Shown piece by piece: positions 1 through 48,530 of a stretch of DNA of 48,530 bases. The translations under genes were made by a program, and so were the position numbers. Origin of the DNA: an uncultured Bdellovibrionales bacterium (lineage in GTDB: Bacteria; Bdellovibrionota; Bdellovibrionia; Bdellovibrionales; Bdellovibrionaceae); the NCBI GenBank assembly GCA_903926205.1, contig CAIYID010000006.1, positions 1-48,530 of the forward strand, read 5' to 3'. The notes below the pieces were generated by a model that had not been told where the DNA came from, ran no database searches, and saw only the letters and a list, made by a program, of their open reading frames with translations. Within the stretch, counting starts at the first letter, position 1. Every line of letters begins with the position of its first letter.

Positions 1-378
1 GACATCATTCCACCCATACCGCCCATACCCATGCCACCGTAAGGGGACATCATTCCACCCATACCGCCCATACCCATGCCACCGTAAGGGGACATCATGC
101 CGAGTCCACCGCCCATGCCCATGCCACCTAAGCCACCCATGCCGCCGTAAGGGGACATCATGCCGAGTCCACCGCCCATACCCATGCCACCTAAGCCACC
201 CATGCCGCCGTAAGGGGACATCATGCCGAGTCCACCGCCCATACCGCCCATACCGCCGTAAGGAGACATCATGCCACCCATACCGCCCATGCCTCCGCCC
301 ATACCACCCATTCCACCCATTCCACCGTAAGGAGACATCATTCCGCCCATGCCTCCGCCCATTCCGCCTCCGCCAAGA
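1..378 (-). repeat. In-frame variable-length repeats encoding MMSPYGG plus GM-rich spacer
   Basis: The string GACATCAT recurs at 1, 46, 91, 154, 217, 265 and 334, so successive units are 45, 45, 63, 63, 48 and 69 bases. All are multiples of three. Each unit encodes MMSPYGG followed by Gly-Met-rich residues, sometimes with an added GLGMM block. The first two units are almost identical in DNA, which points to recent duplication by slippage or unequal recombination. The array runs past the left edge. Confidence 0.9.
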
Positions 379-1586
379 CCCCAGGGGCCATTCATACCCC
401 ATGGACCCATTCCAGCATTAAACATTCCGCCACCCATCGGTGAAGCGTACATGCTTGCGGGATAACCGAAAGGTCCACCCATTTGTCCATTGGCACCATA
501 CATGCCTTGCATTCCCCAAGGTCCCATCATCCCGTAAGGTCCCGCGCCAAAGCCACCGCCACTTGCTGATGAGCCACAGCCGAAGGATCCTCCAGCCATT
601 CCTCCGCCGCCGACGGCTCCATAAAGCGCGCCCATAAAGTAAGGATAGCCAAATCCAAATGTAGAGACGGGTGCCGTAGGAAAACCAAGAGAAGCATTAT
701 TCGCTGAAGTCGATTTATAGAGCTGACTTCCCATATACATGGCGCCTAACCCCAAGGCCACTTCTCCACCGATTTCTAGAGCTGAGGATTTGTAAGGCTT
801 ATAAACCGCACCATTGCCCGAAAGCATGCACTCATAGCAGCCCCCTTCGGTCGATGATTCTTTTTGCTCTTTAGCGTACTCTCTGACGGCTTTTTTGTAA
901 TCCTTTTTCATTCCTGAAATAGCCGTTTTTCTTTCCTTAATTTCATTGTTGATTGCTGTTACTTTACTTTGGCTTTCTTCTTTTTCTCTGAAGCTTTTTT
1001 GCCACTCATTGAGAGCACTCGCGCAACTACTAGGATTAAATTTATATCCAGTTCCACCAACTCCGCTTTGGGAGCAGAGCTCGTTTCCTTTCAGATCCGT
1101 GCTACCGTTCTTGCAGATTTTAGACCATGCGCCAGAGGTGAAGGGATCATTGCTCTCAGGACTTTGACTTGCCGGTTGGCAAGTCTCATCTTTTTTGTCA
1201 CAAGGAGGTGCTATCGACTTATACTGATCACAGGTCTTTTTATTTTGAATATGATTACTAACGAGAGAATAAACTGCGGATTCTTTTTTGAAGCCTGAAC
1301 GTTCAAACTCATTTTTCGCTTTATCAATGGCGTGAGTTTTTTCACGAAGTTCTTTTTTTTCATCGGAAAGTTTTTCTTGCAGTTCCTTAATTTCATCATT
1401 CGCTTTAGAAATATCATCGGCGACGCTCGTCGCCTCATCCCCAACATCGACTTCATAGCCGCAAGAGCCCGCTCCACCGTACATTCCTGTTCCCCAGTTG
1501 CCGCCAGAGAATTGCGCTTGTGCAAGACTCGAAAAAAGAAAGCTCGCACCAGTGAGGACCAAGCGGAAATAGAATTGGCTTCGCAT
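1..1586 (-). CDS. Secreted Gly/Met-rich tandem-repeat protein, 3' end outside window
   Basis: The frame is open from the ATG at 1586 to the left edge, giving at least 528 residues with no stop. A good Shine-Dalgarno AAGGAG lies 8 nt upstream and decides the start. The N-terminus is a signal peptide ending in AQA before QFSGG. Two charged, probably coiled-coil stretches follow (about residues 50-105 and 185-225), with scattered Cys and a CYEC motif near residue 235. From about residue 290 the protein becomes Gly/Met/Pro/Tyr/Phe-rich and ends, inside the window, in repeats built on MMSPYGG plus a GM-rich spacer. I do not recognise a family. The composition could suit a surface or matrix protein, or metal binding through Met, but this is inference. 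It stands alone, transcribed away from a shared terminator at 1858-1888. Confidence 0.85.
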   Translation of the reverse strand, partial: MRSQFYFRLVLTGASFLFSSLAQAQFSGGNWGTGMYGGAGSCGYEVDVGDEATSVADDISKANDEIKELQEKLSDEKKELREKTHAIDKAKNEFERSGFKKESAVYSLVSNHIQNKKTCDQYKSIAPPCDKKDETCQPASQSPESNDPFTSGAWSKICKNGSTDLKGNELCSQSGVGGTGYKFNPSSCASALNEWQKSFREKEESQSKVTAINNEIKERKTAISGMKKDYKKAVREYAKEQKESSTEGGCYECMLSGNGAVYKPYKSSALEIGGEVALGLGAMYMGSQLYKSTSANNASLGFPTAPVSTFGFGYPYFMGALYGAVGGGGMAGGSFGCGSSASGGGFGAGPYGMMGPWGMQGMYGANGQMGGPFGYPASMYASPMGGGMFNAGMGPWGMNGPWGLGGGGMGGGMGGMMSPYGGMGGMGGMGGGMGGMGGMMSPYGGMGGMGGGLGMMSPYGGMGGLGGMGMGGGLGMMSPYGGMGGLGGMGMGGGLGMMSPYGGMGMGGMGGMMSPYGGMGMGGMGGMM

Positions 1587-1598
1587 ATTGTTGACTCC

Positions 1599-1608
1599 TT
1601 AGGCCTAA
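1599..1608. promoter_or_regulatory. 10-bp perfect palindrome TTAGGCCTAA next to the ribosome binding site
   Basis: TTAGGCCTAA ends directly at the Shine-Dalgarno of the minus-strand repeat protein, whose ATG is at 1586. A perfect 10-bp palindrome in a 5' leader could be a protein site or a weak hairpin hiding the ribosome binding site. Nothing else supports a function. The remaining leader (1609-1857) shows no ORF or clear promoter. Confidence 0.25.
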
Positions 1609-1857
1609 TTTTCGGTCTTTGTTTAGACTAAGGGGATAATGTGTAACGAGTATGGAACTTTTAAGGAAATCGTCTTATCTTCGACCTTCGCCGTGCGAAA
1701 CTGCGATAAATTAGTCCTAAGTACTGGGTAAATATTTTAAGATTTTAGTCTCTCGAAAGAAAAATGCTGTAAAAACGACTCGAATTGAGAAAACAAACTG
1801 AAGGTATAATTCCAAAGCGATTGCAGAAAAAAACGAAAAATAATCAAATTCGAAAAT

Positions 1858-1888
1858 AAAAAACCCGCAGTTTTGCCGCGGGTTTTTT
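1858..1888. terminator. Bidirectional rho-independent terminator
   Basis: A stem of A-run plus ACCCGC pairs with GCGGGT plus T-run around a 9-nt loop, so both strands carry a GC stem followed by six T. It lies 51-81 nt beyond the stop of the minus-strand small secreted protein (stop at 1939) and is its likely terminator. A second small hairpin (GCTGG/CCAGC at 1914-1930) sits between the stop and this stem. Confidence 0.85.
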
Positions 1889-1938
1889 AAAGCCTTACGC
1901 ATTAAGCGTAATGCTGGCTTTCACCAGCTTGCTCGCAA

Positions 1939-2178
1939 TTACTTAGTAGTTGCAGGAGCTGCAGTTTCTGGAGCCGTAGCAGTTTTAGTGCCTTTAGCCG
2001 CTTTTTTCTCAGCTTTTTTCTCAGCTTTAGCTGTTTTAGCTGGAGCTTTTTCAGCAGGAGCAGCTGTAGTAGCAGCTGGAGCTGTAGTCGTAGTAGTTGT
2101 AGTAGTTGTAGCAGTAGGCTCAGTAGCCATAGCAGCAACAGCAAAAAGAGCGACAACAGTAGTTGCGATCATTTTCAT
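1939..2178 (-). CDS. Small secreted Ala/Thr/Lys-rich low-complexity protein (79 aa)
   Basis: The start at 2178 is chosen because AAGGAGATCCTA lies just before this ATG, while an upstream in-frame ATG at 2223 has no such site. The product has a signal peptide (MKMIATTVVALFAVAAMA) and then a mature part of about 60 residues made almost only of Thr, Ala, Pro, Lys and Glu, including a run of nine Thr and alternating AEKKAEKK. There is no Cys or aromatic residue after the signal. It has its own promoter and terminator, so it is a single-gene transcript and probably well expressed. The composition resembles small, abundant, unstructured envelope or linker proteins, but no function can be assigned. 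Confidence 0.8.
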   Translation of the reverse strand: MKMIATTVVALFAVAAMATEPTATTTTTTTTTAPAATTAAPAEKAPAKTAKAEKKAEKKAAKGTKTATAPETAAPATTK

Positions 2179-2245
2179 TAGGATCTCCTTTTTATGGGTT
2201 GTTGTTTGTTTGTCGGGCGACAACGTAATATGAAATTAAGAGAGC

Positions 2246-2274
2246 TGTATAGAACAATTCGTAATCGGATACAA
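2246..2274 (-). promoter_or_regulatory. Sigma-70-like promoter for the small Ala/Thr-rich protein
   Basis: Read on the minus strand, TTGTAT (2274-2269) is followed after exactly 17 nt by TATACA (2251-2246). Transcription would start near 2240, giving a leader of about 62 nt before the ATG at 2178. The match to the -35/-10 consensus and the spacing are good for this AT-rich window. Confidence 0.55.
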
Positions 2275-2339
2275 CGCGTCACGGTTGCAATTGCAGGGTC
2301 ACTAAGCTAGATCAGGAAACTTCAACTAGAAGAGGGATT

Positions 2340-2855
2340 ATGAAAAACGCCGCTTTGCTCTTGTTTACTCTCGCACTTTCAAATTTGTCTGCAGCCAGTT
2401 CACAAAGTGTGAGCTTGAACGACACGGTCACTTATGAAGGAACGATGACTCCCGCGCCAGGAGCAAAAAATAAAGAAGTATTCGGATTTATTCAACAATT
2501 GACAGTCGCTGCGGTTAATTTAGCAACTAATACTGAGGCTTCAAATTACAGTGTGAAGACGACTCTTTTTCTTCCAGATGGTTCATCAAAGGACGGTTTG
2601 CAAACATTGGCAGCAACGGAAATTAAATCCCGAGAAGAAATTCATGCGATGCTTTCGGATTGCAAAAAAGCCGGCGCGAATTTTGAGAAAATCTCGGTGA
2701 GTGGCGGAAGTTTTGATACTTGTGCTTTTGATGATGGCAATGGTTCAAAAGTTTGGTTGGGTGATGTTCCCTTCAATGTGGTTAAACAGACCACTCTGGA
2801 CGAAGGAAAAAATGTTATCGACATCGAAATCAGTCTTTTTTCTTTCGGTCAGTAA
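2340..2855 (+). CDS. Secreted hypothetical protein (171 aa)
   Basis: ATG at 2340 follows AGAAGAGGGATT, an acceptable ribosome binding site. Residues 1-19 form a signal peptide ending LSAASS. The mature part is about 150 residues, rich in beta-type sequence, with two Cys (about residues 108 and 124) that could form a disulphide. No motif identifies a family. It is divergent from the small Ala/Thr-rich gene and about 110 nt upstream of the phosphofructokinase gene, so it is probably a separate unit. Its likely location is the periplasm; the function is unknown. Confidence 0.75.
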   Translation: MKNAALLLFTLALSNLSAASSQSVSLNDTVTYEGTMTPAPGAKNKEVFGFIQQLTVAAVNLATNTEASNYSVKTTLFLPDGSSKDGLQTLAATEIKSREEIHAMLSDCKKAGANFEKISVSGGSFDTCAFDDGNGSKVWLGDVPFNVVKQTTLDEGKNVIDIEISLFSFGQ

Positions 2856-2964
2856 AATCACTATCGTCTAGTCTCTACATTTATTTATGACATAGGTTCT
2901 CCAATGTCTCAGAATATTTTAACTGGAAATCTGGTTAAAAATTTGATGAACAATTGGAGTTCTC

Positions 2965-4017
2965 ATGACGGCAAATAATAGCAATAAAAAAAGAATTGGA
3001 ATACTCACTGGCGGTGGAGATGCTCCCGGTTTGAATGGGATTATTGAATCAACGACACGGGTTCTTTTGCAAAATAACTATGAAATTATCGGAATCAAAG
3101 ATGGCTTTGAGGGGGTTTTTAATGAAGATTCTATCCCACTCAGTTTGGAGAGAATTCGAGGCTATCACGCAGAGGCAGGTTCCATCTTAGGCGCTTCGAA
3201 TAAAAGTCCGATCAAAGGCAGAGAAAAATTATTTATCGAAAAATTTAGTAAATTAAATTTGCATGGTCTTATTGCGGTTGGGGGAGATGGAACTTTTTCT
3301 GGTCTTTCTCACCTTCAGCCGCGAATTAAAATGATTGGTTTACCAAAAACAATTGATAACGATTTGTCGGGGACAGAGATCACCTTTGGTTATGACACAG
3401 CTTGCGCGGTGGTCTCGGAATCGGTGGATGCTTTGCGCGCGACCGCGGAGACTCATCGGCGTATCATTGTGGTAGAAACCATGGGCCGCACGGCGGGTTG
3501 GATTGCGCTTGGGGGAGGACTTTCCTCTTACAGTGACGTGATTCTTTTGCCAGAAAGACCATTTTCAAAATTGGCACTCTTGGATTTTGTGAAAAAGAAA
3601 AAGCAAGAGGGGCAACGCGGTTTAATGGTTGTGATTTCAGAAGGAGCGGCCGCTGAAGGTGAAGAGGCGCAGGTGGCTTTCAAAGTGTTGGGTTCACCAC
3701 AAGCCGAACGTTACGGTGGCGTTTCACAAAATCTTTCAAGATGGCTGGAAGCTGAAACAGGTTGGGAATCAAGAAATGTGGTTTTGGGACATTTGCAAAG
3801 AAGTCGCCATCCCACGACGACCGATCGATTTTTAACTTTGGCAATGGGTGTCGAGGCCGCGCGACTGGTCCAGGAAGATCAATGGAATCATGCGGTCGTG
3901 TATCGTGCGGGTCGAGTCCAGCGAGCACCGCTGGATGATTTGATGGGGCCGGCGCGATTAGTGAATCCTCAACATCATTGGGTGAAGCTCGCTGAAAGTC
4001 TTGGAACTTTTATTTAA
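2965..4017 (+). CDS. pfkA: 6-phosphofructokinase
   Basis: The product phosphorylates fructose 6-phosphate to fructose 1,6-bisphosphate in glycolysis, in the cytoplasm. At 350 residues it is close to the usual 320-360 of PfkA. Visible motifs are the nucleotide loop GGGDAPGLNG (16-25), GGDGT (106-110), PKTIDND (127-133, with the catalytic Asp) and TMGRTAGW (172-179). Family knowledge: Gly in the fourth position of GGDG goes with ATP use and Asp with pyrophosphate use, while Lys in PKTIDND is found in pyrophosphate enzymes and in a subset of ATP enzymes. The Gly/Lys combination therefore favours ATP but leaves some doubt. GGAG 7 nt before the ATG supports the start. The gene appears monocistronic. 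Confidence 0.93.
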   Translation: MTANNSNKKRIGILTGGGDAPGLNGIIESTTRVLLQNNYEIIGIKDGFEGVFNEDSIPLSLERIRGYHAEAGSILGASNKSPIKGREKLFIEKFSKLNLHGLIAVGGDGTFSGLSHLQPRIKMIGLPKTIDNDLSGTEITFGYDTACAVVSESVDALRATAETHRRIIVVETMGRTAGWIALGGGLSSYSDVILLPERPFSKLALLDFVKKKKQEGQRGLMVVISEGAAAEGEEAQVAFKVLGSPQAERYGGVSQNLSRWLEAETGWESRNVVLGHLQRSRHPTTTDRFLTLAMGVEAARLVQEDQWNHAVVYRAGRVQRAPLDDLMGPARLVNPQHHWVKLAESLGTFI

Positions 4018-4072
4018 ATTTTTTTAAAAAATCCTGCTTAAGATCGATTTAAATTAATCCGATGCGATTTGT

Positions 4073-4879
4073 GTGAAGACCTATCTTGTTGAAAAGACGA
4101 GCCAGTTACTTGAACTTCTTTCGATGAAAGAAATTCGGCGCCTATTGCAAACCAATCAACTCAACTCAGAAAATCGAATTCATGATGAAACGGTTGGTGG
4201 TTGGATTCAACTGTCACAGCATCCTAGTCTTCAATTTGGGAGAGTTGTTCCAATCCCGGTGCGTCGTGTGATAATTCCGAAAGATATCGTTATGATGATT
4301 CCACCGCCCGTTAAAGAATTTAAAGAGTGGTATTATTTGAAGGGGCAAACTCCTATTGGAGCTTTCAGTTATTTAGAAATGATTCGTTTGTTCCAAAATC
4401 AAAAAATTGATGACAAAGTTATCGTCTGGCGTACTGGACTTCCCAACTGGGCACCGGCCTCTTTATTAAAGGAATTTCAATCTGAAACTCTTCGACAAAT
4501 GATTCTGTCTGGGGCTCCTGGATTACAAAATTATATTAAGCAACGACGATTTTTTCGATTTTCTTACGCGGCAAAATTTATTTTGCACAATGAAAAAAAT
4601 CTTTGGAATGGCGTCTCCTATGAGCTTGCTCCCGGCGGAATTGGTTTGTTGCTGAACTCTGAAGATCTTGTCATTGGTCAGGAAGTTTTTGTGCATAACA
4701 CCTCTCGCGGAGGGGAATTGTCGATCAATGCCGTGGCGGTAGTTCGTACGAAGTCCACCAAAGGACTCGCCGCAGGTCAGGCAAGATTCGGCTTAGAATT
4801 TATTGATATCAGCACAACTTCTCAAAACGAAATTGCTAATTTGCGACCTTTGCAACTGACCTCGAGTCATACTCGCTAA
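4073..4879 (+). CDS. GYF_2-PilZ domain protein
   Basis: The only sensible start is GTG at 4073: an ATG at 4062 in another frame runs into TGA, and an in-frame TAA lies at 4055. The 268-residue cytoplasmic protein has a first GYF-like segment (about 1-55), a clearer GYF_2 domain (85-135: WYYLKGQTPIGAFS, then VWRTG and W126) and a C-terminal PilZ-like domain (about 155-262). GYF_2 domains bind proline-rich peptides and PilZ domains usually bind cyclic di-GMP. The first PilZ motif RxxxR is present (R158-R162), but the second, normally D/NxSxxG, reads ELAPGG (184-189), so ligand binding is uncertain. Its stop interlocks with that of the convergent chorismate mutase gene. Confidence 0.75.
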   Translation: MKTYLVEKTSQLLELLSMKEIRRLLQTNQLNSENRIHDETVGGWIQLSQHPSLQFGRVVPIPVRRVIIPKDIVMMIPPPVKEFKEWYYLKGQTPIGAFSYLEMIRLFQNQKIDDKVIVWRTGLPNWAPASLLKEFQSETLRQMILSGAPGLQNYIKQRRFFRFSYAAKFILHNEKNLWNGVSYELAPGGIGLLLNSEDLVIGQEVFVHNTSRGGELSINAVAVVRTKSTKGLAAGQARFGLEFIDISTTSQNEIANLRPLQLTSSHTR

Positions 4880-5196
4880 TCTTTCGTGCGCATCCAATCA
4901 AAAATTGATAGATAAATCTGGTCCACCGTTTGAGCAGGAATGGACGGAAAGAGTGATTTTATTCGAGCGAGAATTTCTTGCTCACGATCAGGAGAGTAAG
5001 AAGTTTGCCCTTGTGCTTTTTTCAAGGCTTGAACTTTTTGCGAGAGAAAATGCCGTTGGGTTAAAGATAAAGCGATGGCCTCATCAATCTGGTCAATGTC
5101 GTGGCGAAGAGCTTTGATCTCGTCACAATGTGGATGAATGGGTGCATTCACACAATCACAGGATGTTGTTGAGGATTCCGTTTTCGAGGATGACAT
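4876..5196 (-). CDS. Stand-alone AroQ-type chorismate mutase (106 aa)
   Basis: The product should convert chorismate to prephenate, feeding Phe/Tyr synthesis and other prephenate uses. After a polar N-terminal tail (1-25) the AroQ helical signature is visible: LRHDIDQID (30-38, with R31), an Arg at 48, K59/K60, and PDREQEI (69-75, with R71 and E72). These match the active-site pattern known from the E. coli chorismate mutase domain. Length is normal for a monofunctional AroQ. The start at 5196 has a strong site (AAAAGGAG, then CCC, then ATG) and lies 41 nt inside the upstream U32 gene, so the two are probably translationally coupled. No prephenate dehydratase or dehydrogenase domain is attached. 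Confidence 0.85.
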   Translation of the reverse strand: MSSSKTESSTTSCDCVNAPIHPHCDEIKALRHDIDQIDEAIALSLTQRHFLSQKVQALKKAQGQTSYSPDREQEILARIKSLFPSIPAQTVDQIYLSIFDWMRTKD

Positions 5197-6409
5197 GGGC
5201 TCCTTTTAAATAATTGATTCCAGTTCCTGGGTGAGCGGCGTCGACCTCTTGTTTTTTGCCGTTCAAGATTCCCTCAACTTTGAAATTTAGTTGTTTCATG
5301 TTTGGACCTAGAATTTCTAGTTCCATATTCTTTTTGATGGTACCGCGAACTTCCACGGGGAAAAAACCAGCTTCATCCATCGGACCTTGAATAAGTCCGG
5401 TGAATTTTCTGGTTGAAAAGCGAGTGACGCCGTCGGCGTAGTTTTGTCCTTCGGCGCCGGGTTGACCTTTGAAAAATCCTTTGTGGTACCCACGATTGGA
5501 GATTTTTTCAAGCTCGGTCATTAAGGCCGGATTGTAGGGTTTATTCTCCATCATATCATCGATAGCTTGACGATAAGCGCGTGCGACACTCGAAACATAA
5601 TACACTGATTTTGTACGGCCTTCGACTTTGAAAGAGCACACTCCAGCATCCCGAAGCTCTTGCAAATGCTCAATGAGGCAAAGATCTTTCGCATTGAAAA
5701 AATAAGTTCCATCATCGTCTTCTTTGATCTCATAAAGTTCGCCGGGATTGCGATTGTCTTCGAGTAAGATTTCTTTTTTTTCAAAGACTTTATATTTTTC
5801 GCGACAGGAGTTATCACAGACACCTTGGTTGGCATCTCGGTGGCTCATATAGCTCGACATCAGGCAACGGCCGGAGAACGCGATACAAATTGCCCCATGA
5901 ACGAAGGCTTCGAGTTCGATATCGGGAACTCGCTCACGAATTTCTTTTATTTCAGCCAGAGAAAGCTCTCGACTTAAAATCACGCGTTTGATGTTCAAAG
6001 ACTTGCGCCAAAATTTCACATTTTGCCAATTCATGGAATTAGCCTGAACGGATAAATGAATTTCGATGTCAGGATATTTTTCCCGTACCATCATCATCAG
6101 TCCCGGATCGCTCATAATGATGGCGTCAGGCTGAAGTTTTAACCACTCATCCATCGCAGGCATGAAATTATTAAGTTTGCGATTTCGAGCAAAAATATTT
6201 GCGGTTAAATAAACTTTTTTACCTAAGGAATGAGTGTGATCGATTCCTTCTTTCAGGCTTTCAAGATTAAACTCATTTTCACGGGCTCTGAGTGAAAAAT
6301 AAGGAGCTCCTAAATAAACGGCATCGCCTCCAAAGGCCAAGCCGTACTTTAATTTTTCAAGATCGCCAGCAGGTAATAATAATTCTGGTTTTAGCGGGTT
6401 TGAATGCAT
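5156..6409 (-). CDS. trhP: U32 family tRNA hydroxylation protein, TrhP/YegQ-like
   Basis: The protein resembles the E. coli YegQ/TrhP group of the so-called peptidase U32 family. That group is now known to act in prephenate-dependent formation of 5-hydroxyuridine at tRNA position 34 and to depend on Fe-S cluster biogenesis. Signature segments are KPELLLPAGD (8-17), IHLSVQAN (117-124), HGAICIAFSGRCL (171-183), NQGVCDNSC (194-202) and KDLC (241-244). Cys 175, 182, 198, 202 and 244 are candidate cluster ligands. I chose the ATG at 6409 because homologues begin close to the KPELL segment; a longer GTG start at 6445 would add 12 residues. The gene overlaps a chorismate mutase gene by 41 nt, which fits the prephenate requirement. 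RlhA is a less likely alternative. Confidence 0.85.
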   Translation of the reverse strand: MHSNPLKPELLLPAGDLEKLKYGLAFGGDAVYLGAPYFSLRARENEFNLESLKEGIDHTHSLGKKVYLTANIFARNRKLNNFMPAMDEWLKLQPDAIIMSDPGLMMMVREKYPDIEIHLSVQANSMNWQNVKFWRKSLNIKRVILSRELSLAEIKEIRERVPDIELEAFVHGAICIAFSGRCLMSSYMSHRDANQGVCDNSCREKYKVFEKKEILLEDNRNPGELYEIKEDDDGTYFFNAKDLCLIEHLQELRDAGVCSFKVEGRTKSVYYVSSVARAYRQAIDDMMENKPYNPALMTELEKISNRGYHKGFFKGQPGAEGQNYADGVTRFSTRKFTGLIQGPMDEAGFFPVEVRGTIKKNMELEILGPNMKQLNFKVEGILNGKKQEVDAAHPGTGINYLKGAHVILENGILNNIL

Positions 6410-6527
6410 GAGGTGTCTTATAGACAAAATTAGCGCCAAATTCACCTATTGATTTCGGGGTTTGTTGGAATGAGTCTAAATTGGAAAATTCTTCAAGATA
6501 GGGAGGACCTCTGCTAGGGTTCTTAGT

Positions 6528-7856
6528 ATGTCAAAAGTCACTAGCTTTCTTCCCATTTTTCATAGTGTATTTCTCAGTTTATTTCTCAGTGTTGAAAGTG
6601 ACCGGGCTCTGGCTGTCGAAAATGAGTGGAGCTCGAGTTTTGATATAAAAGCGGTGAATTTCCCTTTAGCGGTTTCGCCGGCGGTCAATGATCAGCTTTA
6701 TCAGGGCGATGTTAAATTGGGCTTAGTGATCCAAGGTGAAAACCTCAAATTCACCGGTAAACTCAATTATGTCGCTGATCCGAACAATAAATCCACGGCA
6801 GAGCAAAGTTATTTTGATCTTCCGGAATATAATTTGAAACTTAAAGCCCAGCCTTTTCTCTTCAAAATCGGTACGGATATTTACAATTGGGGCGTGACCG
6901 ATGGGTTTAATCCCCTGGATTTGATCAATACCAAAACTTATTTCGACCCGATTCATGCTCGAAAAATGGGAGCCGGTTCATTGTCGATGAATTATTCTGG
7001 GGATTGGTTTGAGCTTGATTTAGTTTATATTCCTCAAGCACGGCCTTCCCTTCTTCCGGGGGGAAATAGTCGCTGGTTGCCTCGGCAAATTTATATTTCT
7101 CAATCCGCAGCGGGGCCAGGCGTGGAGCTTTTACTGCCCAACCAATTTAGTTATAGTTATTTACCTCGGCAAAGTTTAGGGAGCCCGCTCCAGAACAATT
7201 CCGCACTGCGCTTGCAAGCTCACTTAGATAATCTGGAATTAGCTTTGTATGGCTATGATGGAGTGGCTTCGGTCCCGGTGATCACACCCGTGGTGAGCGG
7301 AACTTTGGTTTCCCTGACTCCGCGCCAGGTGATTCAGGTGAATTCGAATGTGCAATTATTGCTGAATGATTATCGGCAACAGACAGCCGGTTTTTCTTTT
7401 ATAAAAACTCTGAGTTCCTGGCAAATTAAGGGTGAAGCCTCCTGGACTCAACCAGGAAAAGAATCCGCTCAAGCCTGGGCTGATGCGGGAATTCTGGGTG
7501 TTGAAAAATCTTGGAGTGTGGGAAGTTCAGGCTCTCTTGTGACCATCCTTCAATATTCTTCCGCGAATCATGCAGCCTTGCCGGGAAATGATTTGGCGTC
7601 ACTGTCGGACTTTTTTAATTCCAATTGGATGCTAGGTGGTCATTTTAGTTGGAGAGACAATGACTCCATCACTTTCTTTTACTCTTACGATTCTCTCACC
7701 ACGAGTTGGATGGGAGATTTAAGTTATAGTCGACGCTTCAGTGATAATTGGAGTTTAGGACTGGGCGGAACCACTCTTGACGGTCCTTCCAGTTCCCCAC
7801 TGGGTGTTTACTCGAATAACAAAAATGTTTATCTCAATCTGAGCTGGAATTATTAG
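6528..7856 (+). CDS. Probable outer-membrane beta-barrel protein
   Basis: The protein has 442 residues with a signal peptide (about 1-29, ending RALA). The rest has alternating hydrophobic/polar strands with many Trp, Tyr and Asn, and ends in the aromatic W-N-Y typical of outer-membrane barrels. The segment YNWGVTDGFNPLDLINTKTY (118-137) resembles a motif seen in DUF1302-like porins that accompany lipid or RND transport genes; this is from memory of the family, so moderate confidence. It is divergent from trhP and convergent with the secreted protein at 7959-9509. No strong ribosome binding site is seen before the ATG at 6528. Its role could be passage of a hydrophobic substrate across the outer membrane. 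Confidence 0.7.
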   Translation: MSKVTSFLPIFHSVFLSLFLSVESDRALAVENEWSSSFDIKAVNFPLAVSPAVNDQLYQGDVKLGLVIQGENLKFTGKLNYVADPNNKSTAEQSYFDLPEYNLKLKAQPFLFKIGTDIYNWGVTDGFNPLDLINTKTYFDPIHARKMGAGSLSMNYSGDWFELDLVYIPQARPSLLPGGNSRWLPRQIYISQSAAGPGVELLLPNQFSYSYLPRQSLGSPLQNNSALRLQAHLDNLELALYGYDGVASVPVITPVVSGTLVSLTPRQVIQVNSNVQLLLNDYRQQTAGFSFIKTLSSWQIKGEASWTQPGKESAQAWADAGILGVEKSWSVGSSGSLVTILQYSSANHAALPGNDLASLSDFFNSNWMLGGHFSWRDNDSITFFYSYDSLTTSWMGDLSYSRRFSDNWSLGLGGTTLDGPSSSPLGVYSNNKNVYLNLSWNY

Positions 7857-7958
7857 TTCTGCCTGTTTTACGGGTGAGGTTGATGGATCAAATTGTAACT
7901 TTAAATCGGTACTCCCTTGCACAAATCCAGTGGCTCGAAAATTTCAGAGTCTATCCGA

Positions 7959-9509
7959 TCAATTTCCGAAAGTGATAACAAAAGATTTTAAGTCAGCGCG
8001 GTGTTGAACATTGGTAGCGCGAACCGTTCCGCCACCAACAACTTGCATGGTGGGTAATGGGTACTGAAAAACTTGACTGTTCAAGTAGCCTTGCATGGAA
8101 TCACTCACAAGCCAACCCGCAATGCCCCCGCAACAGCCACCACTTTGTGCACAGTAATTTTTATCAAACTCATAGTTGATATCCACGTCGGCCTTGCTGG
8201 GGGTAAATACGATTTGATTACCCGTCACAGCCATGCTCAATCTGGATTTAAATGGAATTTGAAAATGTACATAAGGCATCAATTCTGCGGACAGATCAAT
8301 TTTAAAAGTCGTTCGCAGTGTCATTGATCCATTCTTGTTCCAGGCGAGTTGTGCCACATTTTGTGTTGAGGCAACAAGAGGGAATTGCGTACTTTGCGAC
8401 CAATTTCGAAGATCACCCCAGACAAAGAATTGCATTATTCGGGACCGCAAGAGTTTCGCAAAACCAGAAAGATTATTGGCGATACCTTGAAAACTCCACT
8501 GTCCAGGGGCAAAGTAATTTTGCACTAAGGCCGTGATGGCATCTTCAGAAATGATAAATGAATTTTGACTCGATAAAGAGGAATAATCAATTTTATTTAA
8601 AGGAATGCGACGGGGGGGGGTGTTTGAACTGAACGGCAACACGAAACGAAGAGTCCCGTAGCTTTTCCAAGCTCCATTAGGAAGAGCTTCTAAAGTGGCC
8701 GGAAAAATCCACGCCGAAATTCCACCGGTGCCATTGTTGTAAGCGCTAGAAAAAATTTGTTGAGGCTCGGTCCATTTGTATGAAATTTGATTCATGGACT
8801 GTTGCACCGAATTGATGACATTGCTTTGAATCAGGGCGTTCAATTGACCTAAATTGGTCAAAGCAGATTGAATATTGGCAGTAATTAATTGCTCAAACCC
8901 CTGCGCCCCAGTGCATTGCATGGCAGACAATTGAAATTGAGGAGTGGTGAGCAAGACCACAGGATTGGTCAACTGAATCTTCAAAAATTCTCCCATCTCA
9001 ATAGGAGTTAGATTTCCAGAAATTATTGAAGTTGGATCTGTCAAAAGAGCAGTGACTCCCTGACAAGAGGCATTGATTTGAATATTAACGATCACGCCGC
9101 CGATGATTTCCTGAACCGTTTGATTAACAGAAATATTGCCAACGTTAATATGCACAGTATTGCCGACACTCTGGAAGGCAATACCATCGATCGTGTTCGA
9201 GATCTGAGGATTTTGCGGGATGATCTGAATATGAACTTGATTGAGTGCAACCGCAGGGCTGCTTGCCAGACTCAATTGTTCAACATTGTAATTCAAATTT
9301 TGGAAGAGTTGATTCAGGGCCGTCGTTCCTTGGCTCTTAAGAAAGTTTCCAGAAAGAAAAGATAAATAATCGGCATCAATAAAAGAAGAACCTATAGATT
9401 TTTCGGCCGAGGCAACCGGCGAAACCACCAACACTCCAACAATTGAAAAGCTGAGCGGAAGTAAAGATAATACAGTCAAAAATAAATTTCGTGTTTTCAT
9501 AGGAATCAT
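7959..9509 (-). CDS. Secreted protein of unknown function (516 aa) with a C9 tract
   Basis: The start at 9509 (or ATG 9500) precedes a signal peptide rich in Leu/Val/Ser, cleaved near PVASA. Neither start has a clear Shine-Dalgarno. The mature part is beta-rich with many Asn/Gln/Ser, a possible disulphide pair in the N-terminal half and a Cys cluster CAQSGGCCGG near residue 455. The layout of two long amphipathic halves faintly recalls BPI/TULIP lipid-binding proteins, but I see no diagnostic motif, so this is only a suggestion. The coding strand holds nine consecutive C (plus strand 8612-8620) encoding Thr-Pro-Pro-Arg, a site prone to slippage. The LolA-like gene lies upstream and divergent, which suggests an envelope role. 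Confidence 0.7.
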   Translation of the reverse strand: MIPMKTRNLFLTVLSLLPLSFSIVGVLVVSPVASAEKSIGSSFIDADYLSFLSGNFLKSQGTTALNQLFQNLNYNVEQLSLASSPAVALNQVHIQIIPQNPQISNTIDGIAFQSVGNTVHINVGNISVNQTVQEIIGGVIVNIQINASCQGVTALLTDPTSIISGNLTPIEMGEFLKIQLTNPVVLLTTPQFQLSAMQCTGAQGFEQLITANIQSALTNLGQLNALIQSNVINSVQQSMNQISYKWTEPQQIFSSAYNNGTGGISAWIFPATLEALPNGAWKSYGTLRFVLPFSSNTPPRRIPLNKIDYSSLSSQNSFIISEDAITALVQNYFAPGQWSFQGIANNLSGFAKLLRSRIMQFFVWGDLRNWSQSTQFPLVASTQNVAQLAWNKNGSMTLRTTFKIDLSAELMPYVHFQIPFKSRLSMAVTGNQIVFTPSKADVDINYEFDKNYCAQSGGCCGGIAGWLVSDSMQGYLNSQVFQYPLPTMQVVGGGTVRATNVQHRADLKSFVITFGN

Positions 9510-9859
9510 TGTAGCAGAGGATTGAAGTGATAGAAAAATTTATATTCCATGTAAGGAAAATACAGGAAAAATTTTAAAAGTTTTTCAGTCTTCGAGAATA
9601 ATTCGCTCAAAAATGTAAAAGCCTTGTGCGCAGGAAGATTTGCGCTGTTGAATTATTTGACAATAATTGTCACCTTCGAACGGCTTGAAATTCAAGAACA
9701 AGAGCTAAACATAAATTGTCAGTCTTTGCGGCTTGTCATGCGCAGAGTTTTAATTTTTGCTTTCGCCGAATTTGAAACTTTGTGTGTTACTATTAAAAAA
9801 ATCTATTTTGATTTTTATTTGCTGTTATCTGTCATTATCGATCATTTGGGAGAATAAGT
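9510..9859. other. 350-nt AT-rich intergenic region between divergent genes
   Basis: No convincing gene lies here. A 77-codon plus-strand frame (9624-9857) looks random: Shine-Dalgarno support is lacking and no signal or motif is visible. The region holds a perfect 6+1+6 palindrome GACAATAATTGTC (9659-9671), overlapping a TTGACA, which could be an operator. GGGAG before 9860 is the ribosome binding site of the next gene. No complete -35/-10 pair stands out. Confidence 0.5.
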
Positions 9860-10729
9860 ATGAAGTTATTATTAATAAAATTTGCCATTCTACTGAGAGG
9901 TTGTTTTTTGCGAGCGAGAGCGCGCAGAGTGAAATCACTCAAACGAATGAAATCAATGGTGCTGACATTGATGATTATTTCAATTCCGCATTTGACGAGC
10001 GCCGCTAGTCAATCAAAGACAGAGGCAGCAAAAACACCTTCAAAGTTGGAGGCCTTGGGAGATAAAATGGCCGATTTAGTGGCGACGAAGGATGAGGTTG
10101 GAAAAATTTCAATGAAGATCATTGAGTCCGACGGTAGCCATAAAATTCGAGAGATTTCTTACTCTCGTTTGAATGAAAAACAATCGCATTTTACCATCAT
10201 GCGGATGATGTCTCCGAAAGACATTAAGGGGACTTCTTTATTGAGTGTCATTAAAGGCGATGTGGAAGAAAAGTGGATTTATTTACCAAGTTCAAAACAA
10301 ACCCGAAAAATTGCAACCACGGATTCGAGTGCTCGAGTTCTAGATTCTGAACTGTACAGTGAGGATTTTGATATTGCGAATATCAAAGGGGTTCAAAGTA
10401 AAATCCTTAAAGAAGAAAGTGATGGAACACTTCAAATTGAAACAAAGTTAGCTTCCGCAAAAAGTTCCTACAGTAAAGCGGTGGCATGGGTGGGAAAAGA
10501 CAATCTTGTTAAAAAAACAGAGGTCTATGACAAAAAAGGAGCCTTACTTAAAATTGTTGAATTTCCAAAGTACGTGGATGTGGGGGGTGGAAAAAAAAGA
10601 GCCTCACAAATTAATATTACGAACGTTCAGAACAAACGAAAAACTGAGCTGACCTTGAATGCGGTGAAAGTGAATCAGAATTTAAAAGAGCGAGACTTCT
10701 CTACTCGCGCCTTGGCAGAGAGTTTTTAA
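9860..10729 (+). CDS. LolA-like outer membrane lipoprotein-sorting protein
   Basis: This 289-residue protein resembles the uncharacterised outer-membrane lipoprotein-sorting family (LolA-like fold, PF17131 type), periplasmic carriers usually found with RND transporters and thought to move lipids or lipoproteins. Supporting segments are SPKDIKGTSLL, WIYLPSSKQTRKI and SELYSEDFD in the middle third, then a repeating beta pattern to the end. The start at 9860 has a clear GGGAG site, but it places about 30 residues with many Arg/Lys and an extra hydrophobic piece before the signal sequence MKSMVLTLMIIS...TSAA. An internal ATG at 9947 would give a classical signal peptide but lacks a binding site. 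The stop lies 2 nt from the stop of the convergent MFS gene. Confidence 0.75.
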   Translation: MKLLLIKFAILLRGCFLRARARRVKSLKRMKSMVLTLMIISIPHLTSAASQSKTEAAKTPSKLEALGDKMADLVATKDEVGKISMKIIESDGSHKIREISYSRLNEKQSHFTIMRMMSPKDIKGTSLLSVIKGDVEEKWIYLPSSKQTRKIATTDSSARVLDSELYSEDFDIANIKGVQSKILKEESDGTLQIETKLASAKSSYSKAVAWVGKDNLVKKTEVYDKKGALLKIVEFPKYVDVGGGKKRASQINITNVQNKRKTELTLNAVKVNQNLKERDFSTRALAESF

Positions 10730-10731
10730 AA

Positions 10732-11949
10732 TCAGTCAGGGTGAATCACCTTAGGCAGACGAGCGGCGATAAACCAAAGCGCCGCGCTCAGAAGTATGAC
10801 GGGCGAACAGACCAACATTCCCAATCGCAAGGAGCCCGTCTTGTCAGAAACTAAACCAATGAGCGGCGCAGAAATAGCATCGCCTAAGATGTGACAAGCA
10901 AAAATAGCTAAGGCCATGGCAGAGGTGCGAAAATGGCCGGGAGCAGACTCGATAATCGAGACGTTGATCGGGCTTGTGGAAATAAAAAACAAAAACTGAG
11001 CTATGCCTAAAAAGATCGAGAAGCTCAGAAGGCTTTCGGCACTTAGGCAAGCCACATAAAATGGCAATGCCAATAACATCGAGTAACTGGAAATTTGTAA
11101 ATGTCCATGATGATGTTTTTGAGTGAGTGAATCACCGATGTGGCCGCCGATCAAAGTTCCAAAGAGGCCACTCCCAACGGCAATTCCTCCAAAAATAATA
11201 TTGGATTTCATTTGATCAATTAAATAAGTGCGCTGCAAATAAGTGGGCACCCAGTGCGCGACGCCACCAACCACAAAGGTGTAGGCACAATAACCTAAAA
11301 CAGAAAGAGTGTAATTTTTCGAACGAAAGAGCGTGCTAATATTTTTTTTGAAATTAATACTGTGTTTGGCCGAACCTTGTCGGGGATCGGGCAACTTCCA
11401 AATAAAATAAGAGAAAAGTAAACCGGGGGCACCTACGAGATAAAAAGCCATGCGCCAGCCGAACCACTCGGCGAAAAGACCTCCCAGCACAAATCCGAGC
11501 GCTGCTCCCACAGGCAAAGCTGTGGAAAAAATAGAAAGCATACGGCCGCGTTTCTCTGGTGGAAAATGATCGGAAATATAGGGAACGGAAATCACGGTGA
11601 AGGCTGATTCACCGATTCCAAGGAGAAAACGTGACGCAGCCATAATTAGAAATTGAGAGGCCTGACCCGTGAGAAGACTTGCGACGCTCCAGATCGTGGC
11701 GCCGAAGGCCAAAATTTTTGAGCGATTTCCTTTGTCTCCCAACCAGCCAAATACGGGAGAAGTGAACATGTAGGGAATCATAAAGGCTGTGGCAAGAAGG
11801 CCCGCTTGAAAGTCAGAGAGATTGAGATCAACCTTAATGGAGACCAAGACCGCCGCTAAAATATATCGGTCAACGTAATTCAGATAATTGACCGTTGTCA
11901 GAAGGCTTAAGGCTTTTGAAGCGTCGTTTTTTGCTGTGTTTTTTGGCAT
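10732..11949 (-). CDS. Spinster-type MFS transporter
   Basis: A 405-residue inner-membrane protein with about 12 hydrophobic segments and major facilitator motifs: NYLNYVDRYIL in the first helix (typical of Spinster-like members), FGWLGDKGNRS in the loop between helices 2 and 3 (motif A), and SRFLLGIGESAF in helix 4. Spinster homologues carry lysophospholipids or sphingoid lipids in eukaryotes, and bacterial members are proton-coupled; the substrate here cannot be read from sequence. I use the ATG at 11949; a TTG at 11970 would add seven residues and neither has a good ribosome binding site. It is divergent from the RND pump gene. Confidence 0.85.
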   Translation of the reverse strand: MPKNTAKNDASKALSLLTTVNYLNYVDRYILAAVLVSIKVDLNLSDFQAGLLATAFMIPYMFTSPVFGWLGDKGNRSKILAFGATIWSVASLLTGQASQFLIMAASRFLLGIGESAFTVISVPYISDHFPPEKRGRMLSIFSTALPVGAALGFVLGGLFAEWFGWRMAFYLVGAPGLLFSYFIWKLPDPRQGSAKHSINFKKNISTLFRSKNYTLSVLGYCAYTFVVGGVAHWVPTYLQRTYLIDQMKSNIIFGGIAVGSGLFGTLIGGHIGDSLTQKHHHGHLQISSYSMLLALPFYVACLSAESLLSFSIFLGIAQFLFFISTSPINVSIIESAPGHFRTSAMALAIFACHILGDAISAPLIGLVSDKTGSLRLGMLVCSPVILLSAALWFIAARLPKVIHPD

Positions 11950-12050
11950 CCTTGGGAGTATAGAATTCAATGATTAACTATTGCAATCATCTAAATTAAT
12001 TTTGCGATCATCTTAACTGCGCTCCTAACTAAAAAAACAATAAAATCTAC

Positions 12051-12079
12051 TTTTCATTTTTTCGAGGCAGGCATAGATT
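12051..12079 (+). promoter_or_regulatory. Candidate promoter of the RND gene
   Basis: TTTTCA (12051-12056), a 17-nt spacer and TAGATT (12074-12079) form a fair sigma-70-like pair. The predicted transcription start near 12086 is only a few nt before the ATG at 12089, which lacks a near Shine-Dalgarno. The message may therefore be nearly leaderless. This is pattern matching only. Confidence 0.3.
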
Positions 12080-12088
12080 GTCGAAACT

Positions 12089-15000
12089 ATGACATTATCA
12101 GATATTTCAATCAGAAGACCTGTTTTTGCGTGGATGTTAATGGCTGGCCTTCTTGTTTTTGGGGCTATTTCGTACTCAACAATGGGGATCAGTCAGCTAC
12201 CTGATGTGGACTTCCCTTTTGTTAATATTTCAGTGACTTGGGCCGGCGCTTCGCCGGACGTCATGGAATCTGCCGTTGCGGATATTATTGAGAGTGCCGT
12301 GATGAGTGTTGATGGTATTCAATTGGTGCAAAGTAATTCTCAACAAAGTATGACCACGATCACTATTCAGTTCAGTCTTGATCAAGACGTCAACGTGGCC
12401 TTGCAGCAGGTGCAGACTAAAGTTTCTCAAGCGCAAAGAAATCTTCCTCAGACAATTGATCCGCCCATCATTACAAAAACAAATCCCGGTGACCAACCGA
12501 TTTTGTGGACGGCCGCTTATCAAAAAGATGGAAATATTCGTGATCTCGCGCTTTTTGTTCGAAATCATTTAAAAGACACGCTCACGACGGTCAAGGGTGT
12601 GGGTGATGTTTCTATGGGTGGTTATGTTGAACCACAAATGCGCATTTGGATGTACAGCGAAAAGATGAAAGCCAAGGATATCACTTTTCAAGATATTATC
12701 GATGCAGTGAATGGCGAGCATCAGCTTTCACCGACTGGCTATCAAGACAGTGGTCCCAAAGAATCCTATGTGCGCGTTCACTCCGAATTTGAGAACGCCA
12801 AACAATGCGAAGATCTTGTCTTTCCGGCGCGAAAAGGGATGCCGACCTACAAAGCGGTAAGAGTGGGCGAGGTTGCTCGGTGTGAAGAGGGAACAGATGA
12901 AGTTCGTCGAATCTCCCGTTACAATCGAATTCAGCCGACGATTGGGTTAGGAATTATTAAACAACGAGGAACGAATGCCGTAGCCATTGGAGACGCGGTC
13001 AGAGCGAAAATCGCAGCGCTGAATAGCTCGCTACCCGCCGGAATCAATATGGGCATTGTGACTGATTCCACTGTGTTTATTAAACAATCGATCAATGGTC
13101 TTCTTCTTAATTTGATGATGTCGGTGCTTCTCACGGCGATTGTTTGTTATTTATTTTTGGGAACCTTGAGCTCCGCCTTTAATGTGATTTTAGCGATCCC
13201 TGTTTCGTTGGTGGGCTCCTTCATCGTTTTGAGAGCCTTAAATTTCACGGTGAATAGTTTTACTTTATTGGGGCTTTCGCTTTCGATCGGCGTCGTTGTC
13301 GACGATGCGATCATGGTTCTGGAAAACATCACACGTCATGTGGAGATGGGAAAACATCGAATGCATGCGGCCTTGGTGGGAGCTCGTGAAATCACCGGTG
13401 CCGCGACGGCGGCCTCTCTCGCGATTTTAGCGATTTTTATTCCTGTTGTCTTTATGCAAGGGATTGTTGGTAAATTCTTTTTTCAATTCGGAGTCACCAT
13501 TTCCGTCGCCGTTTTGATTTCCTTGCTTGAAGCCCTCACGTTGGCACCGATGCGCTGTTCGCAGTTTCTTAAAATTCGATCGGATAACAGAGTGACGGAA
13601 TCTGTTCGTCAGTTCATGGACTATTTGGCGATCAAATATAAAAGCAGTTTATCTTGGTGCTTGCCACGTCGTGGATGGATTTTAGGGGGTTCACTTTTTA
13701 TTTTTGCAATTTCACTTTTCCTGGTTAAATTTTTACAAAAAGAGTTGGTGCCGGCGCAGGATCAAAGTCGTTTCTTGGTGACGATATACACGCCCATGGG
13801 TTCTTCCATCGTTTTGACCAATGATGTTTTTAAAGAAGCTGAAAAAGTTTATTCGTCTCGCCCAGAAATTCAGACTTCTTACGTCGCCGTGGGCGGCTTT
13901 GGTGGGGGTTTAGTTAATCAAGGAATATCTTTTATTACCATGAAGGATATTGGTCAGCGACCAGTGATGGAGCCCTTCACGAAACAACCATCTCAGGTTG
14001 AATTCATGGCTTATCTTCGTAAAGAGTTAGAGAAAATTCAAAATGTGAGCCGGGTCGCGATATTGGATTTATCTCAGACGGGTTTTAGCGGTCAGCGCGG
14101 ATACCCGATCGAATTTCAGGTGCAGGGACCGGATTGGGAAAAATTAGCAGAAGTGTCTTTGAATATTCGAAAAAAATTAAAAGAGTCCGGTTACATGGCT
14201 GATGTGGATTCTGATTATAATCCTAACATGCCGGAGATTGAAATTTATCCTGATCGGGAAAAGGCGTCTCGGCATGGGGTTCCTGTTTCGTCGGTCTCTC
14301 AAGCGGTGGCGGCGATGGTGGGAGGCATGAAATTACTGCCGAACAAATACACGGATTCCTCAGGACACCGGGATGATATCCAAGTGAAGTTGGTGGCGGA
14401 TCAGAACCAAGGACCTGCGGATATTAATAAAATTCAAGTGCGGAATGTGATGGGTTGGCCCGTGCCCCTCAGTGAATTAATTGATGTAAAATCAGGAAGT
14501 ACTCTTTTAACGATCACGCGATACAATCGTGAGCGAGGAATCGGTGTTTTTGGAAATCCAGCTCCTGGAAAATCACAAGGTGAAGTGATTGATGCTGTTC
14601 AAAAAGTGACAAAAGATATTTTGCCATCAGGGTATCATATCACAATGTCGGGCAACTCTCAGGCTATGGCGGAGTCTAATAATAGTTTGATGGTAGCGCT
14701 CATTCTCGGAATTTTCGTTGCCTACATGGTTCTCGCAAGTCAATTTAACAGTTTCATTCATCCTTTGGTGATTCTACTGGCGCTGCCCTTTAGCGTGACC
14801 GGGGCGCTTTTAGGTTTGTGGATGACCGGCACTTCCTTGAATATCTACAGTTTAATTGGAATTTTACTGCTCATGGGAATTGTGAAAAAGAATTCGATTC
14901 TCTTAGTGGAATTTACGAATCATAAAAGAGCAGAAGGTTTTGATGTGATGGAAGCCTTGATCGAAGCTTGTCCCATTCGCTTGCGGCCAATTTTGATGAC

Positions 15001-15232
15001 TTCCATGGCGACCATTGTCGGTGCTTTGCCAGAAGCCTTGGCGCGAGGAGAAGGCTCGGAGGTGGTTCGACCGATGGCTATCACCGTTGTGTTCGGAGTT
15101 GCTCTGTCGACCGTTCTTACCTTATTTGTCGTTCCCTGTGGATATTTGATTATGTCTCGTTTTGAAGACAAGAAACACGCCAAGGAGTTGGCCGACTCTT
15201 TGGCTGCCATCGACGAGGCGGCTCTCGCGTAG
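12089..15232 (+). CDS. AcrB-like RND efflux transporter (HAE1 family)
   Basis: At 1047 residues this matches the full length of AcrB-type inner-membrane pumps. It has an N-terminal helix, two large periplasmic loops and two groups of membrane helices. The proton-relay residues are visible: adjacent Asp405-Asp406 in helix 4 (GVVVDDAIMVLENI) and Lys934 in helix 10 (GIVKKNSILLVEF). RND pumps of this type trade protons for export of drugs, detergents or lipids and need a periplasmic adaptor and outer-membrane channel. No adaptor or TolC-like gene is in this window, so it must use partners elsewhere or the nearby envelope proteins. It is divergent from the MFS gene and convergent with the 22-haem cytochrome gene. 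Confidence 0.93.
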   Translation: MTLSDISIRRPVFAWMLMAGLLVFGAISYSTMGISQLPDVDFPFVNISVTWAGASPDVMESAVADIIESAVMSVDGIQLVQSNSQQSMTTITIQFSLDQDVNVALQQVQTKVSQAQRNLPQTIDPPIITKTNPGDQPILWTAAYQKDGNIRDLALFVRNHLKDTLTTVKGVGDVSMGGYVEPQMRIWMYSEKMKAKDITFQDIIDAVNGEHQLSPTGYQDSGPKESYVRVHSEFENAKQCEDLVFPARKGMPTYKAVRVGEVARCEEGTDEVRRISRYNRIQPTIGLGIIKQRGTNAVAIGDAVRAKIAALNSSLPAGINMGIVTDSTVFIKQSINGLLLNLMMSVLLTAIVCYLFLGTLSSAFNVILAIPVSLVGSFIVLRALNFTVNSFTLLGLSLSIGVVVDDAIMVLENITRHVEMGKHRMHAALVGAREITGAATAASLAILAIFIPVVFMQGIVGKFFFQFGVTISVAVLISLLEALTLAPMRCSQFLKIRSDNRVTESVRQFMDYLAIKYKSSLSWCLPRRGWILGGSLFIFAISLFLVKFLQKELVPAQDQSRFLVTIYTPMGSSIVLTNDVFKEAEKVYSSRPEIQTSYVAVGGFGGGLVNQGISFITMKDIGQRPVMEPFTKQPSQVEFMAYLRKELEKIQNVSRVAILDLSQTGFSGQRGYPIEFQVQGPDWEKLAEVSLNIRKKLKESGYMADVDSDYNPNMPEIEIYPDREKASRHGVPVSSVSQAVAAMVGGMKLLPNKYTDSSGHRDDIQVKLVADQNQGPADINKIQVRNVMGWPVPLSELIDVKSGSTLLTITRYNRERGIGVFGNPAPGKSQGEVIDAVQKVTKDILPSGYHITMSGNSQAMAESNNSLMVALILGIFVAYMVLASQFNSFIHPLVILLALPFSVTGALLGLWMTGTSLNIYSLIGILLLMGIVKKNSILLVEFTNHKRAEGFDVMEALIEACPIRLRPILMTSMATIVGALPEALARGEGSEVVRPMAITVVFGVALSTVLTLFVVPCGYLIMSRFEDKKHAKELADSLAAIDEAALA

Positions 15233-15251
15233 AAAAATCAACTTGTGCAAT

Positions 15252-15268
15252 GGGAGCTTCTGGCTCCC
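15252..15268. terminator. Hairpin between convergent RND and cytochrome genes
   Basis: GGGAGC and GCTCCC enclose a 5-nt loop in the 44-nt gap between two convergent stops. A wider imperfect arm pair AACTTGT/ACAAGTT surrounds it, and TTTT follows that outer arm on the plus strand. It could terminate RND transcription, but a proper T-run directly after the inner stem is missing. Confidence 0.35.
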
Positions 15269-15276
15269 GTCCCCGG

Positions 15277-17901
15277 CTAGTGACAAGTTTTGCAAGGCAT
15301 GTAGGTGGATTTTTTACTGGAGATATTTCCACCCCAGCTTCTGGGATGACTGCCTCCGGAATTGAAAGAGTGACAGCCTGAGCACGACCCAACTTTCGAG
15401 GAACCCACTTTGTGATCATAAACTCCACCAGCCCAGGACACGCCCAAGTTGGCGGCAGGAGCGGCAACAGCGGTGCTACTACTTGGAGTCATCACCCACA
15501 GTGTTGATGAAGTTTGGTTTCCGTGGCAAGCCGCGCAGTCAGCAGAACTATAAGAGCTTGAGTGAAGATATTTGTCTGTGGTCATTCCCACAGGCATGAC
15601 TGTGGTGCTAGCCGGAGCGTCGCTTGCATGGCAAGCAGCACAAGCAGTAACTCCAGAAGTGACGGTGGTATGGAATTTAGAAGCTGTCACCCAAGTGTTT
15701 GAGGCCCCCATGCTTGTGTGACATTTTGAGCAGTCGGAAGTGACACTCGCAGCAGTGTGAGAGAAATGTTGTGGATAACCACTTCCTCCTGCTGGGGTAT
15801 AGGTCACCGACGAAGTCGATAAAGTTTGAGGCATTTTTACAAAGTGGCAGCTCGTGCAAGTTCCGATGGAATTAGAGCCAGAATTTGTATGGAAGCTCGC
15901 ACCATTCCAGCTAGTACCAACAGCATTGCTATGGCAAGCCGCGCAGTCTTGCGCTGCAAGCACAGTGCTGCCGCTTCCATAGACAAAGGCATGATTCATA
16001 TCGACGGGATCTGTGGAGCCAGTCACTGGTCCAACAATTCCGCTCGGCACTCCCCCAGGATTGTGACAAGGAGTGCAGGTGGTTGGCTGAGTCGAAATCG
16101 ATTTGTGATAACGAGTTCCACTTGTTGCTGTCGTTCCAGCAGTGTGACAAGTGGCACAGGAATTTAAAGTTCCCGCCGGAACAACGGAGTGAAGCATTTG
16201 TTGAGGTAAAGAAACCGTGGCTGTTGAGGTCGTGGCCGTGCTATAACTTTTTCCAGCAACATAATTCAGAGTTGTTACATTCATTGACCATAAATTCCAA
16301 GCCGAACCCGTGCCACTGACCAAACCAGAAGGTGTTGAGGACGCTCCTCCCCATCCTGTGAGCGCGGTAAAGTTCGGGGAACTGGTATGGCAACCGACGC
16401 AGTCTTGCCCACCGTAACTTGAGTGATCTTGGTAAACCAATCCCGTACCTGTAATATTAGGAGCTGTTGCGGAAGTGGGATAAGTATGACAACCAAGACA
16501 GCTTGCTGGAGTAGGGCTGTGGGGAAAATTTCCACCTGACCAGTTACTCATTGTTGTGAAGACTCCAGCCGTGATCGTCGAGCTGTGGCAAGAATAACAG
16601 TCTGTACTCGAAGCATGAGTTCCAAAGTTAAAAGTTGTGGAGGTGTTCGACCAAGTGGTTTGAACCCAGCCCATTGTGTTACTAGGACGTTGTGTTTCGT
16701 GGCAAGCCTCGCAGGAATTCATCCCAGTGTGATTGAAACTTCCGGTTCCCACCCATGTGGAGTAATTATTTGTCGTCGAAGTCACAGCACTGTGGCAAGC
16801 CAAACAATCGGTCAGGCCTCCATTATTGGCGTGATTAAATCCAGTGGTGCCAACGTTTCCAGTTGGACGATTGTTGGCGTGACAATCGAGGCAAGAGCTT
16901 GGCTGGCTCAGACTTGCAGATGAAAGTGCTGAGTGGAACCTGGCCCCGGACCAAACTGTGCCAACCGCGCTTTTATGGCAAGTGACGCAATCTTGGGTCA
17001 CAATTTTCGTCGTCGTTGGCGCGGTGACGGCACCACTCGTTGACCAAGCGACGGCTTCGTGACGCATTTCTGCACTAGCCGGTGAGCGACTGGCTCCTGC
17101 AGGACCAATAAAACCGACAGGATTTCCGCTGCTGTGACAATCAAGACATTGAGTGGGTTGAACGCCGCCAGCGGGAACAATGGAGTTGTGAAAGACGGCT
17201 CCGGCATAAGAACCACTGGCTGCACCAGAGTGACAATTGGTGCAGGTGTCAATCAGAGTTCCTGAAACAAGAGAAGTGGTATGAAGCATTTGTTGTGGTA
17301 AAGAAACAGTGGCGGTCGCAACTGAGAGAATGGTGACTCCACTGAATCTTGGCGTTCCCACAACTGAGGTGAGTGCGACATTGCCAATCAATCCTGTCGG
17401 CATCATTTGTCCGCCAGCCCAATCCGCCGAAGTATTATATTGATTAGTGCTTTGAGCATGACAAGCAAAACAATCCCCCTGGCCGCTCTGTGAATGGTTG
17501 AAAGGGGGATTACCAACAGAGTTTGTTGGGCGCTCAGCATTATGACAAGTCGAGCAGGTTGATGGTTGAGGGGCATGGGTAAAAGAGCCTCCCGCCCAGC
17601 TCACTCCGATAGAATTTTTGTGACAAAGGAAGCAGTCACCTTGTCCTCCAAAGGATGCAGAGCCATGATCGAAAGCCGCCGGAGAGCCAACAAGTCCTGC
17701 GGGGCGCTGGGCAACATGGCAAAGGCCGCAGGAGGTTTCTTGTCCTGTGTGTAAAAAACCTGTGATTGCAAATTGAGCATTTGCAATTTTTGGTTTTTGC
17801 ACACTGCAATTCATGAAAAAGGGCAGAGCTAAAGTGAGGATGAGAGCCGTCAAAGCTCCGCAAAAATAATGTCTAGGAAATTTCCCCTGAGTATTTGCCA
17901 T
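15277..17901 (-). CDS. Secreted 22-haem multihaem cytochrome c
   Basis: The 874-residue product contains 22 CXXCH haem c binding motifs spread along its whole length (about one per 40 residues), plus many other His that could be distal ligands. The last motif CKTCH ends the protein. The N-terminus is hydrophobic; only Cys14 and Cys32 lie outside CXXCH motifs, and Cys32 (FFMNCS) could be a lipidated Cys, although the lipobox is atypical. Gly/Ser/Thr-rich linkers join the haem motifs, as in outer-membrane or extracellular electron carriers. Two stretches carrying SLPQQMLH show an internal duplication. It is divergent from the barrel/30-haem pair and should be matured by the ResB/CcsA system encoded downstream. 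Confidence 0.9.
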   Translation of the reverse strand: MANTQGKFPRHYFCGALTALILTLALPFFMNCSVQKPKIANAQFAITGFLHTGQETSCGLCHVAQRPAGLVGSPAAFDHGSASFGGQGDCFLCHKNSIGVSWAGGSFTHAPQPSTCSTCHNAERPTNSVGNPPFNHSQSGQGDCFACHAQSTNQYNTSADWAGGQMMPTGLIGNVALTSVVGTPRFSGVTILSVATATVSLPQQMLHTTSLVSGTLIDTCTNCHSGAASGSYAGAVFHNSIVPAGGVQPTQCLDCHSSGNPVGFIGPAGASRSPASAEMRHEAVAWSTSGAVTAPTTTKIVTQDCVTCHKSAVGTVWSGARFHSALSSASLSQPSSCLDCHANNRPTGNVGTTGFNHANNGGLTDCLACHSAVTSTTNNYSTWVGTGSFNHTGMNSCEACHETQRPSNTMGWVQTTWSNTSTTFNFGTHASSTDCYSCHSSTITAGVFTTMSNWSGGNFPHSPTPASCLGCHTYPTSATAPNITGTGLVYQDHSSYGGQDCVGCHTSSPNFTALTGWGGASSTPSGLVSGTGSAWNLWSMNVTTLNYVAGKSYSTATTSTATVSLPQQMLHSVVPAGTLNSCATCHTAGTTATSGTRYHKSISTQPTTCTPCHNPGGVPSGIVGPVTGSTDPVDMNHAFVYGSGSTVLAAQDCAACHSNAVGTSWNGASFHTNSGSNSIGTCTSCHFVKMPQTLSTSSVTYTPAGGSGYPQHFSHTAASVTSDCSKCHTSMGASNTWVTASKFHTTVTSGVTACAACHASDAPASTTVMPVGMTTDKYLHSSSYSSADCAACHGNQTSSTLWVMTPSSSTAVAAPAANLGVSWAGGVYDHKVGSSKVGSCSGCHSFNSGGSHPRSWGGNISSKKSTYMPCKTCH
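15888..16228 (-). repeat. Internal duplication in the 22-haem cytochrome, C-terminal copy
   Basis: This copy runs from TATVSLPQQMLH through three haem motifs (CATCH, CTPCH, CAACH) to GTSWNGASFH. The partner copy at about 16930-17318 has the same order of landmarks: SLPQQMLH, CTNCH, CLDCH, CVTCH, GTVWSGARFH. The DNA around SLPQQMLH is also nearly identical in the two copies, so the repeat is a gene-internal duplication of a three-haem block. Confidence 0.7.
16930..17318 (-). repeat. Internal duplication in the 22-haem cytochrome, N-terminal copy
   Basis: Partner of the block at about 15888-16228. Both copies encode SLPQQMLH followed by three CXXCH motifs and a closing W-x-G-A-x-F-H. This copy is somewhat longer between the second and third haem motifs. 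Boundaries are approximate. Confidence 0.7.
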
Positions 17902-18022
17902 TCCAATAATTATCTCATGTCAGTTAGAAAAATAAAAATTTTTGCTTTTAAGTTCTCAAAGTGAGGCAAAGAAAAAGCGCGACTTGAGTCCAGCTGACGA
18001 CTTTGAACTGTAAATAAAATCG

Positions 18023-18050
18023 TTGGTTTTTTCTAGATTTTCCATACAAT
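18023..18050 (+). promoter_or_regulatory. Candidate promoter of the barrel/30-haem cytochrome operon
   Basis: TTGGTT (18023-18028) and TACAAT (18045-18050) are 16 nt apart. The -10 is only 8 nt from the GTG start at 18059, which has no Shine-Dalgarno, so the transcript could be leaderless. It lies in the 157-nt divergent gap with the 22-haem cytochrome gene, so both transcripts may be controlled from here. No regulator site is obvious. Confidence 0.4.
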
Positions 18051-18058
18051 GAGTTGAC

Positions 18059-19396
18059 GTGAAAATTTGGCTAAATTATCGACATTTTTCTATCACATTC
18101 CTTTTCTTAATTGTTTCAATTTCGACCAGCGCCGCTGAGCAATTTGGTCGATTTAGTGTGGGTGCCTTTTCCTCCACGGAAAAGTTTAACTCAACTGCCG
18201 ATGGGGCTCCCGAAAACGATGCTCAAAATTTTCTCGGACGCATGTATTTGCGAGTGGCTGATATTGAATCTGGACACTCGGAGTTTGTCGCCGATCTTCG
18301 AGATAATTACGACATGTTTGGAACGCTCAATATGACTCAGCAACAATTGGATTCAAAAAATGCTTTTCAAGCTCGAACCATTTACGTTGGAAATTTTCCA
18401 GCAAAAAACAAATGGAATTATGAAGTGGGTCGATTTTCCTTAATGGAAACGGGAGGGACTTTCACGGATGGACTGGTGGTGCAACATCATTTCACTGAGG
18501 CCAGTCGTCTGGGCATTTTTGGCGGAGCCAACCCTTACTCTGAGGCTGATCAGCTGGTGGAATATGTTCCTCATGCGATAGATATGGGAATTTATTTTTC
18601 CTATGAGCCAAATGAGCCTCGTGCGGTAAAAAACTTTTTTATGAATTTTGCGCTTGTGCAGAATCAATACAGTTCGGAAGTTGATCGTCAGTATTTTTAC
18701 GAAAATATCTATTATCAATGGGGACCAAAATCGAGAATTCTAACCACAGGCTATTTGGATTTTGTGCCAACGACCAAATTACAAACGGGCACCTTCAATT
18801 ATGATCAAAGAGTGAATGATCGGCAGACCAGTCATCTTCATCTGCTCGCCGTTGATACGATCACATATCGCCGCCTTCAAAATATTCGTTCAACTTTACC
18901 GGCGAGTCCCTACGAGCAAGGACAGCTCTATTGGGATTTTCTTTGGGGACGAGATAATATGATTCAGCCGATGGTCACCTATGGTCATCGAGAGGTCGAT
19001 GGATTGACGAAGAATGAAAATCGACTCAATGTTATTTTCAATGATTTTGAAGATCATCGATTAGACGCAAATTTTTATATAGGGCAAAGAAGTAATTTTG
19101 TTTCACAAGATTTGTTCGCTGGGCTCGGTGGAGGATTTTACTCAGCAAAATGGGAATTTTCAGGGGATTTGCAATTAGCGCAGGAAAACTATTCCGCTCA
19201 AGTTTTACACCCCATAACCGCAACAGCCAATGTCAGCTATGTGCAAAATCGTGATCTTTTTTATGTCGCTAGTCTTGAGTATGCGCAAGACGAAAATGTC
19301 GTTATTTGGGCCAATTTTTTGAAATTGACCTATCGGTTTGGCTCTAAAGAAACAGCTCCACTTCGCGACGGTGCTCCAACCAAAGGCGCTTTATGA
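18059..19396 (+). CDS. Outer-membrane beta-barrel protein coupled to 30-haem cytochrome
   Basis: The 445-residue product begins with a signal peptide (to about STSAA) and continues as alternating amphipathic strands rich in Tyr, Phe, Asn, Asp and Gln, with no Cys or CXXCH. The strand pattern suits a barrel of 16 or more strands. The stop overlaps the ATG of the 30-haem cytochrome as ATGA (19393-19396), so the two are translationally coupled. Known porin-cytochrome conduits place a barrel gene next to multihaem cytochrome genes, and this arrangement suggests the same role here. I see no specific MtrB signature, so the family is open. A short polar tail follows the last strand. GTG is the start. 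Confidence 0.75.
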   Translation: MKIWLNYRHFSITFLFLIVSISTSAAEQFGRFSVGAFSSTEKFNSTADGAPENDAQNFLGRMYLRVADIESGHSEFVADLRDNYDMFGTLNMTQQQLDSKNAFQARTIYVGNFPAKNKWNYEVGRFSLMETGGTFTDGLVVQHHFTEASRLGIFGGANPYSEADQLVEYVPHAIDMGIYFSYEPNEPRAVKNFFMNFALVQNQYSSEVDRQYFYENIYYQWGPKSRILTTGYLDFVPTTKLQTGTFNYDQRVNDRQTSHLHLLAVDTITYRRLQNIRSTLPASPYEQGQLYWDFLWGRDNMIQPMVTYGHREVDGLTKNENRLNVIFNDFEDHRLDANFYIGQRSNFVSQDLFAGLGGGFYSAKWEFSGDLQLAQENYSAQVLHPITATANVSYVQNRDLFYVASLEYAQDENVVIWANFLKLTYRFGSKETAPLRDGAPTKGAL

Positions 19397-21942
19397 TGAA
19401 CAGGCTTTTTTTTCAAAGATCTTTGTTCGGGCGTTTTCACTTAAATCTGTTTGTGATGTTTTTCATGGTTTTGCTGGTGGGAGTTTCCATTTCGTTGAGT
19501 GCAATTGCCCAAGATGAAGGTTTGATGAATCGATTATTTGCCCCGGGACCACTCACACGGGGACATGATCAACTCGAAGGCCCTAGCGATTGCAAGAAAT
19601 GTCATGAGTCGGGAAAAGGGGTCACCGATTCAAAATGTTTGGAATGTCATAAAGAGCTTGGCTCTTCTATTGAGGCGAAGCTGGGCTATCATGGACTTAT
19701 CAGTGAAGCTTGCTCGAAATGTCATTCGGATCATAAGGGGCGAGAATTTGAGTCCGCTCATTTTGATAGTAAGACTTTTGATCATGGGAAAACCGGTTAT
19801 AAATTGACGGGAAAACACCACGATTTAAAATGCCAAGAGTGTCATAAGGAAAAGCGCGGGGCGAAACGAAATCGTCCATTGGAAATAAAGTTTTTTGGCG
19901 CAGCCAACTCTTGTAAAGTTTGTCACCAAAAGCAGGATATTCATTTCTTCCAAGGGGAATGGGCGAAAAAGGACTGCGGTGCTTGTCATGGTTTGAACAA
20001 ATGGGATGAAGACTTAAAGTTTGAGCATAAACGAGATACCAAATTTAGTCTTGAAGGGTTCCACGGATTTTTGGAGTGTCAAGAATGTCATAACCCAACC
20101 TCCTTGGCTCAGAAGAAAGTTATTTACAAGTGGCCCAAATTAGCGACATCTCAGTGTTTAAGTTGTCATGAAAATTTTCATCGCGAGAACTTAAGCCCGA
20201 AATTTCAAAATGGAAAATGTCAGTCTTGCCACAATCAAGAAGATTGGAAAATTCGAAAGTTCGATCATCAGCTGACGCATTATCCTCTGCGAGGCAAGCA
20301 TGCGGAGATCGATTGTCTTGACTGTCACCTCAACGCGAAATTGAAAGCAAAAACGACGCTCGACGCAAGAACCGCACCAACAAAAAAATTCGCGGAGCTA
20401 AAAAATCCCAATATCAAATGGACTGGACTCGGAAAACAGTGTTTATCTTGTCATGAAGATTTCCACCGATTTGGTCACTATAAATCTCCCACCAAAACTA
20501 AATATGAAAACTGTTTAAGCTGTCACAATGAATCCAATTGGAAAAAACTTCATGACTATAGTCACGCCGCAAGCACGCGATATATTATTGATGGTGAGCA
20601 TAGAAAATTAAAGTGTTCAGACTGCCATCTGGCTCAAAATAAAAAACCAATATTAAAACCGAATCCAGGAATTTACGTCTGGCCTAAGTTGTTAGATAAA
20701 ACCTGTGAAAATTGTCATAAAAATCCTCACCTCGAAAAATTTTCTAAAAAAATGCTGCAACAAAAATGCACCGAATGCCATGTGACCGATGGCTGGCAAG
20801 TTGTAAAAACTGGAAAAGATTTTGATCACAATAAGACAAAGTTTTCGCTGACAGGCAAGCACATCAAAGCCACCTGCACTCAGTGCCATGTGAAAAATAA
20901 AGTTCAAGTGTTTCATTGGACTTCACCGGATCAAGGGTACTGTGTCGAATGTCATCAAAATGTTCATAAAGAACAATTTCATGATAAATTTAATTCCCAA
21001 AGCTGCTTGGAATGTCATGACACGAACACTTGGTCTAAACGCAAAGCTTTCGATCATAATACTGCGGCCTATTTGTTAGCGGGAGCTCACACCAAAGTAG
21101 AATGTTCTGTTTGTCATACAGTCACTCCAGAGCTTTTTCCGATCAAGCCGTTGAAGCATATGTCTTTATTTAAATTCCCAGGTTTTGAAAAAGACAAGTG
21201 TCTGGCTTGTCATAAGGATGTACACGCGGGCCAGCTTGGTAACGACTGCACGAAATGTCATAACGATAATTCCTGGAAAAATACGAAGTTCAATCATCAA
21301 ACTCAGTCGAAATATCCACTTTTAGGAAAACATGCCGAGGCAAAATGCGTGAAATGCCACAAGCCAAGGGGGCAAGATGCCGGTCAAGAGAAAGTGATTG
21401 ATTTCAAGAAAGTCGTGACAGTTTTACAATATAAACCGCTCACGGTTCAGTGCGGCGGCTGTCATAAAGATATTCATAAAGGGCATTTTGGGGCTCAGTG
21501 TGCAAGCTGTCACTCCGAGCAGGCCTGGAAGACCACCAAAGATTTTCATAAAGATTATTCTCTTGTAGGAGTTCATTTCACTTTGCAGTGCACGGAATGT
21601 CATGGACAGAATCGCAAATTGGCTGGTTTGAGTCGAGAGTGTATTTTTTGCCACAAAAAAGATGATGTTCACTCAGGTACCTTGGCTGATTGTGAAAAAT
21701 GCCATCTGCAAGTTTATTGGGAAAATTCGAAGTTCAGGCATTCAATGACCACCTTTCCTCTCAAGGGAGCGCATCGCACTCTTCATTGTCAAGATTGCCA
21801 TCAGAGGGGCGTGTATCAAGGGTTGTCCTCTGAATGTATTTCCTGTCATTTGTCGACCTATCAGGGAGCGACGACACCCGTGAGTCACGCTGGCTTCAGC
21901 ACGACCTGCACACAGTGTCACCATAGTCCGTTTAGGTGGTAG
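19393..21942 (+). CDS. 30-haem multihaem cytochrome c
   Basis: Thirty CXXCH motifs lie in 849 residues (about one haem per 28 residues), and I see no Cys outside them. A hydrophobic N-terminal segment (about 16-40) is a signal peptide or anchor ending SAIAQ. About nine modules repeat the pattern FDH, T/S, aromatic, L, G-x-H, then C-x-x-C-H, with an intervening CXXCH...H pair, so each module carries about three haems. The many spare His suit bis-His ligation and a long haem chain. The high Lys content gives a positive charge. It is translated in an ATGA overlap with the barrel gene. Likely roles are periplasmic storage or conduction of electrons or transfer across the outer membrane. Confidence 0.92.
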   Translation: MMNRLFFQRSLFGRFHLNLFVMFFMVLLVGVSISLSAIAQDEGLMNRLFAPGPLTRGHDQLEGPSDCKKCHESGKGVTDSKCLECHKELGSSIEAKLGYHGLISEACSKCHSDHKGREFESAHFDSKTFDHGKTGYKLTGKHHDLKCQECHKEKRGAKRNRPLEIKFFGAANSCKVCHQKQDIHFFQGEWAKKDCGACHGLNKWDEDLKFEHKRDTKFSLEGFHGFLECQECHNPTSLAQKKVIYKWPKLATSQCLSCHENFHRENLSPKFQNGKCQSCHNQEDWKIRKFDHQLTHYPLRGKHAEIDCLDCHLNAKLKAKTTLDARTAPTKKFAELKNPNIKWTGLGKQCLSCHEDFHRFGHYKSPTKTKYENCLSCHNESNWKKLHDYSHAASTRYIIDGEHRKLKCSDCHLAQNKKPILKPNPGIYVWPKLLDKTCENCHKNPHLEKFSKKMLQQKCTECHVTDGWQVVKTGKDFDHNKTKFSLTGKHIKATCTQCHVKNKVQVFHWTSPDQGYCVECHQNVHKEQFHDKFNSQSCLECHDTNTWSKRKAFDHNTAAYLLAGAHTKVECSVCHTVTPELFPIKPLKHMSLFKFPGFEKDKCLACHKDVHAGQLGNDCTKCHNDNSWKNTKFNHQTQSKYPLLGKHAEAKCVKCHKPRGQDAGQEKVIDFKKVVTVLQYKPLTVQCGGCHKDIHKGHFGAQCASCHSEQAWKTTKDFHKDYSLVGVHFTLQCTECHGQNRKLAGLSRECIFCHKKDDVHSGTLADCEKCHLQVYWENSKFRHSMTTFPLKGAHRTLHCQDCHQRGVYQGLSSECISCHLSTYQGATTPVSHAGFSTTCTQCHHSPFRW

Positions 21943-21943
21943 C

Positions 21944-22513
21944 TTATTTTAATGACTGAAGGTAATTCAGATTGGCAGGTTCCATCCAATTCATGGCCCC
22001 AGAAATTTTTTTTATCAGATGCATTTGTGAGTCAAAAATAAAAGTTTCAGGAAATTGAAAAACACCCAAAGTTTTCGATACAGATTTTGTTTGATCCCAA
22101 TATTTAAAAGAAGTGGGAATTTGAGGGTTGAGTTGTTTGAAAAAATTCAAAGCATCTTCTGCTTTGTCATCTTCGGAAATAAGCAAGAGGTCTACTGTTG
22201 GGGCCAGCTTTGATTGCGCTGCTAATAATGTGGGCAGTTCGGTTTTGCAGGGGCCACACCAAGAAGCCCAAAAGTGCAGGATGACAATTTGTCTCGAACC
22301 AGGATTTGGTTTTGGAAGATTTTCAGAAGGATCTATGGATTGAAGCGTGTCGAGTGGCAGTTGAACAACGGAAGATTTTTTACTTGAAAACCAGAGAAAA
22401 GAAAGAAAGAGTAGAGCCAACAACCCGGCAAGAATGTAACGGAAGCGAGTCAATGATTTTAAATTGACGTCTGTGGTGTTCTTGTTCGTGGTATTCTTAT
22501 CCGTGGAATTCAT
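21944..22513 (-). CDS. Membrane-anchored TlpA/ResA-like thioredoxin
   Basis: A polar N-terminal stretch (1-23) precedes one membrane helix (about 26-42), then a periplasmic thioredoxin fold with HFWASWCGPCKTELP carrying the redox pair CGPC. The late cis-Pro region FQFPETFIFD is also present. Such proteins (ResA, CcmG, TlpA) reduce the disulphide of apocytochrome c haem motifs before haem attachment. The location between 30-haem cytochrome and ResB/CcsA genes supports exactly that job. It is on the opposite strand to them, one nt from the cytochrome stop and divergent from resB. No good Shine-Dalgarno is seen before the ATG at 22513. Confidence 0.85.
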   Translation of the reverse strand: MNSTDKNTTNKNTTDVNLKSLTRFRYILAGLLALLFLSFLWFSSKKSSVVQLPLDTLQSIDPSENLPKPNPGSRQIVILHFWASWCGPCKTELPTLLAAQSKLAPTVDLLLISEDDKAEDALNFFKQLNPQIPTSFKYWDQTKSVSKTLGVFQFPETFIFDSQMHLIKKISGAMNWMEPANLNYLQSLK

Positions 22514-22543
22514 ATCGTGGATGATATACAGGGGAATTGTTCA

Positions 22544-24424
22544 ATGCTGAAGAAAATAATGAAAAAAATGTTCTATTTTATGGGCTCAATCAAACTCGCT
22601 GTTCCGGTGTTGTTGATTCTTGCGCTGGTCGTGGCGATAGGAACCGTGATCGAAAGCCGTTACAATGCTGAATATGCGAAATTGCTGATCTATAAAAATG
22701 AACTTTTTGGAGCTTTGCTGTGCTTGATTTGGCTCAATGTTCTTTTCGCGGCTTTGACGCGCTGGCCTTGGAAACGTTACCACCTGGGATTTTTAATCAC
22801 TCATTTAGGTTTGTTGCTGATTTTCGGCGGTGGGTTCTTGACCAACAATTATGGCATTGACGGCATGTTGCGAGTTGTTGAAGGGCAGAGTTCGAAATAT
22901 GTTGTTCTTCAAAGTTTGGTTGTTTCGGCTCGTAGTGGAACCGATTCAACGGCCATTGAGTTTGAGATTCCACGTTACCTCTTTGAAAAAGGGGAGTCCA
23001 CTTTTTCGACAATGAATGAGGGCTTTAAAGGTTTGGCCGTAGTGCGTGGTTATATGCCATTTGCCGACGTTAAAGAAGTTTTAAAGGCTTCTGCTTCTCA
23101 AGAGACACGAGAGCCTTTTGAGGTTCAGCTGCGAATAAAAAGTGCGATGTTTAATGTCGAACAAGGTTTGAATTCTCAGACGCAAAATGAATTACAAATG
23201 GGACCCGCTCTTTTTCGACTCCTGAAGGCCAGCGATTTGGGTCGTAAACCAAATTCTGTGGAGGCCTCTGTAAAAGACACAGGGAAAGCTTCGGCGAAAC
23301 GAACAATCACTGCAGAGCCAGCGTCAGGTCATGCCCTTTTGAATTTAAAGGTCGGGGCTTCGGAAAAACACCTTGATGTGAAAAAAGCGAAGGATTCAAC
23401 GATTACGATAGGCAATTATAAGGTAAAAATAAAAGCAGTGATGAGTCACGCTGCAGTTGTTAACAATGGTTTACGTGAAAGCCCGGAAAGTAAAGTCAAT
23501 CCGGCTCTGGTGGTTGAGATCACTGATGGAAAAGAAACCATCAAGGAAGTTTTGTTTGCAAAATTCCCTAAATTTTCTGTTCGAAAAGGAAAATTTTCTG
23601 ATTTGGAGTTGAGTTATTCCTCTGCTGAAGTCGAGAGCTCAAACGATGAAGTCGCCTCTCATGGCACCGGTGCTGGTGCCAATTCCGAAAGCCAATCTTC
23701 CGCAATGGAAGGATCCGTTTCGAGTTCGAAACCTAATGGCAATGAAGTTCGAATCTACTATTCTCCAACCGACTCAAAACGAGTGCTGATCCAACTCTGG
23801 AAAGCTGGCAAAAAAGCAGCAGAAAAATATTTGGCGGAAAATGAAACTTATCAAACTCCGTGGATGGGAATGGAATTAACGGCGTTAAAAATGTCTTGGA
23901 ATGCGGAAAAAGAAATTCAAGTGACGCCAACGACTCCTTCAGAGAAAATGGATCAACTTCCTTCCAGCGCGGTGAAAGTCGGTCGCTATGATGGAGCGCC
24001 TTCCGAAGACGTTTGGATGCCAGAAGGAGCAGAACGCTCTTTCGGTATAGATGGAAAAGAATATTTTATTTATTATGGACGAAAAATAATCGAGCTTCCT
24101 TTCGCTGTGGAATTAAAATCATTTAGTAAAATTGATTATCCGGGAACCAGAACGCCGAAGGAATTTGAAAGCCATGTTCAAGTTTCTGGACAGTTTGTGC
24201 CTGTGACAGTTTCAATGAATGAACCTTTGCACTTCAAGGGTTACACTCTTTATCAAGCGAGTTACGAGCCGATGCCTGACGGTAAATTTGCTTCTGTTTT
24301 TTCTGTGAATTATGATCCGGGTCGTCCCTTCAAATACGCCGGTGGAATTGTATTAGCCTTAGGAATTATTCTTTTAACATTATCGAAAAGTCGTCGCATG
24401 AAAGAAATGGGGTTCAGATTATGA
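22544..24424 (+). CDS. resB: ResB/Ccs1-like System II cytochrome c biogenesis protein
   Basis: The start at 22544 is chosen for its AGGGGAA site; a GTG at 22517 in the same frame has none. The 626-residue protein has membrane helices near the N-terminus (about 17-37, 50-66, 74-95), a very large periplasmic domain, and a last helix (about 595-615), as in ResB/Ccs1. The end of the soluble domain carries the usual ResB segment (ELKSFSKIDYPGTRTPKEFE; EPLHFKGYTLYQASYE). With CcsA it moves haem across the membrane and attaches it to CXXCH motifs. A Ser/Lys-rich middle part (about 250-420) is probably poorly conserved. The stop overlaps the ccsA start (ATGA at 24421). Confidence 0.9.
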   Translation: MLKKIMKKMFYFMGSIKLAVPVLLILALVVAIGTVIESRYNAEYAKLLIYKNELFGALLCLIWLNVLFAALTRWPWKRYHLGFLITHLGLLLIFGGGFLTNNYGIDGMLRVVEGQSSKYVVLQSLVVSARSGTDSTAIEFEIPRYLFEKGESTFSTMNEGFKGLAVVRGYMPFADVKEVLKASASQETREPFEVQLRIKSAMFNVEQGLNSQTQNELQMGPALFRLLKASDLGRKPNSVEASVKDTGKASAKRTITAEPASGHALLNLKVGASEKHLDVKKAKDSTITIGNYKVKIKAVMSHAAVVNNGLRESPESKVNPALVVEITDGKETIKEVLFAKFPKFSVRKGKFSDLELSYSSAEVESSNDEVASHGTGAGANSESQSSAMEGSVSSSKPNGNEVRIYYSPTDSKRVLIQLWKAGKKAAEKYLAENETYQTPWMGMELTALKMSWNAEKEIQVTPTTPSEKMDQLPSSAVKVGRYDGAPSEDVWMPEGAERSFGIDGKEYFIYYGRKIIELPFAVELKSFSKIDYPGTRTPKEFESHVQVSGQFVPVTVSMNEPLHFKGYTLYQASYEPMPDGKFASVFSVNYDPGRPFKYAGGIVLALGIILLTLSKSRRMKEMGFRL

Positions 24425-26067
24425 AATATTTATTGAGTCTATTGCTGCTCTGCTCAGGCCTAGCGGCTCGAGCCGATTTTATCTTTGATCAGTTCATCGC
24501 AAAAGCTCAAAGCCTTCCCTATGAAGAATTACGAGGTCTGCCACTTTTAAACAATGGACGGATCAAACCTCTGGAAAGCTTGGCCAAAGAAACTTCTATT
24601 TACCTCACCGGGTCTTATCAGTTCAAAGGACTCCATCCGATTCAATTACTTTTGGGCTTGATGATTTCAGATGATGGTGAAAATTTACAACTGATCGAGG
24701 TTCGCTCTCCAGAGTTACGGAAACAGTTAGGTCTTCCAACACCAGAGTCCCGGCGTCATTACTCATTAAAAGAGTTAATGTCTGCGAATTTGGAAAGTTT
24801 GGCTTCGGCCTTAATGGAAAAACAAAAAGTCAATAAACGAAGTTTGACAGAAGTTGAGAATAAAACAATTGAGACTTATGAGCAAACTTGGATGTTTCAA
24901 CAAGCTCGCAATGGCGCTTTGTTACTCGGCGCCATGGAGCCGGCTCAAGCCGCGACAGATCCGGCACAAACACCACAAAGTTCAGCTGTGGTGGATGAAT
25001 TTAAATTACTCATGCAGGCTCTTTCAACAAAAGACAGCGTCGAATATCAAAAGCATGCGGCAGAGCTGAAACAAAAATTAAATGCTCAGAATTGGCCAGA
25101 ACCTGTGAGAGCGCAGCTTTCAAATATTGATCGTGAACTTTTCTATCAACAGTACAAACCCTTTCGCTGGGCTTGTTGGATATTTTTCCTTTTTGCTTTT
25201 TTAATGGTGTTTCCTAAATCCAATGAGTGGGTATTTAAGACGGTACCAAAAACAATTTCCGCGACGCTTTTGTTTATTCCTCTTATTTTCCTCGCTCTTG
25301 GTTTTTACATTCGGGTGTCAATCACAGGATTTGCGCCGGTGACAAATATGTACGGCACGATGATTTGGGTGGCCCTGGGCGTGGGTTTCTTTGGTTGGAT
25401 TTTTTATCTCATTTATCGAAATGGAGTTTTCTTAGCGCTGACCTATTTCGGGGCTTTTTGTCTTCTTTTGATCACGGAGCAAATGCCTTTGGTGATCAGT
25501 CCGGACATGGATCCCATCGTTGCAGTTTTAAGAAGTAATTTTTGGCTCACGATTCATGTTCTGACGATCACGATTTCCTATGCAGCATTTAGTATTGCGA
25601 TGTTGTTAGGAAACACGATGATCATTCGTGATCTGTTGAAAAGAAATAATGTGGAGTGGATCAAAACTTACGGCCACTTTTGCTACCGTACCATTCAGTT
25701 GGGTGTCTTTTTGCTGTCGATTGGAATTATTTTAGGTGGAGTGTGGGCGGATTACTCATGGGGAAGATTTTGGGGATGGGATCCAAAAGAGACTTGGGCG
25801 TTGATTGCAGATCTCGGGTTCTTGATTCTTCTGCATGCACGATTAGTGGGTTGGGTTGATTTGTATCGACTGTTACTACTTGCTCCTTTGTCCTATTTAC
25901 TGGTGATCATGGCTTGGTATGGTGTGAACTTTATTTTAGCGACAGGCCTTCACTCCTACGGCTTTTCTAGTGGTGGCGCGCAGATAGTGACTGTGTTTGT
26001 TAGTGTGCAATTATTACTTATTTTTGGTTCATTCTTCACTCGAATGCTGAGAGCCAAAAAGGTTTAA
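24421..26067 (+). CDS. ccsA: CcsA/ResC-like haem handling protein of System II
   Basis: Eight or so membrane helices surround the tryptophan-rich haem-binding WWD segment (WGRFWGWDPKETW) close to the C-terminal end, with the flanking His in LTIHVLTITISY and GLHSYGF. This identifies the haem exporter/lyase subunit that works with ResB. At 548 residues it is longer than most stand-alone CcsA. The extra length is an N-terminal signal-like segment plus about 220 residues predicted to lie in the periplasm, including KPLESLAKE. Some lineages keep such an extension, but its role is unknown to me. The ATG at 24421 overlaps the resB stop, and the next gene follows at once. Confidence 0.92.
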   Translation: MKYLLSLLLLCSGLAARADFIFDQFIAKAQSLPYEELRGLPLLNNGRIKPLESLAKETSIYLTGSYQFKGLHPIQLLLGLMISDDGENLQLIEVRSPELRKQLGLPTPESRRHYSLKELMSANLESLASALMEKQKVNKRSLTEVENKTIETYEQTWMFQQARNGALLLGAMEPAQAATDPAQTPQSSAVVDEFKLLMQALSTKDSVEYQKHAAELKQKLNAQNWPEPVRAQLSNIDRELFYQQYKPFRWACWIFFLFAFLMVFPKSNEWVFKTVPKTISATLLFIPLIFLALGFYIRVSITGFAPVTNMYGTMIWVALGVGFFGWIFYLIYRNGVFLALTYFGAFCLLLITEQMPLVISPDMDPIVAVLRSNFWLTIHVLTITISYAAFSIAMLLGNTMIIRDLLKRNNVEWIKTYGHFCYRTIQLGVFLLSIGIILGGVWADYSWGRFWGWDPKETWALIADLGFLILLHARLVGWVDLYRLLLLAPLSYLLVIMAWYGVNFILATGLHSYGFSSGGAQIVTVFVSVQLLLIFGSFFTRMLRAKKV

Positions 26068-26070
26068 TTG

Positions 26071-26913
26071 ATGGCGAAATATTTTCTCAGCTTGTGGGCT
26101 ATCTTGAGCGCGTTGATAGCCTTTGAGCTTTATCGATTGCATAGAAACCCTGAGCATTCGATGTTGTTTTATTTGCAAACGCGACATTTGCTCAAAGCAA
26201 AATTCGATCTTTCACCAGATCCTGGTCGTACTCTTAGTTTATGGTTTGGCTATGTGGGCTTTGGTTTAATGCTGCTGACAAATTTATATATTATCAGAAA
26301 ACGTCTGAACTTTTTTCGTCAACTGGGAGTTCTAAAAAACTGGCTTGATTTTCATATATTTTGTGGCTTGATGGGGCCGACACTCATTCTTTTTCATTGT
26401 GATTTTAAAGTGCGAGGCTTGGTGGCCATCAGTTTTTGGAGCATGATTGTTTCACTGTCGAGCGGAATTGTCGGTCGATATGTCTACACTCAAATTTCCA
26501 AATTAAAAGGCGACTTCGTTCGTGAAGCTGAGGCCTACAATCGACGAATCAGTGCCTTGATTGAACATAAAGAGCTTGAAATTTCTGAAGAGGAACTCGC
26601 TCACTATCGAACACAAGCTTTGGAAGCAGCAGGAGGTCGTCAGGTTTCAAACAATCCAATGATGGCTCTTACCAGCTCTCTTATTGGTGATGTTAAAATG
26701 AGACTCCTTTCGACTCTAGCCCCAGCGGCTATGGGACCAGCGGGGGAATTATTTTTTCGCGAATACGCCGTGAATATGAGAAAAGCAAACACGGTCGATT
26801 CCTTCAATCGCCTGATGGGTTACTGGCATACTTTTCATACACCCTTTGCGGTCTTTATGTATCTTGCGGCAGTTCTTCATATTGCTGCCGAGTTTTGGTT
26901 GGGCGCCGCTTAG
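26071..26913 (+). CDS. Probable di-haem cytochrome b membrane protein
   Basis: This 280-residue membrane protein has about five hydrophobic segments. Two of them carry His pairs exactly 14 residues apart (H95/H109 and H256/H270), the H-x13-H spacing used for two stacked b haems in cytochrome b and ferric reductase families. A charged helical stretch (about 145-190) separates the two halves. The start at 26071 has AAAGG upstream and lies right after the ccsA stop, so it belongs to the resB-ccsA operon. I infer transmembrane electron transfer between a cytoplasmic donor, perhaps the Fe-S/flavin protein encoded next to it, and the periplasmic cytochromes. I do not recognise a named family. Confidence 0.65.
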   Translation: MAKYFLSLWAILSALIAFELYRLHRNPEHSMLFYLQTRHLLKAKFDLSPDPGRTLSLWFGYVGFGLMLLTNLYIIRKRLNFFRQLGVLKNWLDFHIFCGLMGPTLILFHCDFKVRGLVAISFWSMIVSLSSGIVGRYVYTQISKLKGDFVREAEAYNRRISALIEHKELEISEEELAHYRTQALEAAGGRQVSNNPMMALTSSLIGDVKMRLLSTLAPAAMGPAGELFFREYAVNMRKANTVDSFNRLMGYWHTFHTPFAVFMYLAAVLHIAAEFWLGAA

Positions 26914-26953
26914 CGAGTTAGTCAAAAATAAATTGAAAATAACTTGGCTCAAC

Positions 26954-28303
26954 CTAAGCGGGTTTAGAAAAGCCTTCACCAAATTTTTTATCGATAGCAA
27001 CGCCCAGGCTCATAAGAAATTTAAATGGAACCTCGGCACCGGCGAACACAAAGAGAAAATCGTTATTCAAAGTCACCACGTGATCCTCGTGTTTAACTTG
27101 CAAAGTTTTTTCCTCGATTTTTTCAACTGAGGAATTATACCAAATTTTGATAAGTCCATTTTTTTCCATGTTCAAAATTTTTCTTTGATTTTCCTCATTG
27201 CAACGATCAAAGGACGCCCCTCGTAAGAGGAGATGCACTCGATTGTAAAATTTCGAGGCGGCCAGGGCTTGCGCGGCCTCGACTCCCGCATTACCTCCAC
27301 CCACGACAACGATATCCCTGTCAGTGTATTGTTCTGCGTCGATCAAATTATAGGTGACCTTCGGCAAATCTTCGTTCGGAAGGCCTAAGCGGCGTGGGCT
27401 TCCGCGAACTCCAAGAGCAAGAATTAATCGCTTAGTTGTGACTATTCCCATGGAGGTATTAACCTCAAAAGTTCCGTTCGGCAAAGTTCGAAAGTTTTCA
27501 AAGCGACAACTTTCTTTGACCTTCAAACCTGTATTTTGGCGAACTTGATTCCAATAGCTTAATAAGTTTTCTTTACTGATTTTATTTGTCGAAAATTTCA
27601 TGGTGCCGACCAAGGGAAGTTCGGCGGGATGGGACATAACTATTTTTTGGCGTGGAAAATTATAAACCGTTCCGCCAAATGAGTTTTGTTCTATGAGATA
27701 ATATTTTTTATTCAGCTTTATGGCTTGTAAACCAGCGGCAATTCCTGCCGGACCGGCGCCGATGATCATCAGATCATAGTCCGCAGTCACACCAGATTTA
27801 ATATTTGAAAGTGCATGGTTTGCCGCAAGACTTCCTTGTTTGACTGCGTTTCGAATTAAGCCAGTGCCGCCCAATTCCCCCGCAATATAAACTCCTGGAA
27901 CATTAGTTTCATAGTTTGAAGTCACTCGCGGGATATCCATGCCACGAGTTTTAGTTCCGAAAACTAGAGTGAGCGCGCCCATAGGACAAATCGCTTCGCA
28001 TTGACCGTGACCCACGCATTTAGTTGGAGTGACTAGCGTGGCTTTGTTGTTTACGAGCTGGAGGATATCGCCTTCTGGGCAAGCTTTTGTGCAACTACCA
28101 CAGCCCACACAAAGGTCTAAGTTGACCTCTGGGTGCAAGGTCACGGGCTCATTCGTTTTTGTTGCGACTGAGTTTTGTAATTTGGTTTTTGCTTTTAATT
28201 CTTTCTTTTTAAATTTCGTCAGACGACTGGACCAAAAAATCAAGCCGATGCCGAGAAATGATATGACTTCGATATGGTCCAGAACCATTTTTTTCAAGGA
28301 CAT
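26954..28303 (-). CDS. Membrane-anchored ferredoxin-type Fe-S/FAD/NAD(P) oxidoreductase
   Basis: Residues 9-26 form a membrane helix. Two ferredoxin-like cluster sites follow: C65, C68, C71, C75 and then C96, H99, C102, C106, where the second usual Cys is His. A short segment ETNVPGVYIAGELGG and a thioredoxin-reductase-like flavoprotein come next, with GAGPAG (182-187) for FAD and GGGNAG (335-340) for NAD(P)H. The CxxC redox centre of true thioredoxin reductases is absent. It would take electrons from NAD(P)H and pass them through Fe-S centres, or run in reverse. AGGAG lies upstream of the ATG. It is convergent with the cytochrome b gene, 40 nt apart, and may feed it. Confidence 0.8.
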   Translation of the reverse strand: MSLKKMVLDHIEVISFLGIGLIFWSSRLTKFKKKELKAKTKLQNSVATKTNEPVTLHPEVNLDLCVGCGSCTKACPEGDILQLVNNKATLVTPTKCVGHGQCEAICPMGALTLVFGTKTRGMDIPRVTSNYETNVPGVYIAGELGGTGLIRNAVKQGSLAANHALSNIKSGVTADYDLMIIGAGPAGIAAGLQAIKLNKKYYLIEQNSFGGTVYNFPRQKIVMSHPAELPLVGTMKFSTNKISKENLLSYWNQVRQNTGLKVKESCRFENFRTLPNGTFEVNTSMGIVTTKRLILALGVRGSPRRLGLPNEDLPKVTYNLIDAEQYTDRDIVVVGGGNAGVEAAQALAASKFYNRVHLLLRGASFDRCNEENQRKILNMEKNGLIKIWYNSSVEKIEEKTLQVKHEDHVVTLNNDFLFVFAGAEVPFKFLMSLGVAIDKKFGEGFSKPA

Positions 28304-28488
28304 AGTTCAATCGCTCCTGCCAGCAAAGCTCGGTGACATTATCCTAGACCATTATTATGATCTCTTCTGGACCTATCGGCAGGTTTAGAAAGGAATTAAA
28401 TTCTAGCGAATTTGTCGATAAATTAGTCAGTTCTTTTAATCAGGACGATTTTAACGACAAGGCCACTTTTTTGAGAAAGATTCAGTTA

Positions 28489-29766
28489 TCACGGCTGATT
28501 ATTTTTTTTTCCGAGATGCAATTGGTAGGTTGAGGGAAGTTCCTTGGTGTTAGGAGTTGTTAAACCACCCTTTTGGACGTTTAAAATAAGATTTGTTACA
28601 AACTTCGGATTTACAAAAATTTTAATGTTGGTCTCATAATCAGAAAAGAATCCATGACGATTGAGTGAACACAGAGTCAGTTGTTTGCTGCTAGCACAAT
28701 CAAGATCGACATGATTTCCTGGAAAACCAAAACCCTTGGCTGATCCGGCAAAGGAAAAACTAGCATCTAAGAGTGGAGCCATATTGAATTCGACATCGCC
28801 GTGGTCCACGTTGATAAGTAGATTATCGATTCTAGATTTTGGCTCTGAGTATTGCAAATCTTTGTAAAAAGGACTGGCCAGTAAAAGTGTTGTGACGGTA
28901 AAGATTGCCAATAAAATGTATAGAATATAGCTCAAACCTTTTTTGCGATCAAAAAATTGAGTCATCCAGGCTAACTTCGGAGATGCGGTGTAGAGTTGAT
29001 CTTCTCGCTGCGGAATTTTTAGTACAAAGTAGTAAAGCCAAAAGCCTGAAAACCAAGTCATGAGAGCCGCCCAGAAGACATCAGAGAGGAAATGGCCGCC
29101 GTCGGCCATGCGACCGATACCCATGGCGGTTCCAAGAACCACAGAGCCAAGCAATGAGGTGATACCAAGTCGTAAGTTCCTTCGTCGAAAAATCCACCAA
29201 AAAATCGTAAAGGTAAAACCCACCGAACAGTGACCGCAGGGAAAAGATTTTCCGGGTTGTCCAAAGGCTGGCGTATAAAAAGTGCGGTATTCGTATCGTC
29301 CACCTAATTCAATGACTTCTCTCGGTCGAGGACGTCCCCAATAAGGTTTAAAAATTGAGTTCACCATTAAGCCAGGTCCGAGCATCACGGTCAAAAGAAC
29401 ATAAATGGCATAAACTCTCAATTTTTTAAACTCTGGTTTAAATTGAGCCAGCAGCAAAACACTCAAACTACCAAGAAGAAGTGCTCCCGTAAACCAAGGG
29501 GCGGCATGATAGAAAAAATTCCATAATAGATCGTGAGCCTCAAACCAAGGGTCCTTAATATTTTCAGGATGATAGAAAAAATGCGCAAACCTAAGATCCA
29601 AAGAATTATCACGAAAAAGAATCACCACTGCCAATGTCAATATCAACAGAATAATTAATTCTGGAATCCAAAGTTTTCGATAATTTTTTTTTTTTTGGCT
29701 AGTCATGATTTTCATTCGTTTATTGATGAAATTAGGTGGTGAAGCGGACTTTCGCAAGCGAAACAT
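28489..29766 (-). CDS. PAP2 family phosphatase with C-terminal beta domain
   Basis: A membrane phosphatase of the PAP2 superfamily, which removes phosphate from lipids such as undecaprenyl pyrophosphate, phosphatidic acid or lipid A. All three motifs are visible: KPYWGRPRP, FPCGHCS (usually PSGH; Ser is replaced by Cys) and GRMADGGHFLSDV with the catalytic His and Asp. About six helices are followed after residue 295 by a soluble, probably periplasmic beta-rich domain of about 130 residues. The start is uncertain: 29766, 29715 and 29706 are all ATG without a clear ribosome binding site. A run of 13 A in the coding strand (plus 29684-29696) lies near the 5' end. Confidence 0.85.
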   Translation of the reverse strand: MFRLRKSASPPNFINKRMKIMTSQKKKNYRKLWIPELIILLILTLAVVILFRDNSLDLRFAHFFYHPENIKDPWFEAHDLLWNFFYHAAPWFTGALLLGSLSVLLLAQFKPEFKKLRVYAIYVLLTVMLGPGLMVNSIFKPYWGRPRPREVIELGGRYEYRTFYTPAFGQPGKSFPCGHCSVGFTFTIFWWIFRRRNLRLGITSLLGSVVLGTAMGIGRMADGGHFLSDVFWAALMTWFSGFWLYYFVLKIPQREDQLYTASPKLAWMTQFFDRKKGLSYILYILLAIFTVTTLLLASPFYKDLQYSEPKSRIDNLLINVDHGDVEFNMAPLLDASFSFAGSAKGFGFPGNHVDLDCASSKQLTLCSLNRHGFFSDYETNIKIFVNPKFVTNLILNVQKGGLTTPNTKELPSTYQLHLGKKNNQP

Positions 29767-29788
29767 CTGACACTAAAGGCTATTTCAG

Positions 29789-29818
29789 TTGACTGATTTT
29801 CATGCAAGAGAGTAGTTT
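29789..29818 (+). promoter_or_regulatory. Candidate promoter of the deiminase-like gene
   Basis: TTGACT (29789-29794) and TAGTTT (29813-29818) are 18 nt apart in the 58-nt divergent gap. The predicted start of transcription would fall at about the ATG (29825), which lacks a Shine-Dalgarno. A leaderless message is possible. The -10 match is weak. Confidence 0.25.
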
Positions 29819-29824
29819 TCCTCG

Positions 29825-30835
29825 ATGCAAAAAAATCGTCCTCCTGCTGAATGGGAACCACATCGAGCTTGTTGGTCTGCGTGGCCTAGTCACAAAGAAA
29901 TTTGGCAGGAAAACCTGGAGTCTGCTCAGCTGGAGTTCACGCAACTCTGTAAGGCCATTGCTTTGAGCGAAAAACTTGAAATTTTAATTCCTTTTCCAGA
30001 GCAGTTGATGATAGCGGCCCATGCTCTTAGAGGTTTGAAGGTTCGTTTTCATGCTGTCCCTTTTGGGGATATCAGGCTGCGGGATATAGTACCAATTTTT
30101 ACTCGCAATTTAGAAACTAGTCAGTTGCAAACCGTGCGTTTCGGTTTTAATGGATGGGGCGGAAAATATCAGCCGATTCATGAAGATCAGGTTTCCAAAA
30201 AAGTGACAGACCTTATGGGAGTACCCTTTCGTGAATTTCCTTGGATTTTGGAAGGCAGCGCGATTGAAATGGATGGACGAGGAACCGCTTTGACGACTCG
30301 TCAATGCTTGTTGAATTCTAATCGAAATAATGATCGGGTTCCTTCAGAAAATGAAGTTGAAGAGCGCCTCAAAGAAGCTTTGAATATTGAAAAGGTTTTA
30401 TGGATTGAGGAAGGATTGTTGAATGATTACGCCGATGGCCATATTGACAATCTGGTGAGATTCGTTGCTCCAGGCCATGTGGTTTGCCTGAAGACCAGTG
30501 GAAAATCTGATCCCAATGAAAAAGTTTTTAAAAATATTTATGAACAGCTTTTAAATTTTACCGATGTGAATGGGCAGAAACTGAAAATTACTCAAGTAAA
30601 CTCTCCCGGGAATTTTGAAAACAATGAAGGTCATGTTGTTCCTGCCAGTCCTCTGAGCTTTTATATTAGCAATAAAATAGTGATCGTACCGGTTTTTGAA
30701 ACTGAATATGATGATCTGGCGGTTTCTCAAATTGCTCAATGTTTTCCTTCGCGAAAAACAATTGGTGTTAAAGCTTCTTCCTTGCTTTTTGGAGGAGGAG
30801 CTTTTCATAGTATTACGCAACAGGAGCCTACGTAA
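29825..30835 (+). CDS. Agmatine deiminase family protein with catalytic Cys replaced by Ser
   Basis: The 336-residue protein has the layout of the agmatine deiminase/porphyromonas-type arginine deiminase family: WPSHKEIW near the start, DIRLRD (82-87), LEGSAIEMDGRGT (142-154), NDYADGHIDN (200-209, with H206 and D208) and the C-terminal GGGAFHSITQQEP. Family members hydrolyse agmatine to N-carbamoylputrescine and ammonia using a Cys in the last motif (GGG-x-x-H-C-I-T). Here that residue is Ser329 (codon AGT at 30809-30811). The other conserved His, Asp and Glu remain. The gene is intact in length and frame, so it may be an inactive or altered enzyme kept for another role. No polyamine genes are nearby. 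Confidence 0.8.
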   Translation: MQKNRPPAEWEPHRACWSAWPSHKEIWQENLESAQLEFTQLCKAIALSEKLEILIPFPEQLMIAAHALRGLKVRFHAVPFGDIRLRDIVPIFTRNLETSQLQTVRFGFNGWGGKYQPIHEDQVSKKVTDLMGVPFREFPWILEGSAIEMDGRGTALTTRQCLLNSNRNNDRVPSENEVEERLKEALNIEKVLWIEEGLLNDYADGHIDNLVRFVAPGHVVCLKTSGKSDPNEKVFKNIYEQLLNFTDVNGQKLKITQVNSPGNFENNEGHVVPASPLSFYISNKIVIVPVFETEYDDLAVSQIAQCFPSRKTIGVKASSLLFGGGAFHSITQQEPT

Positions 30836-31069
30836 GAGTTCCTCGAGCATTGGTCAACTATTGTTAGATTACACACCGAATGAGCTGATCTAGAATCGCG
30901 TTATTGACGAAATAAATACTCACAGGAGAGGAGAAATTCCTCTTTGTTTATTTGCTCATAAACACAGACAAAGAATTTACTAATTCTAACTCTTCGTTAT
31001 TAGACAATATTTAGATAAGTTCATCTTGGCTGGATCTTTGCTTCTGCAAGGAAATGGGCGGGGGTAGTT
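30836..31069. other. Intergenic region with a small hairpin
   Basis: No gene is seen. A perfect 6-bp hairpin AGAGGA/TCCTCT with a GAAAT loop lies at 30927-30943, about 90 nt after the deiminase-like stop. It is followed by a T-containing but interrupted stretch, so it is at best a weak terminator. Confidence 0.35.
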
Positions 31070-31246
31070 ATGAGGAAGAATGATGTTTTTTCAGTGAAGG
31101 CTGAATCGAAAAAAAAATCAGAAAGCAAGCGAGTAGCTCATAAAAAAATGCAGCTGAGTCGACGCTGGGACTCGTATTGGAAACGAAAGTACAGAGCCAT
31201 GGTTATCGGTTGGAGTAGGTATTTTTTTCCTTTAAGAAACAACTGA
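31070..31246 (+). CDS. Possible small basic protein (58 aa)
   Basis: An ATG at 31070 follows GGGGGT and opens a 58-codon frame ending TGA at 31244-31246. The product is very rich in Lys, Arg and Ser in its first half and aromatic plus basic in its second (RRWDSYWKRKYRAM, YFFP). The composition resembles a nucleic-acid-binding or membrane-peripheral small protein, but there is no recognised motif. Nothing else occupies this stretch, and the binding site is reasonable. It could also be chance. Confidence 0.4.
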   Translation: MRKNDVFSVKAESKKKSESKRVAHKKMQLSRRWDSYWKRKYRAMVIGWSRYFFPLRNN

Positions 31247-31320
31247 CAGAGCTCTTGCTAGCAGTGAAATAACGTGTTGTCTTATGAAAAATACACTTTC
31301 AATCAGAAACTGGGGGGCTT

Positions 31321-31596
31321 GTGATTTTTATTTTATTTTTAGTTATAGGTTTGGTCATTGGCTCTATGGCCGGGAGTATTGTTGAATCACCGATTCTCGG
31401 GAAACTTAGGAATATTATTGTTGGAGTGATTGGGGCTTTGTTTGGGGGATATTTTCTCAGTGTATTAAGTGTTTCGGATTACAGTATAATTGAATCTACA
31501 GGAATGTCTGTGCTTGGAGCTGTGACATTTTTAATGGTCGCAGGACTAGTAAAAAGTACTTTAGGGTCCGGCAAAGATCCATTTTCTACAGCGTAA
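31321..31596 (+). CDS. GlsB/YeaQ/YmgE family small membrane protein
   Basis: The 91-residue product has three hydrophobic segments with Gly-rich spacing: VIGLVIGSMAGSIV, then IIVGVIGALFGGYFLSVL, then GMSVLGAVTFLMVAGLV. This is the layout of the transglycosylase-associated family, small inner-membrane proteins often linked to envelope or general stress whose biochemical role is not established. The start is GTG at 31321, preceded by a run of G that can serve as ribosome binding site. It has no close operon partner. Confidence 0.75.
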   Translation: MIFILFLVIGLVIGSMAGSIVESPILGKLRNIIVGVIGALFGGYFLSVLSVSDYSIIESTGMSVLGAVTFLMVAGLVKSTLGSGKDPFSTA

Positions 31597-31720
31597 TTTT
31601 TTGTGCGGATCGGACTAGTCTTAATTTCAAAGTCCAGATTACCGTTGAGGTTTTCACTGTTTCTCAGATAATGAAATTCTACATGTTAGTATAGTAGCTC
31701 AATCATCTGGAGGTTTCTCT

Positions 31721-32818
31721 TTGAAATTTTTAAAAACCACTTTATTTGCGTCGGCTCTTATTTTTAGTTACGTGACTAGTGCCGCAGGGAAAATTTATGA
31801 AGGGTATTATGTTCATGATAAAAACTTTCTACAGCAGGTCTCAAATGATCCTGATTTAGTGGTTGATCATGTTACGATGGATGGGTTTGAGCTCTGGGGC
31901 CCCAACGGACTTGGAGCTTGGTTAAAAAGGGTCAATGTTCCTGTCGATAAGTTGAATGCTGTCGTTTCTCGCTCAAGACAGGGGTATCTTTCCCCTGAAG
32001 AGATCGGAAAAGAATTGCAAGCAATAGCAGCAGCGCATCCTCAGCTAGCTAAGCTTTTTTCGGTCGGAAAATCTTCTCTTGGCCGAGATCTTTGGGTTAT
32101 GAAAATTTCAAAAAACGTGAGTGTCGATGATCAGCGACCTGAGTTTAAATACATTGCAAATATGCATGGTGATGAAATTGTCGGTCGTGAACTCATGGTT
32201 GAACTCATTAAAGATTTACTGGATAATTATGGCAAAGATTCGCAAATCACCTCTTTGGTTGATCACACGCAAATTTATATTATGCCTTCGATGAATCCTG
32301 ATGGCGCGGCGGCCGGAACACGTTATTCTGGCGAAAATATTGATTTGAATCGAAACTTTCCTGACTGGACGACCTCTGATAATCAAAATGTCCCCGAAGG
32401 GAGAGGGGTTGAAACTCAAGCGGTGATGAAATGGCAAAAAACTCGTCACTTTGTTTTATCCGCAAATTTTCATGGTGGCGCGGAAGTCGTCAATTACCCT
32501 TGGGACGCTCTTGAAGAGGTTCACCCTCTTGATGCTCTGGTGAAATCCTTAAGCTTGAGTTATGCGAAATTAGTGCCCTATATTTTTCGTTCAACAGCTT
32601 TTGAAAATGGAATGACCAATGGTTGGGCTTGGTATCAAGTGAATGGTGGTATGCAAGATTGGAGTTGGTACTATCATCGCGATTTGCAATTAACGATCGA
32701 GCTTTCGAATCAAAAATGGCCAAATTATAGTACTGTTTCTGGCTACTACAAATCTAATCGGCCGGCCTTATTGGATTTTATTTCTCAGGCCCAAAAGATG
32801 AATCAGAATTTGCAATAA
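31721..32818 (+). CDS. Secreted M14 zinc carboxypeptidase
   Basis: The start is TTG at 31721, fixed by a perfect GGAGG 7 nt upstream. A signal peptide (to about TSAAG) is followed by an M14 metallocarboxypeptidase domain. Zinc ligands are H149 and E152 in MHGDE and H251 in NFHGGAE. The substrate-binding LNRNFPD (209-215) and NPDG (192-195) motifs are present, and the catalytic Glu is E327 in IELSNQKWP. The sequence is closest in style to the carboxypeptidase D/M branch, but the transthyretin-like domain usual there is missing, as the protein ends at 365. It should cut C-terminal residues from peptides in the periplasm or outside the cell. Its stop abuts that of the HEAT-repeat gene. Confidence 0.88.
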   Translation: MKFLKTTLFASALIFSYVTSAAGKIYEGYYVHDKNFLQQVSNDPDLVVDHVTMDGFELWGPNGLGAWLKRVNVPVDKLNAVVSRSRQGYLSPEEIGKELQAIAAAHPQLAKLFSVGKSSLGRDLWVMKISKNVSVDDQRPEFKYIANMHGDEIVGRELMVELIKDLLDNYGKDSQITSLVDHTQIYIMPSMNPDGAAAGTRYSGENIDLNRNFPDWTTSDNQNVPEGRGVETQAVMKWQKTRHFVLSANFHGGAEVVNYPWDALEEVHPLDALVKSLSLSYAKLVPYIFRSTAFENGMTNGWAWYQVNGGMQDWSWYYHRDLQLTIELSNQKWPNYSTVSGYYKSNRPALLDFISQAQKMNQNLQ

Positions 32819-33517
32819 TTATCTTAGAACTGGGTTTTTCTTTACGTAATCTGTCCAAAGTTTTTCTCTGTTGGATGCGGTTATTTTAGAAGAACCTAGA
32901 TGTTTTTTTGTCAATTTTTCTAATCCATGAATCGCGGCTAAATGTAAATCTTTGTCGGAATCTTTTAAAACTTCAATAAAAGATGAATATTCTTGATTGG
33001 TCGGATGTAGCGCTAACTTTTCAACGATTTCACGGCGGACCCAAAGACTTTGATTTTGACGATAGTTGTGAGCGGCATGCAATTCGTTCCAAAGAATTTC
33101 TCTGATTTCTGTGCTGGGTTTCTGATCTATGACTGAAATCGCAGCGGAGCGAACGACCAAAGCTTTATCATTCAATAATTCTAAAGCGACTTTTTGTGCC
33201 TTTTCCGGATCAATGGTTTTCATCGCCACCAACGCGGCATTTCTCATAAACCAGTCGTCACTTTTTAAAGCGCGATCTAACGCCGACGTTGAATGATCTT
33301 GGTTGATGTTAGCAGCCAGAATCAAGGCTTTCCAACGAGTGGGAACGCTGCGCTGGTCGTTGAAGGCCATTTCTACCAATTGCGGATAAAGCTCTTTTGC
33401 ATTTTTTTTTGCAATTTCTAGGCGGTGGATCTCAGGTAGACTGAGCAATTCGATGGGGCTCACGGAAGGAATCGAAGCAGAGGCTTGGAAAACGGCGAAT
33501 AAAGTAGTTAACAACAT
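32819..33517 (-). CDS. Secreted HEAT-repeat protein
   Basis: A signal-like N-terminus (to about ASASI) leads into paired helices of the HEAT/armadillo type: DWFMRNAALVAMKTIDPEKA, ALVVRSAAISVIDQ, LWVRREIVEKLALH and DLHLAAIHGLEKL. Such alpha-solenoids are usually protein-binding scaffolds. At 232 residues it holds four or five repeats. Its ATG directly follows the TAA of the upstream coiled-coil gene with no gap, so the two are translationally coupled and may work together. No enzyme motif is seen. Confidence 0.75.
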   Translation of the reverse strand: MLLTTLFAVFQASASIPSVSPIELLSLPEIHRLEIAKKNAKELYPQLVEMAFNDQRSVPTRWKALILAANINQDHSTSALDRALKSDDWFMRNAALVAMKTIDPEKAQKVALELLNDKALVVRSAAISVIDQKPSTEIREILWNELHAAHNYRQNQSLWVRREIVEKLALHPTNQEYSSFIEVLKDSDKDLHLAAIHGLEKLTKKHLGSSKITASNREKLWTDYVKKNPVLR

Positions 33518-34651
33518 TTATTTTTCCTTTTTTGCGAAGTTTTCAAACTGACCCATGACCTCTTTCGTTTGTGGGTCTACAATCATATCCTGAGCTTCTG
33601 TAGCAAGTTTATCTGGATCAAGAGCTTGATTCAAGACATCTTCTGTCGGAGCCGTTGCTAGCTCTGGCAGACTTCCGGCTTCGTTGAGCATTTTATCAAT
33701 ATCCAAAGTTCCAAGATCAACTTCTTCAATCGCAGGTGGATTATTTTTTTCTTCGAGTGAAGATTCTGTCGTTTCAGTCTCGTCAGAGTTATCAGAACTT
33801 TTTCCGAACTTCTGAGCATCGACCATTGCAGCATACTCTTTAATCAAATCCTCGTTCACAACTTCTTGAACTCCAGCATCTGATATTTCTTGTTTTTTCA
33901 GCTCGGCCATTGGCGCTGTCATCGGCTCTGACAACGATTCATTCATTGGCGGAGCTATTGGTTCAGCCAATGATTCACTCGAGGGCTCAATCAGAGGTTC
34001 CATTACAGCAGATTTTGTCAAAGTTTCCGGAGGCGGAGGAGTTGCAGCAGAGGACGCGGGCGTCTTCGCAGGAGGATCGCTCTTTGAGGATTCCTTCAAA
34101 GTGCTCAATTCTTTTTGCAGACGCTGATTTTCTTCTTTATAAAAAGAAAGATCAGCAATGTCTGCACTGATAATATCAAACTCTTCTAATTTGCGTTGCA
34201 GTTCTTTGATTTGATTTTGAAGATTTGATTTTTCTTTTTCGGAAAGCGCCGCGCTACTGGGATCTGCCGCTCCCCCCGCAGAGGTGGCTTTCATCATTTC
34301 GATTTCACCCTGTTTGGCTTCGAGCTCTTTTTTAAGAACAGAGATATTTTCAAGTAGGGCTGTTGCTTCAACTCCAGCCGCACTGGCTTCTCCACTAGGG
34401 CCGGCCGCCGCGATGGATTGAGCGAGAACGCCCGCGCTCGGAAGAGTTTTGGATTGCTCCAAAAGTTTTTTTATCATCTCTTCTAACTGACCGAGGTCAC
34501 CAGAAGGAGAAACTCCCAACTCTTCATCTTTCGAAATTTTAAAACTTCGATAAGCCAAAAAAGCAGATGCTAATAAAATTGCGACAACTAAAGATTCGAT
34601 AAGCCCGGCATTATTTTTAAATAAAAATAGAAGGAAATTTTCAATATTCAT
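33518..34651 (-). CDS. Membrane-anchored coiled-coil protein with EP-rich segment
   Basis: One N-terminal helix (about 16-34) anchors a 377-residue protein whose remainder is soluble. Residues about 95-185 form a Lys/Glu/Leu-rich coiled coil, followed by a disordered part with repeated E-P pairs (EPLIEP, AEPIAPP, SEPMTAP) and an acidic C-terminal half ending FENFAKKEK. Side of the membrane is uncertain. No family recognised. The TAA stop is followed directly by the ATG of the HEAT protein. The gene starts at 34651 without a clear Shine-Dalgarno. Confidence 0.7.
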   Translation of the reverse strand: MNIENFLLFLFKNNAGLIESLVVAILLASAFLAYRSFKISKDEELGVSPSGDLGQLEEMIKKLLEQSKTLPSAGVLAQSIAAAGPSGEASAAGVEATALLENISVLKKELEAKQGEIEMMKATSAGGAADPSSAALSEKEKSNLQNQIKELQRKLEEFDIISADIADLSFYKEENQRLQKELSTLKESSKSDPPAKTPASSAATPPPPETLTKSAVMEPLIEPSSESLAEPIAPPMNESLSEPMTAPMAELKKQEISDAGVQEVVNEDLIKEYAAMVDAQKFGKSSDNSDETETTESSLEEKNNPPAIEEVDLGTLDIDKMLNEAGSLPELATAPTEDVLNQALDPDKLATEAQDMIVDPQTKEVMGQFENFAKKEK

Positions 34652-34727
34652 CAGAATGATTGTCTCTATTCAATCGGTTATGGTCAACTCAATCGATGAG
34701 GGTCAGCACGAAGGGTTATTAAGGGAA

Positions 34728-34752
34728 TGAGGAGCCGAAGAAAGGCTCCTCA
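34728..34752. terminator. Strong hairpin upstream of dihydroorotase
   Basis: A 9-bp perfect stem TGAGGAGCC/GGCTCCTCA encloses a 7-nt loop in the 271-nt gap between divergent genes. No T-run follows on either strand, so it may be a leader structure or a regulator site rather than a terminator. A second bulged hairpin lies at 34824-34849, just before AAAAAAATCTTTTTTT. Confidence 0.35.
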
Positions 34753-34922
34753 CTTCACTAAGTTGATTTGAGACAAGCAGGGTGGATCGTTGCTCAGGCT
34801 TTATTAAGGGACAGTCAGGAATCCGCTGCGAATCAGTCGTGATTCAGCGAAAAAAATCTTTTTTTAGAGAACACTAGACCTAAGGCGTGACCCGAAGCCT
34901 GAAATACATTAAGCTCTTACTC

Positions 34923-36248
34923 ATGAAATTAGATTTTGCCATTAATAATGGTCATGTTCTTTTTAATAAATCCGGGATTATATCGATTGAAAAAATTAAT
35001 GTGGGGGTGCGGGACGGAAAAATCGCCTCTTTTTCTTCGAATCATCTTGAGGCGGAGCGAAAGTTAGACGCTGAACACTTGCACATTTTGCCCGGCGTGA
35101 TCGACAGCCAAGTGCACTTTCGAGAGCCTGGGTTAACCCATAAGGAAGACCTGGAATCAGGAACGGCCTCTGCGGCGATGGGAGGAGTGACGAGCATTTT
35201 TGATATGCCGAATTCACAGCCGCCCACAACTAATGTTGAACGACTCCAAGAGAAATTCAATTTAGCAAAAGGAAGAGCTTGGGTGAACTACGCTTTTTAT
35301 GGCGGTGCCGCGAGAGACAATCTTGAGCAAATTTCGGCAATGGAGTCCTTGCCAGGTTGTTCTGGCATTAAGATTTTTTTGGGAAGTTCTTTTGGTTCCC
35401 TTTTGGTCGATAATGACGAGGCTCTCGAAAAAATTATGAGCCAATGTCATCGTCGCGTGATTATTCATGCTGAAGATGAAGCTCGCTTGAAAGAGCGGAA
35501 GGCCTTGGTACTAGCAAGCAAAGATGTGAAACAACATCATGTATGGCGAGATCCAGAAACCTGTTTTCGGGCAACAGCAAGAGTGCTCACTCTCGCTAGA
35601 AAACTAAATAAAAAAGTGCATATTCTTCATGTCTCGACAAAAGAGGAAGTGGAACTTTTGTCGAGAAATAAAGATTTAGCGAGCTTCGAAATAACTCCCA
35701 ATCACCTGACGTTGGAGGCTCCAGAGTGCTACGAGCGCTTGGGCACTCTGGCGCAAATGAATCCACCCATTCGAGAAAAAAGTCATCAAGACGTTTTATG
35801 GCGAGCTGTTCGAGATGGTTTGGCCGACGTGATTGGGACGGATCATGCTCCGCACACTTTAGCGGAAAAGTCGCAAGAATATCCGAAGTCCCCCTCCGGT
35901 ATGCCTGGTGTACAAACCCTAGTGCCTGTGATGTTGACTCATGTGAGTGAAAAAAAATTATCTTTGCAAAGACTGGTTGACCTTGTTTGTGAAAATCCTC
36001 GTCATGTTTTTGGCTGTAACACTAAAGGTCGTATCGATTTAGGTTATGATGCTGATTTTACAATCGTTGATTTAAAAAAACAGAGAGTCATTGAAAATTC
36101 CTGGATCAAAAGTCGCTGCGGATGGACTCCCTTTGATGGCATGAAAGCGACAGGCTGGCCGACTCACACTATTGTGGGAGGGCAAGTGGTGATGGAAAAT
36201 GATCAATTAAGGATTCCTAGCCTTGGTCAGAAAATTTTATTTTCATGA
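34923..36248 (+). CDS. pyrC: Dihydroorotase
   Basis: A class I type dihydroorotase (441 residues) of the amidohydrolase fold, which closes N-carbamoyl-aspartate to dihydroorotate in pyrimidine synthesis. Metal and active-site positions visible are D61-S-Q63-V-H65-F-R67, K150 in GIKIFLGSS (expected carboxylated Lys), H182, H236 and D307 in GTDHAPH. The usual D-x-H-V-H reads D-S-Q-V-H; I recall this Gln form in other bacterial dihydroorotases, so it is likely a subfamily trait. I chose the ATG at 34923, which suits homologue starts; a GTG at 34887 would add 12 residues. The stop overlaps the next gene as ATGA. Confidence 0.88.
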   Translation: MKLDFAINNGHVLFNKSGIISIEKINVGVRDGKIASFSSNHLEAERKLDAEHLHILPGVIDSQVHFREPGLTHKEDLESGTASAAMGGVTSIFDMPNSQPPTTNVERLQEKFNLAKGRAWVNYAFYGGAARDNLEQISAMESLPGCSGIKIFLGSSFGSLLVDNDEALEKIMSQCHRRVIIHAEDEARLKERKALVLASKDVKQHHVWRDPETCFRATARVLTLARKLNKKVHILHVSTKEEVELLSRNKDLASFEITPNHLTLEAPECYERLGTLAQMNPPIREKSHQDVLWRAVRDGLADVIGTDHAPHTLAEKSQEYPKSPSGMPGVQTLVPVMLTHVSEKKLSLQRLVDLVCENPRHVFGCNTKGRIDLGYDADFTIVDLKKQRVIENSWIKSRCGWTPFDGMKATGWPTHTIVGGQVVMENDQLRIPSLGQKILFS

Positions 36249-36811
36249 GTCAAAAACAGTCTCAAGCCGCTTTATTATTTTTCGGGGGAATTGTTCCTTT
36301 GGTGGGCTATGCTCTTATCGAAGACAATTACGGGCCGCTTTGGGGGACTGTGGCCGGAATGGTTCTGGGTATTGGTGAAATTTCTTTTGAATTTTATCGC
36401 TATCGAAAAGTTTCAAAACTCACCTGGGGAAGTAATGTTTTAATTTTAGTGATGGGCGGTTTGACCATTTTTACGAATGAAGGTTTTTGGTTTAAGTTGC
36501 AACCCACGATCATGGAATTGCTTTTTGCTTTTTTGCTCTGGGGCTCATTGCTGATGAAAAAAAATCTTATTTTAGCAATGGCGGATAAGCAAGGGAGTCA
36601 AATACCAGAAATCATTCGACCACGGATGAACGGACTTTGTTTCAGACTCGGTATTTTTATGGCGATCCATGCAATACTCAATGTTTGGGCGGCTTTTTCT
36701 TGGTCGACAACTGCCTGGGTTTTTCTCAAAGGAATCGGTCTGACGATCAGTATGATTATTTACATGGTGGGTGAAGGTATTTTTATTCGCCAATCTTTAA
36801 AGAAATTATAA
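36245..36811 (+). CDS. YciB/IspZ-like inner-membrane protein
   Basis: The 188-residue protein has five or six membrane helices and follows the YciB (septation protein A) layout: FFGGIVPLVGYAL, RYRKVSKLTWGSN, an MGGLTIFTNEGFWFKLQPTI segment that matches the family hallmark (aromatic-x-K-x-x-P-T), a helix ending LLMKKNL, and an FSWSTTAWVFLKGIG helix. YciB proteins are linked to cell envelope maintenance and cell shape; the biochemical role is unsettled. It starts inside the pyrC stop (ATGA), so expression is coupled to dihydroorotase. Confidence 0.75.
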   Translation: MSQKQSQAALLFFGGIVPLVGYALIEDNYGPLWGTVAGMVLGIGEISFEFYRYRKVSKLTWGSNVLILVMGGLTIFTNEGFWFKLQPTIMELLFAFLLWGSLLMKKNLILAMADKQGSQIPEIIRPRMNGLCFRLGIFMAIHAILNVWAAFSWSTTAWVFLKGIGLTISMIIYMVGEGIFIRQSLKKL

Positions 36812-36984
36812 CTCGCGACTTCAACTTTTGTTAGGGTACTAACCAAAGATTCTTCAAGATTAAAATTAGAAACTTTTTGTTTGTCAGCAAATAAAAAGTA
36901 AAGTCGAGCCTGTGAGTAACGGTAAATCACAAGAGAGATTCTCGAATTATGAAAATTCATCATTAGAAAGCTCTTATAATTCAC

Positions 36985-37021
36985 AAAAAAAAGAGCACTC
37001 TGTTAAGGAGTGCTCTTTTTT
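36985..37021. terminator. Bidirectional rho-independent terminator
   Basis: AAAGAGCACTC pairs with GAGTGCTCTTT around a 7-nt loop, with A-run before and T-run after, so it works on both strands. It lies 41-77 nt beyond the stop of the minus-strand protease gene and about 175 nt beyond the plus-strand YciB-like gene. Confidence 0.9.
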
Positions 37022-37061
37022 GTTTTTCATTCTTGTCGTTGAATCTGAGATTCAACAAACA

Positions 37062-38579
37062 TTAATTCTGTTGGCAGCTCGACAAAGTTGGAAATGTTTC
37101 ACATATAATCGCGCATATTTTTGGATTGCCAAACACGCAAGAACCTTCAGGCTGACCTGGTTCATCTGCTTTTCCGCCTTTGACATAAATCTTGTAAGAA
37201 GTAGCCGTGACGCCAGTCGCATCTGTCACGGTCACGGTGGTGTCTCCGCCGCCGGTTGCGGTGAAGTTACCAGCATTGTCAATGGTTCCTACGCTTGAAT
37301 TTGAGCTTGTAAATGTCAACGGCGCTTTGCCGTAAACAGCTTCAAATTGAGTTTGCTCACCTTTTGCTAAAGTTGTCGCATAAGGTGAAATGAACATTTT
37401 TTTGCTTATCACAGTATCAATCGCGTTAAAGGCATTCACTCGACAATCACAGGCTGTTTGAATACTTACTTTATCAGCCGATGCTTGTAAGAGCGCGCGA
37501 ATTTCTGTTGGTTTCAAGGAAGCATCTTGTGCTTTAACAAGAGCAACCAATCCAGCAACAAGCGGTGTTGCCATTGAAGTGCCAGAAAGATTACCATATT
37601 TATCTTTGGGCAAGGTGCTCATGATACCTTCACCAGGAGATGCTAAATTTACTTTTGTACGTCCGTAGTTAGACCAACTTGGTTTACTATCGTTAGAGCT
37701 TGAGGCGGCAACAGAAATCATATTGCTTAAGCCTGCATTCGCTGGATAAACATTAAAGGTATCATTGTTTTTTCCATCGTTCGAAGCGGCAACAACGAAC
37801 ATGACGCCTGCTTTTTCTGCACGAGCAATCGCCTCAATCAAGGGTTGAGCTTCTTTCGCAGAAACGGGAGCGCCCCAGCTTGCCGAAATAACATCCACAT
37901 GTTTTTCAATGGCATAGTCAATCGCCTTAATGGCATTGTCTAAATTGCCACCACCATTTTGATCTAAGAATCGCAAAGGCATGATTGAAACTTCTGGAGA
38001 GATTCCAACAGTTCCGCCTTCGATAACGCCCGTCGCGCCAATGATTCCAGAGCAATGAGTTCCATGACCAGGATTTTCTGAACCAGTAATATCCATAGGA
38101 TTGTCATTGTTATTTATGAAATCGTAGCCTGTTATCATGTTAGGAGCTAAGTTTTTGTGTTTGAAATCGGCACCTGTGTCGATCACGGCCACTACAACTT
38201 TACGAGAACCTTTGTTGCCTGCACGTTGCCAAGCTTTTTCAGCTTGAATTTTGCTGATGGCCCATTGAGTTTGCGTCGCCGAAGAGCTGACCGGTACATT
38301 GAAGGCATGCATTCTTGCATTTGGAACGACATAATCAACATTTGGGTTTGAGAATAAATGAATCAAACCTTGAATTTGTTGGCCCTCTTTAATATCTACG
38401 ACATAGTACTGACCGAGTTCATGATGATTTTTCACCTGAACATCTGTTGTCGCGAGGCTTGTAAAAGCCACCGGTGATTTGTATTTAACGATGTATTCTG
38501 ATGCCAGAGCTGTCGTGCTGAGTGCGGAAACAATCAGCAGAGAGCGCAAGGCCTTTTGCATAAATGACGTCATTGTCAT
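37062..38579 (-). CDS. Secreted subtilisin-like serine protease (S8) with Ig-like domain
   Basis: AGGAGGG just upstream fixes the start at 38579 or, with better spacing, 38573; the longer frame to 38609 has no site. In order come a signal peptide (to about 27), an I9-like propeptide (about 28-95), and a peptidase S8 domain with D134 (VIDTGAD), H172 (GHGTHCSG), oxyanion N267 (AASNDG) and S335 (SGTSMATP). A bacterial Ig-like domain follows (about 395-467), and a short tail with four Cys ends the protein. It is a complete, active-looking extracellular protease. Together with the nearby M14 carboxypeptidase it suits a lifestyle that digests external protein. It has a terminator just downstream. 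Confidence 0.93.
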   Translation of the reverse strand: MTMTSFMQKALRSLLIVSALSTTALASEYIVKYKSPVAFTSLATTDVQVKNHHELGQYYVVDIKEGQQIQGLIHLFSNPNVDYVVPNARMHAFNVPVSSSATQTQWAISKIQAEKAWQRAGNKGSRKVVVAVIDTGADFKHKNLAPNMITGYDFINNNDNPMDITGSENPGHGTHCSGIIGATGVIEGGTVGISPEVSIMPLRFLDQNGGGNLDNAIKAIDYAIEKHVDVISASWGAPVSAKEAQPLIEAIARAEKAGVMFVVAASNDGKNNDTFNVYPANAGLSNMISVAASSSNDSKPSWSNYGRTKVNLASPGEGIMSTLPKDKYGNLSGTSMATPLVAGLVALVKAQDASLKPTEIRALLQASADKVSIQTACDCRVNAFNAIDTVISKKMFISPYATTLAKGEQTQFEAVYGKAPLTFTSSNSSVGTIDNAGNFTATGGGDTTVTVTDATGVTATSYKIYVKGGKADEPGQPEGSCVFGNPKICAIICETFPTLSSCQQN

Positions 38580-38751
38580 ATCCCTCCTATTTGGTTGCCT
38601 GAAAAGCATAAGCCGCTAACTGGATGAAAGTATAAGTTAAAGAGTTTGACGATGCGCACAAGGCTCACTTTTTTTTTAGCAGCTAGTCATGAGTCATTTT
38701 CACGTGGCGTCTTCTTTACATCTTAGGAAAAAATGAAAAAGTTAAGAAAAA

Positions 38752-39924
38752 ATGATTGCAGAGCCTCCTCACTTTGCGTTGAAATCGCCCACCATGAGCA
38801 TTGAACTACCAAGAACTATTGCCAGCGAAGCTTCTCAACGAATGAATGATGTGATTTTTTTGATCCCCAACTGGAAGTGGATTGCAGCCGTGATTGCACT
38901 TTTTACGGGATTTATTTTAAGAAGCTTGTCGAAGCAATTAATTTTTCAAATCAAAAGTCGCTATGGACAACATCACAAATTGCCAGCCGCAATTTCATAT
39001 TGGTTGGCCAAAGATGTTCAGTACCCACTGTCATGGTTGTTGGCGGCCGGAGTTTGGCATTTTGGTTTACAAATTATTTCCATTCACGAAGGAATTGAAC
39101 ACGTTCTAGTTCTGGTGATTCATCTTTTGGTCTTAGTCAATTTAATGCGACTGGCTTACTTTGGAGCAGAGGGCACAGGACTTGCGATGGAAGATTGGGT
39201 AAAAGCTTCAGGAGGAAGTCTTGACGGACAATTGGCTCCATTTGCTACCAAAGTTTTGAAAATTGTCGTTGTTACTTTAGGCTTTCTCCTTTCTATGCAG
39301 AGCTTGGGTTTTAATGTCGGTGCCATTCTCGCAGGATTAGGAATTGGCTCTTTGGCTCTCGCCTTAGCGGCGCAAGACACTGCCGCCAATTTGTTTGGTT
39401 CTATCACTATTATTTTGGATCGTCCTTTTCAAAGAGGAGATTATGTCAAGGTTGGTGACACCGAAGGCACGGTTGAAGAGGTGGGTTTTCGCTCGACACA
39501 AATCCGTACCGCTTACAAGTCCATGATCACGGTTCCAAATTCAATTATGGCCAAAGAGCGAATTGATAATCTTGGTGCGCGTCCGGCTCGCCGGCTTCGG
39601 CATGTGATCGGTGTTGCTTCTTCCACTCCTCCAGCCTTAGTTCAGCAATTCATTGAAGAAATCCGTAGGAAATTGGATTTACATCCATTAATTTTAAAGG
39701 ATGAGACCTATGTTTATGTTCAGTCTTTAGGGGATTTTGATATTAAAATTTCAATGACCTGTTTTGTAAATACCAGCGATTTTCGATTGGAATGCCAGAC
39801 ACAGCAAGAACTTCTTTTGGAGATCATTCATTTAGCTGGAACAATGGAGATTCATCTTCCTTATCCGACTCACACACTTCACTTGGCGAGCCTGCCTCAC
39901 CAAGTGAACTCAACAGGTATTTAG
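38752..39924 (+). CDS. MscS family mechanosensitive channel
   Basis: The 390-residue protein has about four membrane helices, then the MscS pore helix and beta domain: LAGLGIGSLALALAAQDTAA, LFGSITIILDRPFQRGDYV, EGTVEEVGFRSTQIRT and ITVPNSIM. MscS channels open under membrane tension to release solutes. The Gly/Ala-packed pore helix is intact. The C-terminal domain is of normal length. The start may be 38752 or 38794; neither has a strong ribosome binding site. It is divergent from the protease and convergent with the coiled-coil gene. Confidence 0.9.
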   Translation: MIAEPPHFALKSPTMSIELPRTIASEASQRMNDVIFLIPNWKWIAAVIALFTGFILRSLSKQLIFQIKSRYGQHHKLPAAISYWLAKDVQYPLSWLLAAGVWHFGLQIISIHEGIEHVLVLVIHLLVLVNLMRLAYFGAEGTGLAMEDWVKASGGSLDGQLAPFATKVLKIVVVTLGFLLSMQSLGFNVGAILAGLGIGSLALALAAQDTAANLFGSITIILDRPFQRGDYVKVGDTEGTVEEVGFRSTQIRTAYKSMITVPNSIMAKERIDNLGARPARRLRHVIGVASSTPPALVQQFIEEIRRKLDLHPLILKDETYVYVQSLGDFDIKISMTCFVNTSDFRLECQTQQELLLEIIHLAGTMEIHLPYPTHTLHLASLPHQVNSTGI

Positions 39925-39941
39925 AACTGATCCCAGTTTTT
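39924..39941 (+). terminator. Weak terminator after the MscS gene
   Basis: AACTG and CAGTT enclose a 4-nt loop directly after the TAG stop and run into TTTT. The stem is short, and G-T and A-T pairs can extend it. It sits in a 34-nt convergent gap, so it would have to act right at the end of the gene. Confidence 0.35.
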
Positions 39942-39958
39942 CTGGAGCAATAAAGAAC

Positions 39959-41224
39959 TTAGTGCTTCTTTTTCTCTTTTTTAGGAACTTCTGAATTCTC
40001 TGCGGAAGCTTTTTCGGTGTTGGTTGAGGTACCTCTTAAGAGGAGGGCGGTCTCTGCTTTTATTTTTTCTGTTTCTAACTTCATTTTTTCTGTTTCGAGT
40101 TGAGTCAGCAAGGTTTCCTTGGTTGTTTTTGTATTCTCTGCGTTCTTTTTTGATTTTTCATTTTGTTGTTTAAGTTTTTCTTGCTCAGAACGAAGCTTTT
40201 CGATCTCTGCTTCAATTTTTCTATTTTCCAATTCCATTCTTTGCATTTCGGTTTCTGAATCAACAACGGATTTTTTAAGTTTGGCATTCTCTGCATTGAC
40301 CAAGGCCACATCGCGAGCGGCTTCGGCTCTTTTCTTTTCAAACTCAGCATGAGTTCTTGTCGCTTTTTCGCGACTCTGGGACTCATACTTTTTTAGTTCT
40401 TCGAGTTTTTTCTTTTCTTGTTCCACAGAGTTTAGAACTTCTTTAAAACCAGCCTCAGCCTTTTTTGCTTCATCAAGAAGTCTTTCCGTTTCCTTCACTG
40501 AGGCCTCTTGTTGCGCCTTAATTTTCCCCGTTTCGCTTTCAGCTCGGGATCTTTCTGCTTCGGCTTTCATTTTTTCTGCTTTATATTTTTGGCCAGCAGC
40601 GTTTGCAAGAAGAACGTCGCGTTGAGCGATAGCTTTGGTTTTTTCTAAGAGAACCTGAGCTTCCTTTTCTTTTTCTTTTGCAGCGTCAGACTCTCTGCGA
40701 GCTGTTTCCATTTCAACTTGAACAGCTTTGGCTTTTTTCTGCTCTTCATCGCCTAGAGCTTGGAGGACTTTTAGTTGCTCATCGGATTTCTTTTTCCGTT
40801 CAATGGCTTCTTCTGTCGCTTTTTTTGAAGCTTGGATTTTCTCTTTGGTTGCTTCTATTTGTTTTTGCAACAAAGCACCGCGCTCATCAGCAGCTTTTTT
40901 TTGTCGATCAAGATCTTCAGCGTCTTTTTTAAATTTTAGTGAATCTTGCTCAGCCAAAGTGGCTTCGTGCTTCGCCCTTTCTTCAGCCAGTTTTGCTTTG
41001 CTGATGGAGGACTCGGCTTCATTTTTTGCCGATTCTTTTTTTCGTTTTTGCTCGTCCGCGAGCTTTCTAGCTTCTTTGGCATCAGCGGCGGCTGATTCCG
41101 CATCAGCTTGGGATTCTTCAACCTCCACAGTTTTGTCCGCCTGAGCTGCACGAGCAGACAAGACGGGCGCTACATTAAGAGCCAGAGTTAGTGATAAAAA
41201 TGTTATTATTGCTTTCGGTTGCAT
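39959..41224 (-). CDS. Periplasmic long coiled-coil protein
   Basis: After a signal peptide (ending about ARAAQA) nearly all of the 421 residues form a continuous Lys/Glu/Ala-rich helix with heptad-like spacing, with no Cys, almost no aromatic residues and no Pro until the end. The tail ends PKKEKKKH. Length in a fully helical form would be several tens of nanometres, enough to span the periplasm. A GGGGGAG site lies 2-4 nt before the ATG. The family is unknown; similar low-complexity proteins are hard to align because of composition. It may be structural or a tether. The gene is flanked by MscS (convergent) and a PAP2 gene. Confidence 0.75.
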   Translation of the reverse strand: MQPKAIITFLSLTLALNVAPVLSARAAQADKTVEVEESQADAESAAADAKEARKLADEQKRKKESAKNEAESSISKAKLAEERAKHEATLAEQDSLKFKKDAEDLDRQKKAADERGALLQKQIEATKEKIQASKKATEEAIERKKKSDEQLKVLQALGDEEQKKAKAVQVEMETARRESDAAKEKEKEAQVLLEKTKAIAQRDVLLANAAGQKYKAEKMKAEAERSRAESETGKIKAQQEASVKETERLLDEAKKAEAGFKEVLNSVEQEKKKLEELKKYESQSREKATRTHAEFEKKRAEAARDVALVNAENAKLKKSVVDSETEMQRMELENRKIEAEIEKLRSEQEKLKQQNEKSKKNAENTKTTKETLLTQLETEKMKLETEKIKAETALLLRGTSTNTEKASAENSEVPKKEKKKH

Positions 41225-41349
41225 CGCTCCCCCAAATTTTAATTCTTTTCGAAAAGTTCAACTTGTATATTATAGCGGACCTCAGGGAAAAAAACAAAAC
41301 GCACAGAAGTTAGACCTTTTATTTATCATTCAGAGTCTCGACGAAGGTC

Positions 41350-42003
41350 CTAACGCTTTAAAGCATTTAAAGGCTGCGGAACAGGTGTTTTTCTAGAAAA
41401 CAGGTAGAAGCTCAGTTGAGTCCCATAGATGCCAAGGAGAGCTCCTCCAATAACATCGCTCACGAAATGTTGAAGGGCCATCACTCGAGTGAAGGCCAGA
41501 AGTCCTGCGGTCAACCAAATCCATTTTGATTTTTGTGGCCAGAGGCTAACAAAAAGACTCGCAACGCAAAAAAGGGTTTGAGTGTGTCCTGATGCAAAAC
41601 TTTGAAAATCCCAATTAAAGTTGAACGGGTGAAAGATCAGAGCTTCGCGAGTGATAGAGACATGAGGTCTTTGTCGTCCAAAGATAATTTTTGTCAGCTG
41701 CAGAAAAAAACCAGAAACTATCAGTGCCGCAAAAAAATGAAGACTCCAGTTCTTAATATTACTGGCGCGTTCTCTACTAATAGATTGAGGACGGTATTTG
41801 AGGATTAACTGGCTACCGAAGTAAACAAAGAGGGAGAGTCCAAACCACTGTTCGCCCTTGCCAATATCAGTAATTTCTAGAGCAAAGAGGCGCCAACTGT
41901 TGCGCGCGGGTTCGTCGAACCATAAAGAAATTGGCTGATCAATGGTGAAGGCAAAAATCGCAGCTATAATAAGGAAAGCCCCAGGAATGGCCAGTTTTTT
42001 CAT
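41350..42003 (-). CDS. PAP2 family membrane phosphatase
   Basis: The 217-residue protein has about six helices and all three PAP2 motifs: K-x6-RP in KIIFGRQRP, SFASGHTQ (with the proton-donating His) and TRVMALQHFVSD with the nucleophile His and its Asp partner. It resembles lipid phosphate phosphatases of the undecaprenyl pyrophosphate or phosphatidylglycerophosphate type. Unlike the PAP2 protein at 28489-29766 it keeps the usual Ser of SGH and has no extra domain. The exact substrate is not readable. It is divergent from the Asn/Gly-rich lipoprotein. Confidence 0.88.
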   Translation of the reverse strand: MKKLAIPGAFLIIAAIFAFTIDQPISLWFDEPARNSWRLFALEITDIGKGEQWFGLSLFVYFGSQLILKYRPQSISRERASNIKNWSLHFFAALIVSGFFLQLTKIIFGRQRPHVSITREALIFHPFNFNWDFQSFASGHTQTLFCVASLFVSLWPQKSKWIWLTAGLLAFTRVMALQHFVSDVIGGALLGIYGTQLSFYLFSRKTPVPQPLNALKR

Positions 42004-42038
42004 TTTGATTTCACATATTCCCCAGAAACGTCACTCCT

Positions 42039-42053
42039 GTCAAAAACTTTGAC
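42039..42053. promoter_or_regulatory. Inverted repeat GTCAAA-AAC-TTTGAC
   Basis: A perfect 6+3+6 inverted repeat lies in the divergent gap between the PAP2 gene and the lipoprotein gene, about 100 nt before the lipoprotein start. It could be an operator. The half-site CTGTCAAAA also begins the 13-nt repeats at 48107-48143. Confidence 0.3.
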
Positions 42054-42156
42054 GGGCACAAAAGCGAGGAAAGATTCCACTCTAACTCCTATTGATTCTC
42101 AAACTGGCATGAACTGTGCTCCGTATCGAGTGTTCCTTTCAATTTTTGGAGGTTTT

Positions 42157-42654
42157 ATGAAAAAATTAGTATTGGCGGTTGCCTCGTTTATTAGTTTATC
42201 GGCGGTGATTGTCGCTTGTCAAAATAGTGGAGGCGGAGGCTCTAGTTCAGCAGTAGCTACTCCCACGTCTTGTGGAAACACAGCTGGATACTTAACGACA
42301 TCCCAAGGTTGTTTGCCTTCATGTGGTGGAAGCACGACAATGGTGACTTACAATAACCAATGCGTTTTGGCCACTTCAGTTCCAACTTGTGCAACAACGA
42401 ATACAGGCTATTCGAATGGCTACAACAATGGCTACAACAATGGTAACAACGGAAGTTATTGCAACACAAATTCATATTCGAATGGTTGGAGTAACGGCTG
42501 GAACAATAATAATACATGGAGCAATAGCTGGAATAACGGCTATCCTCAATATTATACTTATCCAGTTTACAGTTATCCTATGTACCGGCAGCCTTTGGTT
42601 CCTGGATTTATGGGCGGTGGTACAGGTTTTCAAGCTGGCGTTTGGCTTAATTAA
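42157..42654 (+). CDS. Asn/Gly/Tyr/Trp-rich lipoprotein
   Basis: GGAGG four nt before the ATG at 42157 sets the start; a longer in-frame ATG at 42049 lacks support. The signal ends in a lipobox VIVAC with Cys21, followed by QNSGGGG, so the product is a lipoprotein, and the +2 Gln fits outer-membrane sorting. Residues about 25-100 include several Cys. Then come short repeats SNGYNNGYNNGNNG and SNGWSNGWNNNN, and a Tyr/Pro-rich part ending GFQAGVWLN. The composition resembles surface or matrix-associated low-complexity proteins. No family recognised. Its stop interlocks with the glycosyltransferase stop. Confidence 0.8.
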   Translation: MKKLVLAVASFISLSAVIVACQNSGGGGSSSAVATPTSCGNTAGYLTTSQGCLPSCGGSTTMVTYNNQCVLATSVPTCATTNTGYSNGYNNGYNNGNNGSYCNTNSYSNGWSNGWNNNNTWSNSWNNGYPQYYTYPVYSYPMYRQPLVPGFMGGGTGFQAGVWLN

Positions 42655-43802
42655 TAAAATTCCAAAATAATTTGATGGTAATCATGATGGCTGTGAACGT
42701 AAGTGACACAGCCATTTTTCTTTTTTAAAATCTCATCAGGATGTTGAAGAAGGAACTCTAATTTTTCACGAAGCGGTTCCACCGTTTTTGGTGGTACCAA
42801 CCAACCGCGCTCTTCTTGTTTCCCAATGAGATCTGGAGTGCCACCATCATTGGTTGAAAGCACGGGAACGCCTAAAGAAAAAGCATGAATAATCAAGAGC
42901 GAATAAGTCTCTTGATAGCTGGGCATGACTAAGACGTCCAAGCAGGAGAGCAAAGAACGAAAATCTTTCTGATAACCCAATTCAGTGATTCGCTCTGAAA
43001 AACCTGATTCATGAATGAGGGTCTTCAATTCGTCTTGATAGGTTAAAGAATCTTTTTCATTGCGAGTGGGCTCTCCAACCACAAGCAAATGCAGTTGCGG
43101 ATATTTTTTTAATAGAGGAATGGCCGCCAATAGAAATTCTTTAACTCCTTTTTGACGATCAATGCGACCCAAAAAACCAGCATAAAATTTTCCAGAAGCT
43201 AGTCCCCATTTTGAAAAATCTTTTTTTACGGTTTCACTGGAGTTAGAGGCTTCACCGAGGTTGGCGGTTTCACCGAGGTCAAGCCCGTAGGGAACGATTT
43301 TGAGCTGGGATTCTTTGACCGGAAGATTTTTTAAATAACTTTGCTTGGCACATTCTCCTGCGGCGAAAATTTGATCCAGTTGTCCATAAGCCCAGCGATG
43401 AAAAATATCTTTTTTGCGATAATCGATGAACATATGAGGATGATAAAGCACCTTCAGTTCGCGGCAAAAAAGCTTAATTCCCGCAAAGGTCATCACTCCT
43501 CCAGACCAGTGAATTTGCAAATGAGTGAAGTTCTCGCGGCGAATAGAATGAGCCAGACTTGGTAGTTTCCCTAAAAACCGACGAAGGGGAACGGGATCGA
43601 CCAAGACTTTAAGCCCACGTTTCAGCGCTTCTTGATGAATGGGAGATCCTTCTTTGCACCAAATAGTAACGTCTAACCCGGCTTGTTTTTGCCAGTCGGC
43701 GAGTTGAACCATATAAATTTCTGCGCCACCCCAAGAATCATTGGGAAACACATGGGCTAGTCGAATTGTGGAAAGTTGATTAGGGGTAATAATTGCCTCC
43801 AA
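42651..43802 (-). CDS. GT4-type (GT-B) glycosyltransferase
   Basis: The N-terminal half has SWGGAEIYMVQLADWQ, the acceptor-side glycine loop; the C-terminal half has FLGRIDRQKGV and PSYQETYSLLIIHAFSLGVP, the donor-binding region of glycogen-synthase-like GT4 enzymes. These transfer sugar from an NDP-sugar to lipid or polysaccharide. In the usual E-x7-E motif the second Glu is His here (E-x7-H). Residues near 185-195 repeat GETANLGEASN-like units. The start is unclear: TTG at 43802 is the longest, yet GGAGG lies inside the frame just downstream, with ATT codons at its ideal distance. Only 27 nt separate it from the divergent leuS. Confidence 0.82.
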   Translation of the reverse strand: MEAIITPNQLSTIRLAHVFPNDSWGGAEIYMVQLADWQKQAGLDVTIWCKEGSPIHQEALKRGLKVLVDPVPLRRFLGKLPSLAHSIRRENFTHLQIHWSGGVMTFAGIKLFCRELKVLYHPHMFIDYRKKDIFHRWAYGQLDQIFAAGECAKQSYLKNLPVKESQLKIVPYGLDLGETANLGEASNSSETVKKDFSKWGLASGKFYAGFLGRIDRQKGVKEFLLAAIPLLKKYPQLHLLVVGEPTRNEKDSLTYQDELKTLIHESGFSERITELGYQKDFRSLLSCLDVLVMPSYQETYSLLIIHAFSLGVPVLSTNDGGTPDLIGKQEERGWLVPPKTVEPLREKLEFLLQHPDEILKKKNGCVTYVHSHHDYHQIILEFY

Positions 43803-43829
43803 TTCCGCACTATGCTAGTTTTTTTGCTT

Positions 43830-46385
43830 ATGAGCAAATATGAACCGCGAAAAATTGAAGCAAAGTGGCAATCCCTATGGGAAAAAAACAAAACCTATCG
43901 TTGTCCCAATCCTGGGGATGCTGATTTCGATTCTAAGAAAAAATCTTACTATGTCTTGGATATGTTTCCTTATCCGTCGGGCTCAGGTCTGCATGTTGGG
44001 CATGCGAGTGGTTATATCGGGACGGATATAGTCGCTCGGAAAAAAAGAATGGAAGGCTGCAATGTTTTGCATCCCATGGGTTGGGATGCTTTTGGTCTAC
44101 CTGCAGAGCAGTATGCGATTCAAACCAATCAACATCCACGCAAAACCACGGACATCAATACTGAAAATTTTCGTCGACAGTTGAAGTTGATTGGTTTGTC
44201 TTATGATTGGTCTCGTGAAGTCGACACTTCTGATCCCAAATATTACCAGTGGACTCAGTGGATTTTTTTACAACTTTATAAAAAAGGTTTAGTTTACCGC
44301 AAAGAAATGCCGGTGTGGTGGTGTGAGGAATTAAAAACCGTTTTGGCTAATGAAGAGGTTATCAACGGACGATCTGAACGTGGAAATTATATTTGTGAAC
44401 GACGCCCTCTCACTCAGTGGGTTTTTCGGATCACAGAATATGCCGACAAACTACTCGCGGGTTTAAAAGATTTAGATTGGCCAGACAGTGTTAAAAAAAT
44501 GCAAGAGGACTGGATAGGTAAGTCCTTAGGAGCAGAAATTGATTTTGCTTTGGCGGACGCGGGACTCTCGGAAAAAATCACCGTCTTTTCCACTCGCCCC
44601 GACACGCTTTTTGGCGTGGTGGCCGTGGTGCTAGCCCCGGAACATCCTCTGGTTCAAAAAATCACACCCAAGTCTCATCAAGCGAAAGTGGAAGCCTTTC
44701 TTGCTGAGATGAAATCTCGTTCGGAACGGGATCGCAAGGCTGAAGCTGATGATTTTTCGGCCTGTGAGACCGGCGCTTTTTGTATCCACCCATTGACGGG
44801 TGAAAAAGTACCAATTTATTTAGCGAGTTATGTTTTGGCGGACTATGGCTCAGGAGCCGTGATGGCAGTTCCAAGTCACGATGAAAGAGATTTTCTCTTA
44901 GCGAAGAAAACGGGCCTGCCTTTGAAAAAAGTGATCATTCCCGTTGCAGGAGGGTCTGTCGCCGAAGCTTCTCAAGACTGTTTCACGAAAGATGGCGTGT
45001 TGATGAGCTCTGATGAATTTACGGGACAAGATTCCGCGACGGCCAGAGCAAATATTACCAATACAATCGAGAAGAAAAATCACGGGCGCGCTAAAATTAC
45101 ATATAAGATTCGCGACTGGATTTTTTCTCGGCAAAGATATTGGGGCGAACCTTTTCCTTTGCTTTTGGATGAAGCTGGAAAGGTACAAGCCATGGATGAA
45201 TCCGAATTGCCGGTGGAGCTGCCGCACATGGAGGATTTCAAGCCGAGCACGGATGGATCCTCGCCTTTAGCTAGAGATAAAAACTGGGTTCATATTCAGA
45301 AAAATGGTAAAAATTATTTCCGAGTCACTGACACCATGCCTGGTTGGGCGGGGAGTTGCTGGTATTATCTGCGTTTTATGGATCCAGGTAACAAAATAAA
45401 ACCGTTTAGCTCTGAGGCCATGAATTATTGGCGTCAAGTCGATTTGTATGTCGGTGGAGCTTCGCATGCGGTGATGCATTTGCTGTATGCAAGATTTTGG
45501 CATCGAGCTCTTTTTGACTTAGGCTTAGTTTCAGATCCTGAACCTTTCAAGAGATTATTTAATCAAGGAATGGTGACCGCGTTTGCTTTTAAAGATAGCA
45601 CAGGACGCTTGGTTCCCAGTGACGAAGTGACAGCGAAGGAAAATGCTTTTTATCGTTTGAGTAATGGTGAAAAAGTTGAGCGCTTTATCACAAAAATGGC
45701 GAAGAGTTTGCGCAATGTTGTGAACCCGGATGACGTGATTGCAGAAAAAGGCTGTGATGCTTTTCGTTTGTACTCCATGTTCATGGGGCCTTTGGATTTA
45801 GATAAACCCTGGGCGACGGAGGGGATCACTGGTTGTGAAAAATTCCTGCGTAAGTTTTGGATTTATTTAGTGGGAGAAGATGACTCACTGAAAATAAGTT
45901 CAACTTCAGGCCCAGAGAATGAGAAGATTTGGAAAGCTTTACACAAAGCTTTAAAACGCATTGATGATTCTTTTACGAATTTCAATTTCAACACAGCCGT
46001 GGCCGCGATGATGGAGTCTCTTAATGATCTTCATGAGATCAAAGCGACGATGACTAAAGAACAAGTGGAAATGTATGTAAAAATGCTTTCCCCTTTGGCT
46101 CCTCATGTTTGCGCCGAACTTTGGGAAAAATTAGGGCATAAAGAATCTATTGATTATTCGAGTTGGCCTCAGTTGGAAGATAAATATCTCAAGGATTCGG
46201 ACTTCGAATTGGTTTTGCAAGTGAATGGAAAGATTCGCAAACGCGTGCAAGTGGCCGTAGATATTTCAGAGCCTGATGTTCTGAATTTGGCGGAAAAAGA
46301 ATTATCCGATATGTTGGCAGGCAAAGACGTAGTTAAGAAGATTTACGTCAAACAAAAGCTCGTAAATATCGTGATTAAGGCTTAA
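43830..46385 (+). CDS. leuS: Leucyl-tRNA synthetase
   Basis: An 851-residue class Ia synthetase that charges tRNA-Leu. It shows the HIGH region PYPSGSGLHVGHASGY near residues 48-63, the MGWDAFGLPAEQYA segment, a CP1 editing domain with STRPDTLFGV, the RDWIFSRQRYWGEP segment, and a KMSKS-equivalent KMAKS (622-626) followed by LRNVVNPDDV. The Ser-to-Ala change in KMSKS is noteworthy but the lysines are kept. A C-terminal anticodon-binding domain and a last beta unit (VLQVNGKIR) complete it. The ATG at 43830 is chosen because homologues begin close to this Met; an earlier in-frame ATG at 43776 would overlap the divergent gene. Confidence 0.95.
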   Translation: MSKYEPRKIEAKWQSLWEKNKTYRCPNPGDADFDSKKKSYYVLDMFPYPSGSGLHVGHASGYIGTDIVARKKRMEGCNVLHPMGWDAFGLPAEQYAIQTNQHPRKTTDINTENFRRQLKLIGLSYDWSREVDTSDPKYYQWTQWIFLQLYKKGLVYRKEMPVWWCEELKTVLANEEVINGRSERGNYICERRPLTQWVFRITEYADKLLAGLKDLDWPDSVKKMQEDWIGKSLGAEIDFALADAGLSEKITVFSTRPDTLFGVVAVVLAPEHPLVQKITPKSHQAKVEAFLAEMKSRSERDRKAEADDFSACETGAFCIHPLTGEKVPIYLASYVLADYGSGAVMAVPSHDERDFLLAKKTGLPLKKVIIPVAGGSVAEASQDCFTKDGVLMSSDEFTGQDSATARANITNTIEKKNHGRAKITYKIRDWIFSRQRYWGEPFPLLLDEAGKVQAMDESELPVELPHMEDFKPSTDGSSPLARDKNWVHIQKNGKNYFRVTDTMPGWAGSCWYYLRFMDPGNKIKPFSSEAMNYWRQVDLYVGGASHAVMHLLYARFWHRALFDLGLVSDPEPFKRLFNQGMVTAFAFKDSTGRLVPSDEVTAKENAFYRLSNGEKVERFITKMAKSLRNVVNPDDVIAEKGCDAFRLYSMFMGPLDLDKPWATEGITGCEKFLRKFWIYLVGEDDSLKISSTSGPENEKIWKALHKALKRIDDSFTNFNFNTAVAAMMESLNDLHEIKATMTKEQVEMYVKMLSPLAPHVCAELWEKLGHKESIDYSSWPQLEDKYLKDSDFELVLQVNGKIRKRVQVAVDISEPDVLNLAEKELSDMLAGKDVVKKIYVKQKLVNIVIKA

Positions 46386-46600
46386 CGAAGACTTTATCTC
46401 ATTGAGCGATTTTCCCAAGGGTGTCTCTCGTGTTTTTCTCAGTAATCAATGAGTTAGAGGTCTCATTTTCACTGGACTTTCCTCGGGCTTGTCTTATTTT
46501 GGTCTGATATTATTCTTTAGTTCAATTTATGGGCAGCCGATAAGTTTCATACAGAAGAATCACTAGTTGAAGACCTAATGTGGCTTGGTGAGGGAAAAGA

Positions 46601-46975
46601 ATGAAACAGAATATCTTGGTGATTGATGATGAAGTTGATATCGCGGAGCTCGTGGCGGAGCATTTAGAGGCCCATTATAGCGTTATAACTGCAACATCGA
46701 TGAAAGATGCTTGTGAGAAAATATCCAAAAATAAGTTTGATTTGATCGTCACGGATCTACATCTTCCTGACTGCCGCGGTGAAAGCAGTGTGAGCCTGCT
46801 AAGGCAGACTCAATTTGCTGAGCCAATACTATTGGTGACAGGTGAAGACGAGTATGATCCGTGTGTCATAAAAGCCTTGGCTGATGGAGCTCAAGGCTTG
46901 ATAAAAAAGCCTTTCAATCTGGATTCAGTAGAAGCCAGCATCTTTCAAACTCTTCAAGTTAAAAGAGCTGGCTAA
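46601..46975 (+). CDS. Single-domain response regulator
   Basis: A lone receiver domain (124 residues) of the CheY type. Key residues are the acidic pair D9-D10, the phosphoacceptor D52 (VTDLHLP), T80 (LVTGED) and K103 (KKPF). There is no output domain, so it must act by protein contact or relay phosphate. No histidine kinase is nearby in this window. The 215-nt region before it (46386-46600) has no other gene. A GGTGAGGG site lies upstream of the ATG. Confidence 0.9.
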   Translation: MKQNILVIDDEVDIAELVAEHLEAHYSVITATSMKDACEKISKNKFDLIVTDLHLPDCRGESSVSLLRQTQFAEPILLVTGEDEYDPCVIKALADGAQGLIKKPFNLDSVEASIFQTLQVKRAG

Positions 46976-46981
46976 TTCATA

Positions 46982-47302
46982 TTATTTTTTACAAATTCCA
47001 GCGTCGCAATCACAAGGAACTTCTTTTTGGGAGGGGCCTTTTTCACCGCAAACTTGTTTGACCAAGGTTTTTTTGTCTTTGCAGCGATCAAAGTCAGTCA
47101 TGACTGATTTTACGCAGGTGGTGGTTTTGGAAGAGTCCTCGATGCAGGTTTTATCAATAACTGTGTAAAAGATCTTGCCTCGTACTTTTTTTTCGTTAGT
47201 TTCCTTGGCGGGAATTTCGTTGCAATCCACAGAGGCTTTTTCTGCCCACGCTGGTGAATGAAAAACGAGCAAAGCTATAAATAAGAGGATATCTTTTTTC
47301 AT
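46982..47302 (-). CDS. Small Cys-rich secreted protein (106 aa)
   Basis: The start at 47302 has AGGAAA upstream and overlaps the stop of the preceding gene as ATGA; a longer frame to 47326 is less likely. A clear signal peptide (to PAWA) is followed by about 86 residues with eight Cys, several Lys and the tail PCDCDAGICKK. Paired Cys suggest four disulphides. No family recognised. It is the second gene of a two-gene unit with another Cys-rich secreted protein, and the two may be partners. Confidence 0.75.
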   Translation of the reverse strand: MKKDILLFIALLVFHSPAWAEKASVDCNEIPAKETNEKKVRGKIFYTVIDKTCIEDSSKTTTCVKSVMTDFDRCKDKKTLVKQVCGEKGPSQKEVPCDCDAGICKK

Positions 47303-48027
47303 TTTGATTTTCCTGAACAAGTCCATTGGTGGTCAACAATAATTGAGGCCGAAAACTCTTTATCATCAGTGATGGAAACATAGGTTCCGTGCACCTCAAC
47401 ATGCCCTTCGCAACCACCGTCTTTCCTGGGGGTAGAAACTGCAATGTAATTGATGTTAAAGGAGCAATCATCGCCAGCGAGTTCATTCGCTTTTTCGCCA
47501 GCGGGATTTTTTTCCCGGATGAAGTGTTCGATCCATTTTTCATTTTCTTCATTAACCTCAACGCAATTCTTTTTCTTGAAAATTTCACTTGAAGGCACAA
47601 CTTCATTGTTTTGATCATCCTTAATAAGGACAGTCTTGCCAGTCAATAAGCATTTGTCTGGCTTCTTTACATTGAGGGGATAAACATGAACATCAAATTT
47701 GTTTTTATCCGATTGTTCACAGCCGTCTTTACATTTTTTTTCAGAGGCGGCCGCTTTGGCGTTGTCAAAAAGCTCATTTTTTTTATTAAGCGCGCCAATG
47801 CTTTTCCATCGACTGGTACTGATTGACACCTTGGGAATAGGCTTTTTTTCTTCTCCCTTGTCAACGCAGAGGTTATCGGCAATGTCACGGATATCAAAAA
47901 GATTACTTGTTTTTAGTCCCGCGAGATTTTCGTTTCCAATGCACTGAAGGTCTTCTGCCAAGGCAAGAGGTCTTACTAAGAACAACACTAAAAAATATAA
48001 AAACTTTTTCCAGAAATAAATTTTCAT
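47299..48027 (-). CDS. Cys-rich secreted protein (242 aa)
   Basis: A signal peptide (to about PLALA) precedes a soluble protein with nine Cys, many Lys/Glu/Asp and no recognised motif. Repeated KKC/DGC-type Cys suggest disulphides. The last part (GHVEVHGTYVSITDDKEFSAS, WTCSG) is beta-rich. The stop overlaps the next gene's start, so the pair is co-translated. The start at 48027 has no clear Shine-Dalgarno. Confidence 0.75.
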   Translation of the reverse strand: MKIYFWKKFLYFLVLFLVRPLALAEDLQCIGNENLAGLKTSNLFDIRDIADNLCVDKGEEKKPIPKVSISTSRWKSIGALNKKNELFDNAKAAASEKKCKDGCEQSDKNKFDVHVYPLNVKKPDKCLLTGKTVLIKDDQNNEVVPSSEIFKKKNCVEVNEENEKWIEHFIREKNPAGEKANELAGDDCSFNINYIAVSTPRKDGGCEGHVEVHGTYVSITDDKEFSASIIVDHQWTCSGKSK

Positions 48028-48106
48028 AAGATTTTGTCGGCTTAATACCTCAATTTCTTAATGAGATTTTGTTAGCTTTTTTGATGCGCATAAGACGCAT
48101 AGACTA

Positions 48107-48143
48107 CTGTCAAAAGCCCCTGCCAAAAGCACCTGTCAAAAGC
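48107..48143. repeat. Three tandem copies of CTGYCAAAAGC, period 13
   Basis: CTGTCAAAAGC (48107-48117), CTGCCAAAAGC (48120-48130) and CTGTCAAAAGC (48133-48143) recur every 13 nt, each followed by two unlike bases. The same CTGTCAAAA begins the inverted repeat at 42039. Function unknown; a repeated protein-binding site is possible. Confidence 0.7.
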
Positions 48144-48335
48144 TTAGTCACGGCACTTCGTCGAGTTTTTAGACAGGTATTTTTTCTCAGGGTAGAATTA
48201 AATGCCTGTGAGTTCGGCACACTTATCGCAATAGCACTCACCCGAAAGACCCACCGAAGACTTTGGGTTTTACTAGATAGAAATAAGAATATTAAACAAT
48301 AATTATTAACTAAGGGATACCGTTCCGAAGTTGTT

Positions 48336-48370
48336 GGGATTTTCAGAAATCTAAAAATTTAGAAAATCCC
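48336..48370. terminator. Hairpin near the right-edge coding remnant
   Basis: GGGATTTTC and GAAAATCCC (9 bp, perfect) enclose a 17-nt AT-rich loop, just beyond the TAG of the minus-strand partial frame at 48376. It may be its terminator, or part of a mobile-element end. The T-run typical of rho-independent termination is missing. Confidence 0.4.
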
Positions 48371-48375
48371 ATTTC

Positions 48376-48530
48376 CTAAGCATCAACAATCACTCCTAAA
48401 AAGCTCAGTTTAATATTCGCTTCCATTCCCATCTTGGATGCCCAGTGATCGTCCCAGAACTGTTTCGTTGAACTGAGTTGCAGCAGCACAAGCCTGGTCA
48501 TTTTCTCTGCGCCTTTTTCGCTCCACTTGA
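48376..48530 (-). CDS. C-terminal 50 aa of a possible transposase, 5' end outside window
   Basis: The frame from the right edge to TAG at 48376-48378 encodes 50 residues starting KWSEKGAEKMTRLVLLQLSS and continuing FWDDHW. The block W-S-x-x-G-A-E-x-M-x-x-L recalls the C-terminal end of some transposases (ISKra4 or ISLre2/UPF0236 type), from memory and not from a search. The tail ends in LGVIVDA. Two other frames stop sooner or look less protein-like. As most of the gene is outside the window, the call is weak. Confidence 0.45.
   Translation of the reverse strand, partial: KWSEKGAEKMTRLVLLQLSSTKQFWDDHWASKMGMEANIKLSFLGVIVDA

Follow-up and report, generated by a model that had tools for sequence, protein, structure and literature searches.

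The gene cluster described here likely encodes a trans-envelope electron conduit resembling PCC3, the putative porin-cytochrome c complex 3 that was predicted in 2017 and found in Fe(II) oxidizers (He et al. 2017, PMC5566968). The window, by which we mean the whole 48,530-nt stretch of DNA that was analyzed, comes from a nearly complete assembly of 3.34 Mb in 94 contigs; the cluster takes up approximately 13 kb of it (15277-28303). All eight genes are as earlier described, and the gene calls agree with the coordinates given then. The features are as follows:

15277..17901, minus strand: CytA, a 22-heme c-type cytochrome, predicted surface lipoprotein and counterpart of the PCC3 extracellular multiheme cytochrome (MHC)
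18059..19396, plus strand: predicted 22-strand outer-membrane beta-barrel, the putative porin of the conduit
19393..21942, plus strand: CytB, a 30-heme cytochrome, predicted to be periplasmic, with 8 central tri-heme units and end blocks
21944..22513, minus strand: TlpA/ResA-like thioredoxin, membrane-anchored, WCGPC
22517..24424, plus strand: ResB (CcsB) of System II cytochrome c maturation (PF05140, 3e-23)
24421..26067, plus strand: CcsA of System II cytochrome c maturation (PF01578, 1.2e-25)
26068..26913, plus strand: di-heme b-type cytochrome of the inner membrane, counterpart of the PCC3 IMP (two WX3HX13H motifs, SGXXG)
26954..28303, minus strand: Fe-S flavoprotein, membrane-anchored and YpdA-like (Pyr_redox_3, 1.6e-39; Fer4 matches)

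The genes for CytA, TlpA and the flavoprotein are on the minus strand and the remaining genes are on the plus strand, so the eight genes do not form one operon; the cytochrome b gene runs in the same direction as resB-ccsA. Scans of the window for promoters and terminators found sites no more numerous than in shuffled sequence. The preliminary description had listed a 22-heme and a 30-heme cytochrome, a barrel gene joined to the latter by an ATGA overlap, a TlpA-like protein, ResB, CcsA, a flavin/Fe-S oxidoreductase and a di-heme-type cytochrome b. CXXCH motifs numbered 22 in 15277-17901 (minus strand) and 30 in 19393-21942 (plus strand), the overlap was seen between 18059-19396 and 19393-21942, the two WX3HX13H motifs were present, and profile matches bore out the other four proteins. 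Adjoining cytA, at 9860-15232, are a LolA-like/DUF1329 lipoprotein-sorting homologue, an MFS-like transporter and an RND-type pump; these neighbors did not accompany the cluster in the relatives that were looked at. A PAP2 protein is encoded at 28489-29766 (minus strand), and its matches to the lipid A 4'-phosphatase LpxF were below the cut-off.

The gene set was conserved in Bdellovibrionota. When the barrel was used as the sole bait in 100 relatives, six further matches were obtained, five of them strong. The same eight genes, shuffled in order and orientation, were present in three genomes (G093, G034 and G017), and a fourth (G060) had all of the cluster genes except a recognizable CytA. 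Conservation of gene order in relatives had been suggested as a check on the locus; the gene set was kept and the exact order was not, which indicates selection for the gene set. Of 27 loci selected by the barrel, 25 also had CytB and the remaining two were truncated at a contig end; all 17 of the loci with full flanks had CytB. Among these 17, the flavoprotein was found in 16, another MHC in 15 and the IMP in 12, and no recognizable IMP lay in the fetched stretch of the other 5. Across 369 genomes of the phylum, the barrel was found in 28, the flavoprotein in 27 and a strong cytochrome b match in 27, each of the latter overlapping with the barrel in 27 genomes (Fisher 4e-40, a value that ignores kinship). 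Neither the flavoprotein nor the cytochrome b had a strong match without the barrel among the 369 genomes, and carriers were patchily distributed over at least 26 genera. We considered two weak barrel matches, G020 (37 bits) and G360 (29 bits), to be spurious and did not count them.

The heme motifs of both cytochromes far exceeded random expectation. CytA (874 aa, 22 CXXCH) gave a mean of 0.12 and a maximum of 3 motifs in 2000 residue shuffles, and CytB (849 aa, 30 CXXCH) gave a mean of 0.37 and a maximum of 4 in the same number; across the whole window, the four remaining reading frames together had 4. CytB begins with four hemes, continues with eight regular units of 3 CXXCH and 3 further His each, and ends with two hemes. 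There are 42 His outside the CXXCH motifs, which is enough for bis-His ligation of all 30 hemes. The number of hemes was 21, 24, 27, 30, 33 or 36 in 31 distinct barrel-linked CytB orthologues with one exception, a 20-heme protein whose gene is part of a reading frame interrupted by an in-frame stop. Taken with other periplasmic MHCs, the number moves by threes from 18 to 36. In Myxococcota the counterpart of CytB is apparently split into proteins of 20 and 10 or 23 and 13 hemes, with sums of 30 or 36; such pairs adjoin a fused flavoprotein-IMP in L062, L066, L082, L095 and L087, and a putative lipoprotein of approximately 1250 aa with 29 hemes is often beside Myxococcota heme-protein pairs. 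AlphaFold2 did not fold CytB (19 sequences, pLDDT 41.5) and the model was set aside. That CytB spans the periplasm is inferred, as is likewise done for PCC3 in a 2023 Gallionellaceae pangenome study (PMC10734462).

CytA had profile matches to Cytochrome_C7, MtrC/MtrF II-IV and c3. A PDB sequence search found no relative of CytA or of CytB. Residues 29-32 of CytA read FMNC (FFMNC in the window), a candidate lipobox in which the -1 Asn is unusual. Nearly all of the second MHCs in Bdellovibrionota clusters begin with a signal and a lipobox-like start of the [LVIF]xx[GASN]C type, and nearly all have a P-x-V ... F-x-H stretch after it. CytA is therefore predicted to be a surface lipoprotein. The possibility, raised in the preliminary description, that the cytochromes are soluble periplasmic sinks is disfavored for CytA, since the lipobox-like N-terminus of its orthologues predicts an outer-membrane or surface location. 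The heme count of this second, extracellular type of MHC differs freely from locus to locus. CytA stops exactly at its 22nd motif (CKTCH-stop, window position 15277), and the second MHCs of L058 and L129 have the same ending.

The barrel protein (445 aa) had no Pfam or NCBIfam match, and no relative was found in a PDB sequence search. AlphaFold2 (36 sequences) predicted a 22-strand barrel with a pLDDT of 85.3, and a plug domain was absent from the model. Structural searches of the model (Foldseek/VIA) returned only generic outer-membrane barrels among the matches listed, such as OccK and TonB-dependent receptors, and MtrB was absent among the 50 listed. These matches would suit a transporter unrelated to the cytochromes that merely adjoins them, an explanation that we consider very improbable. 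CytB occurs with the barrel in nearly every barrel-selected locus, usually by an ATGA overlap (the 4-base overlap was found again in most orthologous loci), and the model lacks the plug. In addition, the barrel family aligned with a profile of 17 PCC3 porins at 93.7% probability (hhalign, P 1.9e-7, 319 columns, 13% identity), compared to 0.2% for a reversed-profile control. A previous comparison with only 3 PCC3 porins had reached 79% and was too shallow, and it was repeated with the 17. The window barrel thus appears to be a remote homologue of the PCC3 porins, in their barrel half only. That the barrel protein might model as an unrelated channel had been named in the preliminary description as an outcome against the conduit; the prediction was instead of a 22-strand outer-membrane barrel with remote homology to PCC3 porins.

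PCC3 consists of a porin, an extracellular MHC (median 34 hemes), a periplasmic MHC (median 21 hemes) and an IMP, and was described from alpha-, beta- and gammaproteobacteria (He et al. 2017, PMC5566968). In the same account, the order porin, extracellular MHC, periplasmic MHC, IMP is "largely conserved" and not a definition, most of the porins have many predicted transmembrane strands (up to 42), and the extracellular MHC is rich in Ser, Thr, Ala and Gly with many hemes. The IMP has five transmembrane helices with SGXXG on the fourth and WX3HX13H on the third and fifth, from which two b hemes were argued, and it was likened to quinone-reactive cytochrome b (PMC5566968). The window cytochrome b (281 aa) bears these hallmarks in its sequence: W92-X3-H96-X13-H110, S132-G-X-X-G136 and W253-X3-H257-X13-H271. 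The four His and SGXXG were invariant in 29 aligned IMPs from Bdellovibrionota and from Bradyrhizobium and Marinagarivorans loci. By a simple hydropathy criterion, four of its five helices are recognized; the remaining one, TM3, bears H96 and H110. It had no curated Pfam family (DUF4405 was below the cut-off) and no notable match in a PDB sequence search.

In loci of Bradyrhizobium, Marinagarivorans and other Proteobacteria, both the periplasmic MHC and the IMP were matched by profiles built from the window family, the CytB profile scoring about 240-430 bits over whole 18-24-heme MHCs beside PCC3 IMPs. At the level of sequence, then, the IMP, porin and periplasmic MHC are homologous to those of PCC3. 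The fetched PCC3-type proteobacterial loci contained an 18-24-heme MHC, a larger or variable second MHC (up to 83 hemes), a porin of approximately 700 aa and an IMP. The window likewise has a porin, a very large MHC that is predicted to be extracellular and is low-complexity like those of PCC3, a large periplasmic MHC and a five-helix IMP of approximately 300 aa. However, its 445-aa porin lacks the N-terminal part of approximately 300 aa found in the proteobacterial porins; its periplasmic MHC has 30 hemes compared to the published median of 21; cytA is divergent from barrel-cytB, with the IMP gene after TlpA-ResB-CcsA; and the cluster holds CcsBA and TlpA and is in the phylum Bdellovibrionota. 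Because of the absent porin extension and the other gene order, we refer to it as a PCC3-like variant and not as a plain PCC3 member. Beside a PCC3-type IMP in another genome, from the class of Marinagarivorans (L221/L222; G586, C17:43021-55236, plus strand), was a 4071-aa open reading frame with 133 CXXCH motifs; the flavoprotein was not seen in the fetched stretch around it. This exceeds the 85-heme PCC3 protein of He et al. (2017, PMC5566968).

The resemblance to other systems was more limited. The layout of a porin-sheathed multiheme wire with a surface cytochrome is shared with MtrCAB, MtoAB and PioAB, and both window cytochromes show some match to the Pfam MtrC/F domain II-IV models and to the DmsE/MtrA models. 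However, DmsE/MtrA TIGR03508 failed with 72.4 and 50.4 bits against a cut-off of 192.2, the window wire has 30 hemes and not 10, and the inner end is a flavoprotein with a di-heme cytochrome b and not CymA. The MtrB barrel has 26 strands compared to the 22 predicted here. The analogy to porin-cytochrome complexes drawn in the preliminary description appears closest for PCC3, rather than for Mtr or, probably, Omb. MtrA and MtrB homologues were reported in magnetotactic Bdellovibrionota in 2026 (PMC13200544). NADPH oxidases and ferric reductases (FRE/NOX) also have two HX13H pairs on two helices and a cytoplasmic flavin NAD(P)H dehydrogenase that sends electrons outward via b hemes, a likeness seen at the level of layout; in contrast, the window flavoprotein is YpdA-like with Fe-S motifs, and its electrons would go to c-type hemes and not to O2.

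In the flavoprotein, an N-terminal transmembrane segment and positive residues come first and a ferredoxin domain with the motifs C65xxCxxCxxxCP and C96xxHxxCxxxCP comes second; the protein then continues with a YpdA-like FAD/NAD(P)H fold. Its PDB relatives were YpdA structures 7a76 and 7a7b (best E 1.8e-37, fold over about 260 residues). It shares this fold with YpdA, a bacillithiol disulfide reductase, but scores 159 bits against the TIGR04018 cut-off of 339.9 and has the additional N-terminal helix and ferredoxin domain. CxxHxxCxxxCP was present in 94 of 95 homologues (the pattern also allowed Asn in place of His); with His replacing the second Cys, it may bind a 3Fe-4S cluster or else provide an unusual set of cluster ligands. 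When the IMP alone was used to select 32 proteobacterial loci, 21 of them had the flavoprotein no more than 1.5 kb from the IMP, usually divergent, and the flavoprotein was present in 16 of 20 longer stretches chosen mostly from those loci. In Myxococcaceae and allied bacteria it was fused N-to-C to the IMP (L058, L059, L062, L065, L066, L074, L079, L082 and L095), and the reverse fusion, with the IMP first, was found in three other Myxococcales loci (L087, L090 and L093), where the transmembrane segment and positive residues are retained before the Fe-S motifs. Fusion in both orders, together with near-perfect co-occurrence, indicates that the flavoprotein is a core part. He et al. (2017, PMC5566968) name an Fe-S gene in their text for PCC4 only, and later PCC3 papers, PMC8788666 among them, speak of four genes. 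Since these accounts do not include the flavoprotein and it is present at IMP loci, we propose it as a fifth PCC3 component. In the main text of open-licence literature we found neither this flavoprotein associated with PCC3 nor PCC3 described from Bdellovibrionota, and both the YpdA-like Fe-S partner of the IMP and a PCC3-like system in this phylum appear not to have been described.

The maturation genes could suggest another role for the flavoprotein and cytochrome b, namely a supply of reductant for cytochrome c maturation (to apocytochrome thiols or heme), with the cytochromes serving as periplasmic electron stores. ResB, CcsA and TlpA are in the window cluster, and the flavoprotein has a fold belonging to the thioredoxin-reductase/YpdA group. 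However, CcsBA was found in 9 of the 17 full-flank loci and absent from 8 while the flavoprotein was present in 16, proteobacterial PCC3 loci with flavoprotein and IMP had no ResB or CcsA match in the fetched regions, the thioredoxin reductase CxxC is absent from the flavoprotein, and the barrel accompanies CytB throughout. We therefore consider this role improbable. TlpA, found in 5 of the 17 loci, matched Thioredoxin_8 (3.8e-12), with StoA/DsbE/ResA matches below the cut-off, and probably keeps apocytochrome Cys reduced. CcsA matched TIGR03144 with 136 bits (1.3e-39), under its cut-off of 187.6. The window ResB is a second copy in the genome. The other ResB-CcsA pair is on contig C78 (L147, G000:C78:41000-60000), and the window CcsBA and TlpA are therefore a second set, probably a dedicated one. 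The C78 pair adjoins genes for a pentaheme cytochrome and a 1070-aa protein, a gene pair resembling alternative complex III.

In the conduit that we propose, electrons would pass from NAD(P)H to the FAD of the flavoprotein at the inner face of the cytoplasmic membrane, and by way of the ferredoxin domain to both b hemes of the inner-membrane cytochrome (26068-26913). From there they would enter the CytB wire in the periplasm, the outer part of which would thread the barrel, and would then reach CytA and an extracellular acceptor such as a metal oxide, a humic, an electrode or another cell. ResB, CcsA and TlpA would attach the hemes. We infer complex formation, threading, the donor, the outward direction and the acceptor. 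The preliminary description had placed NAD(P)H at the inner end, and the flavoprotein-IMP fusions strengthen this part, while conduction, direction, substrate and the span of CytB stay conjectural. A flavoprotein beside or fused to the IMP predicts an NAD(P)H-linked conduit, and we give the outward reading a chance that is close to, but somewhat short of, even. Moving NAD(P)H electrons outward across the b hemes would cost membrane potential, so it is not obvious how energy would be gained.

Alternatively, the same conduit could have the quinone pool as its inner end and/or take up electrons from a donor outside the cell, Fe(II) for example, and carry them inward, with the flavoprotein as a side branch making NAD(P)H by reverse transfer. 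The quinone pool was proposed for PCC3 by He et al. (2017, PMC5566968), with its occurrence in Fe(II) oxidizers and an IMP like quinone-reactive cytochrome b, and such conduits may run both ways (Gallionellaceae pangenome 2023, PMC10734462). However, fusions of the flavoprotein and IMP exist in both orders, the two co-occur almost perfectly, both PCC3 clusters of Sideroxydans ES-1 were down-regulated on Fe(II) (PMC8788666), and inward flow to NAD(P)H would be uphill with its driving force unstated. This alternative is possible, though we judge it unlikely. Extending the outward reading to the family, we tentatively suggest, with confidence below even, that PCC3-type conduits are five-part machines common to Bdellovibrionota, Myxococcota and Pseudomonadota, in which a flavoprotein permanently coupled to the IMP would drive NAD(P)H electrons outside, bypassing the quinone pool, via a single periplasm-spanning cytochrome sized in tri-heme steps.

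PCC3 is itself a predicted system, and the putative window conduit is a variant of this predicted kind with a testable component and not a categorically new system. PCC3 has so far been an orphan of four predicted genes that lacked a donor, and an NAD(P)H-type flavoprotein supplies a candidate for its cytoplasmic end. This partner suggests an extracellular electron route tied to NAD(P)H and not to quinol alone. The three-heme steps in CytB offer a way to ask how the length of the wire follows the width of the periplasm. Finally, the window belongs to a member of the Bdellovibrionaceae, a relative of predatory Bdellovibrio, and a PCC3-like system is now placed in the phylum of these predatory bacteria.
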